This document shows, piece after piece, positions 1 to 64,000 of a DNA stretch of 64,000 nt. The DNA comes from Candidatus Alloclostridium intestinigallinarum (lineage in GTDB: Bacteria; Bacillota; Clostridia; Christensenellales; UBA3700). The notes beneath the pieces were generated by a model. It searched no databases. It saw only the letters and a list, made by a program, of their open reading frames with translations, and was not told the origin of the DNA. The position numbers were made by a program, and so were the translations under genes. Positions within the stretch are counted from its first letter, which is position 1; every line of letters starts with the position of its first letter. The DNA lies in assembly GCA_904382605.1 (NCBI GenBank), contig CAJFJA010000003.1, positions 62,001 through 126,000 on the forward strand, written 5' to 3'.

Positions 1-2567
<2,567 letters not shown>

Positions 2568-2573
2568 TTAATC

Positions 2574-2617
2574 ATTATAACATATATTCTATATAAAAGC
2601 CATACTTTTGTACAAAA
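2574..2617 (-). promoter_or_regulatory. Putative lacZ promoter and upstream palindrome
   Basis: On the minus strand a good -10 box TATAAT (2579-2574) lies about 50 nt upstream of the lacZ ATG, with no good -35. Just upstream is the perfect 12-bp palindrome TTTTGTACAAAA (2606-2617). A weak -35 plus a palindrome suggests control by a regulator, which is inference. Confidence 0.4.
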
Positions 2618-2670
2618 TATTGCGCCTTTCGGGTTTCGGGACGTTTTTGCGGCGCAGGCGCGCGGATAAA

Positions 2671-2713
2671 GTTGCAAAAGCAACTTGACGGACGGGGATA
2701 TATCTGTTATAAT
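2671..2713 (+). promoter_or_regulatory. copA promoter with adjoining inverted repeat
   Basis: TTGACG (2685-2690) and TATAAT (2708-2713) are separated by 17 bp. The inverted repeat GTTGCAAAAGCAAC (2671-2684) abuts the -35 box, a typical operator or activator position. A similar palindrome, GTTGCAATTGCAAC, occurs upstream of pflB at 30871. The binding protein is unknown, and the site does not resemble the CopY or CsoR consensus as I know them. Confidence 0.65.
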
Positions 2714-2747
2714 GGACTATAATAAAGTTAAGAGAGGCTAACAGGGG

Positions 2748-5324
2748 TTGAAGACGCTCACTTTCAATGTAGAGGGAATGACGTGCGTGGTATGTTCTTC
2801 CGCGGTGGAAAAGGCGCTCAAAGCGCTGCCCACCGCCGAGGGCGTCGCCGTGAATTTCGCCTCCGGCAAGGCGGTTATTTCCTACGACGAAAACGTGATT
2901 TCGGAAGCCGACGTCGCCGCCGCCGTGACCAGGGCGGGGTATAAGCCGGTGATAGGACAGGTAAAGAAGGAGAAAAAGCGCGACTTCGCGCAGATAAAGC
3001 TGATAATATCCTTCGTGCTGGGCATGGCGCTTTTGCTGTGGGCGATGCTTCCCATGATAGGCGTGCCTTATCCTTCCGCAATTTCGCCCGATGAGGGCAC
3101 TTTGGCTTTTGCCACCGTCCAGCTTATACTGTGCGTTCCCGTACCTCTGCTCAATTTCGGGTATTATATACGCGGCTTCAGAAATCTTTTCAGATTAAAG
3201 CCGAATATGGACAGCCTGATAGCCGTATCCACGACCGCCGCGTTCGTGTACAGCCTTTACAACTACGTGCGCATATGCACGGGCGTGGAAGGGCTGGGGC
3301 ACTCGCTGTATTTCGAGTCCGTTTCCGTGATAATCGCGCTCATATCGCTGGGCAAGTATCTGGAACACCGCTCCCTGCAAAGGACGGGCAGCGCGATAGC
3401 CGCCCTTACCGCGCTCACTCCCAAGGTGGCTACGGTCATACGCGGCGGAAAGCAGCTTATAATACCTTCCGAACAGGTCGTTACGGGCGATACGGTGCTG
3501 GTCAAAGCGGGAGAAAGTTTCTGCTGTGACGGCGAGATAATCGAAGGCAGCGGCGAGGTGAACGAGAGTATGCTCACGGGCGAAAGCATGCCCGTGGATA
3601 AGGCTCCGGGCGACAAGGTGTTCGGCGGCACGATAAACGGCAGCGGCACGCTTACTTTCCGCGCGGAGGGCGTGGGAGCGGACACGGCTCTTGCCAAAAT
3701 AATAAAGATGGTGGAGGACGCGCAGAACTCCAAGGCGCCCATCGCCAAACTTGCGGACAAGATAGCCGGGGTATTCGTGCCCGTGGTCATGGCAATTGCC
3801 GTTATCGCCGCAATCGTATGGGGAGCAGTCGGGCAGACTGCGGCGTTCTGTATGCAGATATTCGTGGCGGTGCTGGTCATCGCGTGCCCCTGTTCGCTGG
3901 GACTTGCCACGCCCACGGCGATTATTACGGGTACGGGCAGGGCGGCAAGGCGAGGCGTGCTGTTCAAGAATGCGGAAGCTCTGCAAAAACTCGCGGGCGT
4001 GAACTGTGTGGTGTTCGACAAGACGGGCACTATTACGGAAGGCAAACCGAAGGTCACCGACTTTGCCGGGAGCGACAGGGCGGTTGCGCTCGGCACGGCC
4101 GCCGCGCTGGAAAGTATGTCCACCCACCCGCTCGCCGTTGCCGTATGCGACGCGGCAAGCGAAGAGGGCGCGCCGTCCTATACCGCCGAGGGCGTAACCA
4201 ACGTGCCCGGATTCGGGTTGTACGGATATATCGGCGGCGAAAAAACGCTTGCCGGCAAGGAAGGCTACCTGACTTCCCAGGGAGTGGACGTTTCCGCGTT
4301 CGCCGGTGAAATAGAGCGTATGCAGTCGGAGGGCAAAACCGCCGTGTGCGTGGCGAAGGGCGGAGTCGTCCTGGGCGTTTTCGGCATATCCGACACGATA
4401 AAGGAAGGCGCCGCGAAGGTGTGCGGCGAGCTTGCGAAACTGAATATCCGCACGGTAATGCTCACGGGCGACAACGCCGTCACCGCGCAGGCGATGGCGC
4501 GGCAGGCGGGCATTACCGAAGTCATCGCGCAGGTGCTTCCGGGAGAAAAGGCGGAGAAAATCAAAAACTTGCAGCAGTCGGGCTTTAAGTGCCTTATGGT
4601 GGGCGACGGAATAAACGACGCGCCCGCCTTGGCGCAGGCGGACGTGGGCATGGCGATCGGCGCGGGCAGCGATACGGCCGTGGAATGTGCGGACGTGGTG
4701 CTTGTGGGCAACAGTCTTTCCGCCTGCACGGACGCGGTTCTGATAAGCCGCGCGACCATGCGCAACGTCAAAGAAAATCTGTTCTGGGCATTTATCTACA
4801 ACATAATCGGCATACCTTTTGCGGCGGGCGTAGTTTACGCGCTGGGAGGGGTGCTGCTCAATCCCATGATAGCCGCGCTTGCGATGAGCCTTTCTTCCGT
4901 GTGCGTCGTATCCAACGCGCTCAGGCTTTCGGCATACAATGCCGACAAGGCGCGCGCCCGCCTGGACGGAACTTTGGACGAGTGGAAGAAAAAGCGCAGA
5001 CGTGACAAAAAGGCGGCGAAGGAGAGGAAAAGGCAGGCGAAACTTGCCTGCGCTTCGGGAGTCTGCCCGATAAATACGGATAATTCAACAAGCCCCGAAA
5101 GGGACGAGGAGGGATATATGAAACTTACAATAGGCGTGGACGGAATGATGTGCGCGCATTGCGAAGCCCGCGTAAGCGGCGCTCTGGAAGCGTTGGACGG
5201 CGTGAAGAAGGCAAAAGCCAGCGCAAAAGACAAAAATGTCGTCGTAAAGTTTGACGAAGACAAGGTGGACGTAGTAAAATTGAAAAAAACCATAGAGGAG
5301 CAGGGTTACAAGGTAACCGACTAG
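2748..5324 (+). CDS. copA: Copper-translocating P1B-type ATPase with C-terminal CopZ-like domain
   Basis: Exports Cu(I) across the cytoplasmic membrane with ATP. Order of parts: N-terminal heavy-metal domain with MTCVVC (about residues 10-15); transmembrane helices; actuator loop with TGES; the intramembrane metal site CPC at residues 380-382; phosphorylation motif DKTGT with Asp424; GDGIND hinge; last helices; a basic linker; and a second heavy-metal domain with GMMCAHC that makes up the last 68 residues. C-terminal fusion of a chaperone-like domain is uncommon, since such domains are usually N-terminal or separate. The start is TTG at 2748, preceded by AGAGAGG. An internal ATG with a strong ribosome-binding site could release the last domain (see 5118-5324). 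The stop lies 1 nt before aroF, so the two are probably co-translated. Confidence 0.93.
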   Translation: MKTLTFNVEGMTCVVCSSAVEKALKALPTAEGVAVNFASGKAVISYDENVISEADVAAAVTRAGYKPVIGQVKKEKKRDFAQIKLIISFVLGMALLLWAMLPMIGVPYPSAISPDEGTLAFATVQLILCVPVPLLNFGYYIRGFRNLFRLKPNMDSLIAVSTTAAFVYSLYNYVRICTGVEGLGHSLYFESVSVIIALISLGKYLEHRSLQRTGSAIAALTALTPKVATVIRGGKQLIIPSEQVVTGDTVLVKAGESFCCDGEIIEGSGEVNESMLTGESMPVDKAPGDKVFGGTINGSGTLTFRAEGVGADTALAKIIKMVEDAQNSKAPIAKLADKIAGVFVPVVMAIAVIAAIVWGAVGQTAAFCMQIFVAVLVIACPCSLGLATPTAIITGTGRAARRGVLFKNAEALQKLAGVNCVVFDKTGTITEGKPKVTDFAGSDRAVALGTAAALESMSTHPLAVAVCDAASEEGAPSYTAEGVTNVPGFGLYGYIGGEKTLAGKEGYLTSQGVDVSAFAGEIERMQSEGKTAVCVAKGGVVLGVFGISDTIKEGAAKVCGELAKLNIRTVMLTGDNAVTAQAMARQAGITEVIAQVLPGEKAEKIKNLQQSGFKCLMVGDGINDAPALAQADVGMAIGAGSDTAVECADVVLVGNSLSACTDAVLISRATMRNVKENLFWAFIYNIIGIPFAAGVVYALGGVLLNPMIAALAMSLSSVCVVSNALRLSAYNADKARARLDGTLDEWKKKRRRDKKAAKERKRQAKLACASGVCPINTDNSTSPERDEEGYMKLTIGVDGMMCAHCEARVSGALEALDGVKKAKASAKDKNVVVKFDEDKVDVVKLKKTIEEQGYKVTD
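5118..5324 (+). CDS. copZ: Possible internally initiated CopZ-like chaperone within copA
   Basis: In frame with copA, ATG at 5118 is preceded by GAGGAGGGA at good spacing. From it the last 68 residues form one complete heavy-metal-associated domain (MxCxxC as GMMCAHC, ending in EQGYKVTD), the size of a free CopZ chaperone. The residues just before it, rich in Asp, Glu, Ser and Pro, look like an unstructured linker or a former intergenic stretch. It may be a real second product, as E. coli copA also yields a separate chaperone (there by frameshifting), or a relic of two genes that fused. Only the sequence signals are observed; expression is inferred. Confidence 0.5.
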   Translation: MKLTIGVDGMMCAHCEARVSGALEALDGVKKAKASAKDKNVVVKFDEDKVDVVKLKKTIEEQGYKVTD

Positions 5325-5325
5325 T

Positions 5326-6354
5326 ATGTTAAAGAAAGTAAAGACGCTGCTTTCTTCAGAGGAAGTCAAGCAGTTCACCCCGGTAAGCGAAAAGCTGCGT
5401 GCAATCAAGGAAGACAGGGACAGACAGGCGGAAGCCATACTGACGGGCGCGGACAAGCGCAAGATGCTTATCATCGGTCCGTGTTCCGCGGACAACGAGG
5501 ACGCCGTGTGCGATTACGTCGCGCGCCTTGCAAAGGTGGCGGACGAGGTAAAGGATAAGTTCCTTATCATTCCGCGCATATACACAAACAAGCCGCGCAC
5601 CCGCGGCGAGGGATATAAGGGCATTTTGCACAATCCCGACCCCCACAACTCCGCCACGGACATCCAGGCGGGTATTATCGCGCTCAGAAAAATGCACATA
5701 CGCGCCATATCCGAAAGCGGACTTTCCAGCGCGGACGAAATGCTTTACCCCGACAACCACGTGTATCTGGACGACCTTCTTACCTACGTGGCTATCGGCG
5801 CAAGGAGCACGGAAGACCAGCAGCACAGGCTTGTGGCGAGCGGCATAGACCTGCCCGCGGGCTTCAAGAACCCCATGAACGGAAGCGTGCGCGTGACGAT
5901 AAATTCCATATACGCCGCGCAGATTCCCAACGAATTCAAGTACAGGCAGTACCAGGTAAAGACAGAGGGCAACCCGTACGCGCATATGATATTGCGCGGC
6001 GGCGTGGACGTGTACAACAACAACTTCCCCAACTACCATTACGAGGACGTCACGAACGCCATCGAGCTTTACGAGGCGAGCGGACTGAAAAATCCCGCCA
6101 TTATAATAGACACCAACCACTCCAACAGCGGCAAGAAGTATCTTGAACAGGTGCGTATCGCCAAGGAGATATTCACCAATATGCAGTGGTCGGAAAAAAT
6201 GCACGCCTACGTAAAGGGACTTCTGATAGAAAGCTACATACAGGACGGCGCGCAGCCCGTCACAGGCAACGAGTACGGCAAGTCCGTGACCGACGCCTGC
6301 CTGGGGTGGGATAAAACTTATCGCCTCATCTGCGATTTGGCTAGTATGTTATAG
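5326..6354 (+). CDS. aroF: 3-deoxy-7-phosphoheptulonate synthase (type I, AroG-like)
   Basis: DAHP synthase condenses phosphoenolpyruvate with erythrose 4-phosphate, the first step of the shikimate pathway to aromatic amino acids. At 342 residues it matches the type I-alpha family. GPCSADNED, a KPRT-containing loop with GYKG, and a late DTNHSNSGKK segment are the active-site signatures. The ATG is 1 nt after the copA stop, so translation is probably coupled although the functions are unrelated. A terminator follows directly. Whether it is inhibited by Phe, Tyr or Trp cannot be judged here; the choice of symbol aroF rather than aroG is conventional. Confidence 0.92.
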   Translation: MLKKVKTLLSSEEVKQFTPVSEKLRAIKEDRDRQAEAILTGADKRKMLIIGPCSADNEDAVCDYVARLAKVADEVKDKFLIIPRIYTNKPRTRGEGYKGILHNPDPHNSATDIQAGIIALRKMHIRAISESGLSSADEMLYPDNHVYLDDLLTYVAIGARSTEDQQHRLVASGIDLPAGFKNPMNGSVRVTINSIYAAQIPNEFKYRQYQVKTEGNPYAHMILRGGVDVYNNNFPNYHYEDVTNAIELYEASGLKNPAIIIDTNHSNSGKKYLEQVRIAKEIFTNMQWSEKMHAYVKGLLIESYIQDGAQPVTGNEYGKSVTDACLGWDKTYRLICDLASML

Positions 6355-6378
6355 GCGGAAACCGTTAATTCAAAAATA

Positions 6379-6415
6379 TACGGGCGGCAAACGTATTGCC
6401 GTCCGTAATTTTTTC
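6379..6415 (+). terminator. Rho-independent terminator after aroF
   Basis: Stem ACGGGCGGCAA / TTGCCGTCCGT with a short loop, followed by a T run. It lies about 25 nt after the aroF stop. Confidence 0.85.
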
Positions 6416-6438
6416 ATACACTTTTTCCGCCCGCGAGG

Positions 6439-6561
6439 GCACCGCATATAAGGCGCGTGATACTTTGTCAAAGCAGTTTTTTTTCTCAGGTTACGTACGC
6501 CGAGTACGCGCCCATCGCAAAAAACTACTTTTCCTCGTCTGACACGCCTTCTCTGCGGTGC
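6439..6561. repeat. Long imperfect hairpin element
   Basis: A 123-bp imperfect palindrome. Its left arm GCACCGCATATAAGGCG pairs with a right arm ending CTTCTCTGCGGTGC, and the apex holds GTACGCCGAGTAC. The layout resembles the 160-bp hairpin family at 23669, 51408 and 56881, with unrelated outer arms. It lies between the aroF terminator and the next repeat cluster. Confidence 0.5.
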
Positions 6562-6654
6562 GTTTAAGCGTAGCAAAAAAGCGGTAAAAATAATGGCATT
6601 GCGAAGAATAAAGAAAAGTCTTTTGTTTTGTCGTTGCAGGGGGGTAAGTGGTGA

Positions 6655-6930
6655 AGCGCACTGCGCTTCCGTCCCACGCTCCCGGCGGCTCGCCGCGCAA
6701 AGAAAACACTATCAAATAATACCTTTGTTATTTCAAGGCGGTTAGGGGGTGGAGCGTCCCACGCTCCCGGTGCGTTTGGTTGCGGCTTTTAACAAGGAAA
6801 AATTAAAGGCATTGCGAAGATATTAGCTTTGAAATTCCGCATTGTTCTTTCAAAGAGTAATCAGCCTGCGGCGGCTCGCCGCGGTGGAGCGCCACGCGCT
6901 CCCGGCTCGCCGCAGTCACGCGCTCCCGGT
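6655..6930. repeat. Cluster of GC-rich hairpin modules
   Basis: Contains three variants of a GGTGGAGCG...CGCTCCC hairpin (near 6655, 6749 and 6880), two GGCGGCTCGCCGC hairpins, and the linking text TAATCAGCCTGCGG at about 6857. The same modules recur near 9.0, 30.5, 34.8-35.4 and 61-62.8 kb. I see no gene in 6416-6945. Confidence 0.75.
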
Positions 6931-6945
6931 GCGTTTGCAAGTAAT

Positions 6946-7839
6946 TTAACTGAAATATTTATCCAAAGCGAGGACCAGATTCGCCATAAATCTGTTCAGA
7001 AGCGCGTCCTGCGCTCTGCCTATATCGGCGTACCATTCGGCCTCGGCAAAGGCGGCGTAGCAGGCGGATTTGAGTTCGAAGTTTTGCGAGAGGGGGCGAA
7101 GGACGGCGTAATTTTGCAAAAGGTTATAGCGGTCGCCGCCGTTTTCGCGCAGTTGGAACAGTTCGTATTCGCTGTCGCCCCACATGGAATTTATGGGGTC
7201 TATCATGCACAAATAGCTGCCGCTGTTTATCATTATGTTTTCCGCGTTCAGGTCGCCGTGGACAAGAGCGGGATATTCCGGCTCGCCGAAAATGCCGTCG
7301 AAGCGCGCGAACACGTTTTCCAGAAGAAGAGGCACGTCTTTGGAAAAGAGTTTGCCGCGCGCCGCGTTTTCTATTTTCAAAAACTGCCGCGAGGCGATAT
7401 TTTTGTAACATTCGCGCCAGGTAGGGTATCTGCCGCCGCCCAGGTCGGCTTCGCTTAAAATCTGCCCGTAGCCCGTTCCGCGGCAGGAGTGGAGTTTGGC
7501 TATATCCGCCGCCGCCTGCTTGCCTATACGCGTAAAGTTGCAGCCCGACGGCGGTCTGGAAGCGTTGCCGCCGCATATGTACTCCATGACAAGACAGTTG
7601 CCGCCGTATAACGAGTATATCTGCGGCAGTTTCACGTCCGCCTTTTGCAGGGCGGAATACCACAACTTTTCCTTTTCCGCGTCGTATGGATTGCGGAAAA
7701 CTTTTACCGCGGCGCGGAAGGGCGGGTTAGGAAAACTGGCGCAGAAAACGCTTCCGAAAGCTCCTTCCCCCACGCGGAAGATAGAGTTTACGGAAGTCGA
7801 AAATACGCTTGAAATTGCCTGCCTTGCCGCATTTTCCAT
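6946..7839 (-). CDS. Fructosamine-kinase/aminoglycoside-phosphotransferase-like kinase
   Basis: A 297-residue small-molecule kinase of the APH/fructosamine-kinase fold. The N-lobe has a glycine-rich loop (GEGAFGSVF) and a Lys in AAVKVF. The C-lobe has the catalytic loop HGDLNAENIM and the metal-binding IDP. Fructosamine kinases phosphorylate sugars on glycated amines so that they can be removed; the real substrate here is not known. ATG at 7839 is preferred, with an in-frame TTG at 7857 as alternative, because the promoter's -10 box overlaps codons between the two. That promoter predicts a transcript beginning at or near the ATG. Ends just inside a repeat cluster, with its own stop. Confidence 0.75.
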   Translation of the reverse strand: MENAARQAISSVFSTSVNSIFRVGEGAFGSVFCASFPNPPFRAAVKVFRNPYDAEKEKLWYSALQKADVKLPQIYSLYGGNCLVMEYICGGNASRPPSGCNFTRIGKQAAADIAKLHSCRGTGYGQILSEADLGGGRYPTWRECYKNIASRQFLKIENAARGKLFSKDVPLLLENVFARFDGIFGEPEYPALVHGDLNAENIMINSGSYLCMIDPINSMWGDSEYELFQLRENGGDRYNLLQNYAVLRPLSQNFELKSACYAAFAEAEWYADIGRAQDALLNRFMANLVLALDKYFS

Positions 7840-7845
7840 ACCTTT

Positions 7846-7874
7846 ATCATACCACAAAGGTCGGTAAAATTCAA
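7846..7874 (-). promoter_or_regulatory. Promoter implying a leaderless transcript
   Basis: TTGAAT (7874-7869), a 17-bp spacer, then TATGAT (7851-7846) with GTGG before it. The -10 ends 6 nt before the ATG at 7839, which places +1 at about the start codon. Confidence 0.65.
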
Positions 7875-7889
7875 TAAACGGCGCTGAAT

Positions 7890-8684
7890 TTACGCGTTTT
7901 TCGATGAAAATTCGTCCTTTTCGGGCTTTTCCTCCGCCTTTTCGCCGCAGGTATCGTCCCTTTCGGAGCGCGCAGGGGTGTTTTCTCCGCCGTCCGCAAT
8001 CAGGTTACCGTCCGTATTTTCGGGAGCAGGGGCGGAATTTTCGCGTTTTTCCGCACTTTTTTCCGAGTCGGCAGTTTCGACGGAGCGGTTTTCTTTTTGC
8101 GGTCTGACGAGCAGAAGCGAGCCTACGTTAAAGCGCGCGGCTATCTTGTCCAGCCGTATTACATACGTGAGAAGAATTGCGATTGCACAGCCTATTACGC
8201 CCTGCAGAATGTCTATGGGAAGTTGCAGCGTCGCGCCGGCAAGGCGTGTTGCCGGGGAGTCGCCTTCGCCCCAGAACAGCACGTTCGTGCCGAAGTAACC
8301 CGTCGCCATGATAACGGCGGAAAGCACCATTGCGGCAATGCCCAGCGCTACCTGAAGAGAAATATGTTTGCGCGCGACTTTGGGAATTACGTATTTGATG
8401 AGCGCGCCGCACACCGCGCCTTCCACCGCCTTTATCACCAGGGTGAAGGCGAAGGTCGCGGGGAATACTATAAGGTCGGCAAGCATTGCGCCCAGTCCGC
8501 CCGCGATTGCCGCGACCGCGGGACCGAAAAGCGCGCCCGCGGTAAGCACCATAGCGTCTCCCAGATTTACGTAGGCGGAGCCGAGATTGATTCCGATAAA
8601 CGTGAATGCCATTACAAGTCCCGTCATAACGCCCGTTACGGCTATGCTCAGGACCACGCGCCTTGATTTTGCCACTTGTTTCAT
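7890..8684 (-). CDS. ribU: ECF transporter S component, probably for riboflavin
   Basis: Substrate-binding membrane subunit of an energy-coupling-factor vitamin importer; it would work with ATPase and T subunits encoded elsewhere. Hydrophobic helices fill about residues 10-190, with the S-component-like stretch YVNLGDAMVLTAGALFGP, and are followed by a hydrophilic, Glu- and Lys-rich tail of about 70 residues that is unusual for the family. The substrate is assigned from the FMN riboswitch directly upstream (8771-8897), a strong contextual sign of flavin transport. ATG follows CGGAGG. The symbol is given for function; sequence similarity to classical RibU was not tested. Confidence 0.8.
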   Translation of the reverse strand: MKQVAKSRRVVLSIAVTGVMTGLVMAFTFIGINLGSAYVNLGDAMVLTAGALFGPAVAAIAGGLGAMLADLIVFPATFAFTLVIKAVEGAVCGALIKYVIPKVARKHISLQVALGIAAMVLSAVIMATGYFGTNVLFWGEGDSPATRLAGATLQLPIDILQGVIGCAIAILLTYVIRLDKIAARFNVGSLLLVRPQKENRSVETADSEKSAEKRENSAPAPENTDGNLIADGGENTPARSERDDTCGEKAEEKPEKDEFSSKNA

Positions 8685-8727
8685 AGGTAAAACCTCCGAA
8701 AAGAAATTGACAAAATATTCTATGAAT

Positions 8728-8760
8728 AAAGGCGCGTCCCTTGGAAAGACGCGCCTTGAA
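8728..8760 (-). terminator. Terminator of the FMN riboswitch expression platform
   Basis: On the minus strand AAGGCGCGTC pairs with GACGCGCCTT across a short loop and is followed by TATTC. It stands between the aptamer and the start codon, as in attenuating FMN switches. The T run is short. Confidence 0.75.
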
Positions 8761-8770
8761 AAGCAAAGCT

Positions 8771-8897
8771 GTTTCTTTCCCGATCTGACTTTACAGGCGG
8801 TTGCGGAATCTCACCGCATCAACTGACGGGGCTGTAGGACTTGTCCGCTCTAGGCGGCATTACCTCCGGTCGGCTTAAAAGCCTGCCCAAAGAATAT
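8771..8897 (-). ncRNA. FMN riboswitch (RFN element)
   Basis: Minus-strand text matches the RFN pattern in order: TTTGGGCAGG, CCGACCGGAGGTAATGC, GCGGACAAGTCC, GATGCGGTGAGATTCCG, then TAAAGTCAGATCGGGA and GAAAGAAAC. Binding of FMN should favour the downstream terminator and switch off the transporter gene. Confidence 0.92.
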
Positions 8898-8909
8898 TTT
8901 GTTGAAATA

Positions 8910-8938
8910 ACTATATCACCGCGCGACGCGGCTGTCAA
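8910..8938 (-). promoter_or_regulatory. Promoter of the riboswitch-transporter transcript
   Basis: TTGACA (8938-8933), 17-bp spacer, TATAGT (8915-8910), placing the transcript start just before the aptamer. Confidence 0.75.
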
Positions 8939-9001
8939 GCACATTTGCGGAATTTACCCGTACCCAACCTCAGTAGAACACTTTAATCGTACTGCTTTCG
9001 G

Positions 9002-9103
9002 GCGGCGAGCCGCCGCAGGCTGATAATTCTACGAAGAAAGCAATTCGGCATTATTGCTCGGTTACTTCGCAGATTATCATGGGTGGAGCGCCACGCGCTC
9101 CCG
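9002..9103. repeat. Hairpin module, copy 1, nested in the MITE-like element
   Basis: Starts with GCGGCGAGCCGCC and ends with GGAGCGCCACGCGCTCC, two GC hairpins. Between them TGATAATTCTACGAAG is complementary to CTTCGCAGATTATCA. In the copy at 23.4 kb the site holds only about 10 unrelated bases. Confidence 0.75.
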
Positions 9104-9141
9104 CAATCTGTCGACTTGTTGTAGGTTACTACAACTGCGCG

Positions 9142-9243
9142 GCGGCGAGCCGCCGCAGGCTGATTACTCTGCGAAGAAAGCAATTCGGCATTGTCGCTTA
9201 GTTACTTCGCAGATTATCATGGGTGGAGCGCCACGCGCTCCCG
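9142..9243. repeat. Hairpin module, copy 2, nested in the MITE-like element
   Basis: Nearly identical to the module at 9002-9103 and in the same orientation. It replaces about 34 bp that are present in the 23.4-kb copy of the host element. Confidence 0.75.
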
Positions 9244-9440
9244 CTGAAAGCGAGGCATTTTACAACCCGACATATACACATATTTTATATTTCACTGTAA
9301 AATGTGTTCTACTGAGGTTGGGTACGGGTATGCGGAAGAAAAAATCCGCGCGGCAAAGCGCGGTGTCACCCGCTCCGCGGCGCACGAATATATTTGTATG
9401 TGCGAAAGTTTTGCCGCAATATTTGACACGGAGGTAGATT

Positions 9441-10046
9441 ATGGGCGACAATATCTATATAGACAAAAACGCGGTGGTGGAAGAAGGCGCGACCATATTC
9501 CCCAACAACTACATAGGCGCGGGCAGCGTTATCAAGTCCGGCGCGGTACTGCGCCCCAACAATATAATAGAAGGCAGTATAGTGGAGCGCGGGGCGGTGG
9601 TGACGGCAAGCGTGCTCGAAGGCGCGCATATCGGCGAGGGCGCGCAGGTCGGACCTTTCTGCTATATGCGGCAGGGCGCGAATGTGGGCGCGAACTGCAA
9701 GGCGGGCGATTTCGTGGAGATAAAAAACGCGACTTTGGGCGACGGGAGCAAGGCTTCCCACCTTGCCTATATCGGCGACGTGGATATAGGAAAGGAATGC
9801 AACGTGGGTTGCGGAGTCATCTTCGTCAACTACGACGGCAGGCACAAGCACCGCTCCAGCGTGGGCGACAGGGCGTTTATAGGCAGTAACTGCAACGTGA
9901 TTGCGCCCGTGAACGTGGGCGACGACGCCTATATCGCCGCAGGGACCACGATAACGGAGGACGTGCCGCCGGCGGCGCTCGTGATAGGCAGGTCGAGGCA
10001 GATTGTGAAGGAAGGCAAAGCCATAGGAAAGTTCAGACTGTTGTGA
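9441..10046 (+). CDS. Stand-alone GlmU-type acetyltransferase domain (left-handed beta-helix)
   Basis: A 201-residue hexapeptide-repeat protein matching the C-terminal half of GlmU, which acetylates glucosamine 1-phosphate with acetyl-CoA. Visible landmarks are GDFVEIKN, KASHLAYIGD (the His equivalent to the GlmU catalytic base), GCGVIFVNYDG, FIGSNCNVIAPV and IAAGTTITEDVP. The N-terminal uridylyltransferase half is absent, so that step must be encoded elsewhere. ATG follows ACGGAGG. The next gene, glmM, starts 8 nt after the stop and makes the substrate, which supports the assignment. A gene split like this is typical of archaea and rarer in bacteria (general knowledge). Alternatively it could acetylate another sugar phosphate. 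Confidence 0.85.
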   Translation: MGDNIYIDKNAVVEEGATIFPNNYIGAGSVIKSGAVLRPNNIIEGSIVERGAVVTASVLEGAHIGEGAQVGPFCYMRQGANVGANCKAGDFVEIKNATLGDGSKASHLAYIGDVDIGKECNVGCGVIFVNYDGRHKHRSSVGDRAFIGSNCNVIAPVNVGDDAYIAAGTTITEDVPPAALVIGRSRQIVKEGKAIGKFRLL

Positions 10047-10054
10047 GGGTGAAA

Positions 10055-11305
10055 ATGGAAGAATTGAAATTCGGAACGGACGGAGTGCGGGCAATAGCGG
10101 ACGGGCGGCTGGAAGAGGCGGCGTACAATCTGGGGCGCGCAGTGCGCGGAAACGTGGTACTCGGCAGGGATACCCGCGTTTCGGGAGAGCGGCTGGCTTA
10201 CATATTTTCGCAGGGGGCGGCGGACGCGGGCGCGCGTGTCACTTATGTTGGGATAATGCCCACGGCGGGCGTGGCGTATCTGACGAAAAGCCGCGGCGCG
10301 GACTTCGGCGTCGTAATATCCGCTTCGCACAATCCGCCAGAATACAACGGCATAAAGGTGTTTTCTTCAAACGGAACAAAGCCCGACGAAGAGGAAGAAA
10401 ACAGGTTGGGAGCCGCCCTAAGAGAGCGATTTGAAAGGAAAAACGCTCCTTTGACCTTAGTCGCGGACGCAGGGGCAAGGGAAGAATACATCAATTTTTT
10501 ATGCTCCGCGGGGGAGCGGCTGGACGGCATGGATCTGGCGCTGGACTGCGCAAACGGCGCGGCAAGCGTGATTGCGCCCGAAGTGTTCGCCCGTCTGGGC
10601 GCGAATATCCGGGCGGTGGGCGTGAATACGGGCGGCGCGGACATCAACGAAGGGTGCGGCGCCCTGCACGTAGACTCTTTGAAGCGGCGCTGCCCGGGAA
10701 AGTTCGACGTTTATATGGCGTTCGACGGGGACAGCGACAGGCTCATGGCGCTGGACGGGGAAGGGAATATCCTCGACGGCGACAGAATTATGTATATCAT
10801 AGCCGCCCTAACAATGCAAAAAGGCGAAAAAATCCCCTGCGCCGTAGGCACCGTGCTTTCAAACGGCGGCACGGAAGAAGCGTTTGGAAAACTGGGCGTA
10901 AAGTTCCTGCGCGCCAAAGTGGGGGATAAGTATGTCAAACGGCTTATGGACGGGTGCGGCGCGCCGATGGGCGGCGAGCAGTCGGGACACGTAATACTTT
11001 CAAAATACGCCGGCACGGGCGACGGCATACTTACCGCCGTGGTACTTACTTCCCTGCTCAAAGGAAAGTCCGCGCAAGAGTTTTCGTATCCGCTGTATCC
11101 GCAGTACGAAGAAAGCGTCGCCGTTTCCGACAAGTCCGTAGCAGCATCGCCCGAAGTCGCCGCGCTCGTTCAGAAGTGGACTGCGCGCGGTGTGCGCGTA
11201 CTCGTCCGCCCCAGCGGCACGGAACCAAAAATAAGATTGATGACGGAATGCGCGGACGCCGTTTTTGCCAAGGCGGCAATGGAAGAACTTAAAAACGCGC
11301 TTTAA
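10055..11305 (+). CDS. glmM: Phosphoglucosamine mutase
   Basis: Converts glucosamine 6-phosphate to glucosamine 1-phosphate on the way to UDP-GlcNAc and peptidoglycan. The 416 residues show all the family signatures: KFGTDGVR at the N-terminus, phosphoserine loop VVISASHNPPEYNG, metal loop FDGDSDR, sugar loop GGEQSGH, and phosphate loop RPSGTEPKIR near the end. It is somewhat shorter than typical GlmM (about 445). ATG 10055 was preferred over in-frame GTG codons at 10043 and 10049 because the protein then begins MEELKFGTDG, as its relatives do. A terminator follows. Confidence 0.93.
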   Translation: MEELKFGTDGVRAIADGRLEEAAYNLGRAVRGNVVLGRDTRVSGERLAYIFSQGAADAGARVTYVGIMPTAGVAYLTKSRGADFGVVISASHNPPEYNGIKVFSSNGTKPDEEEENRLGAALRERFERKNAPLTLVADAGAREEYINFLCSAGERLDGMDLALDCANGAASVIAPEVFARLGANIRAVGVNTGGADINEGCGALHVDSLKRRCPGKFDVYMAFDGDSDRLMALDGEGNILDGDRIMYIIAALTMQKGEKIPCAVGTVLSNGGTEEAFGKLGVKFLRAKVGDKYVKRLMDGCGAPMGGEQSGHVILSKYAGTGDGILTAVVLTSLLKGKSAQEFSYPLYPQYEESVAVSDKSVAASPEVAALVQKWTARGVRVLVRPSGTEPKIRLMTECADAVFAKAAMEELKNAL

Positions 11306-11337
11306 TTACACAAAAAATCCGAAAAATACGGAGAAAT

Positions 11338-11361
11338 AAGGGCGGTTTTTACCGCCTTTTA
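11338..11361 (+). terminator. Rho-independent terminator after glmM
   Basis: AAGGGCGGT-TTTT-ACCGCCTTTT, a short GC stem with a T run, about 33 nt after the stop. Confidence 0.85.
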
Positions 11362-11608
11362 TATTGACAGTATGGTTTTATAAACGATAAATTTGAAAGC
11401 GTACGTTATATGCTTGCGAAATCGTGGGTGAAGAGAATATTTGCTCCATATATTTTTTCGCAAACGAATCTGTCTTTGTATCATATCTGTCAGTTTACTG
11501 TTGAACGAAGCGGTCGGCGATGCCTTTTACCAAGAGGCGCTAGGTTTAGCTTATTAAATAGCGTATAATGTCAACTCTTACGGGGAAAGAACAGTAAGGG
11601 TTGGTTTA

Positions 11609-11637
11609 TTGACAATTCGCTGTGCGGCATATATAAT
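11609..11637 (+). promoter_or_regulatory. Consensus promoter of the PD-(D/E)XK gene
   Basis: TTGACA (11609-11614), 17 bp, TATAAT (11632-11637). The AT-rich stretch 11363-11608 before it shows no gene or repeat I can recognise. Confidence 0.8.
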
Positions 11638-11664
11638 TAAGTAAATTACAAATGAGGTATAACT

Positions 11665-12801
11665 ATGTCTGAAGGAGATTTGGAGCTAATTAAAAGCATA
11701 GCGGATAACGACAATGATTTTGGCGGGCTTAACGAGAATGCTTCATTTTTAGAGGTTATACGTAAAACATACGAAGAGACCTTTATTTCGCGTATGCTCG
11801 CCTATACGTTTGAAAAAGATGAGGAACTTGTCGGGAAGTTTATAGAATTCGCAGGAGAGCATTCTTCCTGTATAGTAAATAAAACTGTCAGGTGTGAAAA
11901 AGTTGTGCCCGGAGGCAGAATAGATATTTTTGTCGAGGCGCAGGACAGTTCGGGGAAGAGATATACCATTACCATTGAAAATAAGATAAACAGCAAAGAA
12001 CACGGAGACCAGACGGATTGTTATTATAATTATGTAAACCGATATTACGGTGATTGTAAAAATATGTACTTTTATTTGACGCCGGAATATAATTGCAACG
12101 GGTGCAAGAGTGAATGGTTCAGACCGATAACTTACAAGCAACTATATTTGACTATAGGGAATAACGACGACGATAAAGTTGCCGATTTCAAAAAGCACAT
12201 AAAAAAATATTTTTGCGGAGAAAAAATAAGAATGAAAGAAGTGCATAAAAAAATACTTGAAAATTATGGAAACTTAAAAAGGTTGATGTCGGAAGCTGAC
12301 GAAGCATATGAAGCTGAAAAGCAACAGCTTTTTTCCACAATAAAAACCAAATTGGGTGTTGACGAAAAGGGCTGGAAAACGCAAGTGAAGCTAGAGCAGT
12401 CATTGGGAGACAGTTATAGAATATATAAGGAAAATTGGTATCACAATGACGATGATAAAACAAAAACGTTTTATTTCTATGCGGAATTGCTATACGTGGA
12501 TAATAATCCGAATGAAATATGTGTCCAGGGAACGGTAAAAACATACGGACATGATAAGAAAAATATCAGGTTTGTAAAGTTTATCCAGGATGAGCAGTAT
12601 GCGCAACAATATGTTATAAATAAAGGTTTGTTTTATATATTATATCAGGAACCATTTTCTTCCCAAACGGACATGTATTCAGACGAGTGGAAGAGTGAGT
12701 TGGAGAAATTTGCAATAGAAAATATCGGTAAAGCAATAGAAAAAACAGACCAAGTGTTTAAGGAGTTTAATGAATATATAAAGCAGTCGGAAAAAGCCTG
12801 A
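11665..12801 (+). CDS. PD-(D/E)XK nuclease-superfamily protein
   Basis: A 378-residue protein of the PDDEXK_4-like type. The catalytic core is visible as GRIDIFVE (Asp87) and IENKI (Glu105, Lys107), followed by QTDCYYNYV. The C-terminal half is charged and not recognised. Such proteins are often orphan genes in accessory DNA and several belong to restriction or phage-defence loci, but no partner gene lies next to it, so its role is open. The AT-rich codon use contrasts with both neighbours and suggests recent transfer. It has its own promoter and a terminator, forming a one-gene cassette. ATG follows AATGAGG. Confidence 0.75.
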   Translation: MSEGDLELIKSIADNDNDFGGLNENASFLEVIRKTYEETFISRMLAYTFEKDEELVGKFIEFAGEHSSCIVNKTVRCEKVVPGGRIDIFVEAQDSSGKRYTITIENKINSKEHGDQTDCYYNYVNRYYGDCKNMYFYLTPEYNCNGCKSEWFRPITYKQLYLTIGNNDDDKVADFKKHIKKYFCGEKIRMKEVHKKILENYGNLKRLMSEADEAYEAEKQQLFSTIKTKLGVDEKGWKTQVKLEQSLGDSYRIYKENWYHNDDDKTKTFYFYAELLYVDNNPNEICVQGTVKTYGHDKKNIRFVKFIQDEQYAQQYVINKGLFYILYQEPFSSQTDMYSDEWKSELEKFAIENIGKAIEKTDQVFKEFNEYIKQSEKA

Positions 12802-12823
12802 GCGATTGTCGTGCGTAAATTTG

Positions 12824-12853
12824 AAAAAGGAGCTGCATTTGCAACTCCTTTTT
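12824..12853. terminator. Terminator between convergent genes
   Basis: AAAAAGGAG...CTCCTTTTT with inner pairs TGC/GCA. It can serve the PD-(D/E)XK gene on the plus strand and the fucosidase operon on the minus strand. Confidence 0.85.
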
Positions 12854-12900
12854 GCTTATGAATCCGGCAAAAAAGGAAATTTGATGTGAAAAATGCGAAA

Positions 12901-14427
12901 TTATATTTCCTGCTTTTCCTTTTGTTTTTCCAGACGTTTATAGTATATCTTTTGTCCTATGCCGCGGATAAATACGGCAATTTTGTCCAAAAGGGGTTGG
13001 GAGGGCACTTTGCCGTTGTATTCGTAGGGCTGGAAGATTTCCATATAGGGTTCCAGGCGGCAGGAGGTTATCACAAGGCGCAGGGCGGTGGCGGTGACCT
13101 TTTTGAAAGCCGCTATCCGCTTGAAGCCTATCGTCGTGCCCGAATATACCTTTTTTTCGCCCTTTTCCGTAACGGCGAATACGTCGAAGCTCTCCACGCG
13201 CTGGGAAAAGTCGCAATTTTCGCGCAGAACCGCTTTGTCCACTTCTGCAGGGCGGGTAAACTGCGCGGTTATCTCGTAGCTGTCGTTTATTTCGGCGGCG
13301 CGGTAATAGCCGTCCCTGTCCGCCGCCAGATTGGAAGCGGGCTGTGATTTGTCTTCGTTTTCCGCGGTATAGGTGCATTGCACGGGTTTTGCAAAGTGCG
13401 CCTTTATACGCTTGCCCAGCGCGCGCACGGTTTTTTCGTCGCGCGGGGAAATTCTGCCCGAAGTGTCCGGCGGCAGATTGAGCAACAAAAGGGAGTTGCC
13501 GCCCACGGACGTGTAATATATATAAGTAAGATTGTCAAGGGAGCGGACGGCGCAGTTTTCGTACCTGTGCCAGAACCAGCCGGGGCGTATGGAGACGTCC
13601 ACTTCGGCGGGATACCATATAAAGGAGTCGTACATTGAAAGCACTTCGCGACTTCCCAGATCCTCGCTCATGGCGTCCAGCCCCTTCTTGCGGAAAGACG
13701 TGTCGTCCGCCTGCTGGGAATTGCTCTCTATTTTCTGCACGTCAAAAGAAAATTCGGGCACGACGTTCCATTCGCTTTTGCGCGCCTGACCCGCTTCGTT
13801 GCCCACCCAGCGCACGTCGGGTCCGCAGTTGGATATGGCGCAGCCGGGCTGAAGAGTGCGCACCGTGTCGTATATGCGCTCAAAGTCGTATACCTGTTTG
13901 GGCTTGCCGTCCATGTACGAGCCGCACGCGCCGTCCAGCCATACGCAGAAAATTTCGCCGTAGCGCGTAAGCAGTTCGGTGAGCTGGCGGATATAAAAGT
14001 CGTTGTACTCCTCCGTGCCGTAAAGAGGGGAGTTTCTGTCCCATGGGGAGAGATAGACGCCGAATTTCAGCCCGTATTTGCGGCAGCTTTCGGAAACTTC
14101 CTTCACAACGTCGCCTTTGCCGCCCTTGTAGGGGGAAGACGCCACGCCGTATTTTGTGGTGTCCGTCTGCCACAGACAGAAACCGTCGTGGTGCTTGCAG
14201 GTGAGAATTATGCCGTTTGCACCCGCCGCCTTTACAATCTCCGCCCACTTGTCCGTGTCCTGGCAGGTGGGATTGAAGAGGGATGCGGGGCAGGTGCCGT
14301 CGCTCCATTCCTTGCCTGCGAAAGTGTTGATTCCGTAGTGGATAAACACGTTGAAACCGCCGTCTTCAAAACTCTTTTGCACCTTTGAAGGCACGACGGA
14401 AGTGTATAATCTCAATCTGTCGTCCAT
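12901..14427 (-). CDS. GH29 alpha-L-fucosidase with C-terminal F5/8-type domain
   Basis: Removes terminal alpha-L-fucose from glycans by retaining hydrolysis. The 508 residues begin with the GH29 barrel: FIHYGINTF, the CKHHDGFCLW segment, and the presumed nucleophile Asp in VWLDGACG. Residues from about 370 on look like an F5/8-type (discoidin) carbohydrate-binding domain. There is no signal peptide, so it should act on imported oligosaccharides. It is the third gene of the TetR - peptidase - fucosidase run, 69 nt behind the peptidase, with AAGGGG before its ATG. The architecture fits the more linkage-selective GH29 subfamily, but that is inference. Confidence 0.9.
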   Translation of the reverse strand: MDDRLRLYTSVVPSKVQKSFEDGGFNVFIHYGINTFAGKEWSDGTCPASLFNPTCQDTDKWAEIVKAAGANGIILTCKHHDGFCLWQTDTTKYGVASSPYKGGKGDVVKEVSESCRKYGLKFGVYLSPWDRNSPLYGTEEYNDFYIRQLTELLTRYGEIFCVWLDGACGSYMDGKPKQVYDFERIYDTVRTLQPGCAISNCGPDVRWVGNEAGQARKSEWNVVPEFSFDVQKIESNSQQADDTSFRKKGLDAMSEDLGSREVLSMYDSFIWYPAEVDVSIRPGWFWHRYENCAVRSLDNLTYIYYTSVGGNSLLLLNLPPDTSGRISPRDEKTVRALGKRIKAHFAKPVQCTYTAENEDKSQPASNLAADRDGYYRAAEINDSYEITAQFTRPAEVDKAVLRENCDFSQRVESFDVFAVTEKGEKKVYSGTTIGFKRIAAFKKVTATALRLVITSCRLEPYMEIFQPYEYNGKVPSQPLLDKIAVFIRGIGQKIYYKRLEKQKEKQEI

Positions 14428-14496
14428 AAATTCCCCTTGACTTTCCGGTTATTGCCGTTTGCGCCTGCGGCTTTCGCCTGTTCGCGCTTTGGCGGT

Positions 14497-15462
14497 TTAT
14501 TCTTCTCCGTCTTTTCCGCTTTCCGCGGCTTCGGGCGTTTCTTCGTCGTAATTTATTTTGTACTGCGCGCCCTGCGCCGCGTTCATTATGGCTTTGCCCA
14601 TGGCTTCCACCGCCGCCACTTGCAGAAGTAAGAAGTCGTAGGGGCGCCTTATGCCCGTGTTCATGGTGAAGACGGTGTCGCCGTCGAAATCGGTGTGCAC
14701 GGGGGAGATGTGTTTGGCGTAGGCGTTGTGGGTGATGGAGGCAAGTTTGTTCGCTTCCACTTTGGTAAGCCTTGCGTTGGTCATGACGCACCCTATGGTC
14801 GTGTTCGCGCCCGTGAGCAGGGTGAACCACTTGCCTTCGCGCAGACAGCGTTCGGTGTTTATGAATCCGCCTTTGCCCGTGGCTCCGGCAAGGATATTGC
14901 CCCTGCCGTCCGTTATGTCGCCCATGGCGTTTACCGCCACGATTGCCGTCACCACGCAGCCGCCCGCCTTTACGGTGGCGGCGCCCAGTCCCGACTTCTG
15001 CGCGTGCGCAAGTCCGCGTATCTTGCCCACGGTCGCGCCTTTGCCTACGCCCGCCTGACCCAGCTCCACGTTCTTGTCCGTGGCGCGTTCACACGCCTTG
15101 TATCCCCAGTCCGCGGCGGGGTAGCGGTACTCCTTGTCGTTTAGGTCGAAGATGACCGCGCCGCATACGATAGGCACTACTTTTTTACCTATCTTGTATC
15201 CTATGCCGCGTTCGCGCATATACTCCATTACGCCGCATGTGGAAGCAAGTCCGTACGCCGAGCCGCCCGAAAGCACGACGGCGTTTATCTTCTCCATCGC
15301 CTTTTCGGGGCGGAGAAGGTCTGTTTCGCGCGTACCGGGGGCGCCGCCGCGCACGTCCACGCCCGCCACCGCGCCTTTTTCGCACATGATGACGGTAACG
15401 CCCGTATAGTCGTCGTTATAGCTGCCTATCTTTATCCCTGAGGGAATGATTATCTCTTCCAT
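14497..15462 (-). CDS. P1 family (S58, DmpA/NylC-like) peptidase
   Basis: A 321-residue autoprocessing N-terminal-nucleophile hydrolase of the P1/DmpA family, which includes aminopeptidases and nylon-oligomer hydrolases. Family landmarks are LSGGSAYGL near residue 70, the AIVAVNAMGD strand, and NTTIGCVMTN. By analogy with NylC, the Asn-Thr bond of NTTIG is the likely self-cleavage site, with Thr as nucleophile. ATG overlaps the stop of the TetR gene (TAATG), so the two are translationally coupled. The true substrate is unknown. The tail is acidic. Confidence 0.85.
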   Translation of the reverse strand: MEEIIIPSGIKIGSYNDDYTGVTVIMCEKGAVAGVDVRGGAPGTRETDLLRPEKAMEKINAVVLSGGSAYGLASTCGVMEYMRERGIGYKIGKKVVPIVCGAVIFDLNDKEYRYPAADWGYKACERATDKNVELGQAGVGKGATVGKIRGLAHAQKSGLGAATVKAGGCVVTAIVAVNAMGDITDGRGNILAGATGKGGFINTERCLREGKWFTLLTGANTTIGCVMTNARLTKVEANKLASITHNAYAKHISPVHTDFDGDTVFTMNTGIRRPYDFLLLQVAAVEAMGKAIMNAAQGAQYKINYDEETPEAAESGKDGEE

Positions 15463-16052
15463 TATCCCACGATAGACGTTATTATATTCGCATAGCCCTG
15501 CGAAACTATCGTTGCGGCATACTTGCACAAATCTTCGAGCGGCATGGGGTTTTCGCTCCTCAGCCACGCGACGTATACGTCCATAACGCCGCCCGTCATG
15601 AAGGTGACGGCTACCTGCAAAAATTTTTCGTCCGAATCGGGAAATTTTTCCATAACCTTTTCCACGACCTTGTCCGTAAAGCACTTTTTCAGCTTGGGCA
15701 GGAAAGTGGTGGAAATTTTGCTGTCGGATATGAATCTGCCGAACGGCGGATCGACTTCCGCTTCCTCCGTAAGCGCTTTCAGCAGAGGGTAGGGGTTGAG
15801 CGGAAGCTGCACGGGATCGAACTTGTTCACTATCTCGAACATCGTGTCCGTAGTGGTGGTTTCTATGTCCGCAAGCACTTCGTAAACGCTGTTGTAGTGC
15901 AGATAAAACGTCGAACGGTTGATGTCCGCCGCCTGCGTCACGTCGGTGACGGTTATCTCGTTGATGCGCTTGGTGACGCTCAGCTGCATGAGCGCGTTCT
16001 GAATGGCTTTGCGCGTCTTGCGCGTGCGCCTGTCTACTGTTCTTCCTATCAT
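15462..16052 (-). CDS. TetR/AcrR family regulator
   Basis: A 196-residue dimeric repressor-type protein. Residues about 8-60 form the TetR DNA-binding domain (RRTRKTRKAIQNAL, then ITVTDVTQAADINRSTFYLHY), and the rest is a helical ligand-binding domain without recognisable specificity. First gene of an apparent operon with a P1 peptidase and a GH29 fucosidase, so it probably controls its own operon. It is transcribed divergently from argG across a 314-bp regulatory region. ATG follows AAGGAG. Confidence 0.88.
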   Translation of the reverse strand: MIGRTVDRRTRKTRKAIQNALMQLSVTKRINEITVTDVTQAADINRSTFYLHYNSVYEVLADIETTTTDTMFEIVNKFDPVQLPLNPYPLLKALTEEAEVDPPFGRFISDSKISTTFLPKLKKCFTDKVVEKVMEKFPDSDEKFLQVAVTFMTGGVMDVYVAWLRSENPMPLEDLCKYAATIVSQGYANIITSIVG

Positions 16053-16084
16053 AGATAAAACTCCTTGGTAATGTTGCTATATGT

Positions 16085-16113
16085 AGTATACCACGCATAC
16101 GGGCATATGTCAA
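16085..16113 (-). promoter_or_regulatory. Promoter of the TetR operon
   Basis: TTGACA (16113-16108), 17 bp, TATACT (16090-16085). The spacer holds the imperfect dyad GTATGCGTGGTATAC, a possible site for autoregulation. Confidence 0.8.
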
Positions 16114-16194
16114 CACCCCGTCGATAAAGCAAAATGTAAATTAAATGTGTAGTTTTATAGGCAAGCGTTGCACGGCGCGCAGCCGGGCGGGCGG

Positions 16195-16298
16195 TGAATA
16201 TTTATGCAAAATGCGTATATTTATGCAATTATACACGGCAAAATGTATAAAGTTGTGAAAATAAATGAAAAAATGCAGAAATTTGTGAATATTTATGC
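16195..16298 (+). promoter_or_regulatory. Three ARG-box-like operators upstream of argG
   Basis: TGAATATTTATGCA (16195-16208), TGCGTATATTTATGCA (16212-16227) and TGTGAATATTTATGC (16284-16298) match the AT-rich, TNTGAATWWWWATTCANA-like ArgR/AhrC operator. The first two are adjacent, as ArgR hexamers prefer. Arginine-dependent repression of the arg operon is inferred. Confidence 0.75.
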
Positions 16299-16307
16299 TC
16301 AAAACGC

Positions 16308-16336
16308 TTGCCATATCCACGCAAAGGGAGTATGAT
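16308..16336 (+). promoter_or_regulatory. argG promoter
   Basis: TTGCCA (16308-16313), 17 bp, TATGAT (16331-16336), 30 nt before the argG ATG. The third ARG-box-like site ends 10 bp upstream of the -35. Confidence 0.8.
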
Positions 16337-16366
16337 ATTGCCATAACCTAACAAGGAGAAACAACT

Positions 16367-17587
16367 ATGGGTGAAATCAAGAAAGTAGTTTTGGCATATT
16401 CGGGCGGTCTGGACACGTCCATCATCATTCCCTGGCTGAAAGAAAATTACGACAACTGCGAAGTCATCGCCGTTGCAGGCAACGTGGGTCAGGGCGGCGA
16501 GCTGGAAGGCCTGGAGGAAAAGGCGAAGAAGACGGGCGCGAGCAAACTCTATATCGCCGACCTCACCGACGAGTTCGCTTCCGACTACATCATTCCCACC
16601 GTCAAGGCGGGCGCGGTGTACGAGGGCAAGTACCTGCTGGGCACGTCTTTCGCCCGTCCCATCATTGCTAAGAGGATAGTGGAAATAGCGCTTGCGGAAG
16701 GCGCGGACGCCATCTGCCACGGCTGCACGGGCAAGGGCAACGACCAGGTGAGATTCGAACTTACCATAAAGGCGTTCGCTCCCAACATGAAGATTATCGC
16801 GCCCTGGAGAATATGGAACCTCAAGAGCCGCGACGAGGAGATAGACTACGCAGAGGCGCACAACGTTCCCCTCAACATTACAAGGGAGACCAATTACAGC
16901 AAGGACAAGAACCTGTGGCACCTCTCGCACGAAGGACTTGACCTTGAAGACCCCGCGAACGAGCCTGATTACGACAAGATTCTGGAATTGGGCGTAACGC
17001 CCGAAAAGGCTCCCGACAAGCCCACCTACATCACCCTTTCTTTCGAAAAGGGAACTCCCGTGGCGCTTGACGGCAAGAAGATGAAGCCTTCCGCGCTGAT
17101 TGCCGAGCTGAACAAGCTGGGCGGCGCGAACGGCATAGGCATTGCGGACATAGTGGAAAACAGACTCGTGGGCATGAAGTCGCGCGGCGTGTACGAAACC
17201 CCCGGCGGCACCATTCTCTACTTTGCGCACGAAGTGCTCGAATCGCTGTGCCTGGACAAGGAAACGGCGCATTTCAAACAGCACGTCGCGCTCAAGTTCG
17301 CCGATTTGGTGTACAACGGACAGTGGTTCACCCCGCTCAGGGAAGCGCTTTCCGCGTTCGTGGACAGCACCCAGCAGACGGTCACGGGCGAAGTCAAGCT
17401 CAAGCTGTACAAGGGCAACATAACCCCCGCGGGCGTAACTTCCCCTTACTCGCTGTATGACGAAGAGATAGCCACCTTCTCGGAAGACGAAGTGTACGAC
17501 CAGAAGGACAGCGCCGGCTTTATCAATCTGTTCGGACTTCCCATCAAGGTAAAGGCTCTGATGGAGCAGAAGAACAAGAAAAAGTAA
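16367..17587 (+). CDS. argG: Argininosuccinate synthase
   Basis: Joins citrulline and aspartate with ATP to give argininosuccinate, the penultimate step of arginine synthesis. The 406 residues begin with the ATP-pyrophosphatase P-loop AYSGGLDTS, and show [15 protein letters not shown] and ETPGGTIL further on. Full family length. ATG follows AACAAGGAG. First gene of the arg operon: argH starts 77 nt downstream, and argC, argJ, argB and argD follow in the same direction. Confidence 0.96.
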
Positions 17588-17664
17588 GGTAAATACTCGG
17601 ATATTTCGGCGGAGCGATAACAGCCGTGCGGCGTTATCGCTTTTGCCAAACAAGGAGAAAATTT

Positions 17665-19083
17665 ATGTCGGGTAACGCGTCGGACAAAATGTGGGCGGGC
17701 AGATTCGCCGCCGAAACGGACGGAAGGGTGAACGATTTCAATTCGTCCATCCGCTTTGACTGCCGTATGTATGAAGAGGACATCACGGGCAGTATCGTGC
17801 ACGCGCGCATGCTTGCGCGGCAGGGTATAATTTCCGCACAAGACAGGGAGAAGATAGAGGGCGGACTGCTTGAAATAATGGGCGACGTTAAGAGCGGAAA
17901 ACTCGCCTTCGACCCCGCCGCCGAGGATATCCATATGTTTATCGAGGCGGAACTGACTTCCCGCATAGGCGACGCGGGCAAACGCCTGCACACCGCCCGT
18001 TCGAGAAACGACCAGGTCGCGCTCGATCTGAAGATGTATCTGAAAAAGCAGGCAAGAGAGATAGCCTCTTTAATGCTCGAACTCGAAGAAACCGTAACCG
18101 CCATTGCCAAAAAGCATACGCGCACGGTCATGCCGGGATATACGCACCTGCAGCGCGCCCAACCCGTAACGTTCGCGCACCATATGTGCGCCTATGCGGA
18201 GATGTTTCTGCGCGACGTCAAAAAGCTGGTAAACGCCGTGGACAATATGGACGAATGTCCGCTGGGCAGCTGCGCCCTTGCCGGCACCACCTATAAGACG
18301 GACAGAATGTACACGGCGAAAAAGCTGGGCTTCGACCGTCCCACGGGCAATTCGCTCGACGGGGTGAGCGACCGCGATTTCGTGATAGAGCTTGCCGCGG
18401 TTATTTCGATAATCATGATGCACCTGAGCAGACTTTCGGAAGAGGTCATTTTATGGTGCTCGTGGGAGTTTAAGTTCGTGGAGCTTGACGACGCGTACGC
18501 CACCGGTTCGTCCATAATGCCGCAGAAGAAGAATCCCGACGTCACCGAACTCATACGCGGCAAGGCGGGCAGGGTGTTCGGCGACCTTACCGCGCTTTTG
18601 ACCATGATGAAGGGGCTTCCGCTCGCCTACGACAAGGATATGCAGGAGGACAAGGAAGCGATTTTCGACGCGGTGGATACGGTAAAGCTGTGCCTTGTGA
18701 CCGTAATTCCCATGCTCGCCACCATGAAGGTGAACGAGGAAAATATGGCAAACGCGGGCAAAAAGGGCTTTATCAACGCCACGGACATGGCGGATTATCT
18801 GGTAAAAAAGGGCATGCCTTTCCGCACGGCGTATAAGATAACGGGCACGCTTGTGGCGGAGTGCATAAAGAGGAATATCGGACTTGAACAACTGCCGCTT
18901 GAAGAGCTGAAAAAAGCGAGCGGACTTTTCGATGAGGACGTGTATAAGGCGATAGACCTTATGACCTGCGTCACCCGCCGCGAAACGGACGGCGGTCCCG
19001 CGCCCGAGGCTGTGGGCAGGGAGCTGGAAGCGCTTGAAGAGCGGGCGGCGCAACTGAAAAAGCAACTTGAAGGAAAGGAATAA
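17665..19083 (+). CDS. argH: Argininosuccinate lyase
   Basis: Splits argininosuccinate into arginine and fumarate. The 472 residues start KMWAGRFA and carry the fumarase/aspartase-superfamily signature GSSIMPQKKNPD with its catalytic Ser, as well as TARSRNDQ (substrate loop). ATG 17665 is chosen over an upstream in-frame start because CAAGGAG precedes it and the family begins here. The next gene, argC, starts 1 nt beyond the stop. Confidence 0.96.
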   Translation: MSGNASDKMWAGRFAAETDGRVNDFNSSIRFDCRMYEEDITGSIVHARMLARQGIISAQDREKIEGGLLEIMGDVKSGKLAFDPAAEDIHMFIEAELTSRIGDAGKRLHTARSRNDQVALDLKMYLKKQAREIASLMLELEETVTAIAKKHTRTVMPGYTHLQRAQPVTFAHHMCAYAEMFLRDVKKLVNAVDNMDECPLGSCALAGTTYKTDRMYTAKKLGFDRPTGNSLDGVSDRDFVIELAAVISIIMMHLSRLSEEVILWCSWEFKFVELDDAYATGSSIMPQKKNPDVTELIRGKAGRVFGDLTALLTMMKGLPLAYDKDMQEDKEAIFDAVDTVKLCLVTVIPMLATMKVNEENMANAGKKGFINATDMADYLVKKGMPFRTAYKITGTLVAECIKRNIGLEQLPLEELKKASGLFDEDVYKAIDLMTCVTRRETDGGPAPEAVGRELEALEERAAQLKKQLEGKE

Positions 19084-19084
19084 T

Positions 19085-20119
19085 ATGGACAATATCAAAG
19101 CGGGAATAATAGGCGCTACGGGATATGCGGGAGCGGAACTTGTAAGACTGCTTTCAAGGCACCCGCACGTAAGCGTTGCGGCGGTATCTTCCGTCAGTTT
19201 CGAAGGGAAGAAGCTGAGCGAAGTTTACCCCTCTCTTTCCGGCGTGTGCGACATGACTTTGACGGACGGAGAGGGCATGGAAAAGGAGTGCGACGTTATT
19301 TTCGCGTCGCTTCCCCACGGACTGAGCGAGGAGTGGGCGGCAAAGTGCGTTGAAGCGGGCAAAAAGTTTATAGACCTGGGCGCGGACTTCCGTCTGGACG
19401 ACGGCGAAGTTTACGCCAAATGGTACGGTAAGGAATACAAGTTGCCCGAACTTCATAAGCAGAGCGTTTACTGCATTCCCGAACTGCACCGCGCCCTGCT
19501 TGAAGGCAAGAGCATCGTGGGCAATCCCGGTTGCTATCCCACCTCGGTGGCGCTGGCGCTTGCGCCGCTCATGAAAGCGGACCTTGCGGGCGGAATAGTC
19601 GTGGATTCCAAGTCGGGCGTGACCGGCTCGGGCAGGGGGCTTTCCGATACCACGCACTATCCCAACTGCAACGAGGCTTTTTCTCCTTACAAGGTGGCAA
19701 GCCACAGGCATACGCCCGAAATAGAGCAGACGCTTTCAAAGCTCGCGGGGCATGAAGTGAAGATAACTTTTGTTCCCCACCTGCTTCCGCTCAACCGCGG
19801 CATAATCTCCACCTGCTATGCGGATTTGAAAAAGAGCATGACCGCGGCGCAGCTGCACGATATGTATTCAAAGTTTTACGCGGGTGAAAGGTTTGTAAGG
19901 ATAATGCCGCAGGGCGAATGCGCCAACCTGCGCAACGTGCGTATGTCCAACTACTGCGACGTATCCGTGCACGCGGACGAACACACGGGCAGGGCGGTGA
20001 TAGTGGCGGCGATAGACAACATGGTAAAGGGCGCCGCGGGACAGGCGATACAGAACATGAATATATTATTCGGGCTTGACGAGGGCGAGGGCTTGGACTA
20101 TATCCCGCCCGCATTTTAG
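19085..20119 (+). CDS. argC: N-acetyl-gamma-glutamyl-phosphate reductase
   Basis: Reduces N-acetylglutamyl phosphate to the semialdehyde with NADPH, the third step of the acetylated ornithine pathway. The 344 residues have the nucleotide-binding start GIIGATGYAGAELVRLL and catalytic Cys150 in VGNPGCYPTS, plus SGVTGSGRG. ATG 19085 follows AAGGAA, which lies in the end of argH. Eight nucleotides separate the stop from argJ, so it sits inside the polycistronic arg transcript. Confidence 0.96.
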   Translation: MDNIKAGIIGATGYAGAELVRLLSRHPHVSVAAVSSVSFEGKKLSEVYPSLSGVCDMTLTDGEGMEKECDVIFASLPHGLSEEWAAKCVEAGKKFIDLGADFRLDDGEVYAKWYGKEYKLPELHKQSVYCIPELHRALLEGKSIVGNPGCYPTSVALALAPLMKADLAGGIVVDSKSGVTGSGRGLSDTTHYPNCNEAFSPYKVASHRHTPEIEQTLSKLAGHEVKITFVPHLLPLNRGIISTCYADLKKSMTAAQLHDMYSKFYAGERFVRIMPQGECANLRNVRMSNYCDVSVHADEHTGRAVIVAAIDNMVKGAAGQAIQNMNILFGLDEGEGLDYIPPAF

Positions 20120-20127
20120 GAGGCAGA

Positions 20128-21342
20128 ATGAAGAAGATACAAGGAGGCGTCTGCGCGCCGCTCGGTTTTAAGGCTTCGGGCGTGCACTGCGGCATACGCA
20201 AGAACAAGACCAAGGAAGATTTGGCGCTGATAGTGAGCGACGTAACCTGCTCCGCGGCGGCTGTCTATACCACCAACAAGGTGAAGGGCGCGCCCATTGC
20301 GGTGACGAAAAAGAACCTGGAAAACGGAAGGGCGCGCGCCGTTATCTGCAACAGCGGCAACGCCAACACCTGCAATGCGGACGGCGTGGAAAAGGCGGAA
20401 CGCATGTGCGCCCTGACAAGCGAGTACATGGGTATACCGGCAAGCGACGTGATAGTGGCTTCCACGGGCGTTATAGGACAGATACTGCCGATAGAGCCGA
20501 TAGAGGGCGGAATGCAGGCGCTGGCGGACGGACTGAGCGTAGAAGGCGCCGGCAAGGCGGCGCGCGCCATTATGACCACGGACACGGTGGCAAAGGAATT
20601 CGCCGCGGAAGACGTTATCGGCGGAAAGATTGTGCGCGTGGGCGCGATGGCTAAGGGAAGCGGCATGATCCACCCCAATATGGCTACGCTGCTGTGCTTT
20701 GTAACCACGGACGCGGCGGTATCTCCCGAAATGCTGGACAAGGCGCTTCACGCCGCGGTGGCGGACACGCTGAACATGGTCAGCATAGACGGCGACACTT
20801 CCACCAACGATATGCTCACGGTCATGGCTTCCGGTCTTTCGGGCATGAAGGAGATAGACGGCGAAGGGGAGGACTACGAAAAATTCCTCGCCCTGCTCAC
20901 CGCCGTACTTACCGACGTTTCGCGTGCGATAGCCAAGGACGGCGAGGGAGCCACCCGCCTTCTGGAATGTAAAGTGACGGGCGCGCCCGACGTTGCAACC
21001 GCCAAAAAGATAGCCAAAAGCGTGGTTTGTTCTTCGCTTCTGAAAGCGGCAATCTCCGCCGCGGACGCCAATTGGGGCAGGGTGCTTTGCGCGATAGGCT
21101 ATACCGACGCGCAGTTCGACATAGACAAAATAGACGTGGATTTAAGCTCGGAGGAAGGCAGTATCGCCGTATGCAGGAACGGTTCGGGCGTCGAGTTCGA
21201 CGAGGATAAGGCGAAGAAGATTTTAACGCCCGACGAAGTCACCGTCAACGTGAACTGCAACATAGGTTCCGCCGCCGCCACCGCGTGGGGGTGCGACCTT
21301 ACCTGCGACTACGTGAAGATAAACGCGGATTACCGCACCTGA
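20128..21342 (+). CDS. argJ: Ornithine acetyltransferase / N-acetylglutamate synthase
   Basis: Transfers the acetyl group from N-acetylornithine to glutamate, recycling acetate; some members also acetylate glutamate from acetyl-CoA. The 404-residue precursor cleaves itself before Thr187 in HPNMATLLCF. Other landmarks are CNSGNANTC and DGDTSTNDM. Because no argA or argE is visible here, this gene fits the cyclic pathway. AGGAGG precedes the ATG. Confidence 0.95.
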   Translation: MKKIQGGVCAPLGFKASGVHCGIRKNKTKEDLALIVSDVTCSAAAVYTTNKVKGAPIAVTKKNLENGRARAVICNSGNANTCNADGVEKAERMCALTSEYMGIPASDVIVASTGVIGQILPIEPIEGGMQALADGLSVEGAGKAARAIMTTDTVAKEFAAEDVIGGKIVRVGAMAKGSGMIHPNMATLLCFVTTDAAVSPEMLDKALHAAVADTLNMVSIDGDTSTNDMLTVMASGLSGMKEIDGEGEDYEKFLALLTAVLTDVSRAIAKDGEGATRLLECKVTGAPDVATAKKIAKSVVCSSLLKAAISAADANWGRVLCAIGYTDAQFDIDKIDVDLSSEEGSIAVCRNGSGVEFDEDKAKKILTPDEVTVNVNCNIGSAAATAWGCDLTCDYVKINADYRT

Positions 21343-21349
21343 GGGAATT

Positions 21350-22204
21350 ATGGATATAGATATAAATACCAAGGCGACAATATTAAGCAACGCCCTGCCG
21401 CATATCCAGAGATATTACGGCAAGGTGGTAGTGGTCAAGTACGGCGGCAACGCCATGCTCAGCGAGGAGTTGAAAGACGCGGTCATGCACGACATAGTCA
21501 TGCTTTCGCTCATCGGCGTAAAAGTGGTGCTCGTGCACGGCGGCGGACCCGAGATAAACGACATGCTCAAAAAAGTGGGCAAGGAACCCGTGTTCATAAA
21601 CGGCTTGCGCTATACGGACAAGGAAACCGCGGAGCTGGTGCTCATGGTGCTTGCCGGCAAGGTGAACAAGGGGCTTGTGAACAAGCTGGAAAGTTGCGGC
21701 GGCAGGGCGATAGGGCTTTGCGGCTGTGACGGCGGCATGATAAACGCGGAAAAGCGCACGGGCGTCGACCTGGGCTATGTGGGCGAGGTGAAGGACGTGG
21801 ACGTGCGCCCCATATGCGACGCGCTGGATAACGGTTATATCCCCGTGATCGCCACCGTATCCTGCGGCGACGACGGACAGATTTACAACATAAACGCCGA
21901 CACCGCCGCCGCGCGTATAGCCGCCGCGCTCCATGCGGAAAACCTGGTGCTCATGACGGACGTGCGCGGACTGCTCATGGACAAGAACGACGAGAGCACG
22001 CTCATAAGCGAAGTAAACGTGTCCGAAGTGCCCGTGCTCGTAAAGAAAGGTATAATTTCGGGCGGAATGATTCCCAAGGTGGAGTGCTGCGTTGAAGCGG
22101 TAAGGCGCGGCGTGAAACAGTCTATCATCATCGACGGGCGCATACCGCACGCCATTTTGATAGACATGCTCACGGGAGAGGGCGTGGGCACGCTGTTCAG
22201 GTGA
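21350..22204 (+). CDS. argB: Acetylglutamate kinase
   Basis: Phosphorylates N-acetylglutamate, usually the arginine-sensitive step of the cyclic pathway. The 284 residues show VVKYGGNAM (phosphate loop), VLVHGGGPEI and INADTAAARIA. Its length and the absence of an obvious extra N-terminal helix leave arginine inhibition undecided. Seven nucleotides separate it from argJ and three from argD. Confidence 0.96.
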   Translation: MDIDINTKATILSNALPHIQRYYGKVVVVKYGGNAMLSEELKDAVMHDIVMLSLIGVKVVLVHGGGPEINDMLKKVGKEPVFINGLRYTDKETAELVLMVLAGKVNKGLVNKLESCGGRAIGLCGCDGGMINAEKRTGVDLGYVGEVKDVDVRPICDALDNGYIPVIATVSCGDDGQIYNINADTAAARIAAALHAENLVLMTDVRGLLMDKNDESTLISEVNVSEVPVLVKKGIISGGMIPKVECCVEAVRRGVKQSIIIDGRIPHAILIDMLTGEGVGTLFR

Positions 22205-22207
22205 GTT

Positions 22208-23386
22208 ATGGACGAAATAAAGCAAAAGGATAAAAAATACATCTTAGGCACTTACGGCAGATTCGATCTGCATATCGTGCGCGGAAGCGGCGCGGAGTGC
22301 GAGGACGAACAGGGCAAAAAGTATATCGACCTGGGCAGCGGCATAGGCGTGAACTGCCTGGGATACTGCGACGGCGGCTGGGTAAAGGCGGTTGAAAAGC
22401 AGCTGGAAACGCTCCAGCACACTTCCAACCTCTATTACACTACCCCCGGCGCGGAACTTGCCGAGGCGCTTTGCGAAAGGACGGGATATAAAAAGGTATT
22501 CTTCTGCAATTCGGGCGCGGAAGCGAACGAAGCGGCTATCAAGACGGCGCGCAAGTACTCCTTTGACAAGTACGGCGCAGGCAGGGATAAGATTATCACC
22601 CTTGACAAGTCCTTCCACGGCAGAACCATGGCTACGCTTACCGCCACCGCGCAGGAGGCTATGCACAACTATTTCTTCCCCTTCAACGAAGGCTTTGTCT
22701 ACTGCGGCAAGGATATAGAGGAGATAAAAAAGCAGGAAGGAGTCTGCGCCGTAATGCTGGAATTTATCCAGGGCGAGGGCGGCGTTATTCCGCAGAATAA
22801 GCAGTTTATAGCGCAGGTTTACGACTACTGCAAAGAAAGCGATATTCTGTTTATCGCCGACGAAGTGCAGACGGGCGTGGGCAGAACGGGCAAATTTCTG
22901 TGCAGCGAACATTACGGAGTGCACCCCGACGTAACCACTCTTGCCAAGGGGCTGGGCGGCGGCTTGCCGGTAGGCGCAATGCTGGTCGGCGAAAAGTGCG
23001 AAAACGTGATGGGCGCGGGCACCCACGGTTCCACGTTCGGCGGCAATCCCGTCGTGTGCGCGGGCGGAAAGTACGTGCTTTCCCGTATCGACGAAAAACT
23101 GCTTGAAGAAGTTGCCGCCAAGGGCGAATATATCAAATCGCGCCTTGAAGGAGTAAAGGGCGTTAAGAGCGTAAGCGGCTTGGGGCTTATGCTGGGCATA
23201 GAACTCGACGGCAAGAAGGCGGCGGACGTGGTGAAGGAGTGCATGGCAAAGGGCGTTATACCGCTCACGGCAAAGGACAGGGTGCGCCTGCTTCCCCCGC
23301 TTATTATCACCATGGAACAGCTGGCGCGTGCAATGGACGTGCTTATTCAGGTGCTACCCGTATCCAACCCCAGTAGAACACTTTAA
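22208..23386 (+). CDS. argD: Acetylornithine aminotransferase with element-derived C-terminus
   Basis: PLP-dependent class III aminotransferase that makes N-acetylornithine. The 392 residues include FFCNSGAEANEAAIK, the cofactor Asp in FIADEVQTG, and the PLP lysine Lys247 in TLAKGLGGG. The normal end of the family falls at about AMDVLIQVL. The last nine residues (PVSNPSRTL) and the stop codon are encoded by the left terminal repeat of the MITE-like element at 23355, which has replaced the native stop. The enzyme core is complete, so activity is probably kept. Confidence 0.95.
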   Translation: MDEIKQKDKKYILGTYGRFDLHIVRGSGAECEDEQGKKYIDLGSGIGVNCLGYCDGGWVKAVEKQLETLQHTSNLYYTTPGAELAEALCERTGYKKVFFCNSGAEANEAAIKTARKYSFDKYGAGRDKIITLDKSFHGRTMATLTATAQEAMHNYFFPFNEGFVYCGKDIEEIKKQEGVCAVMLEFIQGEGGVIPQNKQFIAQVYDYCKESDILFIADEVQTGVGRTGKFLCSEHYGVHPDVTTLAKGLGGGLPVGAMLVGEKCENVMGAGTHGSTFGGNPVVCAGGKYVLSRIDEKLLEEVAAKGEYIKSRLEGVKGVKSVSGLGLMLGIELDGKKAADVVKECMAKGVIPLTAKDRVRLLPPLIITMEQLARAMDVLIQVLPVSNPSRTL

Positions 23387-23570
23387 TCGTACTGCTTTCG
23401 GCATATTTGCACAATCTGTCGACTTGTTGTAGGTCACTACAACTGCGCGCCATCTCGCACAAATCTGCTCGAAACCAGTTACGCTGAAAGCAAGGCATTT
23501 TACAACCCGACATACAAACATATTTTATGTTTCACTGTAAAATGTGCTCTACTGAGGTTGGGTACGGGTA
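23355..23570. mobile_element. MITE-like element, short copy, fused to the end of argD
   Basis: 216 bp with terminal inverted repeats beginning TACCCGTA, about 24 of 27 positions matching between ends. It shares its text with 8955-9330 but lacks the two nested modules. Its interior (TTTGCACAATC...GCACAAATCTGCTCGAAA...TACGCTGAAAGC) also resembles the core of the 160-bp hairpin family. It encodes no protein. Confidence 0.8.
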
Positions 23571-23587
23571 GGCGGATAAATTGACTA

Positions 23588-23616
23588 TTGAAAAATAAAC
23601 AAATATATGGTATCAT
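23588..23616 (+). promoter_or_regulatory. Promoter of argF
   Basis: TTGAAA (23588-23593), 17 bp, TATCAT (23611-23616). It predicts a leader of about 230 nt that contains the hairpin element at 23669-23835. argF would thus be transcribed separately from argGHCJBD. Confidence 0.65.
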
Positions 23617-23668
23617 AAATATACGACAACGCTTTATGTAAAGCGCCGTTATTGACGGCAAAATTTAA

Positions 23669-23835
23669 GGCGGTGCCGTCGGGTGGCTTTGGAAAAGCGT
23701 TATTGACGCAGGTATTTTTGAGCAAATCCGTGCAATACGGAACGAAGGCGTAGCAGAGTTACGTCGAGCGACGAATTGTGCGGAGATGCCGAAAAGAGCG
23801 CGTCAAGAGCGTGTTTTCAAAGTCAGACGGCGGCG
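23669..23835. repeat. 160-bp hairpin-family element in the argF leader
   Basis: Inverted relative to the copies at 51408 and 56881. The core reads GAGCAAATCCGTGCAATACGG, GGCGTAGCAGAGTTACG, GAGCGACGAATTGTGCGGAG. Outer arms GCCGTCGGGTGGCTTTGG and CAAAGTCAGACGGC can pair with interruptions. It ends a few bases before the argF ribosome-binding site. Confidence 0.65.
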
Positions 23836-23854
23836 TAAAAAGGAGGAATATGTG

Positions 23855-24757
23855 ATGAAACACTTGTTAAAAATGTCCGACCTCTCCGCTAAGGAGATTT
23901 CGGGTATTCTCAATTTGGCGGATCAGTTGAAATACGATAAAAAGCACGGCATTCCGCACACTTATCTGCAGGGTAAAACGCTGGGAATGATATTCCAGAA
24001 GGCTTCCACGCGCACGAGGGTGTCGTTTGAAGTGGGCATGTATCAGCTGGGCGGAAGCGCGCTGTTTTTGAGCAGTCACGACTTGCAGATAGGCAGGGGC
24101 GAACCCGTGGAAGATACCGCGCGTGTGCTTTCGCGCTATCTTGACGCCATTATGATCCGCACCTTCAAACAGCAGGAAGTGGAAGACCTTGCAAAGTACG
24201 GCAGTATTCCCATAATAAACGGACTTACCGACTACGCGCACCCCTGCCAGGTGCTGGCGGACCTTATGACCATACGCGAACGCAAAGGCTCGCTGGAAGG
24301 TCTGAAATTCTGCTATGTCGGCGACGGCAACAATATGGCGAATTCGCTGATAGTGGGCTGTCTTACCATGGGCATGAAAGTGGCAATCGCATGCCCCAAG
24401 GGCTTTGAACCCGCGCAGGACGTGCTCGATTTCGCGGTGGGCTACGGCGAAAAATTCCACCTTACCAATAACGTATACGAAGCGGCGGACGAAGCGGACG
24501 TCGTGTATACCGACGTATGGGCTTCCATGGGTCAGGAGAGCGAGGCGATTACCAGAAGAAAGGCTTTTGCCGGCTATCAGGTGAATGAGGACGTCATGAA
24601 GGTCGCGGCGCACGACGCCATGGTATTGCACTGCCTGCCCGCGCACAGGGGCGAGGAGATAACCGCCGAAGTTATAGAAAAGCACGGCGAAATTTACGAC
24701 CAGGCGGAAAACAGACTGCACGCGCAAAAAGCGGTGCTCGTCACCCTGATGAAATGA
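23855..24757 (+). CDS. argF: Ornithine carbamoyltransferase
   Basis: Makes citrulline from ornithine and carbamoyl phosphate. The 300 residues contain the carbamoyl-phosphate loop STRTR, HPCQ in DYAHPCQVLADLMT, and HCLPAHRG near the end. ATG 23855 follows AAAGGAGGAAT and gives the usual family N-terminus; an upstream in-frame start would add repeat-derived residues. It is parted from argD by about 470 bp holding two repeat elements, a probable late insertion into a once continuous operon. The stop overlaps the next gene (ATGA). Confidence 0.95.
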   Translation: MKHLLKMSDLSAKEISGILNLADQLKYDKKHGIPHTYLQGKTLGMIFQKASTRTRVSFEVGMYQLGGSALFLSSHDLQIGRGEPVEDTARVLSRYLDAIMIRTFKQQEVEDLAKYGSIPIINGLTDYAHPCQVLADLMTIRERKGSLEGLKFCYVGDGNNMANSLIVGCLTMGMKVAIACPKGFEPAQDVLDFAVGYGEKFHLTNNVYEAADEADVVYTDVWASMGQESEAITRRKAFAGYQVNEDVMKVAAHDAMVLHCLPAHRGEEITAEVIEKHGEIYDQAENRLHAQKAVLVTLMK

Positions 24758-25428
24758 TAAAAACGCAATTCACCGCGGGCGGCTTTCCCGTATATAAGGC
24801 GGAGGACGGAGATTATTCCGCCGTTTCCGCCTTTTTGAATACTTGCCGCAATAAACTTGACAGAATAGAATTTTTCTATCCTTACACGCCCGAAGAACTG
24901 AAAAGCGTAATATCGGGCGGCGGTTTTTTATGCGCCGTGGACGGGAAAAGGATAGTGGGCGCTTTCGCGCTGGATACGGACAAATCTTACGGCAAAATGC
25001 TTGCGGATAACGTAAAAGAGTGCACGCGCGGCACTCTTGCGCCTAAGTACGCCTTTGAAACCTCGGGACTTATGGTGGACGAAAACTACCGCAGGCGCGG
25101 CATGGCGGGCGATTTGGCTGACGCGGTAATTGCGCTGGGCGCACGGCTTGTTCCGGACGACTTTTTATGCGGAGTGGTACAGCTGGAAAACGTAGCGAGT
25201 ATGTCCACCTTCCTTTCAAAAGGCTTTGTGCTCGCGGGCGTGTATTCCATGGGCGGAGAGTACGACTTCGGCTATTTCGTCCGCCCCTCGCGCTCTCCTC
25301 TCACCGCGCGCGGAACAGCGGAAAGGGAAGTGCCTTTCCGCGCCATGTCCGAACATAAAAACGCGCTTGCAAGCGGCTTTGTAGGCGTAAAGATAATAGA
25401 CGGCGGAATCATATATCGCCAATTATGA
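24754..25428 (+). CDS. GNAT-family N-acetyltransferase
   Basis: A 224-residue protein whose middle part fits the acetyl-CoA-binding GNAT core (TSGLMVDENYRRRGMAGDLADAVIAL, containing the RRxGM-type pyrophosphate loop), preceded by the strand GKRIVGAFALDTD. Substrate unknown. It overlaps argF by 4 nt (ATGA) and so is translated with it; a link to arginine or polyamine metabolism is possible, but context is the only argument. It marks the right edge of the GC-rich backbone before the low-GC island. Confidence 0.75.
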   Translation: MIKTQFTAGGFPVYKAEDGDYSAVSAFLNTCRNKLDRIEFFYPYTPEELKSVISGGGFLCAVDGKRIVGAFALDTDKSYGKMLADNVKECTRGTLAPKYAFETSGLMVDENYRRRGMAGDLADAVIALGARLVPDDFLCGVVQLENVASMSTFLSKGFVLAGVYSMGGEYDFGYFVRPSRSPLTARGTAEREVPFRAMSEHKNALASGFVGVKIIDGGIIYRQL

Positions 25429-25468
25429 AATTTCGTTTAATACAGTAACTAAGAAAAAGAGGTAAAGT

Positions 25469-26251
25469 ATGAAAGTAGAAAAATATCGGGTATTAGGAGA
25501 ATTAATTGAGACAAATAAAAGACAATTTGTCATACCTGTATACCAAAGAAATTATGATTGGAGAAAAGATAATTGTAAGACATTATTTGACGATATTGTA
25601 AACGCTGTTGTAATGGACAGACTACATTTTGTCGGTTCGATTGTTTATGTAGATCAAGGGGAAGAGAATAAAATATATCGTTACCTAATAATTGATGGGC
25701 AACAACGCATAACTACTATTTTTCTTTTGCTTAAGTCATTATACGATGTAAGCGATGATGTAAATCTAAAAAATGAAATAAATAGTATGCTATTCAATAT
25801 AGATAGGTTTAACAATTTGAAGTTAACTGATCAAAACAAAATAAAACTTAAGCCGATTAAATCAGATAATGAGCAATTTATCCTGTTAATGAAAGGTGAA
25901 GTTGAGGCTATGAATAAATCATCAAATATTTATAGTAATTATGAATATTTAAAATCGCTTATTCGTAAAACAGTGCAGGGTGGAGAAGTAAGTTGTGAAG
26001 ATATTCTTGCAGGACTAAAGATGCTAACATCTGCAGTAATTATTCTTGATCCAAAAGAAGATAATCCGCAGGGCGTATTTGAGTCAATCAATTCTACCGG
26101 GCTTGAATTATCGTTGGCTGATTTAATAAGAAATTTTGTGTTAATGACAGATAAGGATCAAGAGAGATTGTTTGAGCAATATTGGTTAAAAATAGAACAG
26201 AATATTACTCTGCAGAATGTTTTTATGGACACAATTATGTCTTGCGTTTAA
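25469..26251 (+). pseudogene. Truncated DUF262 (GmrSD N-terminal-like) protein
   Basis: The 260 residues are the N-terminal part of a DUF262 protein, the nucleotide-hydrolysing half of GmrSD-type modification-dependent restriction enzymes. Landmarks are IPVYQRNYDW, LIIDGQQRITT, and VFESINSTGLELSLADLIRNF. Full-length relatives continue into a DUF1524 (HNH nuclease) domain, which is missing: homology ends after NITLQNV, and a short unrelated tail and stop follow. AT-rich codon use marks transferred DNA. ATG follows AAGAGG. It could still be expressed, but as a restriction enzyme it is broken. A possible far fragment lies at 29679-30068. Confidence 0.75.
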
Positions 26252-26469
26252 TCATAGATCTGTGTCCGCTTGACCTTCCGTTTCACAATTTCCTTGATCA
26301 GCTGCCCGTCTTCCGAATAGACGCTGCCGCCCGATACGCAACACATTCGAAGATATTTCAGAAGTTCCTTTTTGACTCGTGCACGATCGTAATCTCTATG
26401 GTTTTTGTCATACCATTTTTTCGATGATCTTCGCCCAATCCACAAATCAGGAACACCCCGCCTACGCTT

Positions 26470-26807
26470 TGATCCTTATCCTTGCAACACGCAAAACGAA
26501 GTGCGATTATCTGCATTATCGCCAAGAGCCTAGCAAACCTGAAACACGGAGGCGAGATGCTACATCATTGTGTGGGGCGAATGAACTACGACCAGCCATG
26601 CTACGCGAGGAATCGCTTATCTTCTTTATACGCAACATACAGGAACCGGACACTCCGTTCGTAACGGTCGAATACTCCTTGAAGAACATGAAAATCCTGC
26701 AATGTTACGGAGAACATGACAACAAGCCGAACAAAGATGTATTGCATTATGTCAACAAAGTATGGCTGCCTTATGCCAACAAAATACTCAAACGAATTGC
26801 CGCATAG
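26470..26807 (+). pseudogene. PcfJ-like protein remnant with frameshift
   Basis: Pieces of a PcfJ-like protein, found on conjugative elements, in two frames. One frame carries IICIIAKSLANLKHGGEMLHHCVG; the other carries IFFIRNIQEPDTPFVTVEYS and continues to the stop at 26807. In intact relatives these parts are continuous, so at least one frameshift is present near 26600-26625, and the N-terminal part is missing. The following small gene (26820) is a usual neighbour of such proteins as I recall. It indicates that the island descends from an integrative element. Confidence 0.6.
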
Positions 26808-26819
26808 GAGGAAGAAACA

Positions 26820-27107
26820 TTGGCAAACTATTTCAAAATCACAGCATATCACCCTGCCGAAAATCTCTCGATCATTATGGACTCAAATGGACTGTTTGAA
26901 AAGCTTTGGCAGTTCTCCGCCTTCATAGTATCCAAGGGCTTCAAAATCATTAAAGTGGGAAACAAAGAGAAGTTCAACGAAAGAGATCTGCCAAAAGCTG
27001 AATACGATAATGTCCACATTATACTTCGCGCATGCAAAAGCGGACTACCTAAAATCATGGGTAACCGCACCACAGTTGAAGGGAAAAGCTATACGGCTTT
27101 TAGGTAA
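26820..27107 (+). CDS. Small hypothetical protein of mobile-element type
   Basis: 95 residues starting with TTG at 26820, with AGGAGG well placed upstream inside the end of the PcfJ remnant. The sequence MANYFKITAYHPAENLSIIMDSNG...LWQFSAFIVSKGFKIIKV looks like a compact alpha/beta fold. I recall similar small proteins beside PcfJ-type genes on conjugative elements but cannot assign a function. No cysteine cluster, signal peptide or membrane helix is visible. It appears intact although its neighbour is degraded. Confidence 0.6.
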   Translation: MANYFKITAYHPAENLSIIMDSNGLFEKLWQFSAFIVSKGFKIIKVGNKEKFNERDLPKAEYDNVHIILRACKSGLPKIMGNRTTVEGKSYTAFR

Positions 27108-27131
27108 CAACAACTATTTGTTTTAGGGGTA

Positions 27132-27160
27132 TTGACATGTGTTTATTAAAGTGGTATAAT
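27132..27160 (+). promoter_or_regulatory. Perfect consensus promoter of the RiPP-like cluster
   Basis: TTGACA (27132-27137), 17 bp, TATAAT (27155-27160) preceded by GTGG. It lies 30 nt before the precursor ATG and should be strong and constitutive. Confidence 0.9.
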
Positions 27161-27190
27161 AAAGAAAATATTTTGTTGGGAGAACTCCAT

Positions 27191-27361
27191 ATGAAAGCAA
27201 TAGAATTAAAACCTGTTGAAGCTATGCAAATTGTTGCATCAAAATGCAATTGTGGTGCATGTAATTGTAACTGCGGTGCTGGTTCCGCTTGCATGAATAA
27301 ATGCATGTCAGGAGAAACAGTTGATTACAAGGATGCTCTTAAAGCCGTTTATTCCAAATAA
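27191..27361 (+). CDS. Cys-rich RiPP precursor peptide candidate
   Basis: 56 residues. Residues 1-18 form a leader-like stretch (MKAIELKPVEAMQIVASK); residues 19-38 hold all seven cysteines (19, 21, 24, 26, 28, 34, 38), with the inner text CNCGACNCNCGAGSAC; residues 39-56 form a Cys-free follower rich in charged residues. NCGA occurs twice. ATG follows GGGAG, 30 nt behind a perfect promoter. The next gene is a radical SAM/SPASM enzyme of the type that cross-links such peptides, often by thioether bonds. Comparable classes are ranthipeptides (SCIFF) and the seven-Cys peptides matured by CcpM-like enzymes; membership was not tested. No export or protease gene is visible. Confidence 0.75.
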   Translation: MKAIELKPVEAMQIVASKCNCGACNCNCGAGSACMNKCMSGETVDYKDALKAVYSK

Positions 27362-27378
27362 CTGTGGAATTGTACAAA

Positions 27379-27410
27379 ATTACTGCCGGATCAAATGGCA
27401 GTAATTTTTG
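27379..27410 (+). terminator. Attenuating hairpin between precursor and maturase
   Basis: ATTACTGCC (27379-27387) pairs perfectly with GGCAGTAAT (27397-27405), followed by TTTTGTTT. Its position suggests abundant precursor transcript with partial read-through into the enzyme gene, a common RiPP arrangement. Confidence 0.8.
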
Positions 27411-27423
27411 TTTGAGGTTTCTT

Positions 27424-28737
27424 ATGTTATCTAAATTTTGTTTTTTTTATAAAACATCAAAAGAATATTACATCGTATACAATAGCTTATTGTTTGAGCC
27501 TGTTATCATCAATACGTGTGAATACCTTAATTTAAAAAAGGGCAATTTAGAGTCATTTTCTGATGAAGAAATTGCTTTATTAAAACAAAAAGGTATTTTA
27601 ATAAAAGAAGAATCAATCGATGATCAGGCTGTTTTAAAATTAAAACAACATGTCAATTCTGCCATACAAGAAGGCATCTCTTTAATATATATAATTCCAA
27701 CAAACATCTGTAATTGGGCTTGTAAATATTGTTTTATAGGGCAACTTAATAATGCAAAAATAGAAATATCAAAATACACTATTGATAAAATTATAGATGA
27801 ATATTACAATCATTTGCTTAATCAGGGAAGAACTAGCGCAACCATAGTTTTCTATGGCGGTGAACCCCTGATTGCTTTTGATAAAATTAAATATGCCGTA
27901 GAATATTGCTATAAATATACTCAAATTCAATGGGATTTCGCTATTGTTACAAATCTAACATTATTAACGGAAGAAATTGTAAGTTTTTTAGAAAAATATA
28001 ATATTTCTGTCGGTGTTTCTATAGATGGACCTAAGGCGACAAACGATGTTAATAGAATTTTTAAAAATAGCACTCGCAGCGTTTATGACTGCGTAATGGA
28101 TAAAATTAAATTATTAAAGTCACATAAAATAAATATAGGATTATCAATTACTATTACAAATGAACTGCTAGATGATGCTGGTTTTTTATATTGGCTAAAA
28201 GATTTGGATGTTAAAGACATAAACTACAATTTGATGCATTTCACACACAAAACTAACGACTGGGGGGAATATTATAGGAAAGCTAGCGAATTTTTATTTA
28301 AATCGCATGAGTTTCTATTTCCTTATGGCATTGTAGATGATCGAATTCAACGCAAAATAAGAGCATTTGGCGCAAGAGAATTTAAATATAATGATTGCGG
28401 TGCTATAGGAGGGCATCAGTTATGTTTTTCCCCTAATGGAGATATTTCTGTTTGTCATGGTCTTTGGAATTCTACAGATCAAAAATGTGGCAATATTCTT
28501 TATAACTCTTTTGAAGATATACTTCAAAAATCGACATTCCGCAAATGGCAAAACAATCTCACTGTTAACAAAGAGCAATGCATAAATTGTCCAGCAATTT
28601 ATATTTGTGGTGGAGGATGCGCTATGCAAAGTCGAGATTTGTTCGGTGATTTTACTTGCATAGATGAGGCTTTTTGTATCCATACAAAAATCACATTAGA
28701 AAAATTGTTGGATAATCTTGTGAGAGACAAAACATGA
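27424..28737 (+). CDS. Radical SAM/SPASM peptide maturase
   Basis: 437 residues. Residues 1-75 resemble a small winged-helix peptide-binding (RRE/PqqD-like) domain. The radical SAM domain has the 4Fe-4S site CNWACKYC (Cys96, Cys100, Cys103), FYGGEPL and VSIDGP. The C-terminal SPASM domain, with auxiliary clusters, shows CGAIGGHQLCFSPNGDISVC, CINCPAIYICGGGC and closing cysteines. It probably installs cross-links in the Cys-rich peptide upstream; the bond type is unknown. ATG 27424 was chosen because an upstream in-frame start would lie before the attenuator hairpin. AT-rich codon use, like the rest of the island. Overlaps the next gene by 4 nt (ATGA). Confidence 0.88.
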   Translation: MLSKFCFFYKTSKEYYIVYNSLLFEPVIINTCEYLNLKKGNLESFSDEEIALLKQKGILIKEESIDDQAVLKLKQHVNSAIQEGISLIYIIPTNICNWACKYCFIGQLNNAKIEISKYTIDKIIDEYYNHLLNQGRTSATIVFYGGEPLIAFDKIKYAVEYCYKYTQIQWDFAIVTNLTLLTEEIVSFLEKYNISVGVSIDGPKATNDVNRIFKNSTRSVYDCVMDKIKLLKSHKINIGLSITITNELLDDAGFLYWLKDLDVKDINYNLMHFTHKTNDWGEYYRKASEFLFKSHEFLFPYGIVDDRIQRKIRAFGAREFKYNDCGAIGGHQLCFSPNGDISVCHGLWNSTDQKCGNILYNSFEDILQKSTFRKWQNNLTVNKEQCINCPAIYICGGGCAMQSRDLFGDFTCIDEAFCIHTKITLEKLLDNLVRDKT

Positions 28738-29597
28738 AAACAAAAAGAGCGTTACTGTTTGATTTATTGGCTAAAAACATCTCACTATTGAGGTGTCCAA
28801 TATGCATGTCTGAGCTAAGCTATAATAACGATAGTCTCATTTGTAGCAAGCGACATTTATTTGATATATCAAAAAAAGGTACTGTTTTACTACATAAAAA
28901 GTACCAAAAGAAAATTGATGGCATTTATACTAAAGAATTATTTGAAAACCGTAGATTTTTTATTAAGGCTGGATTTTATACGGAAATTTATAATTATATT
29001 AGTGATTTAATTTTTGGAAACAGCAACAATCCAAAAATTCTGGATTTAGGATCTGGCGAATGTTCACACTTGCAAAGAATTAAAAATAATAGGGATATTA
29101 CAGCAATAGGTATTGATTTATCATACGATGCCATAAATTTGGCTACTGATTATCTCGTTGATGGCATATTGCCTATTTGTTGTGATTTATTTAATTTGCC
29201 GTTTAAAAATAAAGTATTCGATGTTGTATTAAATTTCTTGTCTCCAATAAACTCTTTTGAGGTAGGTCGAATATTGAAAGATGATGGAATTATAATTAAA
29301 GTAATTCCTACAAAAAACTATTTAAAGGAATTGCGCTTATATTTAGGATTCCGAGAATATTCAAAAGAGGAAGAAATTCTATCAAATTTACAAGAGCATT
29401 ATTCGATTACCTCTATTGAAAGAATCGAAAATATAAAACCTTTAACTTTAGAAACTGTCAATTCTTTATTCTATATGACCCCAATGACAAATCACAATGA
29501 AAATATTATTAAAAGTATAAATAATGCAAATTTCGATCAAATCACTATTTCATTAGACATTGTCTTGTTGAGGAAAAAGCATATTCAAGTCCAATAA
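28734..29597 (+). CDS. RlmA/TlrB-like methyltransferase with zinc ribbon
   Basis: 287 residues. The N-terminal zinc ribbon has Cys21, Cys24, Cys37 and His41, the same spacing as RlmA as I know it (3, 13, 4 residues), followed by a class I SAM domain with ILDLGSGE. RlmA enzymes methylate N1 of a guanine in 23S rRNA; the relative TlrB protects its host from tylosin. Here the gene overlaps the radical SAM gene (ATGA) and belongs to the RiPP-like cluster. It could give self-resistance by rRNA methylation, or methylate the peptide; both are inference. Similarity in the C-terminal half was judged weak by eye. Confidence 0.75.
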   Translation: MKTKRALLFDLLAKNISLLRCPICMSELSYNNDSLICSKRHLFDISKKGTVLLHKKYQKKIDGIYTKELFENRRFFIKAGFYTEIYNYISDLIFGNSNNPKILDLGSGECSHLQRIKNNRDITAIGIDLSYDAINLATDYLVDGILPICCDLFNLPFKNKVFDVVLNFLSPINSFEVGRILKDDGIIIKVIPTKNYLKELRLYLGFREYSKEEEILSNLQEHYSITSIERIENIKPLTLETVNSLFYMTPMTNHNENIIKSINNANFDQITISLDIVLLRKKHIQVQ

Positions 29598-29678
29598 GAC
29601 ACAAAGACGAACGTCAGTACTAAAACTGTCACAATCACTCTTTCCGTAAGGAGATTTTTAAAATAGAAAACCGGATAA

Positions 29679-30068
29679 AAAATCAGGTTCATAAATGAAG
29701 ATGAACGGAGACTGTCTATCGGAGAAGATTTTGACGCATCCGGAACAAAACCCACATCGTTCATCTTTTTGGGAGGTAATTCCAAGGTTTCATTGTATGC
29801 TGATTTATTGTCTCAAATGATGCAATTGTTTTATGAATGGGATAGTGAACTGTTTGAAAATTTAGCAAGACGAAATTATCAAATCACACAGTCAAGCCGT
29901 ACATACATTACGACAGATAACAGTTTATTGAGGAAACCGGGGCAAATAAAGGATACTGATATATATTTTGAAACAAATCTTAGCGCCAATAATATTATTT
30001 CATTTATCAGAAAAATTATGGAAGAATATCAATTTGATATGGATGAATTGATAATTTGCTTCCATTAA
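29679..30068 (+). pseudogene. C-terminal fragment of an unidentified accessory protein
   Basis: An open frame without a convincing start runs from after a stop at 29676-29678 to 30068. It encodes about 129 residues: LSIGEDFDASGTKPTSFIFLGG, then ADLLSQMMQLFYEWDSELFENL, ending DELIICFH. The pattern 'GTKPxSF..L' followed by 'LL......LY..D...F' resembles C-terminal domains seen on restriction-related proteins, from memory only. It may be the displaced end of the DUF262 gene broken at 26.2 kb, or another decayed gene. The 80 bp before it contain nothing I recognise. Confidence 0.35.
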
Positions 30069-30217
30069 TAAAATAATAGACGAGTATAGATTTAAAGTAG
30101 TAGCGGTATTACTGGAAATATAAGTTCTTAAATATGCGGCTTATATTTCCGCTACGATTATTATGCTATTGCTTGTAGCATAATAATAAATAATGAGTTG
30201 ACGATGTATTTATATGA

Positions 30218-30481
30218 TTATATATCGCTCAATCCCAATAAATAATCGGAAGAAACGTTCAGAAATTTGCTTATCTTGGCTATTTGCGTAGCTTTCGGCT
30301 CGCTTATGCCGTCACACCAATTGCAAACCGTCTGTTTGGAAAGCCCGCAACCTTTTGCCAGGGCATATTTGGTTATGCGCTTCGATTGCAACTCGTAATT
30401 CAGGCGTGTCAAGTGGTACTTGACAAGATTGTTTTCGGCAGTGAAGATAAATAAGCACGTACGATAGTAACTGACAACCAT
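30218..30481 (-). CDS. XRE-family helix-turn-helix regulator
   Basis: A small Cro/C1-type DNA-binding protein: YELQSKRITKYALAKGCGLSKQTVCNWCDGISEP is the helix-turn-helix, followed by ISKFLNVSSDYLLGLSD, the usual end of the domain. The start is uncertain. ATG 30481 gives 87 residues but lacks a clear ribosome-binding site, and its first 30 residues run through a copy of the TGTCAAG...CTTGACA palindrome, as if that repeat had replaced the native start. A second copy lies just upstream. The palindromes might be its own operators. AT-rich; last gene of the island. The 149 bp before it, down to 30069, show no gene. Confidence 0.65.
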   Translation of the reverse strand: MVVSYYRTCLFIFTAENNLVKYHLTRLNYELQSKRITKYALAKGCGLSKQTVCNWCDGISEPKATQIAKISKFLNVSSDYLLGLSDI

Positions 30482-30527
30482 ATTTTGACATAGCGCTATG
30501 AATAGGCATGTCAAGTAGTACTTGACA
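30407..30527. repeat. Two TGTCAAG palindromes and CATAGCGCTATG
   Basis: TGTCAAGTGGTACTTGACA (30407-30425) and TGTCAAGTAGTACTTGACA (30509-30527) flank the perfect palindrome CATAGCGCTATG (30489-30500). The first lies inside the reading frame of the XRE gene, the second upstream. Same family as the array at 34.4 kb. Confidence 0.8.
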
Positions 30528-30580
30528 GCGGCGGCTCGCCGCCAAGGCGGTTAAGGGGGCGTTCTACACTCCCGAATGGG
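30528..30580. repeat. GC-rich hairpin module
   Basis: GCGGCGGCTCGCCGCC followed by AAGGCGGTTAAGGGGGCG and a degenerate second hairpin (CGTTCTACACTCCCG). Same family as the modules near 6.7, 9.0, 35 and 61-62 kb. Confidence 0.65.
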
Positions 30581-30722
30581 AGGATTTTCACTTCACACGT
30601 AAGCGCAAAGTGTTTTGTGTACGCCAAATTACGCCATTTGAACGGATTTATCAAAAAACACTTTCGTCCGGCGCTTATAGGGCCGCTAGTCACTAATTGT
30701 CTTATATTGAGAGCATAAAGCC

Positions 30723-30751
30723 TTGCTATAATATATCTTGTGTGGTATAAT
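30723..30751 (+). promoter_or_regulatory. Promoter of the pfl operon
   Basis: TTGCTA (30723-30728), 17 bp, TATAAT (30746-30751) with GTGG before it. The leader of about 190 nt holds several short hairpins but no riboswitch I can name. A second TATAAT at 30908-30913 has no matching -35. Confidence 0.7.
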
Positions 30752-30870
30752 GTTTTTGCAATCAAGATATTGTGGTGTAAGGCGTTCTGCATAAATGCGG
30801 GCACACAATCGCCGAAAGTTATACGTCGGCTACCGCAAAAACGGAAAAACCGTTTGATACGGCCATATAA

Positions 30871-30884
30871 GTTGCAATTGCAAC
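30871..30884. promoter_or_regulatory. Perfect 14-bp palindrome upstream of pflB
   Basis: GTTGCAATTGCAAC, 61 nt before the pflB ATG. It shares both half-sites (GTTGC-N4-GCAAC) with the palindrome at the copA promoter (2671-2684), so one regulator might control both. Confidence 0.5.
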
Positions 30885-30944
30885 ATAGGCTTACGCCCGC
30901 GCGGCAGTATAATCTAGATGAAAATAAATTTGCGAGGTAAACAA

Positions 30945-33167
30945 ATGGAAGCCTGGAGAGATTTTGTCAAAGGCAATTGGAACAAGACAATTGACGTGCG
31001 CGATTTCATCAACCTGAACTACACGCCTTATGACGGCGACGCGTCATTCCTGAGCGGACCCACGGAGCGCACCAAAACGGTGTACGCCCATGTGGAAGAG
31101 CTTTTGAAGGAAGAGCACCGCAAAGGCGTTCTGGACGTGGATACGGAGCACGTATCTTCTATTCTCGCATTTCCTCCCGGCTATGTGGATAAGGACAGGG
31201 ACATCATCGTCGGTTTGCAGACGGACGCGCCTTTGAAGAGGGCGGTGAACCCGTTTGCGGGACTGAGAATGTGCAAGCAGGCGTGCGAGGCTTACGGCTA
31301 CAAACTTTCCGACAAAGTGCTGGAAGAATTCGCATACCGCACCACGCACAACGACGCGGTGTTCCACGTTTACAGCAAAGAGATGCGCACGGCGCGCCAT
31401 ACGGGCGTTATCACGGGTCTGCCCGACGCCTATGCGCGCGGCAGGATAATAGGCGACTACCGCAGAATCGCGCTTTACGGCATGGACTATCTTATTAAGT
31501 GCAAGCAGGAAGATAAGGAGGCTTTGCAGAAAAAGCCCATGACGGAAGAAAATATCCGCCTTATCGAAGAGCTTTACAAGCAGATAGACTTTATGAACAG
31601 GCTCAAAACCATGGCGGAGCAGTACGGCTATGACATTTCCCGCCCCGCAGAAACGGCGAAAGAAGCGGTGCAATGGCTGTACTTCGGCTATCTGGGCGCG
31701 GTGAAGGAGCAGAACGGCGCGGCGAACTCCATAGGCAGAATTTCCACTTTCCTCGATATTTACTTCGAGCGCGACCTGCGTGAAGGAAGGCTTACGGAAG
31801 AGCAAGCGCAGGAGATTATCGACGATTTCATCATCAAACTGCGCCTTGTACGCCACCTGCGCACTCCCGAATACAACGAAGTGTTCGCGGGCGATCCCAC
31901 CTGGGTCACCATGTCGGAAGCGGGCATGGCTTTGGACGGCAGGCATATGGTTACCAAAAACGCCTACCGCGTGCTGAATACTTTGTATAACCTCGGCTCG
32001 TCGGCAGAACCCAACATAACCGTTTTGTGGAGCGAACAGCTTCCCGAAACTTATAAGAAGTTCTGCGCCAAGGTTTCAATTGACACGGACTCCATTCAGT
32101 ACGAAAACGACGACGTGATGCGCCCCATTTACGACGACGATTACGCCATTGCGTGCTGTGTTTCGGCAATGAAAGTGGGTAAGCAGATGCAGTACTTCGG
32201 CGCGCGCTGCAACCTTGCCAAAGTGCTGCTCATGGCGCTCAACGGCGGCAGGGACGAGATAAGCGGCATACAGGTCGGACCCACGGGCAAGACCTTTAAG
32301 GAAGGGGTGCTCAACTACGACGAAGTTATCAAGGCGTTCAAAAAGTACTGCGCATGGATGGCTAAGCTGTATGTGAACACGCTCAACGTCATTCACTATA
32401 TGCACGACAAATACGCCTATGAAAGACTGATGATGAGCCTTCACGACACAAACGTGGAAAGACTTATGGCATTCGGTATAAGCGGCTTTTCCGTGCTTGC
32501 CGACAGCCTGAGCGCAATCAAGTACGCAAAGGTGAAGGCGGTAAAGGACGAACGCGGACTGATAACCGACTTCGTCACGGAAGGCGACTTCCCCAAGTAC
32601 GGCAACGACGACGACAGGGTGGACGACATTGCAAAGGCTATCGTGGAATACTTCTACGAGCAGCTGGACAAGCATAAGAAGTACCGCGGCGCAATTACCA
32701 CGCTTTCCATTCTCACGATAACGTCCAACGTCATGTACGGCAAAAAGACCGGCTCCACGCCCGACGGCAGGAAGAAGGGCGAGCCTTTCGCGCCCGGCGC
32801 CAACCCCATGCACGGCAGGGACAGCCACGGCGCTCTCGCTTCACTCAATTCGGTGGCGAAACTGCGCTATTCGTGCTGCCGCGACGGTATTTCCAACACC
32901 TTCTCGGTAACTCCGGAAGTGCTGGGCAAGGGCGAGGACGAAAGAGTGACGCGCCTTACGCATATGCTGGACGGCTACTTCGCGCAGGACGCACACCACC
33001 TGAACGTGAACGTGCTCAACAGGCAAAAGCTGATTGACGCGATGAACGACCCCACGCTGTATCCCAACCTTACAATCCGCGTGAGCGGATACGCGGTCAA
33101 CTTCAACAAGCTCAACCGCGAACAGCAGCAGGAAGTAATCAACCGCACCTTCCACGCAAAACTGTGA
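30945..33167 (+). CDS. pflB: Formate C-acetyltransferase (pyruvate formate-lyase)
   Basis: Glycyl-radical enzyme converting pyruvate and CoA to acetyl-CoA and formate; oxygen-sensitive and so a marker of anaerobic life. The 740 residues have the catalytic pair Cys404-Cys405 in AIACCVSAM and the radical Gly715 in [12 protein letters not shown] 30945 follows GCGAGG and starts the family's usual N-terminus; an in-frame ATG at 30918 lies upstream. The stop overlaps the activase start (TGATG), so they are coupled. Confidence 0.96.
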
Positions 33168-33895
33168 TGAAGGCGCCCGTTCATTCGGAAGAAAGTTTCG
33201 CAACCCTGGACGGAACAGGCATACGTTATGCCGTGTTCCTTCAGGGTTGTCCCTTTAAGTGCGCGTACTGCCACAACCCGGATACGCAGCCCTTTTCGGG
33301 CGGCACGCTTACCGAAGCAGGCGACCTTGTAAAAAAGATACTGCGCTACAAGACGTATTTCAAAGGCGGCGGCGGAGTGACTTTCAGCGGCGGAGAACCG
33401 CTGGTCCACGCGGAATTCATACTCGAATGCGAGAAAAAACTTTCCGCCTGCGGCATAGGCTGCGCTCTGGACACTTCGGGCGCCGTTCCGCTGACGAATA
33501 CTGTTAGGGCGGCTGTGGACGCAAGCGAGATGGTTATTCTCGACGTTAAAATGCCCACGGAAGAGATGTACGGAAAGTACGTATGCGGAAGCGGTAAAAA
33601 TCCGCTTAATCTTCTTGAATACTGCGTAAAGACGGGCAAAAGGCTGTGGCTGAGGACGGTGATAGTCCCCGGAATAAACGACAGCGAAAGCGAAATAGAC
33701 AAGTATCTTGCCTTAGTGGGCGAAAACATAAAGGGAGTGGAGAAGTACGAACTTCTGGCATTCCACACTCTGGGCTTTTCCAAGTACGAAAAGCTGGGCT
33801 GGGAAAATCCGCTGGCGGGCGTGCCCGCACTCGGACAGGAAAAACTCGCCGCCCTGCAAAAATATCTGGACAATAAAATAGAGGAGCTAAGATGA
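33167..33895 (+). CDS. pflA: Pyruvate formate-lyase activating enzyme
   Basis: Radical SAM enzyme that abstracts hydrogen from the PflB glycine to form its radical. The 242 residues have CPFKCAYCHNPD (CxxxCxxC), FSGGEPL and the PFL-activase pattern. The ATG overlaps the pflB stop and the end overlaps the next gene by 4 nt (ATGA). A GTG one codon upstream is an alternative start. Confidence 0.95.
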   Translation: MKAPVHSEESFATLDGTGIRYAVFLQGCPFKCAYCHNPDTQPFSGGTLTEAGDLVKKILRYKTYFKGGGGVTFSGGEPLVHAEFILECEKKLSACGIGCALDTSGAVPLTNTVRAAVDASEMVILDVKMPTEEMYGKYVCGSGKNPLNLLEYCVKTGKRLWLRTVIVPGINDSESEIDKYLALVGENIKGVEKYELLAFHTLGFSKYEKLGWENPLAGVPALGQEKLAALQKYLDNKIEELR

Positions 33896-34341
33896 ACGCG
33901 GAAGAAAGAGGAGAACTTGCGGCGCAATATTTTTTGAAAGGGTACAACTGCGCCCAATCGGTGGCAATGGCTTTTGCAGACCTTACGCCGCTTTCCGAAG
34001 ATGAGATAAGGCGCGCTTCGCACGCGTTCGGCGGCGGCTTCGGGCGCACGAGGGGTATGTGCGGCGCGCTTGCTTCCTGCGGTCTGATTCTGGGCTTCCT
34101 GCTTCCCGAAACGGGCGATATTCAGGCGGACAAGACGGAGCTTTACAGCCGCGTGCAGGAAATATACCGCCTATTCGAAAATACTTTCGGCACGACTAAG
34201 TGCGAAAAACTTTTGGAAAACGTGCAAAGCGTGAAGGGCGGCTTTGCGCCCCAGCCCCGCGACGAGGAGTATTATGCGACCCGTCCGTGTCTTAAAATAG
34301 TAAGAAAGACAGCTGAGTTACTCAGCTTAAGCGCCGAATGA
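33892..34341 (+). CDS. C_GCAxxG_C_C family protein
   Basis: A 149-residue member of the C_GCAxxG_C_C redox-type family: GYNCAQSV near residue 20, GGGFGRTRGMCGALASCGLILG in the middle, and later cysteines in TTKCEKLL and TRPCLKIV. The family is thought to bind metal or a cofactor through these cysteines; its function is not known. It overlaps pflA by 4 nt and so is part of the pfl operon, which hints at a role in anaerobic metabolism. Repeats begin 46 bp after the stop. Confidence 0.85.
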   Translation: MNAEERGELAAQYFLKGYNCAQSVAMAFADLTPLSEDEIRRASHAFGGGFGRTRGMCGALASCGLILGFLLPETGDIQADKTELYSRVQEIYRLFENTFGTTKCEKLLENVQSVKGGFAPQPRDEEYYATRPCLKIVRKTAELLSLSAE

Positions 34342-34386
34342 AAGTGTTTTGCGATAAAGCTGTTAAAATCGCACACTTTTGTCACA

Positions 34387-34730
34387 GAGTTTTAACAGGT
34401 TTGTCAAGTACTGCTTGACAAGGGTATTTTTGTTCCACAGTTTTAACAGTCTTGTCAAGTACCACTTGACGCGCTATTTTTTGTTAAAAGTTTTAATAGT
34501 GTTGTCAGGTACTGCTTGACACGCTACTTTTTGTTAAAAGTTTTAACAGGCTTGTCAGGTACTGCTTGACAAGGGTATTTTTTGTCACAGAGTTTTAACA
34601 GTCTTGTCAGGTACTACTTGACAAGAATATTTTTGTTGCACAGTTTTGACAGTCTTGTCAAGTACCACTTGACACGCTACTTTTTGTTAAAAGTTTTAAC
34701 AGTCTTGTCAGGTACTACTTGACAAGATTA
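34387..34730. repeat. Seven tandem ~50-bp repeats, each with a 19-bp palindrome
   Basis: Palindromes of the form TGTCARGTACYRCTTGACA begin at 34402, 34453, 34503, 34553, 34605, 34656 and 34706, i.e. every 50-52 bp. They are linked by AGTTTTAACAG and TATTTTTTGTT-like text. Both arms are conserved; changes sit mostly in the centre or create G-T pairs. It is not CRISPR: the intervening text is repeated too, and no cas gene is present. Confidence 0.9.
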
Positions 34731-34828
34731 TTTTTGATAGTAAGTAAAATGGTAATCAAGTAAAAAGCATTACGGAGAGGTACACCGCAATACTTTTTTT
34801 GACACTTCAAGGCATGACCGGGGGGGCG

Positions 34829-35395
34829 GCGGCTCGCCGCTGTCAAGTACTGCTTGACAAGGTTATTCTTGATACTAAGTAAGACAGACTTGTCAGATAT
34901 TACTTGACAAGATTGTTATTGATGGTAAGAATGTTGCTTCACGGCGGTTAAGGGGTGGAGCGTCCCACGCTCCCTTCAAGGTATGACCGGGGGCGGCGGC
35001 TCGCCGCTGTCAGGTACTACTTGACAAGAGTATTTTTGATAGTAAGTAAAACAGGCTTGTCAAGTACTGCTTGACAAGGTTATTCTTGATACTAAGTAAG
35101 ACAGACTTGCCAGATACTACTTGACAAGAGTATTTTTGATAGTAAAAATGTTTCTTCGCAACGGTTAAGGGGTGGAGCGTCCCACGCTCCCTTCAAGGTA
35201 TGACCGGGTGCGGCGGCTCGCCGCTGTCAGGTACTACTTGACAAGATTATCTTTGACGCTAAGTAACACAGGCTTGTGGGGTTTTGCTTCGCTTGTATTT
35301 ACAATAAAAGCGTTACGGAGAAAGCAAAATCTGTCTTTCCGCATTGTTACTTCACGGCGGTTAAGGGATGCAACGTCCTACGTTGCCGGCTCGCC
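34829..35395. repeat. Mosaic of GC hairpin modules and TGTCARG palindromes
   Basis: Palindromes begin at 34841, 34891, 35008, 35058, 35108 and 35225. GGCGGCTCGCCGC hairpins lie near 34830, 34995 and 35213. GGAGCGTCCCACGCTCC hairpins lie at 34955 and 35171. A variant GCAACG-TCCTA-CGTTGC (35370-35386), with both arms changed in a matching way, overlaps the end of the YccF-like gene. No gene was seen in 34342-35377. Confidence 0.85.
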
Positions 35396-35770
35396 GCTTA
35401 TTACGGCGAAGGGCATAAGCGCCAATTTTATCAGTTTTGCCCATTGTCCCAGGGTGGGTATTCCGGCTATCACCGCGCAGGAAGCGCACGCCGTTATCAT
35501 ACAGCAAAAGGCGAGTACTCCGCCGAAAGTAAATATCCACACAAGCCCTAACAATGATATTTTTCCGTATATCACCGTTACGCTCTTTCCGAAAGGTTTG
35601 TATGAAATGTACGCGTTCTTAAAGCAGCGTATCGCCGCGGGAAAGCCTATCAGCGTGCAGGCAAGCAGTCCGCCCGTTATTGCCCACAGCAGGGCTATGC
35701 TCAATCCGCCCACCGCTTTCCAATATACGTTCGCAATATAAAACGCGGCTTTTTTCACATACTTTCCCAC
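35378..35770 (-). CDS. YccF-like small membrane protein
   Basis: About 130 residues with hydrophobic helices near 20-45, 70-95 and 95-115 and the YccF-domain pattern IANVYWKAVGG, LLACTLIGFPAA. Membrane protein of unknown function. The start is unclear: GTG 35770 and the in-frame GTG at 35758 are both possible. The last residues (SGEPAT) and the stop are encoded by a GC hairpin module, so the native C-terminus has been replaced or trimmed. Convergent with the pfl operon across the repeat field. Confidence 0.7.
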   Translation of the reverse strand: MGKYVKKAAFYIANVYWKAVGGLSIALLWAITGGLLACTLIGFPAAIRCFKNAYISYKPFGKSVTVIYGKISLLGLVWIFTFGGVLAFCCMITACASCAVIAGIPTLGQWAKLIKLALMPFAVISGEPAT

Positions 35771-35866
35771 CCGGTTATTATGTTCAAAAACGCGGTATGT
35801 TTGCCGCGGAAGGCAGGTAAATTCGCCGCGGCGGTTGTTGTTTTATTAAAATAAATATATTGCGTA

Positions 35867-35895
35867 TTGCATTGCGCGGATAATAATGGTACAAT
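35867..35895 (+). promoter_or_regulatory. Promoter of the GH38 gene
   Basis: TTGCAT (35867-35872), 17 bp, TACAAT (35890-35895), 28 nt before the start codon. Confidence 0.65.
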
Positions 35896-35923
35896 ATTGT
35901 AAACGATTATAAAGGGGATTATT

Positions 35924-38900
35924 ATGGAAAAGAAGTTGATTTATTTCGTACCCTACGCGCATTTGGACACGCAATGGAGATGGGAGTATCCCACAACGAT
36001 TAAAAAGTACATAAAAAGCACCATCGACGACAATATTGCGCTGTTGGAAAAATATCCGCAGTACGAATTCAATTTTACGGGCGCAATCCGCTACCGTATG
36101 ATGAAAGAATATTACCCCGAAGGTTTTGAAAAAGTAAAAAAATACGTCAAAGAGGGCAGGTGGCATTTGGCGGGTACCTGCCTGGAAGAAACGGACGCGT
36201 TGGTGCCGGGCGTGGAATCGCTGATACGAAATATTTTATACGGATACAACTGGCAGATGAGGGAATTCGGCAAATCGGGCAAAGATTATATGTTGCCCGA
36301 CTGTTTCGGTTTTCCCCGCAATTTTCCCACCGTTCTGAAGCATTGCGGCATTGTCGGTTTTTCGACGCAGAAGTTGACCTGGGGTTCCGCGGTAGGGATT
36401 CCTTTCGAGATAGGCAGGTGGCGGGGCGACGACGGTTCGGAGCTTATCTGCGCGCTGAATCCGGGCGAATACGTGGGCAGGCTGAAAACCACCGTGGACA
36501 AGGACAAAAACAGATTGAAAAAGCTGTACTCGCTAGGCGAAAAGAACGGAGTGTGGAAATCTTTTCAATATTACGGCACGGGCGATATAGGCGGCGCGCC
36601 CGACGAAAAATCCGTTGTCAATTTTATTAAAAGCGCGGAATATTACGATAGAAACGGCGGCGGTATAAAAATAGCGCAGGGCGCGGCGGACGAGTTTTTC
36701 AAGGGGCTGACGGAGGAGGAAGTTGCGAAGTTGGACGTGTACGAGGGCGACCTTCTGCTGGTCAAACACAGCGCCGGCTCTCTGACGTCGCAGGCGAACA
36801 TGAAGAGGTTCAACAGGCGGAACGAGCAGTTGGCTATTGCCGCCGAATATATCTCGCTGGTTGCCCGAAACATAGCCCGTGCGGAATATCCGAAAGAGAG
36901 GATAGAAAAGAATTGGCAGAGAGTGATAGGCAACCAGATGCACGATATTCTGCCGGGCACCTGCACCCCCACCGCCTACGAATATTCTTACAACGACGAG
37001 ATTCTGGCGATGAAGGAATGGGCGCAGATTATCGAGGACGGACTTGCCCGTATCGCTCCGCATATAAAGGGCGTCGGAGATATACTGATATTCAACCCCT
37101 GCGAATGCGCAAGGAATACGGTATCCGAAATAGTTGTTGATAATTTGGAAAAGGGGAAGAATTACGCGCTGAAAGACTGCGACGGGAATATTTATCCCGC
37201 GCAGATAAAGGACGGCAACGTATTGGCGGTACAGCCGTTTATGAACGCCTTTGAAATAAAAAAGTTCGAATTGGTCGTGGCGGACAAGGCGGAAACGGAC
37301 TTGTCGCTTAAAATCACGGATACCGATTACATATTGGAAAACCGCTTTTTGCAGGTCAAAGTCAATTTTGACGGAGAGATATACTCCGTCGTCAACAAGG
37401 AAAACGGCGAACAGATACTCGCAAAGCCGTTGAGTTATCATCTGATGAAGGAACGCCCCGCGCAGTATCCCGCGTGGAATATGGATTGGAAAGACAGGAA
37501 AAAAGCTCCTTACAAAATTCTTTCAAAAGGCGACGTGAAAGTCGCCGAGGACGGACCCGTGCGCAAGACGCTGGAAATTACGGTGAGGACGAAGAAATCC
37601 GTGCTGGTAAAGGAGCTGTCTTTAAGCAAAGACTGCAAGATAATGGACTTTGTGGAAAAAATCGACTGGCGCGACAGCGGTTTCAGCCTGAAACTGAACT
37701 TGCAGACGACGTACGACAATCCTAAAGCCGTTTATAATTGGGAGAGTTGCGTTGCCGAAAGGGGCGTGAACAACAGCAGCCGTTACGAAGTGCCGAGCAG
37801 ATATTGGGCGGATATAAAAAACGGCGGCAGCGGCGTGGCGATACTTGAAGACTGCAAATACGGCTACGACAGACCAAACGCTTCGGGGTTGAGAATGACC
37901 CTGCTGTATACCCCGAAAAGTTTAGCGTCGGCGGGCTTTCTGGACCAGAGGGCGCAGGACTTCGGCAGGCACACGATAAAGTATTCGATATATCCGCATA
38001 CGGCGGACGACGTGGATATGAGGGCTAAAATTTTAAACCGTCCGAACAGAATTTACAGGGTCAAATGCGCGGAAGGCGGTTGCGCTGATACGGAGCTTAT
38101 CAGTTTCGACGGCGAAAAGGCGGGACTGCTGGCTTTGAAACAGGCGGAAAGCGGCGAAGGCGTCATTCTCAGACTGTACGGAAGGCAAGGGAAGGAATAT
38201 AAGGGCAAAGTCCGCGTTAAGTTCGGCGCGGATAAAGTATACGAGGTGAACGGGCTGGAAGAGATAATAAGGGAAATTCCGCTCGACGGCGGCGCGTTTG
38301 AAATAGACATAAACGCGGGTTCGGTACACAGCTATCTTATCAAGACAAACTTTGTTACGGACGTTCTCGACCAAAAAAATATCGCCCTGCCGCTGAATTG
38401 CGGGATAATCGGCGGCATACTTACCGAAGAATTGATTCCCGGCACGATTGTTAGCGGAAATGTCCGTTTTGCGATAAAAAAGGGCGGTAGCGACTGCGTC
38501 AGATGCGGCGGACAGACAATTGATATAGGCGGAGAATATAAAAATGTAAGTATGCTGGTATTCGCGGACGAAAAAACGACGTTCGGTATAGGCATGGTAA
38601 AGGACGGCGGAAAAACCACGGTTACGCGGACGGTGGCTTCTTCGACGGAATTTATCGGGCAGTACGATACCAGGGTGTGGAAAAAGACGCCGGGGCATGC
38701 CGCCGAATATAAGAGGGATTATGTGTGGAGAAATAAATGCGTCGGCGTAAAGGAAGGGTACGTCAACGGGGACAAAGTGGCATATTATACCACGCACACG
38801 CATATGGACGGAAGGGACGTGTATTACAGATACGGATATATTTATCAAATAGATTTGGCAACGGACGGTGCGGATAAACTGATTTTGCCCGACAATGCGG

Positions 38901-38986
38901 ATATTAAGATATTGGCGGCGACGGCGTATAACGGCGATTGCCGCATTGCCGATATAACCCGCAAGGCGGACAGATACGAAATATGA
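35924..38986 (+). CDS. GH38 alpha-mannosidase
   Basis: Zinc-dependent retaining alpha-mannosidase, 1020 residues and cytoplasmic (no signal peptide). PYAHLDTQW near residue 10 supplies zinc ligands (His and Asp), and LPDCFGFP holds the second metal Asp of the family. The middle helical domain follows (NQMHDILPGTCTP), and then long beta-sandwich domains. It could trim mannose from N-glycan-type or plant oligosaccharides after import. ATG follows AAAGGGG. The next gene is a GH2 beta-galactosidase with its own promoter, so they form a small glycan-use group rather than one tight operon. The precise linkage preference is unknown. Confidence 0.9.
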   Translation: MEKKLIYFVPYAHLDTQWRWEYPTTIKKYIKSTIDDNIALLEKYPQYEFNFTGAIRYRMMKEYYPEGFEKVKKYVKEGRWHLAGTCLEETDALVPGVESLIRNILYGYNWQMREFGKSGKDYMLPDCFGFPRNFPTVLKHCGIVGFSTQKLTWGSAVGIPFEIGRWRGDDGSELICALNPGEYVGRLKTTVDKDKNRLKKLYSLGEKNGVWKSFQYYGTGDIGGAPDEKSVVNFIKSAEYYDRNGGGIKIAQGAADEFFKGLTEEEVAKLDVYEGDLLLVKHSAGSLTSQANMKRFNRRNEQLAIAAEYISLVARNIARAEYPKERIEKNWQRVIGNQMHDILPGTCTPTAYEYSYNDEILAMKEWAQIIEDGLARIAPHIKGVGDILIFNPCECARNTVSEIVVDNLEKGKNYALKDCDGNIYPAQIKDGNVLAVQPFMNAFEIKKFELVVADKAETDLSLKITDTDYILENRFLQVKVNFDGEIYSVVNKENGEQILAKPLSYHLMKERPAQYPAWNMDWKDRKKAPYKILSKGDVKVAEDGPVRKTLEITVRTKKSVLVKELSLSKDCKIMDFVEKIDWRDSGFSLKLNLQTTYDNPKAVYNWESCVAERGVNNSSRYEVPSRYWADIKNGGSGVAILEDCKYGYDRPNASGLRMTLLYTPKSLASAGFLDQRAQDFGRHTIKYSIYPHTADDVDMRAKILNRPNRIYRVKCAEGGCADTELISFDGEKAGLLALKQAESGEGVILRLYGRQGKEYKGKVRVKFGADKVYEVNGLEEIIREIPLDGGAFEIDINAGSVHSYLIKTNFVTDVLDQKNIALPLNCGIIGGILTEELIPGTIVSGNVRFAIKKGGSDCVRCGGQTIDIGGEYKNVSMLVFADEKTTFGIGMVKDGGKTTVTRTVASSTEFIGQYDTRVWKKTPGHAAEYKRDYVWRNKCVGVKEGYVNGDKVAYYTTHTHMDGRDVYYRYGYIYQIDLATDGADKLILPDNADIKILAATAYNGDCRIADITRKADRYEI

Positions 38987-39035
38987 CGCATACGAAGACG
39001 GCGGGGCGGAAGAATTCCCCGCCGGAAATTTGTTC

Positions 39036-39064
39036 TTGCGCATATTGCGCGCGTATGTTATAAT
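39036..39064 (+). promoter_or_regulatory. Promoter of the second GH2 gene
   Basis: TTGCGC (39036-39041), 17 bp, TATAAT (39059-39064). Just upstream, GGCGGGG...CCCCGCC (about 38999-39033) may end the mannosidase transcript. Confidence 0.7.
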
Positions 39065-39090
39065 AATTAAAATGGCATCAGGAGAGGGAT

Positions 39091-42000
39091 ATGATTTACC
39101 GTTTCAGGCACGATAAGTACAACGATTTTTCCGTATTCGAGGAAAACAAACTTGCGCCGCGCGCTTATTTTATTCCGTTTAGGAGCAAAAAAGAGTGCGA
39201 TAACGTCAAGTATTACGAAGAAAGATATAAGAGCGGAATGGTGCGCTGTTTAAGCGGCGAATGGGACTTTTTATACTATAAGCAGGTGGACGACGTGCCG
39301 CTTGCGATTGATTCCTATTTCCAGAAATTCGATAAGATAGCCGTCCCCGGCTGCTGGCAGTTCGAAGGATACGAAAAGCCCTACTACGTCAACGTGAGAT
39401 ACCAGTTCGACCCCCGTCCGCCCTACGTCCCCGCGAGCAAGGGCGTCGTGGGCAAGCGTGAAAAGCTGGGCAGGGGCGGAAAAAGCGCGCCCAAAGGGAC
39501 TGTGGAAGTATATAACAGCGTGGGCGTTTACCGTAAAAAATTCCACATAAAGCACGCGACGAAACACGTCCTTACCTTCCTGGGCGCGTCTTCCTGCATA
39601 CAGCTTTACGTCAACGGAAGATACGTCGGTTACAGCGAAGGCAGCCACAATACCGCCGAATTCGACATAACGGGCTACATATTCGACGGCGAAAACGAGA
39701 TGGTGGTCATGGTGTACAAGTGGTGCACGGGCACTTATCTGGAAGCGCAGGATATGTTCCGCAACAACGGCATTTTCCGCGACGTGTATCTTACCGATTA
39801 CGACGACAGTTATGTGTGGGACTTCGGCTGGAAAGCCGTATGCAACGATAAAGATTACCGCATCTATCTGCATACCGACGCCGTTCTGGCGGAGGGGGCG
39901 GAACTTACTGCCAGCCTGTATTACAAAGACGAACTCGTCTATACCGGCAAGGCGGGCGGAGATACCGTGATAGACGTGCCTTCCGCGGCGCAGTGGACGG
40001 CGGAAACTCCCGAACTTTATATGCTCTATCTCACTATTGTGAGGGACGGGAAAGAGGTGTTCTGCGCAAGGCAGGAGATAGGGCTGAGGAATATCGGAAT
40101 AAAGGGCAACGTGCTTTATTACAACAACGCCGCAATCAAACTCAAAGGCGTGAACCACCACGATACCGACCCGGACAGGGGCTGGTGCATGACGGCGGAG
40201 CAGATACTGCGCGACGTAAAACTGATGAAGGACTTCAACTGCAACTGCGTGCGCACTTCGCATTATCCGCCCGATCCGGTGCTTCTGAAAGCGGCGAATT
40301 ACACGGGTCTGTACGTAGTGGACGAAGCGGATATAGAAACGCACGGTTTCGGCGCGTCCGCGCCCTTTTACGACGTGAGCAGGCTCAGCCGCGACCCGCG
40401 TTGGAAAAACAGGTATTGGGACAGGGTGTACCGTATGTATATGCGCGACAGGAACAATCCCTGCGTAATCATGTGGTCGCTGGGCAACGAATCGGGCGGA
40501 TACAGGTGCCAGGATTACTGCTATACCAATCTGAAATCGCTGGATACCGTCACTCCCGTTCATTACGAGGGCGTATGCCATACCCGCCGCTGGTGTTACG
40601 ACGTGGTGTCGCTGATGTATCCTTCCACGGAAAACTGCGAAAAATACGCGGAAGGGAAAATGCCGGCGAAATATTACCGCGCGCCCTTCTTCCTGTGCGA
40701 ATACGCGCACGCCATGGGCGTTGGCGCAGGCTCGCTGGATAAGTATGTGGAACTGTTCGATTCTTTCGACGGCTTTTTAGGCGGCTGCATTTGGGAATTT
40801 GCCGACCACGCCGCCAAGGACGCCTCCGGCAACTATATGTACGGCGGAGATAACGGAGAAGCGGTGCACGACGGCAACTTCTGCGTAGACGGACTTTTCT
40901 ATCCCGACCGCACTCCTCATACGGGCGCGCTTTCCATGCGCGCGGCGTACAGACCGGTCAGGGCGTCCTACATATCCAGCAACAGATACCGTTTCCGCAG
41001 CGAATACTTCTTTGCCGCGGCGGAAATGAAGGTGGAATGGAAGTGCCTTATGTTCGGAGAAGTCGCGGCAAGCGGGGAATTCGACCTGGAAATCGCGCCG
41101 CGCGACTTTACCGACGTGACGTTGAAGCACCCTCTGCCCGACATCACCAACGACTGCTATATGGTGTTCACCTACCGCCGCAAGATTGACGGGGTGGAGG
41201 TGGCTTCCGAACAGATAGAGCTTTGCAAATACATTCCCACCCTGATAGAAGTGGGCAGGGGCGACCTTGCCCTTGTGGAGGAGAACGACAAGACGATAGT
41301 CACTTCCGAAGAGGGCGGCAGAAAGATACGCATAGTGTTCGACAGCGTGGGCGGCAATATAGAATCGTATACGGTGGACGGAGAGGAATACCTTGCCCTT
41401 GACGTGGAGAACAAGGGGTTCAACCTGCTCATGTACGCCGCCCCGATTGACAACTATATGAACGTGGACTGGCTGTGGAACGCCCGCGGTTTCCGCGACA
41501 TATCCGTGACGTGCGACAGGTTCAACGCGGAAAAGAAGGTGGAGAACAAGGTTGGCAGGGCGGAAATACAGGTCGTGCAGACGGTCAATCTGGGCGGAAA
41601 AAAGAGAATGAGGTTCTTTGTGAATTACACGGTATGGCATAACGGCTATATCGACGTGACCGCTTCTCTCTATTCGCCGTTCGCGTACGATATGCCGCGC
41701 TACGGTATGTCGCTTGTCATGCCCGGCAAATTCGGCAGGGCGGAATATTACGGGCTGGGACCGGAGGAAAATTATCCCGACTTCAAGACGCAAAGCGTGA
41801 TGGGCGATTACAGCTGCGACGTGAAGGATATGTACGTTCCCTATATAAAACCGCAGGATTCGGGTATCCGCGGCGAATGCAGGCGCGCGAGCGTTACGGA
41901 CGGAAGCGGCAGAGGCTTTGCCTTTATCGCGGGCGACGGTCAGACGTTCTCCTTCACCGCGCAGGACGTAGACCCGGACAGCCTGCTCGAAGTCACGCAC

Positions 42001-42168
42001 GACCACGAGGTGGTCAGGACGGACAGGACGTACGTATCGCTGCTCAGATTCGTGCGCGGCGTGGGCAGCAACAGCTGCGGTCCGGACGCGCGCAGGGAAT
42101 ACCGCCTTTATACGGGCAGGAAGAAGGAACTGAACTTTACTTTCAGACTTATGCCGTTGTTCGGCTGA
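39091..42168 (+). CDS. lacZ: GH2 beta-galactosidase (large LacZ-type)
   Basis: A 1025-residue family 2 enzyme with the five-domain LacZ layout: jelly roll, two Ig-like domains around the barrel, then the large beta-sandwich (GLGPEENYPD, the Bgal_small_N signature). The acid/base Glu is in SLGNESGG and the nucleophile in LCEYAHAMG. No signal peptide. It keeps the C-terminal domain that is cut off in the first GH2 gene of this window. ATG follows CAGGAGAGG. rarA starts 19 nt after the stop and may be read from the same transcript. Beta-galactosidase is the likely activity. Confidence 0.92.
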   Translation: MIYRFRHDKYNDFSVFEENKLAPRAYFIPFRSKKECDNVKYYEERYKSGMVRCLSGEWDFLYYKQVDDVPLAIDSYFQKFDKIAVPGCWQFEGYEKPYYVNVRYQFDPRPPYVPASKGVVGKREKLGRGGKSAPKGTVEVYNSVGVYRKKFHIKHATKHVLTFLGASSCIQLYVNGRYVGYSEGSHNTAEFDITGYIFDGENEMVVMVYKWCTGTYLEAQDMFRNNGIFRDVYLTDYDDSYVWDFGWKAVCNDKDYRIYLHTDAVLAEGAELTASLYYKDELVYTGKAGGDTVIDVPSAAQWTAETPELYMLYLTIVRDGKEVFCARQEIGLRNIGIKGNVLYYNNAAIKLKGVNHHDTDPDRGWCMTAEQILRDVKLMKDFNCNCVRTSHYPPDPVLLKAANYTGLYVVDEADIETHGFGASAPFYDVSRLSRDPRWKNRYWDRVYRMYMRDRNNPCVIMWSLGNESGGYRCQDYCYTNLKSLDTVTPVHYEGVCHTRRWCYDVVSLMYPSTENCEKYAEGKMPAKYYRAPFFLCEYAHAMGVGAGSLDKYVELFDSFDGFLGGCIWEFADHAAKDASGNYMYGGDNGEAVHDGNFCVDGLFYPDRTPHTGALSMRAAYRPVRASYISSNRYRFRSEYFFAAAEMKVEWKCLMFGEVAASGEFDLEIAPRDFTDVTLKHPLPDITNDCYMVFTYRRKIDGVEVASEQIELCKYIPTLIEVGRGDLALVEENDKTIVTSEEGGRKIRIVFDSVGGNIESYTVDGEEYLALDVENKGFNLLMYAAPIDNYMNVDWLWNARGFRDISVTCDRFNAEKKVENKVGRAEIQVVQTVNLGGKKRMRFFVNYTVWHNGYIDVTASLYSPFAYDMPRYGMSLVMPGKFGRAEYYGLGPEENYPDFKTQSVMGDYSCDVKDMYVPYIKPQDSGIRGECRRASVTDGSGRGFAFIAGDGQTFSFTAQDVDPDSLLEVTHDHEVVRTDRTYVSLLRFVRGVGSNSCGPDARREYRLYTGRKKELNFTFRLMPLFG

Positions 42169-42187
42169 ACCGCGGCGGGGGGACAGA

Positions 42188-43513
42188 ATGCAACAGATGG
42201 GCTTGTTTGACGACGGAAAAGGCGAACCGCTGGCGGCGCGCCTGCGTCCGCGCGGTCTGGACGAATTCGTGGGGCAGAAGCACCTTTTGGGCGAGGGGAA
42301 AATTCTCCGCCGCCTGATAGAGGGCGACAATATCGGCTCCATGATATTCTGGGGTCCGCCGGGGGTGGGCAAAACCACGCTCGCCAGAATAATCGCGCAC
42401 AGAACCAAGGCGCGCTTTGTGGACTTTTCCGCGGTCACCAGCGGCATAAAAGAGATAAAGCAGGTGATGGAGGACGCGGACAAGGGCAGGCGTTTCGGAG
42501 AAAAGACAATTCTTTTCGTGGACGAAATACACCGCTTCAATAAAGCCCAGCAGGACGCCTTTCTGCCTTACGTGGAAAAGGGCAGTATAATTTTAATAGG
42601 CGCAACCACGGAAAATCCGTCGTTTGAAGTGAACGGCGCATTGCTTTCCCGCTGTAAAGTGTTCGTGTTGCAGGCGCTTTCGGAAGAGGACATTATGCAG
42701 CTTCTGCAACGGGCGGTAACCGACCCGCGCGGCTTCGGGGATATGAAGGTGGACATATCGCAGGACTGCCTGAAAATGATAGCGGTGTTTGCAAACGGGG
42801 ACGCGCGCAGCGCGCTGTCCACGCTGGAAATGGCGGTGCTCAACGGCGACGAGGACGAAAACGGCGTGACCGTCACCGCGGAAACGGTGGAAAGCTGTAC
42901 TTCGCGCAAATCGCTTTTGTACGACAAGACGGGCGAGGAGCATTACAATCTCATATCCGCCCTGCACAAGTCCATGCGCAATTCCGACCCCGACGCGGCT
43001 GTGTATTGGCTGGCGCGTATGCTGGAAGCGGGCGAAGATCCGCTTTATATCGCGCGCAGGGTGATAAGGTTCGCAAGCGAGGATATAGGACTTGCCGACC
43101 CCAAGGCGCTGGAAATCGCCGTGGCGGCTTACCAGGCGTGCCACTTTATAGGTATGCCCGAATGCAGCGTGCACCTTACGCAGGCGGTGGTGTATATGTC
43201 CGTCGCGCCCAAGTCAAACGCCCTTTACATGGCGTACGAGAGCGCGAAAAAGGACGCGCTGTCCATGCTGTCCGAACCGGTGCCGGCGGTCATACGCAAC
43301 GCCCCCACCAAACTTATGAAGGAACTCGGTTACGGCAAGGGGTACCAATACGCCCACGATACTAAAGAAAAGCTGACGAATATGCAGTGCCTGCCCGATA
43401 ATCTGCTGGGCAGGACGTATTATACTCCCGCGGGCGAGGGCGCGGAAGCCAGGATAAAAGCCCGTCTGGAAGAGATAAAAAAGTGGAAAAAAGAGCACGG
43501 GGCAAAGGACTGA
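42188..43513 (+). CDS. rarA: Replication-associated recombination protein RarA (MgsA)
   Basis: AAA+ ATPase that acts at stalled replication forks. The 441 residues open with the short clamp/SSB-type tail MGLFD, then RPRGLDEFVGQKHLLG, Walker A GPPGVGKTT, Walker B LFVDEIHRFNKAQQDAFLP, sensor 1 GATTENPSFEVN, and the C-terminal tetramerisation domain. Full length. ATG follows GGGGGGACAG. It sits close behind the GH2 gene with no functional link. Confidence 0.95.
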   Translation: MQQMGLFDDGKGEPLAARLRPRGLDEFVGQKHLLGEGKILRRLIEGDNIGSMIFWGPPGVGKTTLARIIAHRTKARFVDFSAVTSGIKEIKQVMEDADKGRRFGEKTILFVDEIHRFNKAQQDAFLPYVEKGSIILIGATTENPSFEVNGALLSRCKVFVLQALSEEDIMQLLQRAVTDPRGFGDMKVDISQDCLKMIAVFANGDARSALSTLEMAVLNGDEDENGVTVTAETVESCTSRKSLLYDKTGEEHYNLISALHKSMRNSDPDAAVYWLARMLEAGEDPLYIARRVIRFASEDIGLADPKALEIAVAAYQACHFIGMPECSVHLTQAVVYMSVAPKSNALYMAYESAKKDALSMLSEPVPAVIRNAPTKLMKELGYGKGYQYAHDTKEKLTNMQCLPDNLLGRTYYTPAGEGAEARIKARLEEIKKWKKEHGAKD

Positions 43514-43633
43514 AACGCGCGTTTAAGCGGTAATTAAAAATCTTTGTTGCAAAATGCGTTTTGCCGCGGTAAAATGCAGACGTGAGGGAAAAAGAGGGCT
43601 TCGCGCTCTGAATAAACATATAAGGGGAATATT

Positions 43634-44749
43634 ATGGAATCAGGCAGAAAAAAGGCGGTAAAGATAACCGCGCTCGTTCTTGTCGCGGTCGTTATTGCGG
43701 CGGTGGTAGTGCTGTCGGGACTTGCGATAGCGCGCGTCGTGGAGATTGACAACGCGGAAAATTACGCTATAGAGTACGGCGGCGGCAGAATGAACGTTAT
43801 ATTCATGATAGGCGACGGAATGGGCTTCAACCACGTCGCCGCGGCGGAAGCTGAGTACGGAGAGCTGTTTTTTACGGGTAACGCGGACGTGAGCGGAGAG
43901 GTAACCACCTTTTCTAGGAACGTATTCGGACCTACGGACAGCGCCGCTGCCGCCACCGCGCTTGCCACGGGCAGAAAGACGGGCAACGGGCAGATAGGAC
44001 AGTACAACGGAAAAGAATTCGTTTCGCTGTCGGAAACGGCGTCGGACGAAGGAATGGCGGTCGGCATAATAGCCACCGAAGGGGTGGACGGAGCCACGCC
44101 CGCGGGCTTTTCCGCGCACACTTCTTCCAGAAACGATATTGACGGAATACTCGAAGACCAGCTTGCAAGCGGAATAGATTTGTTTTTCGGAAGCAATGCG
44201 GAAAGATACGTTCCGCTTAAAGATAAGATAGAGGGCGCGGGGTACGCTTTCGCGCAGGATCTTTCGCAGGCGCAGGCGGCGGAGGGCAAAGTGTTCGCCG
44301 CGTTTGAAGAAGTGCCGCCCGGCGGCAGCGGCGGAACAAAGCCTTCGCTTGCGTCGCTCACCGCGGCGGCGATCGAAAAACTTTCCGCGGACGAAGACGG
44401 ATTTTTCCTTATGGTGGAAGAAAGCCATATAGACAAGTGCAGCCACAGCAACGACCTTGCCGGCGCGCTCGAACACGTCAAGGCGTACGACGAGGCGGTC
44501 AGAACGGCGGTGGAATACGCGGAGCGCATAGGAAACACGCTGGTAATAGTCACCGCGGACCACGAAACGGGCGGACTGCAATACAACGGCGAAACGGCGG
44601 ATATGCTCAACGACGGCATGTATACGCGCGATTCGCACAGCAGCGCGAACGTGCCTTACTTTGTGTTCGGGGATATTGATTACGAATTTGCGGACGTTAT
44701 GGACAACACCTGGCTTTCGCGCCTGTGCCGCGCCGTACTGTCCGCCTGA
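43634..44749 (+). CDS. Membrane-anchored alkaline phosphatase
   Basis: 371 residues. A single N-terminal membrane helix (about 10-33) anchors the enzyme outside the cell. The PhoA-type fold follows: MIGDGMGFNH (metal), PTDSAAAATALATG with nucleophile Ser, ESHIDKCSHSND, and TADHETGG (metal His). It hydrolyses phosphate monoesters to supply phosphate. ATG follows AAGGGG. No PHO-box-like repeat was recognised. luxS starts 7 nt after the stop. Confidence 0.9.
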   Translation: MESGRKKAVKITALVLVAVVIAAVVVLSGLAIARVVEIDNAENYAIEYGGGRMNVIFMIGDGMGFNHVAAAEAEYGELFFTGNADVSGEVTTFSRNVFGPTDSAAAATALATGRKTGNGQIGQYNGKEFVSLSETASDEGMAVGIIATEGVDGATPAGFSAHTSSRNDIDGILEDQLASGIDLFFGSNAERYVPLKDKIEGAGYAFAQDLSQAQAAEGKVFAAFEEVPPGGSGGTKPSLASLTAAAIEKLSADEDGFFLMVEESHIDKCSHSNDLAGALEHVKAYDEAVRTAVEYAERIGNTLVIVTADHETGGLQYNGETADMLNDGMYTRDSHSSANVPYFVFGDIDYEFADVMDNTWLSRLCRAVLSA

Positions 44750-44756
44750 GGAACAT

Positions 44757-45230
44757 ATGGAGAAAATAGCAAGTTTTACGATAGACCATCTCAATCTGAG
44801 GTCGGGAATTTATCTCTCGCGCAGGGACGGGCGCGGCGATACCGCGGTAACCACTTTCGATTTGCGGCTTACCATGCCCAACCGCGAACCCGCGGCGGAC
44901 ATAGCCGCCCTGCACACGATAGAGCACCTGGGCGCTACCTTTTTGAGAAACGGGGAGCATAAGGACGAGATAGTTTACTTCGGTCCCATGGGGTGCAGGA
45001 CGGGCTGCTATTTGCTCATGTTCGGCGATAAAACGCCGCAGGACATCTTTCCGATGGTCGTGGATATGTGCGATTTCATTCTGAATTTCAGCGGGGAGAT
45101 CCCCGGCGCAAAGGCGGACGAATGCGGCAATTACTTAGAGCACAATCTCGATATGGCAAAATATTATATATCAATATATAAGGACAGGCTTGTCAGAGAG
45201 CGGAATTTCGACTATCCGACAAAAGAATAA
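44757..45230 (+). CDS. luxS: S-ribosylhomocysteine lyase
   Basis: Cleaves S-ribosylhomocysteine to homocysteine and DPD, the precursor of autoinducer-2, in the activated methyl cycle. The 157 residues hold HTIEHL with its zinc ligands, the catalytic Cys in GCRTGCY, and the late DECGNYLEH. ATG 44757 follows TGAGGA and immediately succeeds the phosphatase gene. Confidence 0.95.
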   Translation: MEKIASFTIDHLNLRSGIYLSRRDGRGDTAVTTFDLRLTMPNREPAADIAALHTIEHLGATFLRNGEHKDEIVYFGPMGCRTGCYLLMFGDKTPQDIFPMVVDMCDFILNFSGEIPGAKADECGNYLEHNLDMAKYYISIYKDRLVRERNFDYPTKE

Positions 45231-45252
45231 TAAAACGATAGGGGGAAGAAAA

Positions 45253-46755
45253 ATGAATGTCGGAACGGGCAGAACGGGTAAGATAATTTGCGCGCTTTTC
45301 TGCGTACTGAATTTGTTTGCGATAGTCGCGCTCGCCGTGCTTGCGGCGCTCGGCGGAAGCGGCACGGCGGGTACGGTTTTCGGCGCGCTTTGTCTTGCCG
45401 TGTTGTGCGCGGACGTGATATACGCCGCAATACAAAAAAGGCTGGCATTGACGCGCATAACAGTGAGCGTGCTCGCGGTGGTGCTCGATTACGCCGTCGG
45501 CATTTCGACGGGGCTTTCCGTCTTTGCTGACAGTAAAAATATTTTCGGGCTTGTACTGCTTATTGCGGCGTATGCCGTAAACGGAGCGTTGGGCGCGTAC
45601 GCCGTTTTCGGGAAAGGAACGGGCAGGGAGATAAAGCGTCTGAAACCCGTGTGCGCGGCAGTCGGGGCGGCGGGACTTCTTGCAACGGCAATTGCGGCAG
45701 TCGTCATGGTTGCAACGCCAACCTATGCCGCCACGAACGCGGTTAATACGGCGGCGGTTTTCATAACTTTGTGCGCGGCGTTTTTGTCGCTCGTCATTTA
45801 CGGCGCGCCCCCTAAGGCGGTACTTGCCGCCGCGTCCCTGCTCGCGGTTGCGGGAATCGTACCGACGGCAATAAACGAAGGCGCGGCGTTTTCCGATGCG
45901 GAAAGGGCGGTTGCGAACGTGGAGAGCGTGTTCGGACAGGTGCCTTACGAAGAGGGAATGTTAAAAGCCCCTTACGACTTTTCGCTGGAATTTTTCGGAA
46001 TATCGACGGAAAACTATACGCTTGAAAGGGATAAGGTGTATTTTGACGGAGAGGATATTTACGGCGCGCTTACTTTGAAGTACGACGCATATTATCCGAA
46101 CGTGGAAAGCAGGGGCGTGCTCATCAATCTGCACGGCAGCGGCGGCGATAAGGACACGGGCAACTACGCCCACCGCAACAAGTATTTCGCTTCGCGCGGC
46201 TATACGGTTTTCGACATTCAGTACGGCGACTATAACGAGGCGGATACGGGTGACGAGAGGTGGTTTTCTTCCGATACGGAAAGGGTGGAATTCCTTTTGA
46301 AGTACATAGACGAATTTATCGTATACGCAAGCGGCGCGGAGGAGGCTGCGGATTGGAACAACCTCTTCATTACCGGCGTATCCATGGGCGGTACGTCCGC
46401 AAGCAGGTATGCGCTCAGCTACGGCAATTCCCTCAATACGCTAGAAAACGTGACTTTGCGCGGAATAATTCCCGTATATCCCGGGTACAGCAGCGGGGAC
46501 GAAGGGGTGCTCGACTGCCTGGGCAATCTTTCCAAGGACAGTACGCCCTGCCTTGTGGTAATGGGACTTTACGACAAAGTGGTGTCGCCGACCGCGGCAA
46601 AGGAATATAAAGCCGCCTACGACGCGGCGGGCGCAAAGTGCGCGGCGGTGGAAATATCGTTTGCGGGGCACAACTGCGACTACTTTATGTCTGGCAGAAG
46701 CAACCAGCTTACCACTTACTGCGCGGAACGCTTTATGGCGGCGCTAAGCGTATAA
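45253..46755 (+). CDS. Membrane protein with alpha/beta-hydrolase domain
   Basis: 500 residues. The N-terminal 210 residues hold several hydrophobic helices (about six). After a short linker comes an alpha/beta-hydrolase: LINLHGSGGDKDTG (oxyanion region), nucleophile elbow GVSMGG, VMGLYDKVV and the His in FAGHNCDY. This suggests a membrane-bound esterase or peptidase; the substrate is unknown. ATG 45253 follows AGGGGGAAG. It follows luxS by 22 nt and may be co-transcribed. A bidirectional terminator follows. Confidence 0.75.
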   Translation: MNVGTGRTGKIICALFCVLNLFAIVALAVLAALGGSGTAGTVFGALCLAVLCADVIYAAIQKRLALTRITVSVLAVVLDYAVGISTGLSVFADSKNIFGLVLLIAAYAVNGALGAYAVFGKGTGREIKRLKPVCAAVGAAGLLATAIAAVVMVATPTYAATNAVNTAAVFITLCAAFLSLVIYGAPPKAVLAAASLLAVAGIVPTAINEGAAFSDAERAVANVESVFGQVPYEEGMLKAPYDFSLEFFGISTENYTLERDKVYFDGEDIYGALTLKYDAYYPNVESRGVLINLHGSGGDKDTGNYAHRNKYFASRGYTVFDIQYGDYNEADTGDERWFSSDTERVEFLLKYIDEFIVYASGAEEAADWNNLFITGVSMGGTSASRYALSYGNSLNTLENVTLRGIIPVYPGYSSGDEGVLDCLGNLSKDSTPCLVVMGLYDKVVSPTAAKEYKAAYDAAGAKCAAVEISFAGHNCDYFMSGRSNQLTTYCAERFMAALSV

Positions 46756-46783
46756 AAGTCCGACGGGCGATTGAAAAAACGGA

Positions 46784-46809
46784 AAAACCACCGTCTTTGC
46801 GGTGGTTTT
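46784..46809. terminator. Bidirectional terminator
   Basis: AAAACCACCG-TCTTTG-CGGTGGTTTT, a strong stem with A and T runs on either side. It lies between the hydrolase gene and the convergent 40-aa gene. Confidence 0.9.
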
Positions 46810-46815
46810 AAGTAT

Positions 46816-46938
46816 TCAGTCGGACAGAATGTTTATCAGCTTGTCCTTAAAAGGCTTTGCCTTTTTCTTGGGTCTTGAAGTTTCCATTGCGAGCGCGGTT
46901 ATAAGTCCCACGCTCATTCCCAGCATAAATCCTTTCAT
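46816..46938 (-). CDS. 40-aa membrane-anchored small protein
   Basis: Residues 1-18 (MKGFMLGMSVGLITALAM) form a short membrane segment; the rest is basic (SRPKKKAKPFKDKLINILSD). It is below usual gene-calling limits, but AAAGGAGGTG at perfect spacing before the ATG and a terminator right after the stop support it. The layout resembles short single-span proteins of the YtxH type. Function unknown. Confidence 0.65.
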   Translation of the reverse strand: MKGFMLGMSVGLITALAMETSRPKKKAKPFKDKLINILSD

Positions 46939-46979
46939 AGCGCACCTCCTTTACGGGAGTGTGTGCGTTAACCGGGGAA

Positions 46980-47747
46980 TTATTCGGACGCTTTGGCGGA
47001 GAGGAATTTTTTCGCCGTATCCACGCTTATGTAGTCCGCGTTCTTGTCATCGCACTCGAAGATGATGTTGTCCGCGAGTTCAAGCGCCGCGGAGTAGTTT
47101 TCCGCTGTGCGTATCGTCCACATTATTATCATCTTTTCGGGGTGTTCTTTCTTTATCTTCCCGAAGTATTCCGCGCGCGGCTTTCTCACGGGAATTGCAA
47201 GAAAATCCATTTTTTTGTACTGTCTGCGCGCCTTCGCGGGGAAGAATTGGAAGGAATAGGTGTCGTAAAGCTGACCTATCACGACTTCGGGGTGGTGCTT
47301 TACCCACCAATCCGTTATCGCCCAGTTGAAAGATTCTATGCACCACTTGCCGGGGAAGTCTTTCAGGGCTTCGTAAACGGCGGAGCAGGTGGCGTGCACG
47401 CGCGTAGTGGTCTTTATCTCCACGATAAGTCTGCCGTCCGCGCCCAAATCTTCAAGCACGTCGCTGAACAGGGGAATAGTCTCCTTCGTGCCTATAAGCG
47501 GATAGTTTTCCAGCTTGTCCGTGTCTATCCTGTAAGGGGAGAGCTTCATTCCGCACATTCTCTTCAACGTCGCGTCGTGGTGGACAATCAGCCTGCCGTC
47601 CTTTGTCAGATACACGTCCAGCTCGCTCCCCATACCGCTTTTTGCGGCGCGCAGAAACGCCGCGCGCGAATTTTCGGGAATATCGCGGTTGTTGTGCAGT
47701 CCGCGGTGGCAGAACACCGTTTCTTTTAACCATTGCATATCTTTCAT
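46980..47747 (-). CDS. ugpQ: Glycerophosphodiester phosphodiesterase
   Basis: 255 residues of the GDPD family, which splits glycerophosphodiesters from phospholipids into glycerol 3-phosphate and an alcohol. CHRGLHNNRDIPENS carries the first catalytic His and ELDVYLTKDGRLIVHHD the metal ligands and second His; the later Glu is in LIVEIKTT. No signal peptide, so cytoplasmic as in UgpQ. It is followed by the 40-aa gene on the same strand, and the LUD gene lies 10 nt upstream, so these probably form one transcript. Confidence 0.92.
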   Translation of the reverse strand: MKDMQWLKETVFCHRGLHNNRDIPENSRAAFLRAAKSGMGSELDVYLTKDGRLIVHHDATLKRMCGMKLSPYRIDTDKLENYPLIGTKETIPLFSDVLEDLGADGRLIVEIKTTTRVHATCSAVYEALKDFPGKWCIESFNWAITDWWVKHHPEVVIGQLYDTYSFQFFPAKARRQYKKMDFLAIPVRKPRAEYFGKIKKEHPEKMIIMWTIRTAENYSAALELADNIIFECDDKNADYISVDTAKKFLSAKASE

Positions 47748-47757
47748 ATATCTATCC

Positions 47758-48366
47758 TCAGTACCCTAAATTTTCACCCGCTATTACCACGTGTACCTCG
47801 GTCTGGTATTTGGTGGGGTGGTGGGTTATCGTTGTCACGTTGCAAATGCAGTCGGGGCTGTTGCAGTCCGAGCACCTGCCCGTAACCGAGCAGGGCGTTT
47901 TCTTGTCCAGCCGCTTTGCGTTCAGCGGAGCCGCTATGTTCTTAGCCCTGTCTATCGCCTCTCCCAGGGCGGGTGTTATTTTATTCACGCCTATAATGTA
48001 GATTATTTTCTTCACCCCGAAGCAAAGCGCGCTTACCCTGTTCGCCGCTCCGTCGATATTCACTATTTCGCCGCCTTCCGTCACCGCGTTCGCGGAAGTT
48101 ATGTACCAGTCCGCGCCGCCCGCCTTTTGGTAAACATCGCCGCGTTCGCTTTCGGGCACGAGAGAGTGCGCGTACACCTTATGCCCGCCTTCCGCAAGCC
48201 TTTCCAGAATGCCCAAAGAAGCTATCGTCATACTGCCGCCCGAGCCTACGCTTTCGCCCGCGGGTATGAGAGAGCACACGTAATCGGCTGCCTTTTTGCC
48301 GCTTTCGAAGTATACGGGCAGAAAGCCGCGCCTTTTCAGATTCTTCAAAATCTTTTCAATATCCAT
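47758..48366 (-). CDS. LUD-domain (LutC/DUF162-like) protein
   Basis: 202 residues of the LUD fold, related to lactate-utilisation protein C. It contains SVGSGGSMTIASLGILERL, YITSANAVTEGGEIVNIDG and VNKITPALGEAIDRAKNIAAPLNA. The Cys-rich tail CSVTGRCSDCNSPDCICN suggests metal binding. Single-domain relatives are common in anaerobes and have no firm function; lutA and lutB are not present here. It is divergent from lepA and has its own promoter. Confidence 0.85.
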   Translation of the reverse strand: MDIEKILKNLKRRGFLPVYFESGKKAADYVCSLIPAGESVGSGGSMTIASLGILERLAEGGHKVYAHSLVPESERGDVYQKAGGADWYITSANAVTEGGEIVNIDGAANRVSALCFGVKKIIYIIGVNKITPALGEAIDRAKNIAAPLNAKRLDKKTPCSVTGRCSDCNSPDCICNVTTITHHPTKYQTEVHVVIAGENLGY

Positions 48367-48399
48367 ATCCGCTGCCTCTTTGTATCCGGTCTTTATTTA

Positions 48400-48427
48400 A
48401 TTGTAGCATTTTTATATAAATATGCAA
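48400..48427 (-). promoter_or_regulatory. Promoter of the LUD-GDPD transcript
   Basis: TTGCAT (48427-48422), 16 bp, TACAAT (48405-48400), in the region divergent to lepA. Confidence 0.6.
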
Positions 48428-48462
48428 GCATATTTTTCATTTTGATACGAGATTATTTTTTC

Positions 48463-48491
48463 TTGCCAATTCCGCGGTTTTTATATATAAT
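48463..48491 (+). promoter_or_regulatory. lepA promoter
   Basis: TTGCCA (48463-48468), 17 bp, TATAAT (48486-48491), 18 nt before the start codon. Confidence 0.75.
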
Positions 48492-48509
48492 ATTCTTCAA
48501 GGAGGACTT

Positions 48510-50315
48510 ATGCCCGAAAATCAGAAGCATATCAGAAATTTTTGTATCGTGGCGCATATCGACCACGGCAAGTCCACGCTCGCGGACAGGATCATGGACC
48601 TGACGGGCGCCGTCAGCGCGCGCGAAGCCAAACAGCAGCTGCTTGACAGCATGGACATAGAACGCGAAAGGGGCATAACCATAAAGCTCACCCCCGTAAG
48701 AATGCACTACACTTACGACGGGGAGGAGTATGAACTCAACCTGATAGACACCCCCGGGCACGTGGACTTCACTTACGAAGTGTCGCGCTCGCTCAAAGCG
48801 TGCGAGGGCGCGATTTTAATAGTGGACGCTTCCCAGGGCGTGGAGGCGCAGACGCTTACCAACGTATACCTCGCGCTGGACAACGATCTGGAGATAATCC
48901 CCGTAATAAACAAGATAGACCTGCCTTCCGCCCGTCCCGACGAGGTGAAGGCGGAGATAGAAGACGTCATAGGTCTGCCGGCGGACGACGCGCCTTTGAT
49001 ATCGGCAAAGGAAGGCGTAGGGATAGACAAGGTTCTGGAACAGGTGATAACCCTGCTTCCGCCGCCCAAGGGCGATTTCAACAAGCCGCTGAAAGCGCTC
49101 ATTTTCGATTCCTTCTACGACAGCTACAAGGGCGCGATATCCATTATCCGCGTGTTCGACGGCTGCGTGAGGGCGGGCGACAAGATAAAGATGATGGCGA
49201 CGGGCGCGACTTTCGACGTGACGGAAGTGGGATACTTCACCCCCGGTTCCACACAGGCGGAAAGCCTGGGCGCGGGCGACGTGGGCTATCTGTGCGCGAG
49301 CATAAAAAACGTGTCCGACACCAAGGTGGGCGACACCATAACGCTTGCAAACAACCCCACGGCGGAAGCTCTCCCCGGCTTCAAGGAAGCGGAACCCATG
49401 GTCTTTTCGGGCGTGTATCCGGCGGACGGCGCACGCTATGACGATTTGAAAGAGGCTCTTGAAAAACTCAAACTCAACGACGCCGCCCTTTTCTACGAGC
49501 CGGAAGTTTCCGTCGCGCTCGGCTTCGGCTTCCGCTGCGGTTTTCTGGGTCTTCTGCATATGGAGATTATCGAGGAGCGGCTGGAGAGGGAATTCGACCT
49601 CGACCTTATCACCACCGCGCCGAGCGTATCCTACCGCGTAGTCACGACCAAGGGCGAAACGCTGGAAATATCCAACCCCACCGCTCTTCCCAATATGAGC
49701 GAGGTGGACCATCTGGAAGAACCCATGGTAAAGGCATCGATTTACACTCCGCCAGAGTACGTGGGCACAATAATGGAGCTTTGCCAGGACAAGCGCGGCA
49801 GTTTTATCAATATGACGTATATCGAAACCACGCGCGTGCTTTTGGAATACGAAATGCCGCTGGGCGAGATTATCTACGACTTTTTCGACAGTCTGAAATC
49901 GCGGAGCAAGGGCTATGCGAGCCTTGATTACGAGATGAACGGCTACAAGAAAAGCGACCTTGTGAAGATGGATATTCTGCTTAACGGAGAAGTGTGCGAC
50001 GCTCTCAGCCTGATTATCCACCGCGACAAGGCGTATGCGCGCGGCAGGGCGATAGCGGAAAAATTAAAGGACGTAATTCCGCGCCAGCAGTTTGAAATTC
50101 CCATTCAGGCGGCAATCGGCGGTAAGGTCATCGCGCGCGAAACCGTCAAGGCGGTCAGAAAGGACGTGCTCGCAAAATGCTACGGCGGCGACATCACCAG
50201 AAAGAAAAAGCTGCTTGAAAAGCAGAAAGAGGGCAAAAAGCGCATGAGACAGATAGGCTCGGTGGAAGTCCCCAGCGAGGCGTTTATGACCATTCTGAAA
50301 TTCGACGGCAAGTAA
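48510..50315 (+). CDS. lepA: Elongation factor 4 (LepA)
   Basis: Ribosome-bound translational GTPase. The 601 residues have [15 protein letters not shown] (G1), RGITIK (G2), DTPGHVDF (G3), NKIDLP (G4) and SAKEG (G5), then the EF4-specific C-terminal domain. Full length. ATG follows CAAGGAGG. hemW starts 1 nt after the stop, a conserved lepA-hemW pairing in Bacillota. Confidence 0.97.
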
Positions 50316-50316
50316 A

Positions 50317-51408
50317 ATGGGCTTCGGGCTTTATATCCACATTCCCTTTTGCAGAAAAATTTGCGCGTATTGCGACTTTTACAGGGGCGTTTACGATGAA
50401 AAAAAGGCGGAAAAGTATCCGCACGCCCTCGGCGCGGACGCGGAAGATTTCGTAAAAAAGTATTCTCTTACGGGGGAAGCCGATACCGTGTATATAGGCG
50501 GCGGCACCCCCACCGTTTTGCCCCGCGGTTATCTGGGAGCCGCCCTAACAATGATAAAAAAGCATATCCGTATAGCGGAAGGGGCGGAGTTTTCCTGCGA
50601 GGGCAACCCCGAATCTTTTACCGACAAAAAGGCGGAGGAGTTGAAGGCGCTGGGCGTGAACAGAGTTTCGCTGGGCGTGCAGTCGCTTTCCGATAAAACG
50701 CTGTCCGCACTCGGCAGAATCCACGGCGCTAAGGAGGCGAAAAAGGCGGTAGGACGCGCGGCGGGTTGCGGCTTCCGCGTGAGCGCGGATATTATGCTGG
50801 GCGTGCCGTACCAGACGGAAGCGGACGTGCGCGAATTTGCCGCGGTAATGCGCTCTCTGGGCGCGGAGCACCTGTCCGCATATATGCTTACCATAAGCGA
50901 AGGCACTCCGCTTGCAGATATGGTGCGGCGCGGAGAGTTTTCTCCCGACGACGACCGCTCGGCGGACTTGTATTCGGCATTCCACGATGCCGCGGCGCAA
51001 GCCGGATACGCGCGCTACGAGGTGAGCAACTGGGCGCTCCCCGGCAGAGAGTGCAGGCACAATATCAAGTATTGGACGGGCGGCGATTACGCCGGACTGG
51101 GCGCGGGGGCTTATTCCAAGGTCGGCGGTTGCCGCTTCCATACCGCTCCCGACGCAAACGCGTACGTAGGCGGTAATATTGCGCGTATAACCGATGAGGT
51201 CATGACGGAAAAACAGCTTGCCGCGGAAAAAGCCGTGTTCGGCTTGCGCACGCGCTTGGGCGTGGATAAAAACACGCTTTCCGCCGCGGGCATAGACCTT
51301 GAAAAACTGCTCAAAACCCCTTATTTCACTTTTGACGGCAACGCCCTGCATATCAAAGACGAATATCTGCTTACCTCCGACGGTATAGTCATTAAATATA
51401 TTTTATAG
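50317..51408 (+). CDS. hemW: Radical SAM heme chaperone HemW
   Basis: 363 residues. It has the radical SAM site CRKICAYC (CxxxCxxC) and YIGGGTPT, and the extra aromatic-rich region of the HemN/HemW family. HemW binds heme and delivers it to proteins; many are annotated as oxygen-independent coproporphyrinogen oxidase, but true HemN has a different N-terminus and the lepA context favours HemW. The stop codon TAG overlaps the first base of the hairpin element that follows. Confidence 0.92.
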   Translation: MGFGLYIHIPFCRKICAYCDFYRGVYDEKKAEKYPHALGADAEDFVKKYSLTGEADTVYIGGGTPTVLPRGYLGAALTMIKKHIRIAEGAEFSCEGNPESFTDKKAEELKALGVNRVSLGVQSLSDKTLSALGRIHGAKEAKKAVGRAAGCGFRVSADIMLGVPYQTEADVREFAAVMRSLGAEHLSAYMLTISEGTPLADMVRRGEFSPDDDRSADLYSAFHDAAAQAGYARYEVSNWALPGRECRHNIKYWTGGDYAGLGAGAYSKVGGCRFHTAPDANAYVGGNIARITDEVMTEKQLAAEKAVFGLRTRLGVDKNTLSAAGIDLEKLLKTPYFTFDGNALHIKDEYLLTSDGIVIKYIL

Positions 51409-51569
51409 TGTCCGCAGTATCCGCGGCAAAACGCTTTGATAGCAATCTTTTCGCCTCCTTTGCACAACGCCTCGCTCGACGTAGCGCTGCTACGACTTCA
51501 CTCGGTGTTGCGCAAATGCGTACAAAAATCTTTGCTCTGAAAACGCTTTACCGCGGATACTGCGGACAC
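51408..51569. repeat. 160-bp hairpin-family element abutting the hemW stop
   Basis: Outer arms begin GTGTCCGCAGTATCCGCGG and are perfectly complementary over 19 bp, continuing with AAAACGCTTT-like pairs. The core is TTTGCACAACGCCTCGCTCG, ACGTAGCGCTGCTACG, GTGTTGCGCAAATGCG. The arms differ entirely from those of the copies at 56881 and 23669, while the core is shared. Confidence 0.8.
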
Positions 51570-51601
51570 AAGAAGAATTTGTATGCATAAATGCGTTATA
51601 T

Positions 51602-51634
51602 GCAAAAAGTCCCGCAAAACTGCGGAACTTTTTG
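51602..51634. terminator. Bidirectional terminator
   Basis: GCAAAAAGTCCCGC-AAAACT-GCGGAACTTTTTGC, good in both directions. It serves the zinc-ribbon gene (minus) and possibly hemW (plus). Confidence 0.85.
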
Positions 51635-51658
51635 CTTTGTGACTTTGTTTACCTTATT

Positions 51659-51805
51659 TTACATGGTTTTGGTAAAGCTGGTGTTGTGGCAGTTGGGGCA
51701 GGGAGGCATCTTGTCCCTGTCGCCCAAAGTCACGTCAAAGCCGCACTTGGTGCAGCTGTACTCGCCCTTGCCGGGCTTTTCACCCGTATTTACGGTATGT
51801 GCCAT
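51659..51805 (-). CDS. Small zinc-ribbon protein
   Basis: 48 residues: MAHTVNTGEKPGKGEYSCTKC...PPCPNCHNTSFTKTM. Two CxxC pairs (CTKC and CPNC) make a rubredoxin-like zinc ribbon. Short proteins of this pattern are common in clostridia and have no known role. GGAGGTAA stands right before the ATG, and a terminator follows the stop. Confidence 0.85.
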   Translation of the reverse strand: MAHTVNTGEKPGKGEYSCTKCGFDVTLGDRDKMPPCPNCHNTSFTKTM

Positions 51806-51946
51806 AATTTACCTCCGGATATATGATTTTCGGGCGGAGCAAAGACCGCCTGCGCCGTTTTTGCCGCGTCCTTTTTTATTATGGCTTAACGGGAGTAAGA
51901 ATATACGCGCGCTTTTTCCGCGTTTGAAAAGCGGGCGGACATATTC

Positions 51947-51976
51947 TTGTCGTTTTCAGCATAATTGTGTTATAAT
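51947..51976 (+). promoter_or_regulatory. Promoter implying a leaderless transcript
   Basis: TTGTCG (51947-51952), 18 bp, TATAAT (51971-51976). The -10 ends 6 nt before ATG 51983, the same geometry as the kinase promoter at 7846-7874, and no ribosome-binding site precedes the ATG. Confidence 0.6.
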
Positions 51977-51982
51977 AAACTT

Positions 51983-53362
51983 ATGGCGCGGCCTTACGGT
52001 GAAGGAATAGTATTCAATATACTCATGAAAGTGATATACATTGCCTATCTGGCGATGTATATGGCTTACGCCGTGCTGAACTATATCGCAGAAACGGGTA
52101 ACGACCTTGTCAACTTCATAGTCATTTCCTTTATCTCCGTTTCCATAGTCATTTTCATCATAGCAAACGTAATGGACTGGGTGTACAAGAACGCCGACGC
52201 GCGCTCCAAGATAAAGGTGCGGCTGCACACCTTGCGCAACGTGTTCAAAATAATCAAGGTGGGCGTAACCATTCTGGTTCTTGCCCAGACGATTACCGAC
52301 GACAGTTGGAACGCGCTGACCATAACCATGCTCGTAATATCCCTGCCTACCAGCCTTCTCTGGCTGTTGGGCGAATATATCTACGTCGCGGTAAAGGGGA
52401 TATTCCACCGCGGCGGAAAAGCCCAGTCGGAAGATACCGACGAGGAATACGACGACATAAAGCGCGTAACGCCCGTGCACGATACCATTGAAAGGGTGAA
52501 GCAGTTTGCCGAATCCGAACTGATAGTCATGCGCCCGCACGAGGTGGATTACGATTCGGACGAGGAAGAGGACGTGGAGGACAGATACCTGGGTTACGAG
52601 GAGGACGACGACTATTCCTATCCGCCTTCGCCGCGAGCGGCCCTGCAGCCGTCGCATGGGGAGTATATTCCCGAAAGACGCGCATATCCGGAATACGAGG
52701 GAATATTCACCATAGAGGCGATGCCGATGACGGAAGACGCGCACGATTTCAGCGTGGAAGAATACGATATGAATGCCGTTCTCGGGAGCGGAAGCAAGGA
52801 ACAATGCGGCGGAGAAAACGCGGACGTTCCGCCTGCGGACGGCGGAAAACAGCGCGCTGAGGACGGAGATACGCCCGCGGAAGGGGGCGGCGCTTCCATG
52901 GCAGAGCCTGCGCCGCAGAACGGACAGATAAAAGTCGATGAAGAAACAACCGCGCAAACCGTGCCGGAAGATATTTTTGAAGATATGATACCCGGACAGG
53001 CGGCAGAAGGCGTTTCCGGAGAGGCGGTACCCGAACAGGTCGCGCAAGATAAGCCGGAAGAGTCTGCGCCCGAACAGGTCGCGCAAGATAAACCGGAAGA
53101 GTCTGCGCCCGTACAGGCGGCGGAAGATACGGCGGAAGAGATAGCCACCGTACAGGCGGCGGAAGATACGGCGGAAGAGATAGCGCCCGTGCAGGCGGCG
53201 GAAGATAAGGCGGAAGAGATAGCCACCGTGCAGGCGGCGGAAGATACGGCGGAAGAGATAGCCTCCGTACAGGCGGCGGAAGATAATTCCGGAGAGAGCG
53301 AGGAAGAGCCTGCTTTTGAACGTAAGTTAAATCAGACTGACGAAGATAAAGGGGAAGAGTAG
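51983..53362 (+). CDS. Membrane protein with long acidic repetitive tail
   Basis: 459 residues. Four hydrophobic helices lie in about residues 10-145; the rest is a very acidic, low-complexity cytoplasmic or surface tail (EEYDDIKR..., DYDSDEEEDVEDRY). The last third holds seven or so 13-residue repeats (EQVAQDKPEESAP, VQAAEDTAEEIAT and variants). No known domain was recognised. ATG 51983 was chosen because the -10 box just before it implies a transcript starting there. Function unknown. Confidence 0.7.
   Translation: MARPYGEGIVFNILMKVIYIAYLAMYMAYAVLNYIAETGNDLVNFIVISFISVSIVIFIIANVMDWVYKNADARSKIKVRLHTLRNVFKIIKVGVTILVLAQTITDDSWNALTITMLVISLPTSLLWLLGEYIYVAVKGIFHRGGKAQSEDTDEEYDDIKRVTPVHDTIERVKQFAESELIVMRPHEVDYDSDEEEDVEDRYLGYEEDDDYSYPPSPRAALQPSHGEYIPERRAYPEYEGIFTIEAMPMTEDAHDFSVEEYDMNAVLGSGSKEQCGGENADVPPADGGKQRAEDGDTPAEGGGASMAEPAPQNGQIKVDEETTAQTVPEDIFEDMIPGQAAEGVSGEAVPEQVAQDKPEESAPEQVAQDKPEESAPVQAAEDTAEEIATVQAAEDTAEEIAPVQAAEDKAEEIATVQAAEDTAEEIASVQAAEDNSGESEEEPAFERKLNQTDEDKGEE
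53035..53290 (+). repeat. 39-bp in-frame tandem repeats
   Basis: About six and a half units of 39 bp (13 codons) inside the preceding gene. The two first units (CAGGTCGCGCAAGATAA type) differ from the later ones (CAGGCGGCGGAAGATA type), which suggests local expansion. Copy number probably varies between strains. Confidence 0.85.
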
Positions 53363-53376
53363 CGGATTCGGACTCG

Positions 53377-53420
53377 AAAAAAGCCGCCCTGCCATAAATG
53401 CGGGACGGCTGTTTTGTTTT
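53377..53420. terminator. Terminator between convergent genes
   Basis: AAAAAAGCCGCCCTGC and GCGGGACGGC with a T run on the plus side. It lies 15 nt after the membrane-protein stop and before the M28 peptidase stop on the other strand. Confidence 0.75.
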
Positions 53421-53439
53421 TCCGTTACGGTTTTCCGGT

Positions 53440-54702
53440 TTATTCTTCCGACGGCGCGTCGCTCGTTTCGGCGGAAGCAAATCCGTTTTTATCGAATTCT
53501 TCTATAAATTCCAGCGTTATATCGAACACTTTGGAAAGACATTCGGGACTCAGGTTGTCGTAGTTGTCAAGGCGCGTGTGGTAGTATTTGTCCACTTCCG
53601 GATTCATCGCGGCTACTGACGTCGCGCGGTAACCGCCCTTGGAAAACGCCGCGGCGTCGGTTGCGCCCGCGAATACCGAGCCGAATTTCAAATCCATACC
53701 GTGGCGCGCGGCGCACTTTTTGTATATTTCGCACGCTGCCCGGTCGTTTTTCACCGTTCCGTTCAGATCGCGGTCGTATATGCCCAGATATTCCAGCTCG
53801 CGCAGAGTTTCATAGGTGATGAACACCGTTTCCACGTTTTCTTCGCGCGCATAGTCGGGGTGCTGTTTTACGAACGCGGTCGCTCCGCGCAGACCCGCTT
53901 CTTCCGAACCGGTGATGAGCGCCACCACTTCCGTGTTTTCCAGGCGTATGCCGTTATCCTTCAAAGCCTTTACCGCGGCTATCGCCATGTAGCAGGCGGT
54001 GAGGTTGTCGTTTGCGCCGGGCACTACTTTGCGCGTGTCGGCAAACAGCCAGAAGGCGAGGAAGAAGGGCACGAATACGATGCCCGCAATGCCTATCCAA
54101 AGGCAGTTGCCCGTAACCATTCCGAAAGGACCGCACAGCACGCACGCAGCCAGGGCGATTGCGAACATATAAACGACGCCCAGAATCACCAGAATTATGG
54201 AAGACAGGAACATCTTGTAACCGCCGATATAGTGCCAGTGCCACTCGTAAACGGCGTCGGAGTGCCCGTTGATTATTATGCGGCGTCTGACTTCGCCGGA
54301 AGGGGAATACGTACCCATTACGTTGCCCGATTCCCGTTTGTCGAAAAGCGGGTCGAGGAAGGGCGCGTACAGCACGAATTGGAATATCATGGGTACGAGC
54401 GAGAGCAATATGCACACGAATACCATAACCGGCGACAGGAAGTAGATGGGCACCGCCAGGGTCATGAACACCGCCACAAAGTACGTCCAGCCGAAAAAGG
54501 CGTGGGGCGCCACTTTGAATTTGTCGCGGTCCACTTTGTCGCACGTTTCGCCCAGCTGGTCCGCCATGTAGTCAAGGGCTTTGTTCTCGCCCTCGCTGCC
54601 CGGGTCGCGGTCGCCGAAGTTTACGATGACGTTCTTAATCTCGTCGCATATGTAGGAAACGCTTTTTTCGCGCTCCTCCGCCGGAATTTCCGTTACTTTC
54701 AT
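53440..54702 (-). CDS. M28-family metallopeptidase with internal membrane helices
   Basis: 420 residues. A zinc aminopeptidase of family M28: the ligands appear in INGHSDA (His), GANDNLTA (Asp), TGSEEAGLRG (catalytic Glu pair) and YYHTRLDN (His). Two hydrophobic segments (about 80-130) and three more (about 180-250) interrupt the peptidase domain, so it is a membrane protein with catalytic parts on one face. The same layout is common in clostridia; the substrate is unknown. ATG 54702 follows GGAGG. Confidence 0.85.
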   Translation of the reverse strand: MKVTEIPAEEREKSVSYICDEIKNVIVNFGDRDPGSEGENKALDYMADQLGETCDKVDRDKFKVAPHAFFGWTYFVAVFMTLAVPIYFLSPVMVFVCILLSLVPMIFQFVLYAPFLDPLFDKRESGNVMGTYSPSGEVRRRIIINGHSDAVYEWHWHYIGGYKMFLSSIILVILGVVYMFAIALAACVLCGPFGMVTGNCLWIGIAGIVFVPFFLAFWLFADTRKVVPGANDNLTACYMAIAAVKALKDNGIRLENTEVVALITGSEEAGLRGATAFVKQHPDYAREENVETVFITYETLRELEYLGIYDRDLNGTVKNDRAACEIYKKCAARHGMDLKFGSVFAGATDAAAFSKGGYRATSVAAMNPEVDKYYHTRLDNYDNLSPECLSKVFDITLEFIEEFDKNGFASAETSDAPSEE

Positions 54703-54876
54703 AGTACGTCCTCCGAAATAAACTGATATCATTATACAACATTATGACGGATATGTCCATACCCAAAACGCAATTTACATTTATTTTCCGCAAAAAAAAG
54801 TAAATTCGGCAGTCTGTTTTCTTCATTTGCTTGTCAAAGGCGGTGAAATGTGTAATAATTGTAACGCGGAGGAGTT

Positions 54877-55236
54877 ATGAAGAAAAAGGTTGTTTTTATC
54901 GCCGCTTTGATATGCGTTGCGCTCCTGCTTGCCGCCTGCACTCCGGACGGCGGGGAACTGCGCGAGGCGTATAAAGGCGCGGGATACGACTTTCAGCCTT
55001 TCGATATATCCGCCGCCCACGTGGAAGAGTACGAACTTTCCGATTACTTTTCCGCAGTAAAGGGCGCGAACTCCGACCCGAAAACGGTTTACGTTCTGTT
55101 CTTCGCCACGCTGGGCGAGGCGCGCAGATATGTTGAAGAACATTCCGGAAGCGGAAATATGCCCAATCTTTCGCGTTCGGGAAGACTGGTGGCGTTCGGG
55201 GCGGCGGAAGCCGTAAGCATAGCCGTCGGCAGCTGA
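54877..55236 (+). CDS. Small lipoprotein
   Basis: 119 residues. A type II signal peptide with lipobox LLAAC (Cys about 21) precedes a short soluble domain. The domain (YVLFFATLGEARRYVEEHS, then GRLVAFGAAEAV) has no recognised family. It should be lipid-anchored on the outer face of the membrane. ATG follows CGGAGG. Stands alone between the M28 gene and the PTS-like gene. Confidence 0.75.
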   Translation: MKKKVVFIAALICVALLLAACTPDGGELREAYKGAGYDFQPFDISAAHVEEYELSDYFSAVKGANSDPKTVYVLFFATLGEARRYVEEHSGSGNMPNLSRSGRLVAFGAAEAVSIAVGS

Positions 55237-55393
55237 CTGCCGCAAATCCATTTGTAAAATACCGCGTTTTGCGCGGTAAAAATATTGTTGTCTAAGTAAG
55301 TTTCGGAGTAATGAAAAGGATATTGCGTCCGGAATAAAGCCTTTTGTGCGCGGCAAATAATTGTGCACCAGTATGGTTTTAAGAGGACGTTTT

Positions 55394-56878
55394 ATGGTAA
55401 AAAAACGCAGGACGCCGCCCGGACAAGGCGGTGACGGCGCGGCTGTTTGCCGCGAAAATTTGCAGCAAAACGAAGAGCAGGGGCGGGAAAAGCAGGAAAA
55501 TTCCTTGCCCGAAATCCAAACCGGAACGCCCGCGGCGGAAAACGCGGAAGTTTTAACTTTGCAAGGCGGAAAGGAAGAGCGCAAGGCGGACAATGCGGAA
55601 AATTCCGCGGAGGTTTCCGGATCTTCCGAAACGGGCAAAGAAACGGACGGCGGCGTGCCGCAGGAGTGCGGGAGCGTAGAAGAGGGAACTGCCGCAAAAG
55701 CAAAACCCGACGTAAAGCAACGGGCGGCGGCTTTTTGGAAGGAAAAGGGGAAGCCTGCGCTGAAAGGACTGCCCAAAAGGTGGTTCATAGACGCCTTTAC
55801 GGGTATGGCGCAGGGACTTTTCGTCACCCTGATTGCCGGCACAATCGTAAAAACGCTGGGAAGCCTGATAGGCGACAACTCCTTCGGCAACTTTCTCACG
55901 CTTCTTGGCAATATAGCCTCCGTCATGATGGGCGCGGGCATAGGCGCGGGCATGGGCAGTAAGCTGAAAGCTCCCGGACTGGTCGTATTCTCCGCAATAG
56001 TCGCCGGCTTTGTGGGGGCGTGGGCGGATATATTCATCACCTGCGCAAGCGACGGCGCAAACGCCGTCATCTCCGCAATCGGCGCGAAAGTGGCGGCAGG
56101 CTCGCCCGGCAACCCGATAAGCGCGTACGTGACCGCGCTTACGGCGATAGAGATTTCTTCGCTCATTGCGGGAAAAACCAAGCTGGATATTCTGCTTGTG
56201 CCGCTCACGTCGCTTCTTGCCACGCTTGCGGGCGCGTATATCTCGTGGCCTTTTTCCTGGCTCATATCCCAGCTCGGAACGGGCATCGCGCTTGCAACCG
56301 ACTTGCAGCCCGTGCTTATGGGTATAATAGTGGCGGCGGTAATGGGTATTCTGCTCACTCTGCCTACGTCCAGCGCGGCGATATGGGTATCTGTGGCGAC
56401 CCCCGTGCTTACGGGCGGCGATCCCACGCAGGTGAACGCCATGCTCATCGCGGGCGGAGCGGCCGTCGTCGGCTGCGCCTGCCATATGGTGGGATTTGCA
56501 GTGCTCAGCTTTAAGGAAAACGGCTGGGCGGGAATAATTTCCCAGGGGCTGGGTACGTCCATGCTGCAAATTCCCAATATAATGCGCCACCCCCAGCTGC
56601 TCATTCCGCCCACGATAGCCAGTATGATATGCGGACCTATCGCCACGGGCGCGTTCAGACTGATGTGCGGTGCAAGCGGCGGCGGCATGGGTACGTGCGG
56701 CTTCGTGGGCATAATAGAATCGTATAACGCGAGCATTATCCAGGGCGGTATGGAGCAGTGGAAATTCTGGCTTGCAATAGCCTTCCTCTTCTTCATAATG
56801 CCTGCGGTAATATGCTGGGCGATAGGCAAACTTATGCGCTATAAGGGCTGGATAAAGGACGGATACCTAAAGATTTAA
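55394..56878 (+). CDS. PTS EIIC-type (PfoR-like) membrane transporter with disordered N-terminus
   Basis: 494 residues. The first 130 are hydrophilic and low in complexity; then nine or so membrane helices match the PTS_EIIC_2/PfoR family (RWFIDAFTGMAQGLFVTLI, GAGIGAGMGSKLKAPGLV, GNPISAYVTAL, CGASGGGMGTCG). No EIIA or EIIB domain is attached, so transport by phosphorylation is not assured; some relatives are called regulators. ATG 55394 is preceded by AGAGGACG. Two hairpin-type repeats begin right after the stop. Confidence 0.8.
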   Translation: MVKKRRTPPGQGGDGAAVCRENLQQNEEQGREKQENSLPEIQTGTPAAENAEVLTLQGGKEERKADNAENSAEVSGSSETGKETDGGVPQECGSVEEGTAAKAKPDVKQRAAAFWKEKGKPALKGLPKRWFIDAFTGMAQGLFVTLIAGTIVKTLGSLIGDNSFGNFLTLLGNIASVMMGAGIGAGMGSKLKAPGLVVFSAIVAGFVGAWADIFITCASDGANAVISAIGAKVAAGSPGNPISAYVTALTAIEISSLIAGKTKLDILLVPLTSLLATLAGAYISWPFSWLISQLGTGIALATDLQPVLMGIIVAAVMGILLTLPTSSAAIWVSVATPVLTGGDPTQVNAMLIAGGAAVVGCACHMVGFAVLSFKENGWAGIISQGLGTSMLQIPNIMRHPQLLIPPTIASMICGPIATGAFRLMCGASGGGMGTCGFVGIIESYNASIIQGGMEQWKFWLAIAFLFFIMPAVICWAIGKLMRYKGWIKDGYLKI

Positions 56879-56880
56879 CT

Positions 56881-57390
56881 AACCCGTCCCCGTGCCCGGA
56901 AAAATCCTTTGAGCGTGATCTTTCCGGCACCTTTGCGCAATACCTCGCTTGACGTAGCGCTGCTACGACTTCGCTCCGTATTGCGCAAATCTGCCCGAAA
57001 ACCTCTACGCTGAAAGGCTTTCCCCGAACCCGTGTACGGGTTCCGTCCCCGTGTCCGGCAAAATCCTTTGAGCGTGATCTTTCCGGCACCTTTGCGCAAT
57101 ACCTCGCTCGACGTAGCGCTGCTACGACTTCGCTCCGTATTGCGCAAATCTGTCCGAAAATCTCTACGCTGAAAGGCTTTCCCCGAACCCGTGTACGGGT
57201 TCCGTCCCCGTGCCCGGCGAAATCATTTGAGAGTGATCTTTCCGGCACCTTTGCGCAATACCTCGCTTGACGTAGCGCTGCTACGACTTCGCTCCGTATT
57301 GCGCAAATCTGCCCGAAAATCTCTGCGCTGAAAGGCTTTCGCCGAACCCGTGTACGGGTTCTGTCCCCGCGTCCGGCGAAATCATTTGAG
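56881..57390. repeat. Three tandem copies of the 160-bp hairpin element
   Basis: Units of about 160 bp begin near 56884, 57043 and 57203, with a fourth partial start at 57361. Each has the core TTTGCGCAATACCTCGCT, GACGTAGCGCTGCTACGAC, CGTATTGCGCAAATCTG, then ACGCTGAAAGGCTTTC, and they are joined by the palindrome GAACCCGTGTACGGGTTC. The outer arms (CCGTCCCCGTGCCCGG) are unlike those of the other copies. The array starts 3 nt after the transporter stop. No gene lies in 56879-57451. Confidence 0.9.
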
Positions 57391-57451
57391 CGCGGGAGAG
57401 GAGTATATATATTGTATTTAAGCCGGAAAACGGCGCAGATAAGGAGAAGAT

Positions 57452-59239
57452 ATGGAACAGGTAAAACTACGCAACCAGATCGAAGACAAGTACAAGTGGG
57501 ACCTGACGCCCATGTTTGCAAGCGACGAAAAGTGGCAGGAGGAATTCGACGCTCTTAGCGCGAAACTTCCCATGCTCGACGAATACGCGGGCAGGCTGGA
57601 CTGCGAAGAAAATATTCTGGCGTGTCTTAAACTTTCGGACGAACTTTCCGCTTCTTACGGTGAACTTTACGTGTACGCCTACCAAAGGCGCGACGAGGAC
57701 GCAGGCGTTGCAAAGTACTGTGCCATGTGCGACAAAATAGACGCCCTGGGCGTTAAACTCGGCGAAAAATCCGCGTATATCACGCCCGAACTCACCGCGC
57801 TTGACGGCGAATTTCTGCTTGCTTTGAGTAGGAAGGAGGAGTTTGCCGATTATGATTACCAACTTTGCGAGATAGTAAGGCGCAAACAGCACACCTTATC
57901 CGCCGCGGAGGAAAAACTGCTCGCGGGGGTGGGACTGTTTTCCGACGGCTTCCACGACGCGTTCAATATGTTCGATTCCCTCGACGTGAAATTCAAGCCC
58001 GTAAGGGACGAGGACGGGCGCAGGGTGGAGATGTCGCACGGCGTGTATTCCAAATTGCTCGCGTCTTCCGACAGAAAGGTGCGCAAAGCGGCGTTCAACT
58101 CTATGTTCGCCGCCTACGGGGATATGCTTCACACGGTGGGACAGCTGTATGCCGGCAACGTGAAAAAGGATTGGTTTTTCGCGCGTGCGCGTAAATATCC
58201 CGACTGTCTTACCCGCGCCATGAGCGGCGAAAACGTGCCGCGCATTGTGTACGACAATCTGATAAAAAGCGTGCACGGCGGTCTGAAATATCTGCACGGG
58301 TATATGGGCTGGCGCGCGGAAAAAATGGGGCTTGCAAAACTGCATATGTACGACCTGCACGTCCCCGTGGTCAGCGAATACAAACTTTCCGTAAGTTACG
58401 AAGAGGCGTGTGAAATAGTCAAAAAAGCGCTTGCTCCGCTGGGCGAAGAATACCTTTCGCATATCCGCGAGGCAATGGAGAACAGGTGGATAGACGTTTA
58501 CGAAAACAAGGGCAAGCGCACGGGCGCATACTCGTGGGGCACTTACCGTTCGCATCCGTATGTGCTTCTCAACTACAACGGCACCGCCCACGACGTCTTC
58601 ACCATAGCGCACGAGCTGGGACACAGTATGCACTCTTACTATTCTGATAAAAACCAGCCTTCTTCCAAGGCTCAGTACGAAATTTTCGTGGCGGAAGTGG
58701 CTTCCACGGTGAACGAAGTTTTATTGCTCAAATATATGCTTGAACACAGCAGGGACGAACAAGAGCGCGAATATCTGCTCACTTACTATCTGGATATGTT
58801 CCGCACCACGCTGTTCCGCCAGACGCAGTTTGCCGAATTCGAGGAAAAGGCGCACGCCTTAGCGGAAAAGGATATGCCCGTAACGTGCGACGCGCTCAAC
58901 GAAGAATATCTGAAGATAAACAAACTTTACTACGGCAAAAACGTGGTTTCGGATAAGCAAATAGCGTGGGAATGGGCGCGCATACCGCATTTTTACCGTT
59001 CCTTCTACGTATACAAGTACGCCACGGGGCTTACCAGCGCGGTGAGCATAGCCCGCGGCATTTTGAGCGGCGGCGAAAAGGAAAAGGAAGGCTATATGAA
59101 ATTCCTCTCCGCAGGCGGAAGTATGCCGCCCGTGGAAATTCTCAAACTCGCGGGCGTGGATTTGACAACGGAAGTGCCGTTTGAAAACGCCATGCGCGAG
59201 ATGGCGGACACGCTCGGATTGCTCAAAAGGGAAAAGTAA
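57452..59239 (+). CDS. pepF: Oligoendopeptidase F
   Basis: Cytoplasmic M3B zinc metallopeptidase that cuts oligopeptides of about 7-17 residues. The 595 residues carry the zinc motif HELGHSMHSYYS and the downstream Glu in EVASTVNEVLL. Full length for the family. ATG follows AAGGAGAAG. The dnaB gene starts 46 nt after the stop on the same strand. Confidence 0.95.
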   Translation: MEQVKLRNQIEDKYKWDLTPMFASDEKWQEEFDALSAKLPMLDEYAGRLDCEENILACLKLSDELSASYGELYVYAYQRRDEDAGVAKYCAMCDKIDALGVKLGEKSAYITPELTALDGEFLLALSRKEEFADYDYQLCEIVRRKQHTLSAAEEKLLAGVGLFSDGFHDAFNMFDSLDVKFKPVRDEDGRRVEMSHGVYSKLLASSDRKVRKAAFNSMFAAYGDMLHTVGQLYAGNVKKDWFFARARKYPDCLTRAMSGENVPRIVYDNLIKSVHGGLKYLHGYMGWRAEKMGLAKLHMYDLHVPVVSEYKLSVSYEEACEIVKKALAPLGEEYLSHIREAMENRWIDVYENKGKRTGAYSWGTYRSHPYVLLNYNGTAHDVFTIAHELGHSMHSYYSDKNQPSSKAQYEIFVAEVASTVNEVLLLKYMLEHSRDEQEREYLLTYYLDMFRTTLFRQTQFAEFEEKAHALAEKDMPVTCDALNEEYLKINKLYYGKNVVSDKQIAWEWARIPHFYRSFYVYKYATGLTSAVSIARGILSGGEKEKEGYMKFLSAGGSMPPVEILKLAGVDLTTEVPFENAMREMADTLGLLKREK

Positions 59240-59285
59240 GTTGACGAACGCTGCGTTTTGAGTTAAGATAGGAAGGGAGGTTGTT

Positions 59286-60791
59286 ATGCCCGAGAAGAAG
59301 GAAAACAGTAACGCGCTGCGCGTTATGCCGAACAGCTACGAATCCGAGCGCGCCGTGCTGGCGTGCATGCTGTTGGATAACGATATATGCACGGAATTTT
59401 TAACCAAGATTACAGAGGACGATTTTTACACCGTCGCGCACAGGAAGATTTACCAGGCGATAAACGAACTGTCGCGTGAAGGCGGCGCGCCCGTGGACGT
59501 TATCGGCGTGATGAGCAGACTCAACCGCAAGGGCGAGCTGGACTCCGTCGGCGGCGCGACCGCGCTTGAAAGTCTTATCGACAGTGTCCCTTCCACCGCG
59601 AACTCGGAATACTACCTTTCGCTTTTGAAACGCGACAGCATGTTGCGCACCATAATCCGCCGTTCCAACGCGATTATCGACCGCGCTTACAGCGACGACA
59701 ATGTGGACAGCGTACGCGCCTTTGCGGAAGCGCAGTTTTTCGACCTGGGCGCGGGCACGCAGGAGGGCGAACTGCAACACGTCAGCGGACCTATGGCGCA
59801 GCTGATAAGAAGGCTGAACGACATCTACCTGCATAAGGAAAACAGCGGCGGACTCAGGTCGGGCTTCCCCAATCTGGACGCGCTTCTGAACGGCTTTCTG
59901 CCCGGTCAGATAATCATCGTCGCCGCCCGTCCGGGTCTTGGTAAGACGGCGTTCGCGCTCAACGTTATCGGCAATATTCTGAAAAAAGACCCTTCTTCCG
60001 TTATCGCCATGTTCAACCTGGAAATGTCGGTGAGCGAACTTGCCCAGCGTATTCTGGTGAATCTGAGCGGACTGAGTATGCAGACGCTCGTCAAAGGTCA
60101 GGAAACAAGCGGCGACTGGGATAAAATATGGGGCGTATCTTCCATGCTCACACCTTCGGGACTGTATCTGGACGATACGGTCAACCTCTCGCACGAGGAC
60201 GTGCTGCACAGGTGCCGCGCGCTTAAAAAGAAGATGGGCAGGCTCGACCTTGTGGTTGTGGACTATCTGCAGCTGATGGTCAACAAGAACGGCAAAAAGA
60301 ACGCTTCGCGCCAGCAGGACGTGTCCGATATATCGCGCGGAATGAAGGTGATTGCAAAGGAACTCGGCGTGCCCGTAATTCTGCTTTCACAGATGTCGCG
60401 TGATTTGGAAAAGAGAGAGGAAACGGATAAGCAGAAAGGCAACGCCACCACCGAACCCAAGCTCTCCGACCTGCGCGAATCGGGCGCAATCGAGCAGGAC
60501 GCGGACGTGGTAATGTTCATTCATCGTCCCAACAATTCCGTAGACGAACCGATAAAGAACGTAACGCTTATCGTGGAAAAACACCGTAACGGTCCCACGG
60601 GCAAGCTGTACTTCCGCTTTATCGGCGAAAAGATGCTCTTCCAGCCCACAAATAACCCCGGTTCATCCTTCTCCACGCCCAAAAAACCGACTGACGGTGC
60701 GGACGGCACGCAGGATAATTCTTACGACGACTTTGCCTACGACGAGTCGGACATTCCGCCGGAAGACGACAACTTGCCGCCTGATGAATAA
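59286..60791 (+). CDS. dnaB: Replicative DNA helicase
   Basis: Hexameric helicase that unwinds DNA ahead of the replication fork. The 501 residues comprise the helical N-terminal domain (ERAVLACMLLDNDI), Walker A ARPGLGKTAFAL, the Walker B strand LDLVVVDYLQLM, and LSQMSRDLEKR. The last 50 residues are a hydrophilic, acidic tail (DDFAYDESDIPPEDD) longer than usual. No intein is seen. ATG follows GAAGGGAGG. A terminator comes about 40 nt after the stop. Confidence 0.96.
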   Translation: MPEKKENSNALRVMPNSYESERAVLACMLLDNDICTEFLTKITEDDFYTVAHRKIYQAINELSREGGAPVDVIGVMSRLNRKGELDSVGGATALESLIDSVPSTANSEYYLSLLKRDSMLRTIIRRSNAIIDRAYSDDNVDSVRAFAEAQFFDLGAGTQEGELQHVSGPMAQLIRRLNDIYLHKENSGGLRSGFPNLDALLNGFLPGQIIIVAARPGLGKTAFALNVIGNILKKDPSSVIAMFNLEMSVSELAQRILVNLSGLSMQTLVKGQETSGDWDKIWGVSSMLTPSGLYLDDTVNLSHEDVLHRCRALKKKMGRLDLVVVDYLQLMVNKNGKKNASRQQDVSDISRGMKVIAKELGVPVILLSQMSRDLEKREETDKQKGNATTEPKLSDLRESGAIEQDADVVMFIHRPNNSVDEPIKNVTLIVEKHRNGPTGKLYFRFIGEKMLFQPTNNPGSSFSTPKKPTDGADGTQDNSYDDFAYDESDIPPEDDNLPPDE

Positions 60792-60827
60792 AAGGCGCTT
60801 CGCTTAAGCCGAAAACAAAAAGGATAT

Positions 60828-60862
60828 GGCGGATATGGTTTTTTACCATATCTGCCTTTTTG
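60828..60862 (+). terminator. Rho-independent terminator after dnaB
   Basis: GGCGGATATGG-TTTTTTA-CCATATCTGCC followed by TTTTTG. Confidence 0.9.
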
Positions 60863-60894
60863 TTTTCCGCTTGTTTTGATGGAAAACCCAGCCA

Positions 60895-62780
60895 TTCGGG
60901 AGCGTGGAACGCTCCGCCAATTGACCTCTTTGCAATATCATACTGTAAAACAAAGTTTGCGCTTCGCTATGGTTTTGACGGCTCTTGCTTGAGGCTCGGT
61001 TTTCCCTCTTTTTGCGGTCTGTTTATCAGGTAGCGCGCCGTCCGTTACCGCAAAAATTCACCCTTTCCGCCCTTACGGGAAAATCCGCACAGCGAATTTT
61101 AGAGGTTACGCTCGCAAAAGCGCGGTTTTGCTTCGCTTTTATTTACAATATAAAGCATTGCAGAGAAAAAAGTTTTTATATATTCTTATATAACGCAAAA
61201 TGTGAAAGTATCGTTTACCAAAATTCTTGGTATCGACATATATGGCAATTTTTATCAATCTGTCCACTATAGTGGACACTTCATTTATAAAAGAAAGTTA
61301 ACTAATATAAAGCAAAGTATTGCGGAGATATTAATTTTGAAATTCAGTTTTGCTACTTCAAAGAGTAATCAGCCTGCGGCGGCTCGCCGCGGTGGAGTGT
61401 CCCACGCTCCCGGTTCGCCGCTGTCCACTTTAGTGGACACTTTATTTATGAAAGTAAGTAAACAAGCCGATACCAAGATTTTTGGTAAAAGATAGTTTTC
61501 TATCCATAGAGAATAAATTAGAGACAAAGTATTGCGAAGAAAATAGATCTAAGATTTTCTTTTGATAATTCACGGCGGCTCGCTGCGGTGGAGCGCTACG
61601 CGCTCCCGACTCGCTGCTGTTAGTTACTACTTGACAAGATTATTCTTGATAGTAAGTAAGACAGGCTTGTCAGGTACTGCTTGACAAGAGTATTTTTGAC
61701 AGTAAGTAAGATAGATTCGTCAAGTACTGCTTGACAAGGTTATTTTTGATAGTAAGTAAAATGGTAATCAAATAAAAAGCATTACGGAGAAGAAAAGCCG
61801 TAACTTGGTGCAATGTTACTGCACGGCATAATCAGGGGTGGAGTGTCCCACGCTCCCGGCTCGCTGCGGTTTTGCTTCGCTCGTAATTACACTTGGCTGA
61901 TTATATAGTCATATAAAATACTCATCATAAATAGTCTGTCCACTAAAGTGGACACTTTATTTATGAAAGTAAGTAAACAAGCCGATACCAAGATTTTTGG
62001 TAAAAGATAGTTTTCTATCCATAGAGAATAAATTAAAGACAAAGTATTGCGAAGAAAATAGATCTAAGATTTTCTTTTGATAATTCACGGCGGTTAAGGG
62101 GTGGAGCGTCCCGCGCTCCCAAGATTTTTGGTAAAAGATAGTATTCTATCCGCAGATAACAAAAAACAGAGAATTGCGGAGAAAAAGGAGTGAATTTCAG
62201 TTTTGTCACTTTGGAATATAATCAGCCTGCGGCGGCTCGCCGCGGTGGAGTGTCCCACGCTCCCGGTTCGCCGCTGTCCACTTTAGTGGACACATAATTT
62301 ATGAAAGCAATTAAACAAGTTGATACCAAGATTTTTGGTAAAAGACAGTTTTCTAGCCGCGTTTTGCATTTTTTGCTATCAATCCTGCAAAATCTTTAAT
62401 ATACTCTCTTTTATAATTTTTCCCACATAAAATAAAGAGTCATCAATTTGATGACCCCTCAGGTGTTGAACGTTTGGGCTGCCTATACAGCCTTGCTGCC
62501 GCTGCTATGGCGGTGCCAAAATCAGGTTTGTCGGGCTGCCTGTTCAGCCTTGCTGCCGCTGCTATGGCGGTGCCAAAATTAGGTTTACTTATCAACGCAA
62601 TATAATTATATTCTTCACTTTTTTGAAAAGTCAAGCCTATGAGTACCATTTTTCTTGTAAATAAGAGAGTAAAAGTATTGCGGAAAACCTTGAAATTCAG
62701 TATTGGCGCTTTGAAATATGATCAGCCTGCGGCGGCTCGCCGCGGTGGAGCGTCACACGTTGCCTCTGCCGCATGCAAAC
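60895..62780. repeat. Repeat field: mosaic of palindromes and GC hairpin modules
   Basis: Almost 2 kb without a convincing gene. It contains four TGTCCACTNNAGTGGACA palindromes (61261, 61422, 61937, 62275), four full and one partial TACCAAGATTTTTGGTA-type palindromes (61216, 61471, 61986, 62119, 62324), three TGTCAAG...CTTGACA copies (61618, 61668, 61718), and GC hairpin modules near 60900, 61375, 61573, 61835, 62095, 62225 and 62725. The blocks recur in a similar order, for example AAAGTATTGCGAAGAAAATAG between them, so the field grew by repeated insertion or duplication. Confidence 0.8.
62477..62592. repeat. Tandem duplication of about 57 bp
   Basis: GGCTGCCTATACAGCCTTGC... and GGCTGCCTGTTCAGCCTTGC... 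share nearly all of about 57 bp, including GCTGCTATGGCGGTGCCAAA. Each has small internal hairpins (GGCTG/CAGCC, CCGC/GCGG). Confidence 0.7.
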
Positions 62781-62821
62781 TGATAAGTTATATATCGGGA
62801 TTGAAAGTCATATTTATTGGT

Positions 62822-63076
62822 ATGGCATTTTCCAAGGAATTAGAGGAGAAGTTGGGGCAAGTCGTCGGTGAAGTCACCTGTCGCATAGAATGGCTGCCGA
62901 ACGTGGGCGTTATCGTGGAGGGCGGCAAGGGACTTTACTACTATTCGCCCGAATGCGTGAAAGTGCGCGCAAAGGGCGGAATGGTGGTTGTGGAAGGCGA
63001 AGGTCTTTATGTGTACGAAACGCGCACCGATGAAGTAGTGCTTCGCGGCAGGGCGGCGTCCGTGAGGTGGGAATGA
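62822..63076 (+). CDS. yqfC: Sporulation protein YqfC
   Basis: 84 residues of the YabP/YqfC family: MAFSKELEEKLGQVVGEV, then a beta-rich domain (GVIVEGGKGLYYYSPECVKVRAKGG). Encoded with yqfD in endospore formers and expressed in the mother cell under sigma-E in Bacillus. ATG 62822 fits the family start, but it lacks a good ribosome-binding site. Repeat modules reach to about 60 bp upstream, so the native 5' region may have been altered. The stop overlaps yqfD (ATGA). Confidence 0.85.
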   Translation: MAFSKELEEKLGQVVGEVTCRIEWLPNVGVIVEGGKGLYYYSPECVKVRAKGGMVVVEGEGLYVYETRTDEVVLRGRAASVRWE

Positions 63077-64000
63077 AAAGCAGGTTCTCATGCCGTGTAA
63101 AATATGTGGCAAGGGTAATATCCGCCCTGCGTAGCGCGGGGATTCAGGTATGCAAGGGAAAGGCAAAAGGCGATATTTATGTATTCTTTGTGCACTCAAA
63201 ACAGGAGGATGCCGCAGTTGCGGCGTTGAAAAGCAGAGGAATAGAATACGAGCTTGTGCAAAGCGGCGGCGTGAAGTATTTCAAAAAGCGCGCGGCGGCG
63301 GGTGCGGGGCTTATTGTAGCTGCGGTGGTGACGCTTATTGCGTGTATAGTATGTTCGCTTTTTGTGTTCGATGTGCAGGTGAGTTGCGAAGATAAGATGA
63401 CAGCCGCCCTAATAACGCAAATTTTGCAGGAAAACGTGGGGAAGCGGAAGTCGGAGATAGATGAAGAAGCGCTTGAGGAAGAGATTTACGCGCAGGCGGA
63501 AAATGTATCTTTTGTGCACTTAAAGATAAGGGGCGGCATACTTACCGCCAATGCGGTCATGCAGAACGAAACGCCTAAGGAGCCGGAAGAAAGGGAAAAT
63601 GTGTATGCTTTGTGCGACGGGGTGGTGGAAAGCATAGCCGTATTTTCCGGGACGGCGGAGGTAAAGCCGGGGGACGTGATAAAACGCGGCGACTTGCTCA
63701 TATCGGGAAGGAGGATAACGGGGCAGGACGATATGGGCAACGACGTATACGAGGCGTGTCCCGCTTCGGGAGTGGTCACGGCGCGCACCTATACGGGCGG
63801 CAGGACAAGGGTGCCGCTGTCTTACGCGGAAAAGGTGCGCACGGGCAATTTCGTGACGTATAATCTTTTGAATCTGTGCGGGATACAGGCTGGAAGCGAC
63901 AAGGGGTGCGGATACGAATATTACGAAAGAGAGGAAACAAGGAGAAAATTCGCGGCGCTGCTCCCGTTCTCGCTCACTTCGGTCACGTATTACGAGCTTA
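63073..64000 (+). CDS. yqfD: Sporulation protein YqfD, cut by the window edge
   Basis: At least 309 residues before the right edge. The N-terminal soluble part (residues 1-75) is followed by one membrane helix at about 78-98 and then an extracytoplasmic region, the YqfD layout. Required for spore development in Bacillus, where yqfD lies next to yqfC and upstream of phoH. The start overlaps the yqfC stop. Its presence is the best single sign that the organism can sporulate or derives from spore formers. Confidence 0.88.
   Translation, partial: MKSRFSCRVKYVARVISALRSAGIQVCKGKAKGDIYVFFVHSKQEDAAVAALKSRGIEYELVQSGGVKYFKKRAAAGAGLIVAAVVTLIACIVCSLFVFDVQVSCEDKMTAALITQILQENVGKRKSEIDEEALEEEIYAQAENVSFVHLKIRGGILTANAVMQNETPKEPEERENVYALCDGVVESIAVFSGTAEVKPGDVIKRGDLLISGRRITGQDDMGNDVYEACPASGVVTARTYTGGRTRVPLSYAEKVRTGNFVTYNLLNLCGIQAGSDKGCGYEYYEREETRRKFAALLPFSLTSVTYYEL

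What the first reader, a model, noticed from the sequence alone, without database searches (positions are those of the whole stretch)
8955..9330. Two hairpin modules nested in a MITE-like element, with the empty site preserved at 23.4 kb
The element occurs twice: 216 bp at 23355-23570 and 376 bp at 8955-9330. The larger copy differs by two same-oriented ~102-bp modules (9002-9103, 9142-9243) that replaced about 10 and 34 bp. This before-and-after pair shows that the GC hairpin modules move or are copied as units, apparently by replacement rather than clean insertion.
Basis: seen in the sequence. Interest (0 to 1): 0.68.

Follow-up and report, generated by a model that had tools for sequence, protein, structure and literature searches.

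The report
Hairpin modules nested inside hairpin transposons
In an uncultured gut Clostridia genome, a small hairpin-shaped mobile element exists in plain copies and in copies where pieces of its interior have been swapped for a second, independent hairpin module, and related species show the same kind of swap with other modules.

Summary
The 216-bp element at 23355-23570 and the 376-bp element at 8955-9330 are copies of one TA-flanked MITE; the long copy carries two same-oriented ~102-bp double-hairpin modules in place of 9-10 bp and 34 bp. They are two copies at different sites, not a before/after pair at one site. At least 43 loci in this 1.8-Mb MAG hold the MITE's left block. All four states of the two slots occur. 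The module-free interior recurs in two related species (15 of 21 complete copies there), so the empty form is ancestral. The module is an independent unit: its 5' end begins at the same base in more than ten contexts, and its GC cap occurs 107 times in the genome. Independent replacements support 'replacement, not clean insertion': a tandem pair of related core hairpins with one empty and one filled copy (13-14 bp lost, no duplication), and three interior layouts in a second species with other modules. The MITE itself moves cleanly (TA joins at three sites). The 8955 layout is shared by another copy, so it is not two fresh moves. Most likely mechanism (inferred): replicative capture of modules at hairpins. 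New variant of a known kind, near REPIN/BIME/BOX mosaics and mitochondrial GC clusters.

The parts
8955..9330 (+). 376-bp composite MITE: L - module - M - module - R, TA at both ends
8955..9001 (+). left block L with inverted end TACCCGTACCCAACCTCAGTAGAACAC
9002..9103 (+). slot-1 double-hairpin module; replaces 9-10 bp (CATATTTGC[A]) of the empty form
9104..9141 (+). middle block M (small hairpin TTGTAG-GTTA-CTACAA), kept between the modules
9142..9243 (+). slot-2 double-hairpin module, 93% identical to the slot-1 module; replaces 34 bp
9244..9330 (+). right block R with central hairpin and inverted end
23355..23570 (+). 216-bp empty (ancestral) form of the MITE, inserted at a TA in the 3' end of a class-III aminotransferase gene (argD-like)
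23402..23411 (+). s1: the 10 bp present only when slot 1 is empty
23450..23483 (+). s2: the 34 bp present only when slot 2 is empty
6833..6904 (-). module-derived piece (5' half, minus strand) abutting a separate GC cap
56884..57392 (+). three tandem copies (159-bp period) of the related core hairpin, all module-free; core folds as one hairpin with tip CGTAGC-GCT-GCTACG
51424..51542 (+). another copy of the core hairpin
23754..23797 (-). weak core-hairpin match 184 bp downstream of the empty MITE
61314..62778 (+). mosaic of repeat bodies with alternative terminal caps (61421 and 61936 share a 158-bp body, 98% identical, but end in different caps)

Best explanation
The thing at 8955 is a composite of two kinds of repeat. 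The carrier is a TA-targeting MITE whose interior is a long imperfect hairpin; it belongs to a wider family of core hairpins in this genus. The cargo is an independent ~102-bp double-hairpin module with a GC cap at each end. Shown: the empty interior is ancestral, module ends are precise, the module replaces about 9-56 bp (or more) of a host hairpin without duplicating the target, the same kind of replacement has happened more than once, and filled copies are present at many sites. Inferred: the composite spread as an ordinary MITE and was reshuffled through its repeated modules; the module enters when replication or repair at an extruded hairpin switches to a module elsewhere, copies it between its two caps, and returns a short way downstream, so that part of the host hairpin is lost. 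Any role of a transposase for the module is not shown.
For: Ancestral empty form: homologous s1-M-s2 interior in 15 of 21 complete copies from two sister species; the other 6 carry different modules. All four slot states in the own genome: empty/empty (e.g. L058, L059), filled/empty (L046, L050), empty/filled (L034), filled/filled (L031, L032). Module 5' end at the same base GCGGCG... in >10 contexts and 3' end ...CGCTCCC in many. Tandem pair at L205: the copy with CTACGACTTCGTT(C) is empty, its neighbour has ~100 bp of module there, flanks nearly identical (196 of 212 aligned columns, unrelated tail included). Core hairpins L083/L194 (two related), L090, L202 and L200 also carry a module or module fragment near the tip. 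In the second species a 165-bp module replaces ~56 bp (L112, L113, L115, L116), a different one replaces ~48 bp (L120), and L121/L125 lack nearly the whole interior. Clean TA joins of the MITE: L058 by protein frame and a sister species, L051 and L109 by other repeat copies. Hairpins keep pairing while sequence changes: caps, inverted ends (2.27 vs 5.21 mismatches per 20, 0 of 10,000 permutations), core arms (15.8 vs 7.06, 16 of 22 best with their own partner).
Against: Relatedness inflates all covariation tests; in the own genome alone 3 of 10,000 permutations reach the observed value, and the cap extraction itself required at most 2 mismatches. MITE-borne modules are too alike for the tree to count events (26 of 31 inner branches open); the slot-1 junctions after L are nearly all identical, so slot 1 is probably one event. 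The slot junctions in the MITE are not at the hairpin tip, unlike those in core hairpins. MITE insertion sites show no general preference for hairpins (1652 of 10,000 permutations as high). Short-read type MAG: two copies hold Ns (L041, L060) and six loci lie at contig ends, so some layouts, above all the internal-deletion series L061-L067, may be assembly errors.
Confidence: 0.6

Rival explanations
1. The module is an ordinary transposon-like unit (REPIN type, or moved by an IS200-like HUH enzyme) that inserts into hairpins; the missing target DNA was deleted afterwards.
For: Defined ends, hairpin caps at both ends, high copy number; the own genome has one Y1 transposase gene (1 stop inside) and G002 has four matches. 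B caps contain GTGG.
Against: G003, which has 34 B caps and its own replaced MITEs, has no Y1 match (76% complete). Caps A and C lack a GTRG tag. No filled site examined keeps its full target, and L205 lost 13-14 bp although its flanks are otherwise nearly unchanged.
Confidence: 0.2
2. The filled form is ancestral and the short form arose by deletion.
For: Internal deletions are common in this family (L061-L067, L078, L079).
Against: The short interior is homologous to that of two sister species and to the core hairpins; a deletion could not recreate s1 and s2.
Confidence: 0.04
3. Homologous recombination or gene conversion between MITE and core copies spreads one old filled state; no further module moves occurred.
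For: Identical L|module junctions, mosaic layouts L033, L039, L043, L044, shared orientation in core hairpins.
Against: Modules in core hosts are far diverged; junctions sit inside host-specific sequence; the second species has different modules with different left junctions.
Confidence: 0.15
4. The layouts are largely short-read assembly artefacts of a repeat-rich MAG.
For: Ns in L041 and L060, contig ends inside elements (L032, L046, L052, L053, L054, L068).
Against: Filled forms recur with different inverted ends and in a separately assembled species; the 8955 copy lies inside a 164,598-bp contig with both flanks in the order of G003 and G004.
Confidence: 0.05

Closest known systems
Bacterial MITEs with TA target duplication (IS630/Tc1-mariner-like; family traits recalled)
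   Same: Short, non-coding, inverted ends, TA at both ends, clean joins at three sites
   Different: No DDE_3 transposase in any of 6 genus genomes; interior carries foreign double-hairpin modules by replacement
REPs, REPINs and BIMEs (PMC3116915 search listing only; PMC3733652 passages)
   Same: High-copy GC hairpins, paired ends, alternative complementary stem residues
   Different: Cap types A, B and C differ in sequence, no common GTRG tag, no dedicated RAYT shown; a body of variable sequence lies between the caps
BOX/RUP/SPRITE repeats of pneumococcus (PMC3049150 passages)
   Different: There BOX and RUP make target duplications; here modules replace host DNA
Yeast mitochondrial GC clusters and other organelle hairpin elements (PMC4478555 and PMC2800124 passages)
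   Same: Palindromic units that merge and shuffle; stems differ by complementary substitutions
   Different: Mitochondrial; the GC clusters are flanked by short direct repeats; here bacterial, with empty and filled copies and lost target DNA

Membership tests
TA-targeting MITE (carrier) | terminal inverted repeats, no coding capacity, short | tested here: met
TA-targeting MITE (carrier) | TA target duplication | tested here: met
   three sites: L058 frame and sister species, L051 and L109 joined flanks match other copies
TA-targeting MITE (carrier) | related autonomous IS630-type element in the genome | tested here: not met
   PF13358: 0 of 6 genus genomes; other transposase families not tested
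REPIN (module) | two copies of the same REP in inverted orientation | tested here: not met
   ends GCGGCG-type and GGAGCG-type differ
REPIN (module) | GTRG-like tag at the hairpin foot | tested here: not met
   only B caps contain GTGG; A and C caps do not
REPIN (module) | RAYT transposase | tested here: inconclusive
   Y1_Tnp in 2 of 6 genomes, one with a stop in the own genome; RAYT versus IS200 not resolved (one search failed)
Double-hairpin / GC-cluster type element (module) | GC-rich hairpins bounding a short dispersed unit | tested here: met
Double-hairpin / GC-cluster type element (module) | short direct repeats at the insertion site | tested here: not met
   none at L205, slot 1 or slot 2

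The most novel reading that the evidence does not exclude
A bacterial class of double-hairpin elements spreads without a transposase of its own: replication or repair at extruded hairpins switches to a module, copies it cap to cap and returns downstream, so hairpins grow by having parts replaced by other hairpins, and the results are carried around the genome by ordinary MITE transposition.
Probability: 0.3. Interest if true: 0.75.

Novelty: new variant of a known kind. Interest (0 to 1): 0.55.

Why it matters
How short hairpin repeats without their own enzyme arise, combine and spread in bacteria is largely open. A genus with empty and filled copies, shared ancestral interiors and precise module ends allows the steps to be ordered, and offers a testable case of spread by replacement instead of insertion.

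Tried and rejected
IS630-type transposase as the MITE's motor: PF13358 absent from 6 of 6 genus genomes. RAYT/REPIN: Y1_Tnp in only 2 of 6, absent from G003. MITE preference for hairpin loops: suggested by L120 and L156, but not significant (47 sites; 1652 of 10,000 permutations as high; before this count rows were dropped where the right end was wrongly anchored, the ends were not TA, flanks were short or a site was repeated). First inverted-end test was out of register by one base and was discarded; redone with 49 of 54 elements (L034, L040, L048, L050, L072 dropped for unclear ends). Counting module events on a tree: too little signal. Rfam: nothing at gathering score in the window and only sub-threshold microRNA matches for the core hairpins. 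I first read the right side of one L194 copy as an inverted left flank; it is the usual complementary arm with the core's 3' half missing. Literature: 'Caccalectryoclostridium' 0 papers; bacterial MITE-with-insertion search 2 papers, neither fitting by title and abstract start. I did not find replacement of hairpins by hairpin modules described, but only in searches of an open-access library, of which I read passages of four papers.

Full report
What is there. The window is positions 62001-126000 of contig C3 of a 1,797,866-base MAG (23 contigs, 98.27% complete). Neighbouring records are Clostridia MAGs, one named Candidatus Caccalectryoclostridium excrementigallinarum (that they are members of the same genus set rests on matching contig lengths with G003 and G001). 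The two elements are as described.

Copies and forms. I fetched 60 loci around matches and 5 more. Of these 65 loci, 43 hold the left block L (my count from the table): 17 have a module or part of one directly after it, 24 have s1 or an internal deletion and no module there, and L048 and L182 have other or very partial hairpins. The search scored only the best candidates (40 of 134; 40 of 62), so totals are lower bounds. Clean slot states: both filled L031 (the 8955 copy) and L032 (ends at a contig end); slot 1 only L046 (contig start) and L050 (module and right block shortened); slot 2 only L034 (right block cut short); L043 has L-s1-M-module-M-module end-R. L035, L037, L038 are L-module-R; L033, L039, L044 hold two overlapping modules. 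All can be derived from a doubly filled copy by recombination between direct module copies; this is inference.

Direction. The genus has 6 held genomes. G003 and G004 have their own copies: of 21 complete canonical elements, 15 have the module-free interior (236-238 bp as measured by the script) and 6 have other modules. Their interior (GCGCGATATGTCGTTTGTTGTAGGAGG.ACTACAACTGCGCGCCATCTCGCACAAAACTGAACGAAA) is clearly the same as M-s2 of the own genome. So the empty form came first.

The module as a unit. In one search the 5' end starts at GCGGCG (or a close variant) after many unrelated flanks: L049, L051, L081, L083, L084, L087, L088, L089, L090 and others; the 3' end is ...CGCTCCC. Caps of type GGTGGAGYGYCMCRCRCTCC (up to 1 mismatch) number 107 in the own genome, 56 in G002, 34 in G003, 3 in G004, 1 in G001, 0 in G005, against 0 for the backward pattern. 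Of 62 distinct caps in the fetched own-genome loci, 49 have perfect stems and the last pair is C-G 36 times, T-A 22, A-T 1, T-G 2, C-A 1 (the extraction allowed at most 2 mismatches, which favours pairing). Caps are exchangeable: 61421 and 61936 share 158 bp at 98% and then end in different caps, and L114 and L115 share a body but have GCAACG and GGAGCG caps.

Replacement. In MITE slot 1 the sequence TTTCGG-CATATTTGC-ACAATCTG becomes TTTCGG-module-(A or G)CAATCTG; in slot 2 a 34-bp stretch is gone. In G003 a 165-bp module sits between GCGGGC and GCGCCATC in place of ~56 bp (L112, L113, L115, L116), another module between CTTCCG and the same GCGCCATC in place of ~48 bp (L120), and L121 has lost nearly the whole interior (L125, at a contig end, shows the same right side). 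In L040, L049, L051 and L077 a further module stands in the place of R's central hairpin. The best pair is L205 on contig C3: two neighbouring core hairpins with nearly identical flanks, one with CTACGACTTCGTT(C), the other with ~100 bp of module there.

The wider family. The MITE interior resembles (70-73% over ~96 bp) a core hairpin; a core query gives 38 matches in the own genome, some of them the MITEs themselves, and three copies lie in tandem at 56884-57392. The core folds as one hairpin, z -5.0. In 22 core elements the flanking arms differ between copies but pair with each other: mean score 15.8 with the own partner against 7.06 with others, own partner best in 16 of 22 (tandem copies share arms, which lowers this count). 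Inverted ends of 49 MITEs differ from their own partner at 2.27 of 20 positions on average, against 5.21 under permutation, 0 of 10,000 as low; own genome alone (28) 2.14 against 3.03, 3 of 10,000; G003/G004 (21) 2.43 against 6.1, 0 of 10,000. Relatedness contributes to these differences.

How the MITE moves. At L058 joining the flanks with one TA restores a frame ending IQVLGG*, which lines up with KEVIGE* of the G003 gene and its downstream DNA. At L051 and L109 the joined flanks match other repeat copies. So MITEs land in modules as well as modules in MITEs. No IS630-type transposase was found, and insertion sites show no general hairpin preference.

Mechanism. Shown: ancestral empty form, precise module ends, loss of host DNA, repeated occurrence, filled copies at many sites. 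Inferred: spread of the composite as a MITE, and entry of the module by template switching or break repair at an extruded hairpin. An RNA route is also possible; the authors of PMC4478555 (passages seen) favour RNA-mediated ligation and retrotransposition for shuffling of yeast GC clusters. I could not test this.

Known relatives. [quoted passage not shown] yeast GC clusters merge and shuffle and are flanked by AG or ACT direct repeats (PMC4478555); sponge hairpin elements differ by complementary substitutions (PMC2800124); GTAG REPs have alternative complementary stem residues and were reported from Proteobacteria, Cyanobacteria, Chloroflexi and the PVC group (PMC3733652). Double-hairpin elements of fungal mitochondria are known to me from memory and from mentions in those papers only.

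Caveats. The MAG bears marks of short-read assembly: L041 and L060 contain Ns, and L032, L046, L052, L053, L054 and L068 lie at contig ends. The series of internal deletions L061-L067 should not be trusted without long reads.

Noticed in passing
8768-8899 (-): FMN riboswitch match (57.9 bits, below the 66.2 gathering score, E 2e-12) upstream of an ECF riboflavin transporter S-component gene (7893-8684, -); the 8955 element lies just beyond it.
   Followed up: partly
23355-23386: The MITE supplies the last codons and the stop (PVSNPSRTL*) of the aminotransferase gene, in place of the GG* end seen when the flanks are joined.
   Followed up: yes
56884-57392: Three tandem 159-bp units, each with a core hairpin, just upstream of the ORF starting at 57452.
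   Followed up: partly
34396-35260 and 61612-61753: Arrays of another short palindromic repeat (TTGTCAAGTACTGCTTGACAAG type), also found after block M in L036 and L042.
   Followed up: no
52992-53303: 39-bp tandem repeat, apparently within an open reading frame (51965-53362, +).
   Followed up: no
24001-32000: Stretch of low G+C (0.39-0.42 against about 0.54), possibly acquired DNA.
   Followed up: no
L119:130-445: In G003 a ~110-bp unit made of what looks like a gene's start region plus a capped module is repeated three times in tandem.
   Followed up: no
L061-L067 (whole elements): Series of MITE copies with intact ends and different internal deletions sharing a nearly constant right breakpoint; real or assembly artefact.
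   Followed up: partly
L131:1369-1683 (-): Single Y1 transposase match of the own genome, with one TGA inside.
   Followed up: partly

Follow-up and report, generated by a model that had tools for sequence, protein, structure and literature searches.

By sequence comparison, the nearest described relative of the cassette analysed here is the FibroRumin family, and not CcpM. FibroRumin peptides are so far known as database models alone (TIGR04135 for the precursor and TIGR04136 for the maturase), and a full-text search of one literature library found no paper naming these peptides or describing their function. Like our cassette, FibroRumin clusters are compact, sometimes plasmid-borne, and combine a small Cys-rich precursor containing a CXC..C.C.C core with a homologous SPASM maturase. 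In the canonical clusters (L009, L017, L018, L019, L020 and L022), the gene after the maturase codes for a UvrA-like ATPase, about 700 aa in length, found in clusters from several phyla (for example, L009 7388-9481, L018 7382-9532 and L020 7537-9672). A scan of these three ATPases at full length did not detect the UvrB-interaction domain PF17760, which is present in a housekeeping UvrA, that of L012. The same architecture, a UvrA-like protein without the UvrB-binding domain, is seen in Ecm16 and DrrC, which are self-resistance proteins against DNA-binding antibiotics (PMC10192343). No such ATPase is present in the cassette described here, in which an RlmA-like methyltransferase stands instead.

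Other well-described systems resemble single parts of this cassette. The target of RlmAII is N1 of G748, a nucleotide lining the peptide exit tunnel, and its methylation confers resistance to tylosin (PMC6851288). The self-resistance methyltransferases NHR and TSR (nosiheptide and thiostrepton) follow the logic that we propose below, a RiPP antibiotic whose producer is protected by 23S rRNA methylation (PMC4409310), but they involve 2'-O-methylation of A1067, no RlmA enzyme, no exit tunnel and thiopeptide chemistry (partly from PMC4409310). CteB/SCIFF, PapB and TigE share with our maturase the combination of an RRE-like domain, a radical SAM domain and a SPASM domain, but their precursors are of another kind, and the cut-offs of the SCIFF and PapB models lie far above the scores obtained here.

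The DNA that we analysed (the window: the whole stretch of 64,000 nucleotides, G000:C3:62001-126000, from the 1.80-Mb genome of a gut-type Clostridia bacterium) carries, all on the + strand, a promoter, a 56-aa peptide with seven cysteines, a radical SAM/SPASM maturase and an RlmA-like methyltransferase, in that order and, by a search of the genome, in a single copy. The promoter had been called perfect in an earlier sequence-only reading, and it is an exact match to the sigma-70 consensus TTGACA-N17-TATAAT at 27132-27160, a pattern found twice in the window against 0.02 occurrences expected from shuffling. The further exact match lies 28 bases 5' of an AT-rich orphan ORF of 378 aa (11609-12801), which sits between higher-GC genes and by eye has the look of a PD-(D/E)XK nuclease. 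The gap between precursor and maturase holds a putative intrinsic terminator/attenuator hairpin (about 27376-27409, + strand; -22.4 kcal/mol, z -4.2), which would be expected to favour the precursor over the enzymes. Genome G748, from a different family of the same order, contains a second version of this cassette (L010) in which the genes, their order, the promoter elements with identical spacing and the hairpin are all kept, the stem ACTGCC...GGCAGT-T5 being retained and the loop changed. The 2 versions are 88% identical in the precursor, 71% in the maturase and 63% in the methyltransferase. Since their DNA similarity spans about 27148 to 29497 and stops beyond, the three-gene unit is the conserved part. 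Judged by this recurrence the cassette is more than a product of chance, and its biosynthetic nature is well supported.

The precursor gene (27191-27361, + strand) codes for MKAIELKPVEAMQIVASKCNCGACNCNCGAGSACMNKCMSGETVDYKDALKAVYSK, which is built as originally described: a leader (residues 1-18), a core (residues 19-38) holding all seven cysteines at positions 19, 21, 24, 26, 28, 34 and 38, and a tail of 18 residues without Cys (residues 39-56) that ends in KAVYSK. Seven cysteines within 20 residues occur in this ORF only among the 285 window ORFs of 40-90 aa, the runner-up having 5. The sequence-only reading had staked itself on 2 points, conservation of the 56-aa frame and the presence of Cys-rich small ORFs beside homologous maturases, and both held up. 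The same frame is present in L010 (peptide identity 86-88%), and the 32 differences between the 2 genes fall 6, 2 and 24 at codon positions 1, 2 and 3, with dN of 0.073, dS of 1.71 and dN/dS of about 0.04. The kept frame, the excess of third-position differences and the low dN/dS mean that the ORF is coding and under strong purifying selection. Cys-rich small ORFs lie beside homologous maturases at 12 loci (L006, L009, L010, L012, L013, L015, L017-L020, L022 and L134), so a short, conserved, coding ORF next to the maturase, as expected of a RiPP precursor, is found in the relatives as well. The number seven did not survive as a class trait, since precursors in the clade have 5-8 cysteines in CXC/CXXC patterns. 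At L014, the A. provencensis locus, we found only a two-Cys candidate 3' of the maturase, and no precursor was found on the contigs of L011, where the cluster is at the contig edge, or L025. A common tail of the form (A/E)(V/I)YSK or IYRK recurs in three lineages (KAVYSK in the window, KEIYSK in L012 and TNIYRK in L013).

The maturase (27424-28737, + strand, 437 aa) and the methyltransferase follow the peptide as first reported, with the maturase start corrected to the ATG at 27424. The GTG at 27364 proposed by the mechanical ORF call lies upstream of the conserved terminator, and L010 shares the ATG, its maturase likewise starting with MLSK at the matching position. The protein matches PF04055 (64.5 bits) and PF13186 (26.9 bits), both above their cut-offs, and has the CX3CX2C motif as C96-X3-C100-X2-C103 and further conserved cysteines at C325, C344, C386, C389, C395, C399 and C418. 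Its AlphaFold (AF2) model (pLDDT 90) shows an N-terminal beta3-alpha3 domain as in RRE domains, and the best PDB fold matches, TigE (8vpo) and CteB (5wgg), are spanned over their full length. The motif, the SPASM cysteines and the RRE-like N-terminus are those of a radical SAM/SPASM RiPP maturase.

When all NCBIfam models were compared, the best for this maturase was FibroRumin TIGR04136 at 204.7 bits, below the cut-off of 400 bits that the control L018 clears at 902 bits; the relatives L006 and L010-L014 score 160-230 bits. TIGR04135 (cut-off 45 bits) did not hit the window peptide at E<=10, although it recovers the control peptides of L009, on a Campylobacter plasmid, at 54.9 and 62.0 bits. 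Both FibroRumin cut-offs thus place the cassette outside the family as modelled. Membership in the SCIFF maturases (TIGR03974, 96.8 bits against 425) and in the PapB ranthipeptide maturases (NF047865, 141.5 bits against 340) was rejected, as was membership in CcpM (TIGR04068, 112.6 bits against 500), which the sequence-only reading had considered among the nearest comparisons; that part of it gives way to FibroRumin, and its picture of a compact RiPP-like cassette in a mobile, eroded island stands. In the maturase tree, the enzymes of the window, L010, L011, L012, L013, L025, L006 and L014 form one clade (support 99/97) that is sister to the canonical FibroRumin enzymes, and we regard a RiPP cassette sister to FibroRumin as very probably the correct description. 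In addition to the exchanged neighbour gene, it differs from canonical clusters in encoding one precursor, with a YSK tail, where they encode several, with an acidic/W tail. Two maturase genes among the relatives are damaged: that of L025 (6818-8107) contains a transposase-like ORF on the opposite strand that disrupts it, and that of L134, in G1285, is frameshifted at about 7101, through assembly error or decay, next to an intact methyltransferase and precursor.

We propose that the cassette is a mobile three-gene RiPP operon from a sister clade of the FibroRumin family, in which the promoter would give abundant precursor mRNA and read-through of the attenuator smaller amounts of maturase and methyltransferase. 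Leader binding would be the task of the maturase's RRE-like domain, and the installation of cross-links in the Cys-rich core, most likely thioethers, that of its radical SAM and SPASM clusters. The methyltransferase would be an RlmAII-type 23S rRNA N1-guanine methyltransferase that, in advance, methylates nucleotide G748 or one close to it in the producer's helix-35 loop, part of the peptide exit tunnel, and this would shield the producer from its own product. Export and cleavage would fall to host enzymes; the three-gene cassette itself contains no exporter or protease gene. If the methyltransferase protects the producer's exit tunnel, then the product is predicted to be a translation inhibitor binding there. 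We consider it somewhat better than an even bet that the cassette makes a Cys-rich RiPP with ribosomal self-protection by the RlmA-like enzyme, the product being a candidate exit-tunnel-binding translation inhibitor.

The role of the methyltransferase had been left open by the sequence-only reading, and no other part of the cassette proved as informative. The gene (28734-29597, + strand, 287 aa) overlaps the maturase stop codon with its start (ATGA at 28734-28737) and codes for a class I methyltransferase with a zinc ribbon (PF21302, 35.4 bits against a cut-off of 27), whose best PDB match by sequence (1.4e-39) and by fold, the latter from a model of modest confidence (pLDDT 66), is RlmA(I), 1p91. 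The zinc ribbon, the SAM fold and retained invariant residues are those of the RlmA family, and the score against the RlmAI equivalog NF008300 (105.5 bits) is below its cut-off of 303. Two RlmA types occur in the window's order, and the tree groups the methyltransferases of the window, L010, L011, L013 and L025 as one clade within the type-2 RlmAs (100/99), a position that points to a putative RlmAII-type enzyme. With RlmAII and TlrB these enzymes share this nesting, the zinc ribbon, the SAM fold and the Y..LF..R and MTP motifs. They differ from them in forming a clade of their own on a long stem, beside a RiPP maturase in 5/5 genomes seen, and in several conserved positions: 26 of the 34 RlmA-conserved positions are kept, the zinc ribbon, R73 and the MTP motif among them, and 8 are changed, including Y50 of the GY motif. 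Given these 8 changes, the specificity of the cluster enzymes may have shifted.

The long stem and the changed positions would also suit an enzyme that acts on the cross-linked Cys-rich peptide, adding N-, C- or S-methyl groups, in which case the product need not act on the ribosome. Tailoring methyltransferases are present in many RiPP operons, and one RiPP methyltransferase, LahSB, ranks second among the PDB sequence matches of the window enzyme and also appears among its fold matches. In addition, L013 (1512-2267) and L025 (5238-5993) have, between maturase and RlmA-like gene, another class I methyltransferase of 251 aa, which resembles a tailoring enzyme more. We nevertheless think a tailoring role unlikely, since RlmA(I) is the better match by both sequence and fold, the enzyme retains the zinc ribbon and the majority of RlmA-specific positions, and the gene beside the maturase in G089 is an ordinary host rlmA with stand-alone orthologues in G050 and G216. 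An ordinary host rlmA in this place argues for rRNA as the substrate and hence for protection.

We searched nine genomes with clade maturases for every RlmA homologue, a small sample in which many of the genomes are MAGs, and in 7 (G000, G748, G089, G1285, G1461, G1463 and G1465) the sole RlmA homologue adjoins the maturase; G1462 and G1464 have no RlmA homologue. Across the order, any RlmA at E<=1e-30 was found in 50 of 297 genomes, and because the window's sampled congeners have none at this threshold, the methyltransferase must have arrived with the island. The G089 locus (L006) was set aside as support for the cluster-specific methyltransferase clade, because its enzyme belongs to the other type and is a host rlmA (77% identity to the solitary gene of G050), and it is used here as a separate observation. 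The two genomes run colinear as far as the stop codon of rlmA; at that point G089 contains 1.5 kb more, made up of the maturase and precursor only, a picture that either an insertion in G089 or a loss from G050 could explain. The G1285 maturase is close to that of G089 (71% over 373 residues) and the precursors are also related, but the G1285 rlmA is only 51% identical to that of G089 and lies in a different gene neighbourhood. The association with RlmA thus extends over at least 2 unrelated RlmA lineages.

The linkage could instead be an accident without functional meaning, with rlmA 3' ends acting as an insertion hot spot or the gene as a hitch-hiker. The insertion in G089 exactly at the rlmA stop codon, the frequency of rlmA in the order and the 2 clade members without RlmA would all fit this. 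It does not account well for a methyltransferase clade of its own inside the cassette in the window genome, G748 and Bacilli MAGs, for a methyltransferase that came with the island, or for gene orders that differ among loci (precursor-maturase-methyltransferase or methyltransferase-maturase-precursor), which a single hot spot would not be expected to produce, and we judge it improbable. RlmA genes are common housekeeping genes, and this counts against protection. Self-protection is also weakened by the absence of RlmA from 2 clade members, by the changed positions and by the second methyltransferase in L013 and L025. In L012, a genome without RlmA, the slot beside the clade maturase is taken by a GNAT acetyltransferase (5538-5993), and L014, likewise without RlmA, has an ABC transporter downstream of the maturase. 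Viral and phage collections gave distant SPASM proteins only and no RlmA-linked cassette, and a tblastn search of plasmids gave one true FibroRumin relative, on Campylobacter p16187MP2. None of the RlmA-like genes found on Bacillaceae plasmids was RiPP-linked; one adjoins a MATE efflux gene (L182, Lysinibacillus pMGMM7) and another, related gene adjoins an Msr-type ABC-F (macrolide/ribosome-protection) gene (L183, Priestia pBMV_1), a neighbour that speaks for a protective role.

The setting of the cassette bears on whether the product is toxic at all. It lies in an AT-rich island of 5.3 kb, flanked by a GNAT gene and pflB and extending from 25429 to about 30685, and in the congeners G001, G002 and G004 the site is empty, the GNAT gene being followed directly by the pflB upstream region. 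The island also carries, on the + strand, a passenger ORF with the GmrSD N-terminal domain (DUF262; 25469-26251, PF03235, 126 bits) and a PcfJ-like fragment (26379-26807, PF14284, 34.3 bits, profile positions 95-142), a remnant of a conjugative element, and the earlier description of a decaying, AT-rich mobile island is a fair one. Elsewhere in the window there is a 50-bp repeat family with dyads TGTCA(A/G)GTACT(G/A)CTTGACA in two distant clusters (34388-35277 and 61618-61759), a similar unit of which was seen by eye near the right edge of the island (about 30400-30550), as well as a 159-bp tandem repeat of 3.2 copies with 95% match (56884-57392) and a 39-bp tandem array of 6.6 copies (53030-53286). 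As has been suggested for some SCIFF-like or ranthipeptide systems, the peptide could be a Cys-rich signal or metal-binding peptide and no antibiotic, with the methyltransferase tuning translation. The CXC/CXXC spacing is metal-binding-like, and the lack of an exporter or protease in the cassette and of any paper on FibroRumin function in the library searched would agree. We hold this to be distinctly improbable, since the cassette is accessory, mobile and rare (the maturase was not found in any other searched genome of the window's family) and self-resistance-type genes co-occur with it or its cousins, so that a toxic product fits better than a housekeeping signal. The possibility that the 56-aa ORF and hairpin merely attenuate downstream resistance genes, as in the leader-peptide attenuation of B. 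subtilis tlrB (PMC6851288), which would suit a short ORF and terminator hairpin ahead of a TlrB/RlmA-like gene, is ruled out as its sole function, and is extremely remote as an account of the locus, because the Cys-rich ORF adjoins the maturase on its downstream side in L006, L012, L013 and L134, where no leader could act, dN/dS is 0.04 across the whole peptide and the intervening enzyme is a peptide maturase.

Ribosomal self-protection by the RlmA-like enzyme may be one case of a broader arrangement. UvrA-like and RlmA-like genes, two unrelated types of self-resistance, in one slot suggest that these peptides harm the cells that make them and act on different targets. One scaffold with swapped targets might then underlie all of these FibroRumin-like clusters, as Cys-rich radical SAM RiPP antibiotics with a matching self-resistance gene in each lineage, Ecm16/DrrC-like UvrA proteins going with DNA-acting products and RlmAII-like methyltransferases with exit-tunnel products, and the window representing the ribosomal branch. 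We regard this generalization as possible but doubtful. If it were true, the ribosomal branch would be a new chemical class of translation inhibitor, and the gene next door would reveal its target. The resistance-type genes in the slot give a direct, testable prediction of target, the exit tunnel here and DNA for the canonical clade. If the ribosomal self-protection proposed for the window is right, a radical SAM RiPP would join the short list of translation inhibitors against which rRNA methylation protects, and a marker for resistance-guided mining would be gained.

Follow-up and report, generated by a model that had tools for sequence, protein, structure and literature searches.

Arms of a mobile hairpin repeat pair within each copy but are unrelated between copies, and the stem often begins at a stop codon

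How can the copies of a dispersed DNA hairpin share a conserved center while their outer arms differ from copy to copy and still pair with each other? This question is raised by a stretch at positions 51408-51569 of the window, the 64,000-nucleotide segment of the Candidatus Alloclostridium intestinigallinarum contig CAJFJA010000003.1 that was analyzed here. A sequence-only reading had placed related copies at 56881 (three), 23669 and, in part, 23355 and 6439. The 51408-51569 stretch is indeed a 162-nt near-palindrome that folds far better than shuffled sequences, both as RNA of the top strand (-72.5 kcal/mol, z -8.3) and as DNA of the bottom strand (z -9.2). A left arm at 51408-51433 (GTGTCCGCAGTATCCGCGGCAAAACG) pairs with a right arm at 51544-51569, and the 110-nt core between them (51434-51543) carries the apex GTAGCGCTGCTAC. 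The upstream gene is hemW-like (ORF 50317-51408), and the last base of its TAG stop codon (51406-51408) is the first paired base of the hairpin. The element is not an intrinsic terminator by the criterion of a T run at the base of a GC-rich stem, since its right end reads GGACAC-AAGAAG at 51569. A separate terminator-like stem with 15-nt arms, an A-run before and a T-run after it, lies downstream at 51602-51635.

The window holds five further copies. Three tandem copies of this A type occupy 56881-57360 with a period of 159 (cores 56907-57016, 57066-57175 and 57225-57334). They start 2 nt after the TAA stop at 56876-56878, are followed by a truncated fourth copy to about 57395, and precede pepF. 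Tandem arrays are common, as also seen at loci L125, L126, L128 and L130. In several of them (L128, L130, L125) only the first copy has a full left arm, while later copies keep core and right arm and the left arm is replaced by unpaired spacer. A B-type copy, like the preceding copies on the plus strand, lies at 23355-23571, with a left arm (23355-23380), a core (23381-23490), an extra hairpin (23491-23544) and a right arm (23545-23571). The argD frame (22208-23386) runs about ten codons into this copy and the argD family match ends near the junction, so the insertion appears to have replaced the native end of that gene. An A-type copy on the minus strand at 23675-23834 (core 23700-23809) lies upstream of argF, encoding ornithine carbamoyltransferase, and is orthologous to copies in one congener (G002). 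In contrast, the 6439 hairpin is not a member of the family: a covariance model of the core does not report it at E<=0.1, and BLAST links it only to flanks of other repeats. The hairpin at 6400-6600 is a different one, parts of which match DNA beside repeats near contig ends (L113, L116, L117). With this exception, the observation of a hairpin family with divergent but self-complementary arms is confirmed.

Running a covariance model on the genome and its relatives had been proposed in advance as a way to examine the family. RNAalifold predicted no pairs on a slightly shifted alignment, which gave a sequence-only model, and the model was therefore rebuilt with a hand-set structure. It finds about 50 copies in this 1.8-Mb Christensenellales genome of 23 contigs (G000) and copies in four of five congeners (7, 8, 16, 45 and 0 matches, with palindromic copies sometimes counted on both strands); these catalogues rest on searches. 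Two congeners correspond to Candidatus Caccalectryoclostridium and an uncultured Christensenellaceae bacterium. A third set of weaker matches (46-59 bits) has a B-like layout, at positions 54 of contig C18, 15219 of C9, 19939 of C17, 71068 of C10 and 132 of C8 of G000; several are at contig ends, probably breaking the assembly. Half elements fused at the apex to another repeat (CTGCGGCGGCTCGCCGC with a TTCTTCGCAGA hairpin) occur at C3:650, C2:89923 and C18:6668 (L020, L023, L050). Rfam scans of the window and of eight distant loci gave no hit above the gathering cut-off.

We next asked whether the arms are truly coupled, the absence of covariation beyond chance having been set beforehand as an outcome that would count against the idea. 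The own-pairing score has a median of 11, against 1 for arms swapped between copies in this genome, and of 33.8 against 6.1 in copies from other genomes. In the core, 24 of 40 pairs show changes on both sides against 12.3 in shuffles, and sliding the partner destroys the signal. The other adverse outcome named at the outset, fixed ends in copies elsewhere, is observed in length only and not in sequence. Typical A copies have arms of 25-27 nt on both sides, about 162 nt in all, a loose end motif (TACCCG..CGGGTA) and recurrent mismatch positions, so the claim that the arms have no common sequence is mostly right but the ends are not undefined. Pairing stops at a fixed distance from the core, and the flanks of A copies show no extra pairing (own 0.71, cross 0.91). 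A palindromic extension of B flanks beyond the arms is weak (p=0.05) and was not used.

The clearest evidence on mechanism comes from congener G004. The cores of its B copies L137 and L195 differ at 3 of 112 positions, but their arms differ at 12 of 26 pairs, with both sides changed each time and no single-arm change; B copies with such nearly identical cores show zero to one single-sided change, and most of the changes are adjacent. Copy L140 has the left arm of one type and the right arm of another, a plausible intermediate and the state expected before correction. Point-by-point compensation cannot readily do this while the core stays nearly constant, whereas template switching within hairpins, described for RNA genes (PMC8794818), can. 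Coupling is also seen at shared sites, as the G000/G004 site (L018/L206) and the site upstream of argF in G000 and G002 carry the element with largely different but self-paired arms. Orthologous cores are no closer than paralogous ones by eye, so independent reinsertion at the same site is not fully excluded. At the 3' end of matching genes in two genomes, rpoZ-like from our reading of the C-terminus, L250 has TAAGCTAC/GTAGCTTA where L270 has TAGGATAC/GTATCCTA, the stop codon TAA/TAG co-varying with TTA/CTA at the other end.

Comparison with sites lacking a copy, also suggested at the start, bears on both insertion and arm origin. The orthologous 51408 and 56881 sites in congeners are unoccupied and contain no such stem. 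In congener G003, a short TACCCGTAAGGGGACCCGGTGCGGGTA just after the hemW stop (L179), at the same place as the 51408 element, is possibly a remnant of B-type ends. Two B copies of G004 (L192 and L193) lie inside another repeat whose unoccupied copies (L094, L176, L100) read ..GATACG-TA-ACTAAT.., while the filled sites read ..GATACG-TA[CC..GG]TA-ACTAAT... This fits a TA duplication, although the evidence rests on few B sites and an element that simply carries one TA is not excluded. In A copies the same positions hold TG..CA, CA..TG, GA..TC, AA..TT or GC..GC, complementary but not direct repeats, which leaves target duplication undecided for the family. If A copies also began at TA, even the duplication would since have changed in a coupled way, but this is inference. 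The repeat into which B copies are inserted is a second hairpin repeat (ATTTTTATGGGGCGC..GCGCCCCATAAAAAT; L176:325-385, L144, L135, L184 and L100, in congeners G003 and G004), whose stem also differs between copies in a self-complementary way (GAGGGGCGC/GCGTCCCTC, TCAAGTCGC/GCGACTTGA).

The family extends beyond the genus. The apex of the 51408 copy reads GACGTAGCGCTGCTACGAC, and an exact apex 22-mer (GACGTAGCGCTGCTACGMCTTC) occurs in 51 stretches of genomes from Clostridia, Negativicutes, Elusimicrobia, Gemmatimonadota, Desulfobacterota-type groups, Actinomycetota, Myxococcota-type and Chloroflexi-type bacteria. The surrounding DNA folds into the same long hairpin, and the core model matches most of these stretches and finds 2-23 matches per genome in 15 of 18 such genomes. 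Viral contigs contain no exact apex match, and plasmids gave only short weak matches.

Three further regularities emerged that the sequence-only reading had not mentioned. Among distant copies with a co-oriented ORF of 80 codons or more ending nearby, 25 of 41 stops fall in the 20-nt window at the stem base, against 4 of 30 for the antisense control (p=4.5e-5). Copies found by the model without the apex filter repeat this (20 of 24 against 3 of 17, p=3.7e-5). This second window was set after seeing the data and some copies are orthologous, so the p-values are guides; the gene calls are crude ORFs. Transversion-type mismatches recur about every 10 nt along the stem in three sets (top period 10.0, 9.5 and 10.0; permutation p below 0.001, 0.001 and 0.002). 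Finally, isolated mismatches on the top strand are A.C 75 against G.U 12 in the model-found set and 81 against 19 in the apex set, and the same direction holds in this genome. These counts are not independent because conserved columns recur and inflate them; outside the bins with the strongest conserved mismatches, the excess is smaller but still about two to one. A.C on the top strand is G.T on the bottom strand, pointing to the bottom strand as the folded one, and the bottom strand of the 51408 copy folds as DNA with 30 uninterrupted outer pairs.

With moderate confidence, we interpret the element as a member of a widespread family of non-coding, non-autonomous dispersed hairpin repeats, about 160 nt in the A form and about 220 nt in the B form. 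The data themselves demonstrate the fixed-length stem, the conserved apex and core, arms free in sequence but coupled, mobility in the evolutionary sense (presence/absence differences between congeners and dispersal within genomes), recent B copies at TA with an apparent TA duplication, relatives in several phyla, the stem base at the stop codon of a co-oriented gene, the mismatch spacing and the A.C excess. The function, on the other hand, is deduced rather than demonstrated. In this view, the cell or a mobility enzyme reads the folded structure by shape, probably on the bottom strand, with the recurrent mismatches as a ruler, and the arms need only pair. After a mutation or recombination changes one arm, template switching inside the hairpin would copy it onto the other, so that arms turn over in blocks while pairing is kept. 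The recurrent mismatches resist full homogenization, so template switching alone does not explain the structure. Insertion or retention at stop codons would let the element sit in transcribed intergenic DNA without harming the upstream protein. No mobilizer was found: DDE_3 (PF13358) is absent from six of six congeneric genomes, Y1_Tnp from the element-rich genomes G001, G003, G004, G045, G047 and G056, and RVT_1 from G000-G003, and none of these domains tracks the element.

The interpretation offered by the sequence-only reading, namely selection for structure, arm-to-arm conversion or capture of existing terminator stems, is supported in part. Selection for structure is supported by the double changes in the core, the 10-nt mismatch spacing and the hairpins kept at shared sites with different arms, and conversion by the blockwise paired replacement of arms beside nearly identical cores; both probably act. 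Capture is not supported at the two sites tested and seems very unlikely. Although the arms are unique to each copy and some B copies lie inside another hairpin repeat in G004, the empty orthologous sites tested have no such stem, the arm length is fixed and the flanks do not pair. The view that the element is unlike an ordinary MITE is half right, as subfamily B has fixed ends and looks like TA-targeted insertion, while A copies have fixed length but free arm sequence.

The strongest rival, which we regard as possible but less likely, is a cis-acting RNA element of 3' UTRs, in which the sense-strand hairpin starting at the stop codon stabilizes or processes the mRNA or stalls terminating ribosomes, selection on RNA pairing keeps the arms complementary, and copies spread as a MITE. 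The co-oriented placement at stop codons, the covariation and the very stable RNA fold favor it, 32 of 46 anchored copies have a co-oriented gene downstream, several within 45 nt, and relatives in Geobacter were called 'short RNA elements' by the authors who described them. However, A.C mismatches outnumber G.U several-fold on the sense strand, the opposite of what RNA pairing on that strand predicts, and the paired arm changes lack single-arm intermediates; there are no expression data. A plain IS630/Tc1-like MITE, TA-targeted, moved in trans, with arms that are ordinary terminal inverted repeats and diversity due only to age, is doubtful and already weakened. The TA flanks and empty sites of B copies and the dispersed, variable presence of the repeat agree with it, but A-type ends differ between copies yet pair, pairing is retained at shared sites between species, the apex and the 10-nt spacing are conserved across phyla, and DDE_3 is lacking in the genus. 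A more speculative possibility, not excluded by the evidence but tentative, is a cross-phylum class of mobile hairpin DNA whose bottom strand folds into a ladder of about 8-bp helices separated by conserved mismatches every 10 nt, recognized by shape, inserted or retained at stop codons, with outer arms renewed in paired blocks by copying across the hairpin, and moved by an enzyme not yet known. The family offers a natural data set in which arm-to-arm copying inside hairpins can be watched. If a shape-reading mobility enzyme exists for it, that would be a new kind of bacterial mobile-DNA system; if instead it acts on 3' ends of genes, it would be a widespread and overlooked regulatory element.

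The core itself is not new. The same apex, the central palindrome GRCGTAGCGCTGCTACGCC, was printed in 2009 for 24 'predicted short RNA elements' of Geobacter metallireducens (Gmet_R1005 = GSU0160.1 and others; PMC2700814, Additional file 4), which are multicopy, intergenic, noted near lysine/arginine genes and shared between Geobacter species and Desulfotalea. These Geobacter copies were not aligned here, and their expression as RNA is a prediction in the source for which we had no transcript data. There, only an alignment by BLAST is given, and the text consulted does not describe arm coupling, fixed length, stop-codon anchoring, mismatch spacing, strand bias or distribution over phyla; searches of open papers for a name found no second description of the family. 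The present analysis extends what was a footnote in a genome paper to a family found in several phyla with a strict geometry. IS630/Tc1-mariner-type MITEs (RUP, Correia elements, Nezha) are likewise short, non-coding and intergenic with inverted repeats, and share the TA flanks of the B form, but here the conserved part is the center, and terminal inverted repeats are conserved between copies within subfamily B only. REP/BIME sequences, associated with RAYT transposases, are also palindromic, multicopy, extragenic and often near stop codons, but they are 20-40 nt long rather than about 160, and GTAG lies at the apex here, not at the foot (GTAG or CGTC in REP); moreover, the Y1 transposase is missing from several element-rich genomes. 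Integron attC sites are hairpins with free sequence and conserved unpaired features just after a stop codon, with the bottom strand as the folded one. In our element the apex is conserved and the variable parts are outside, no GTTRRRY-type right ends are evident in the copies inspected (an integrase was not searched for), and copies are scattered beside housekeeping genes rather than in cassette arrays. Template-switch maintenance of hairpins, or quasipalindrome correction (PMC8794818), predicts multi-base compensatory changes in both arms at once, although it is a mutation process and not an element family.
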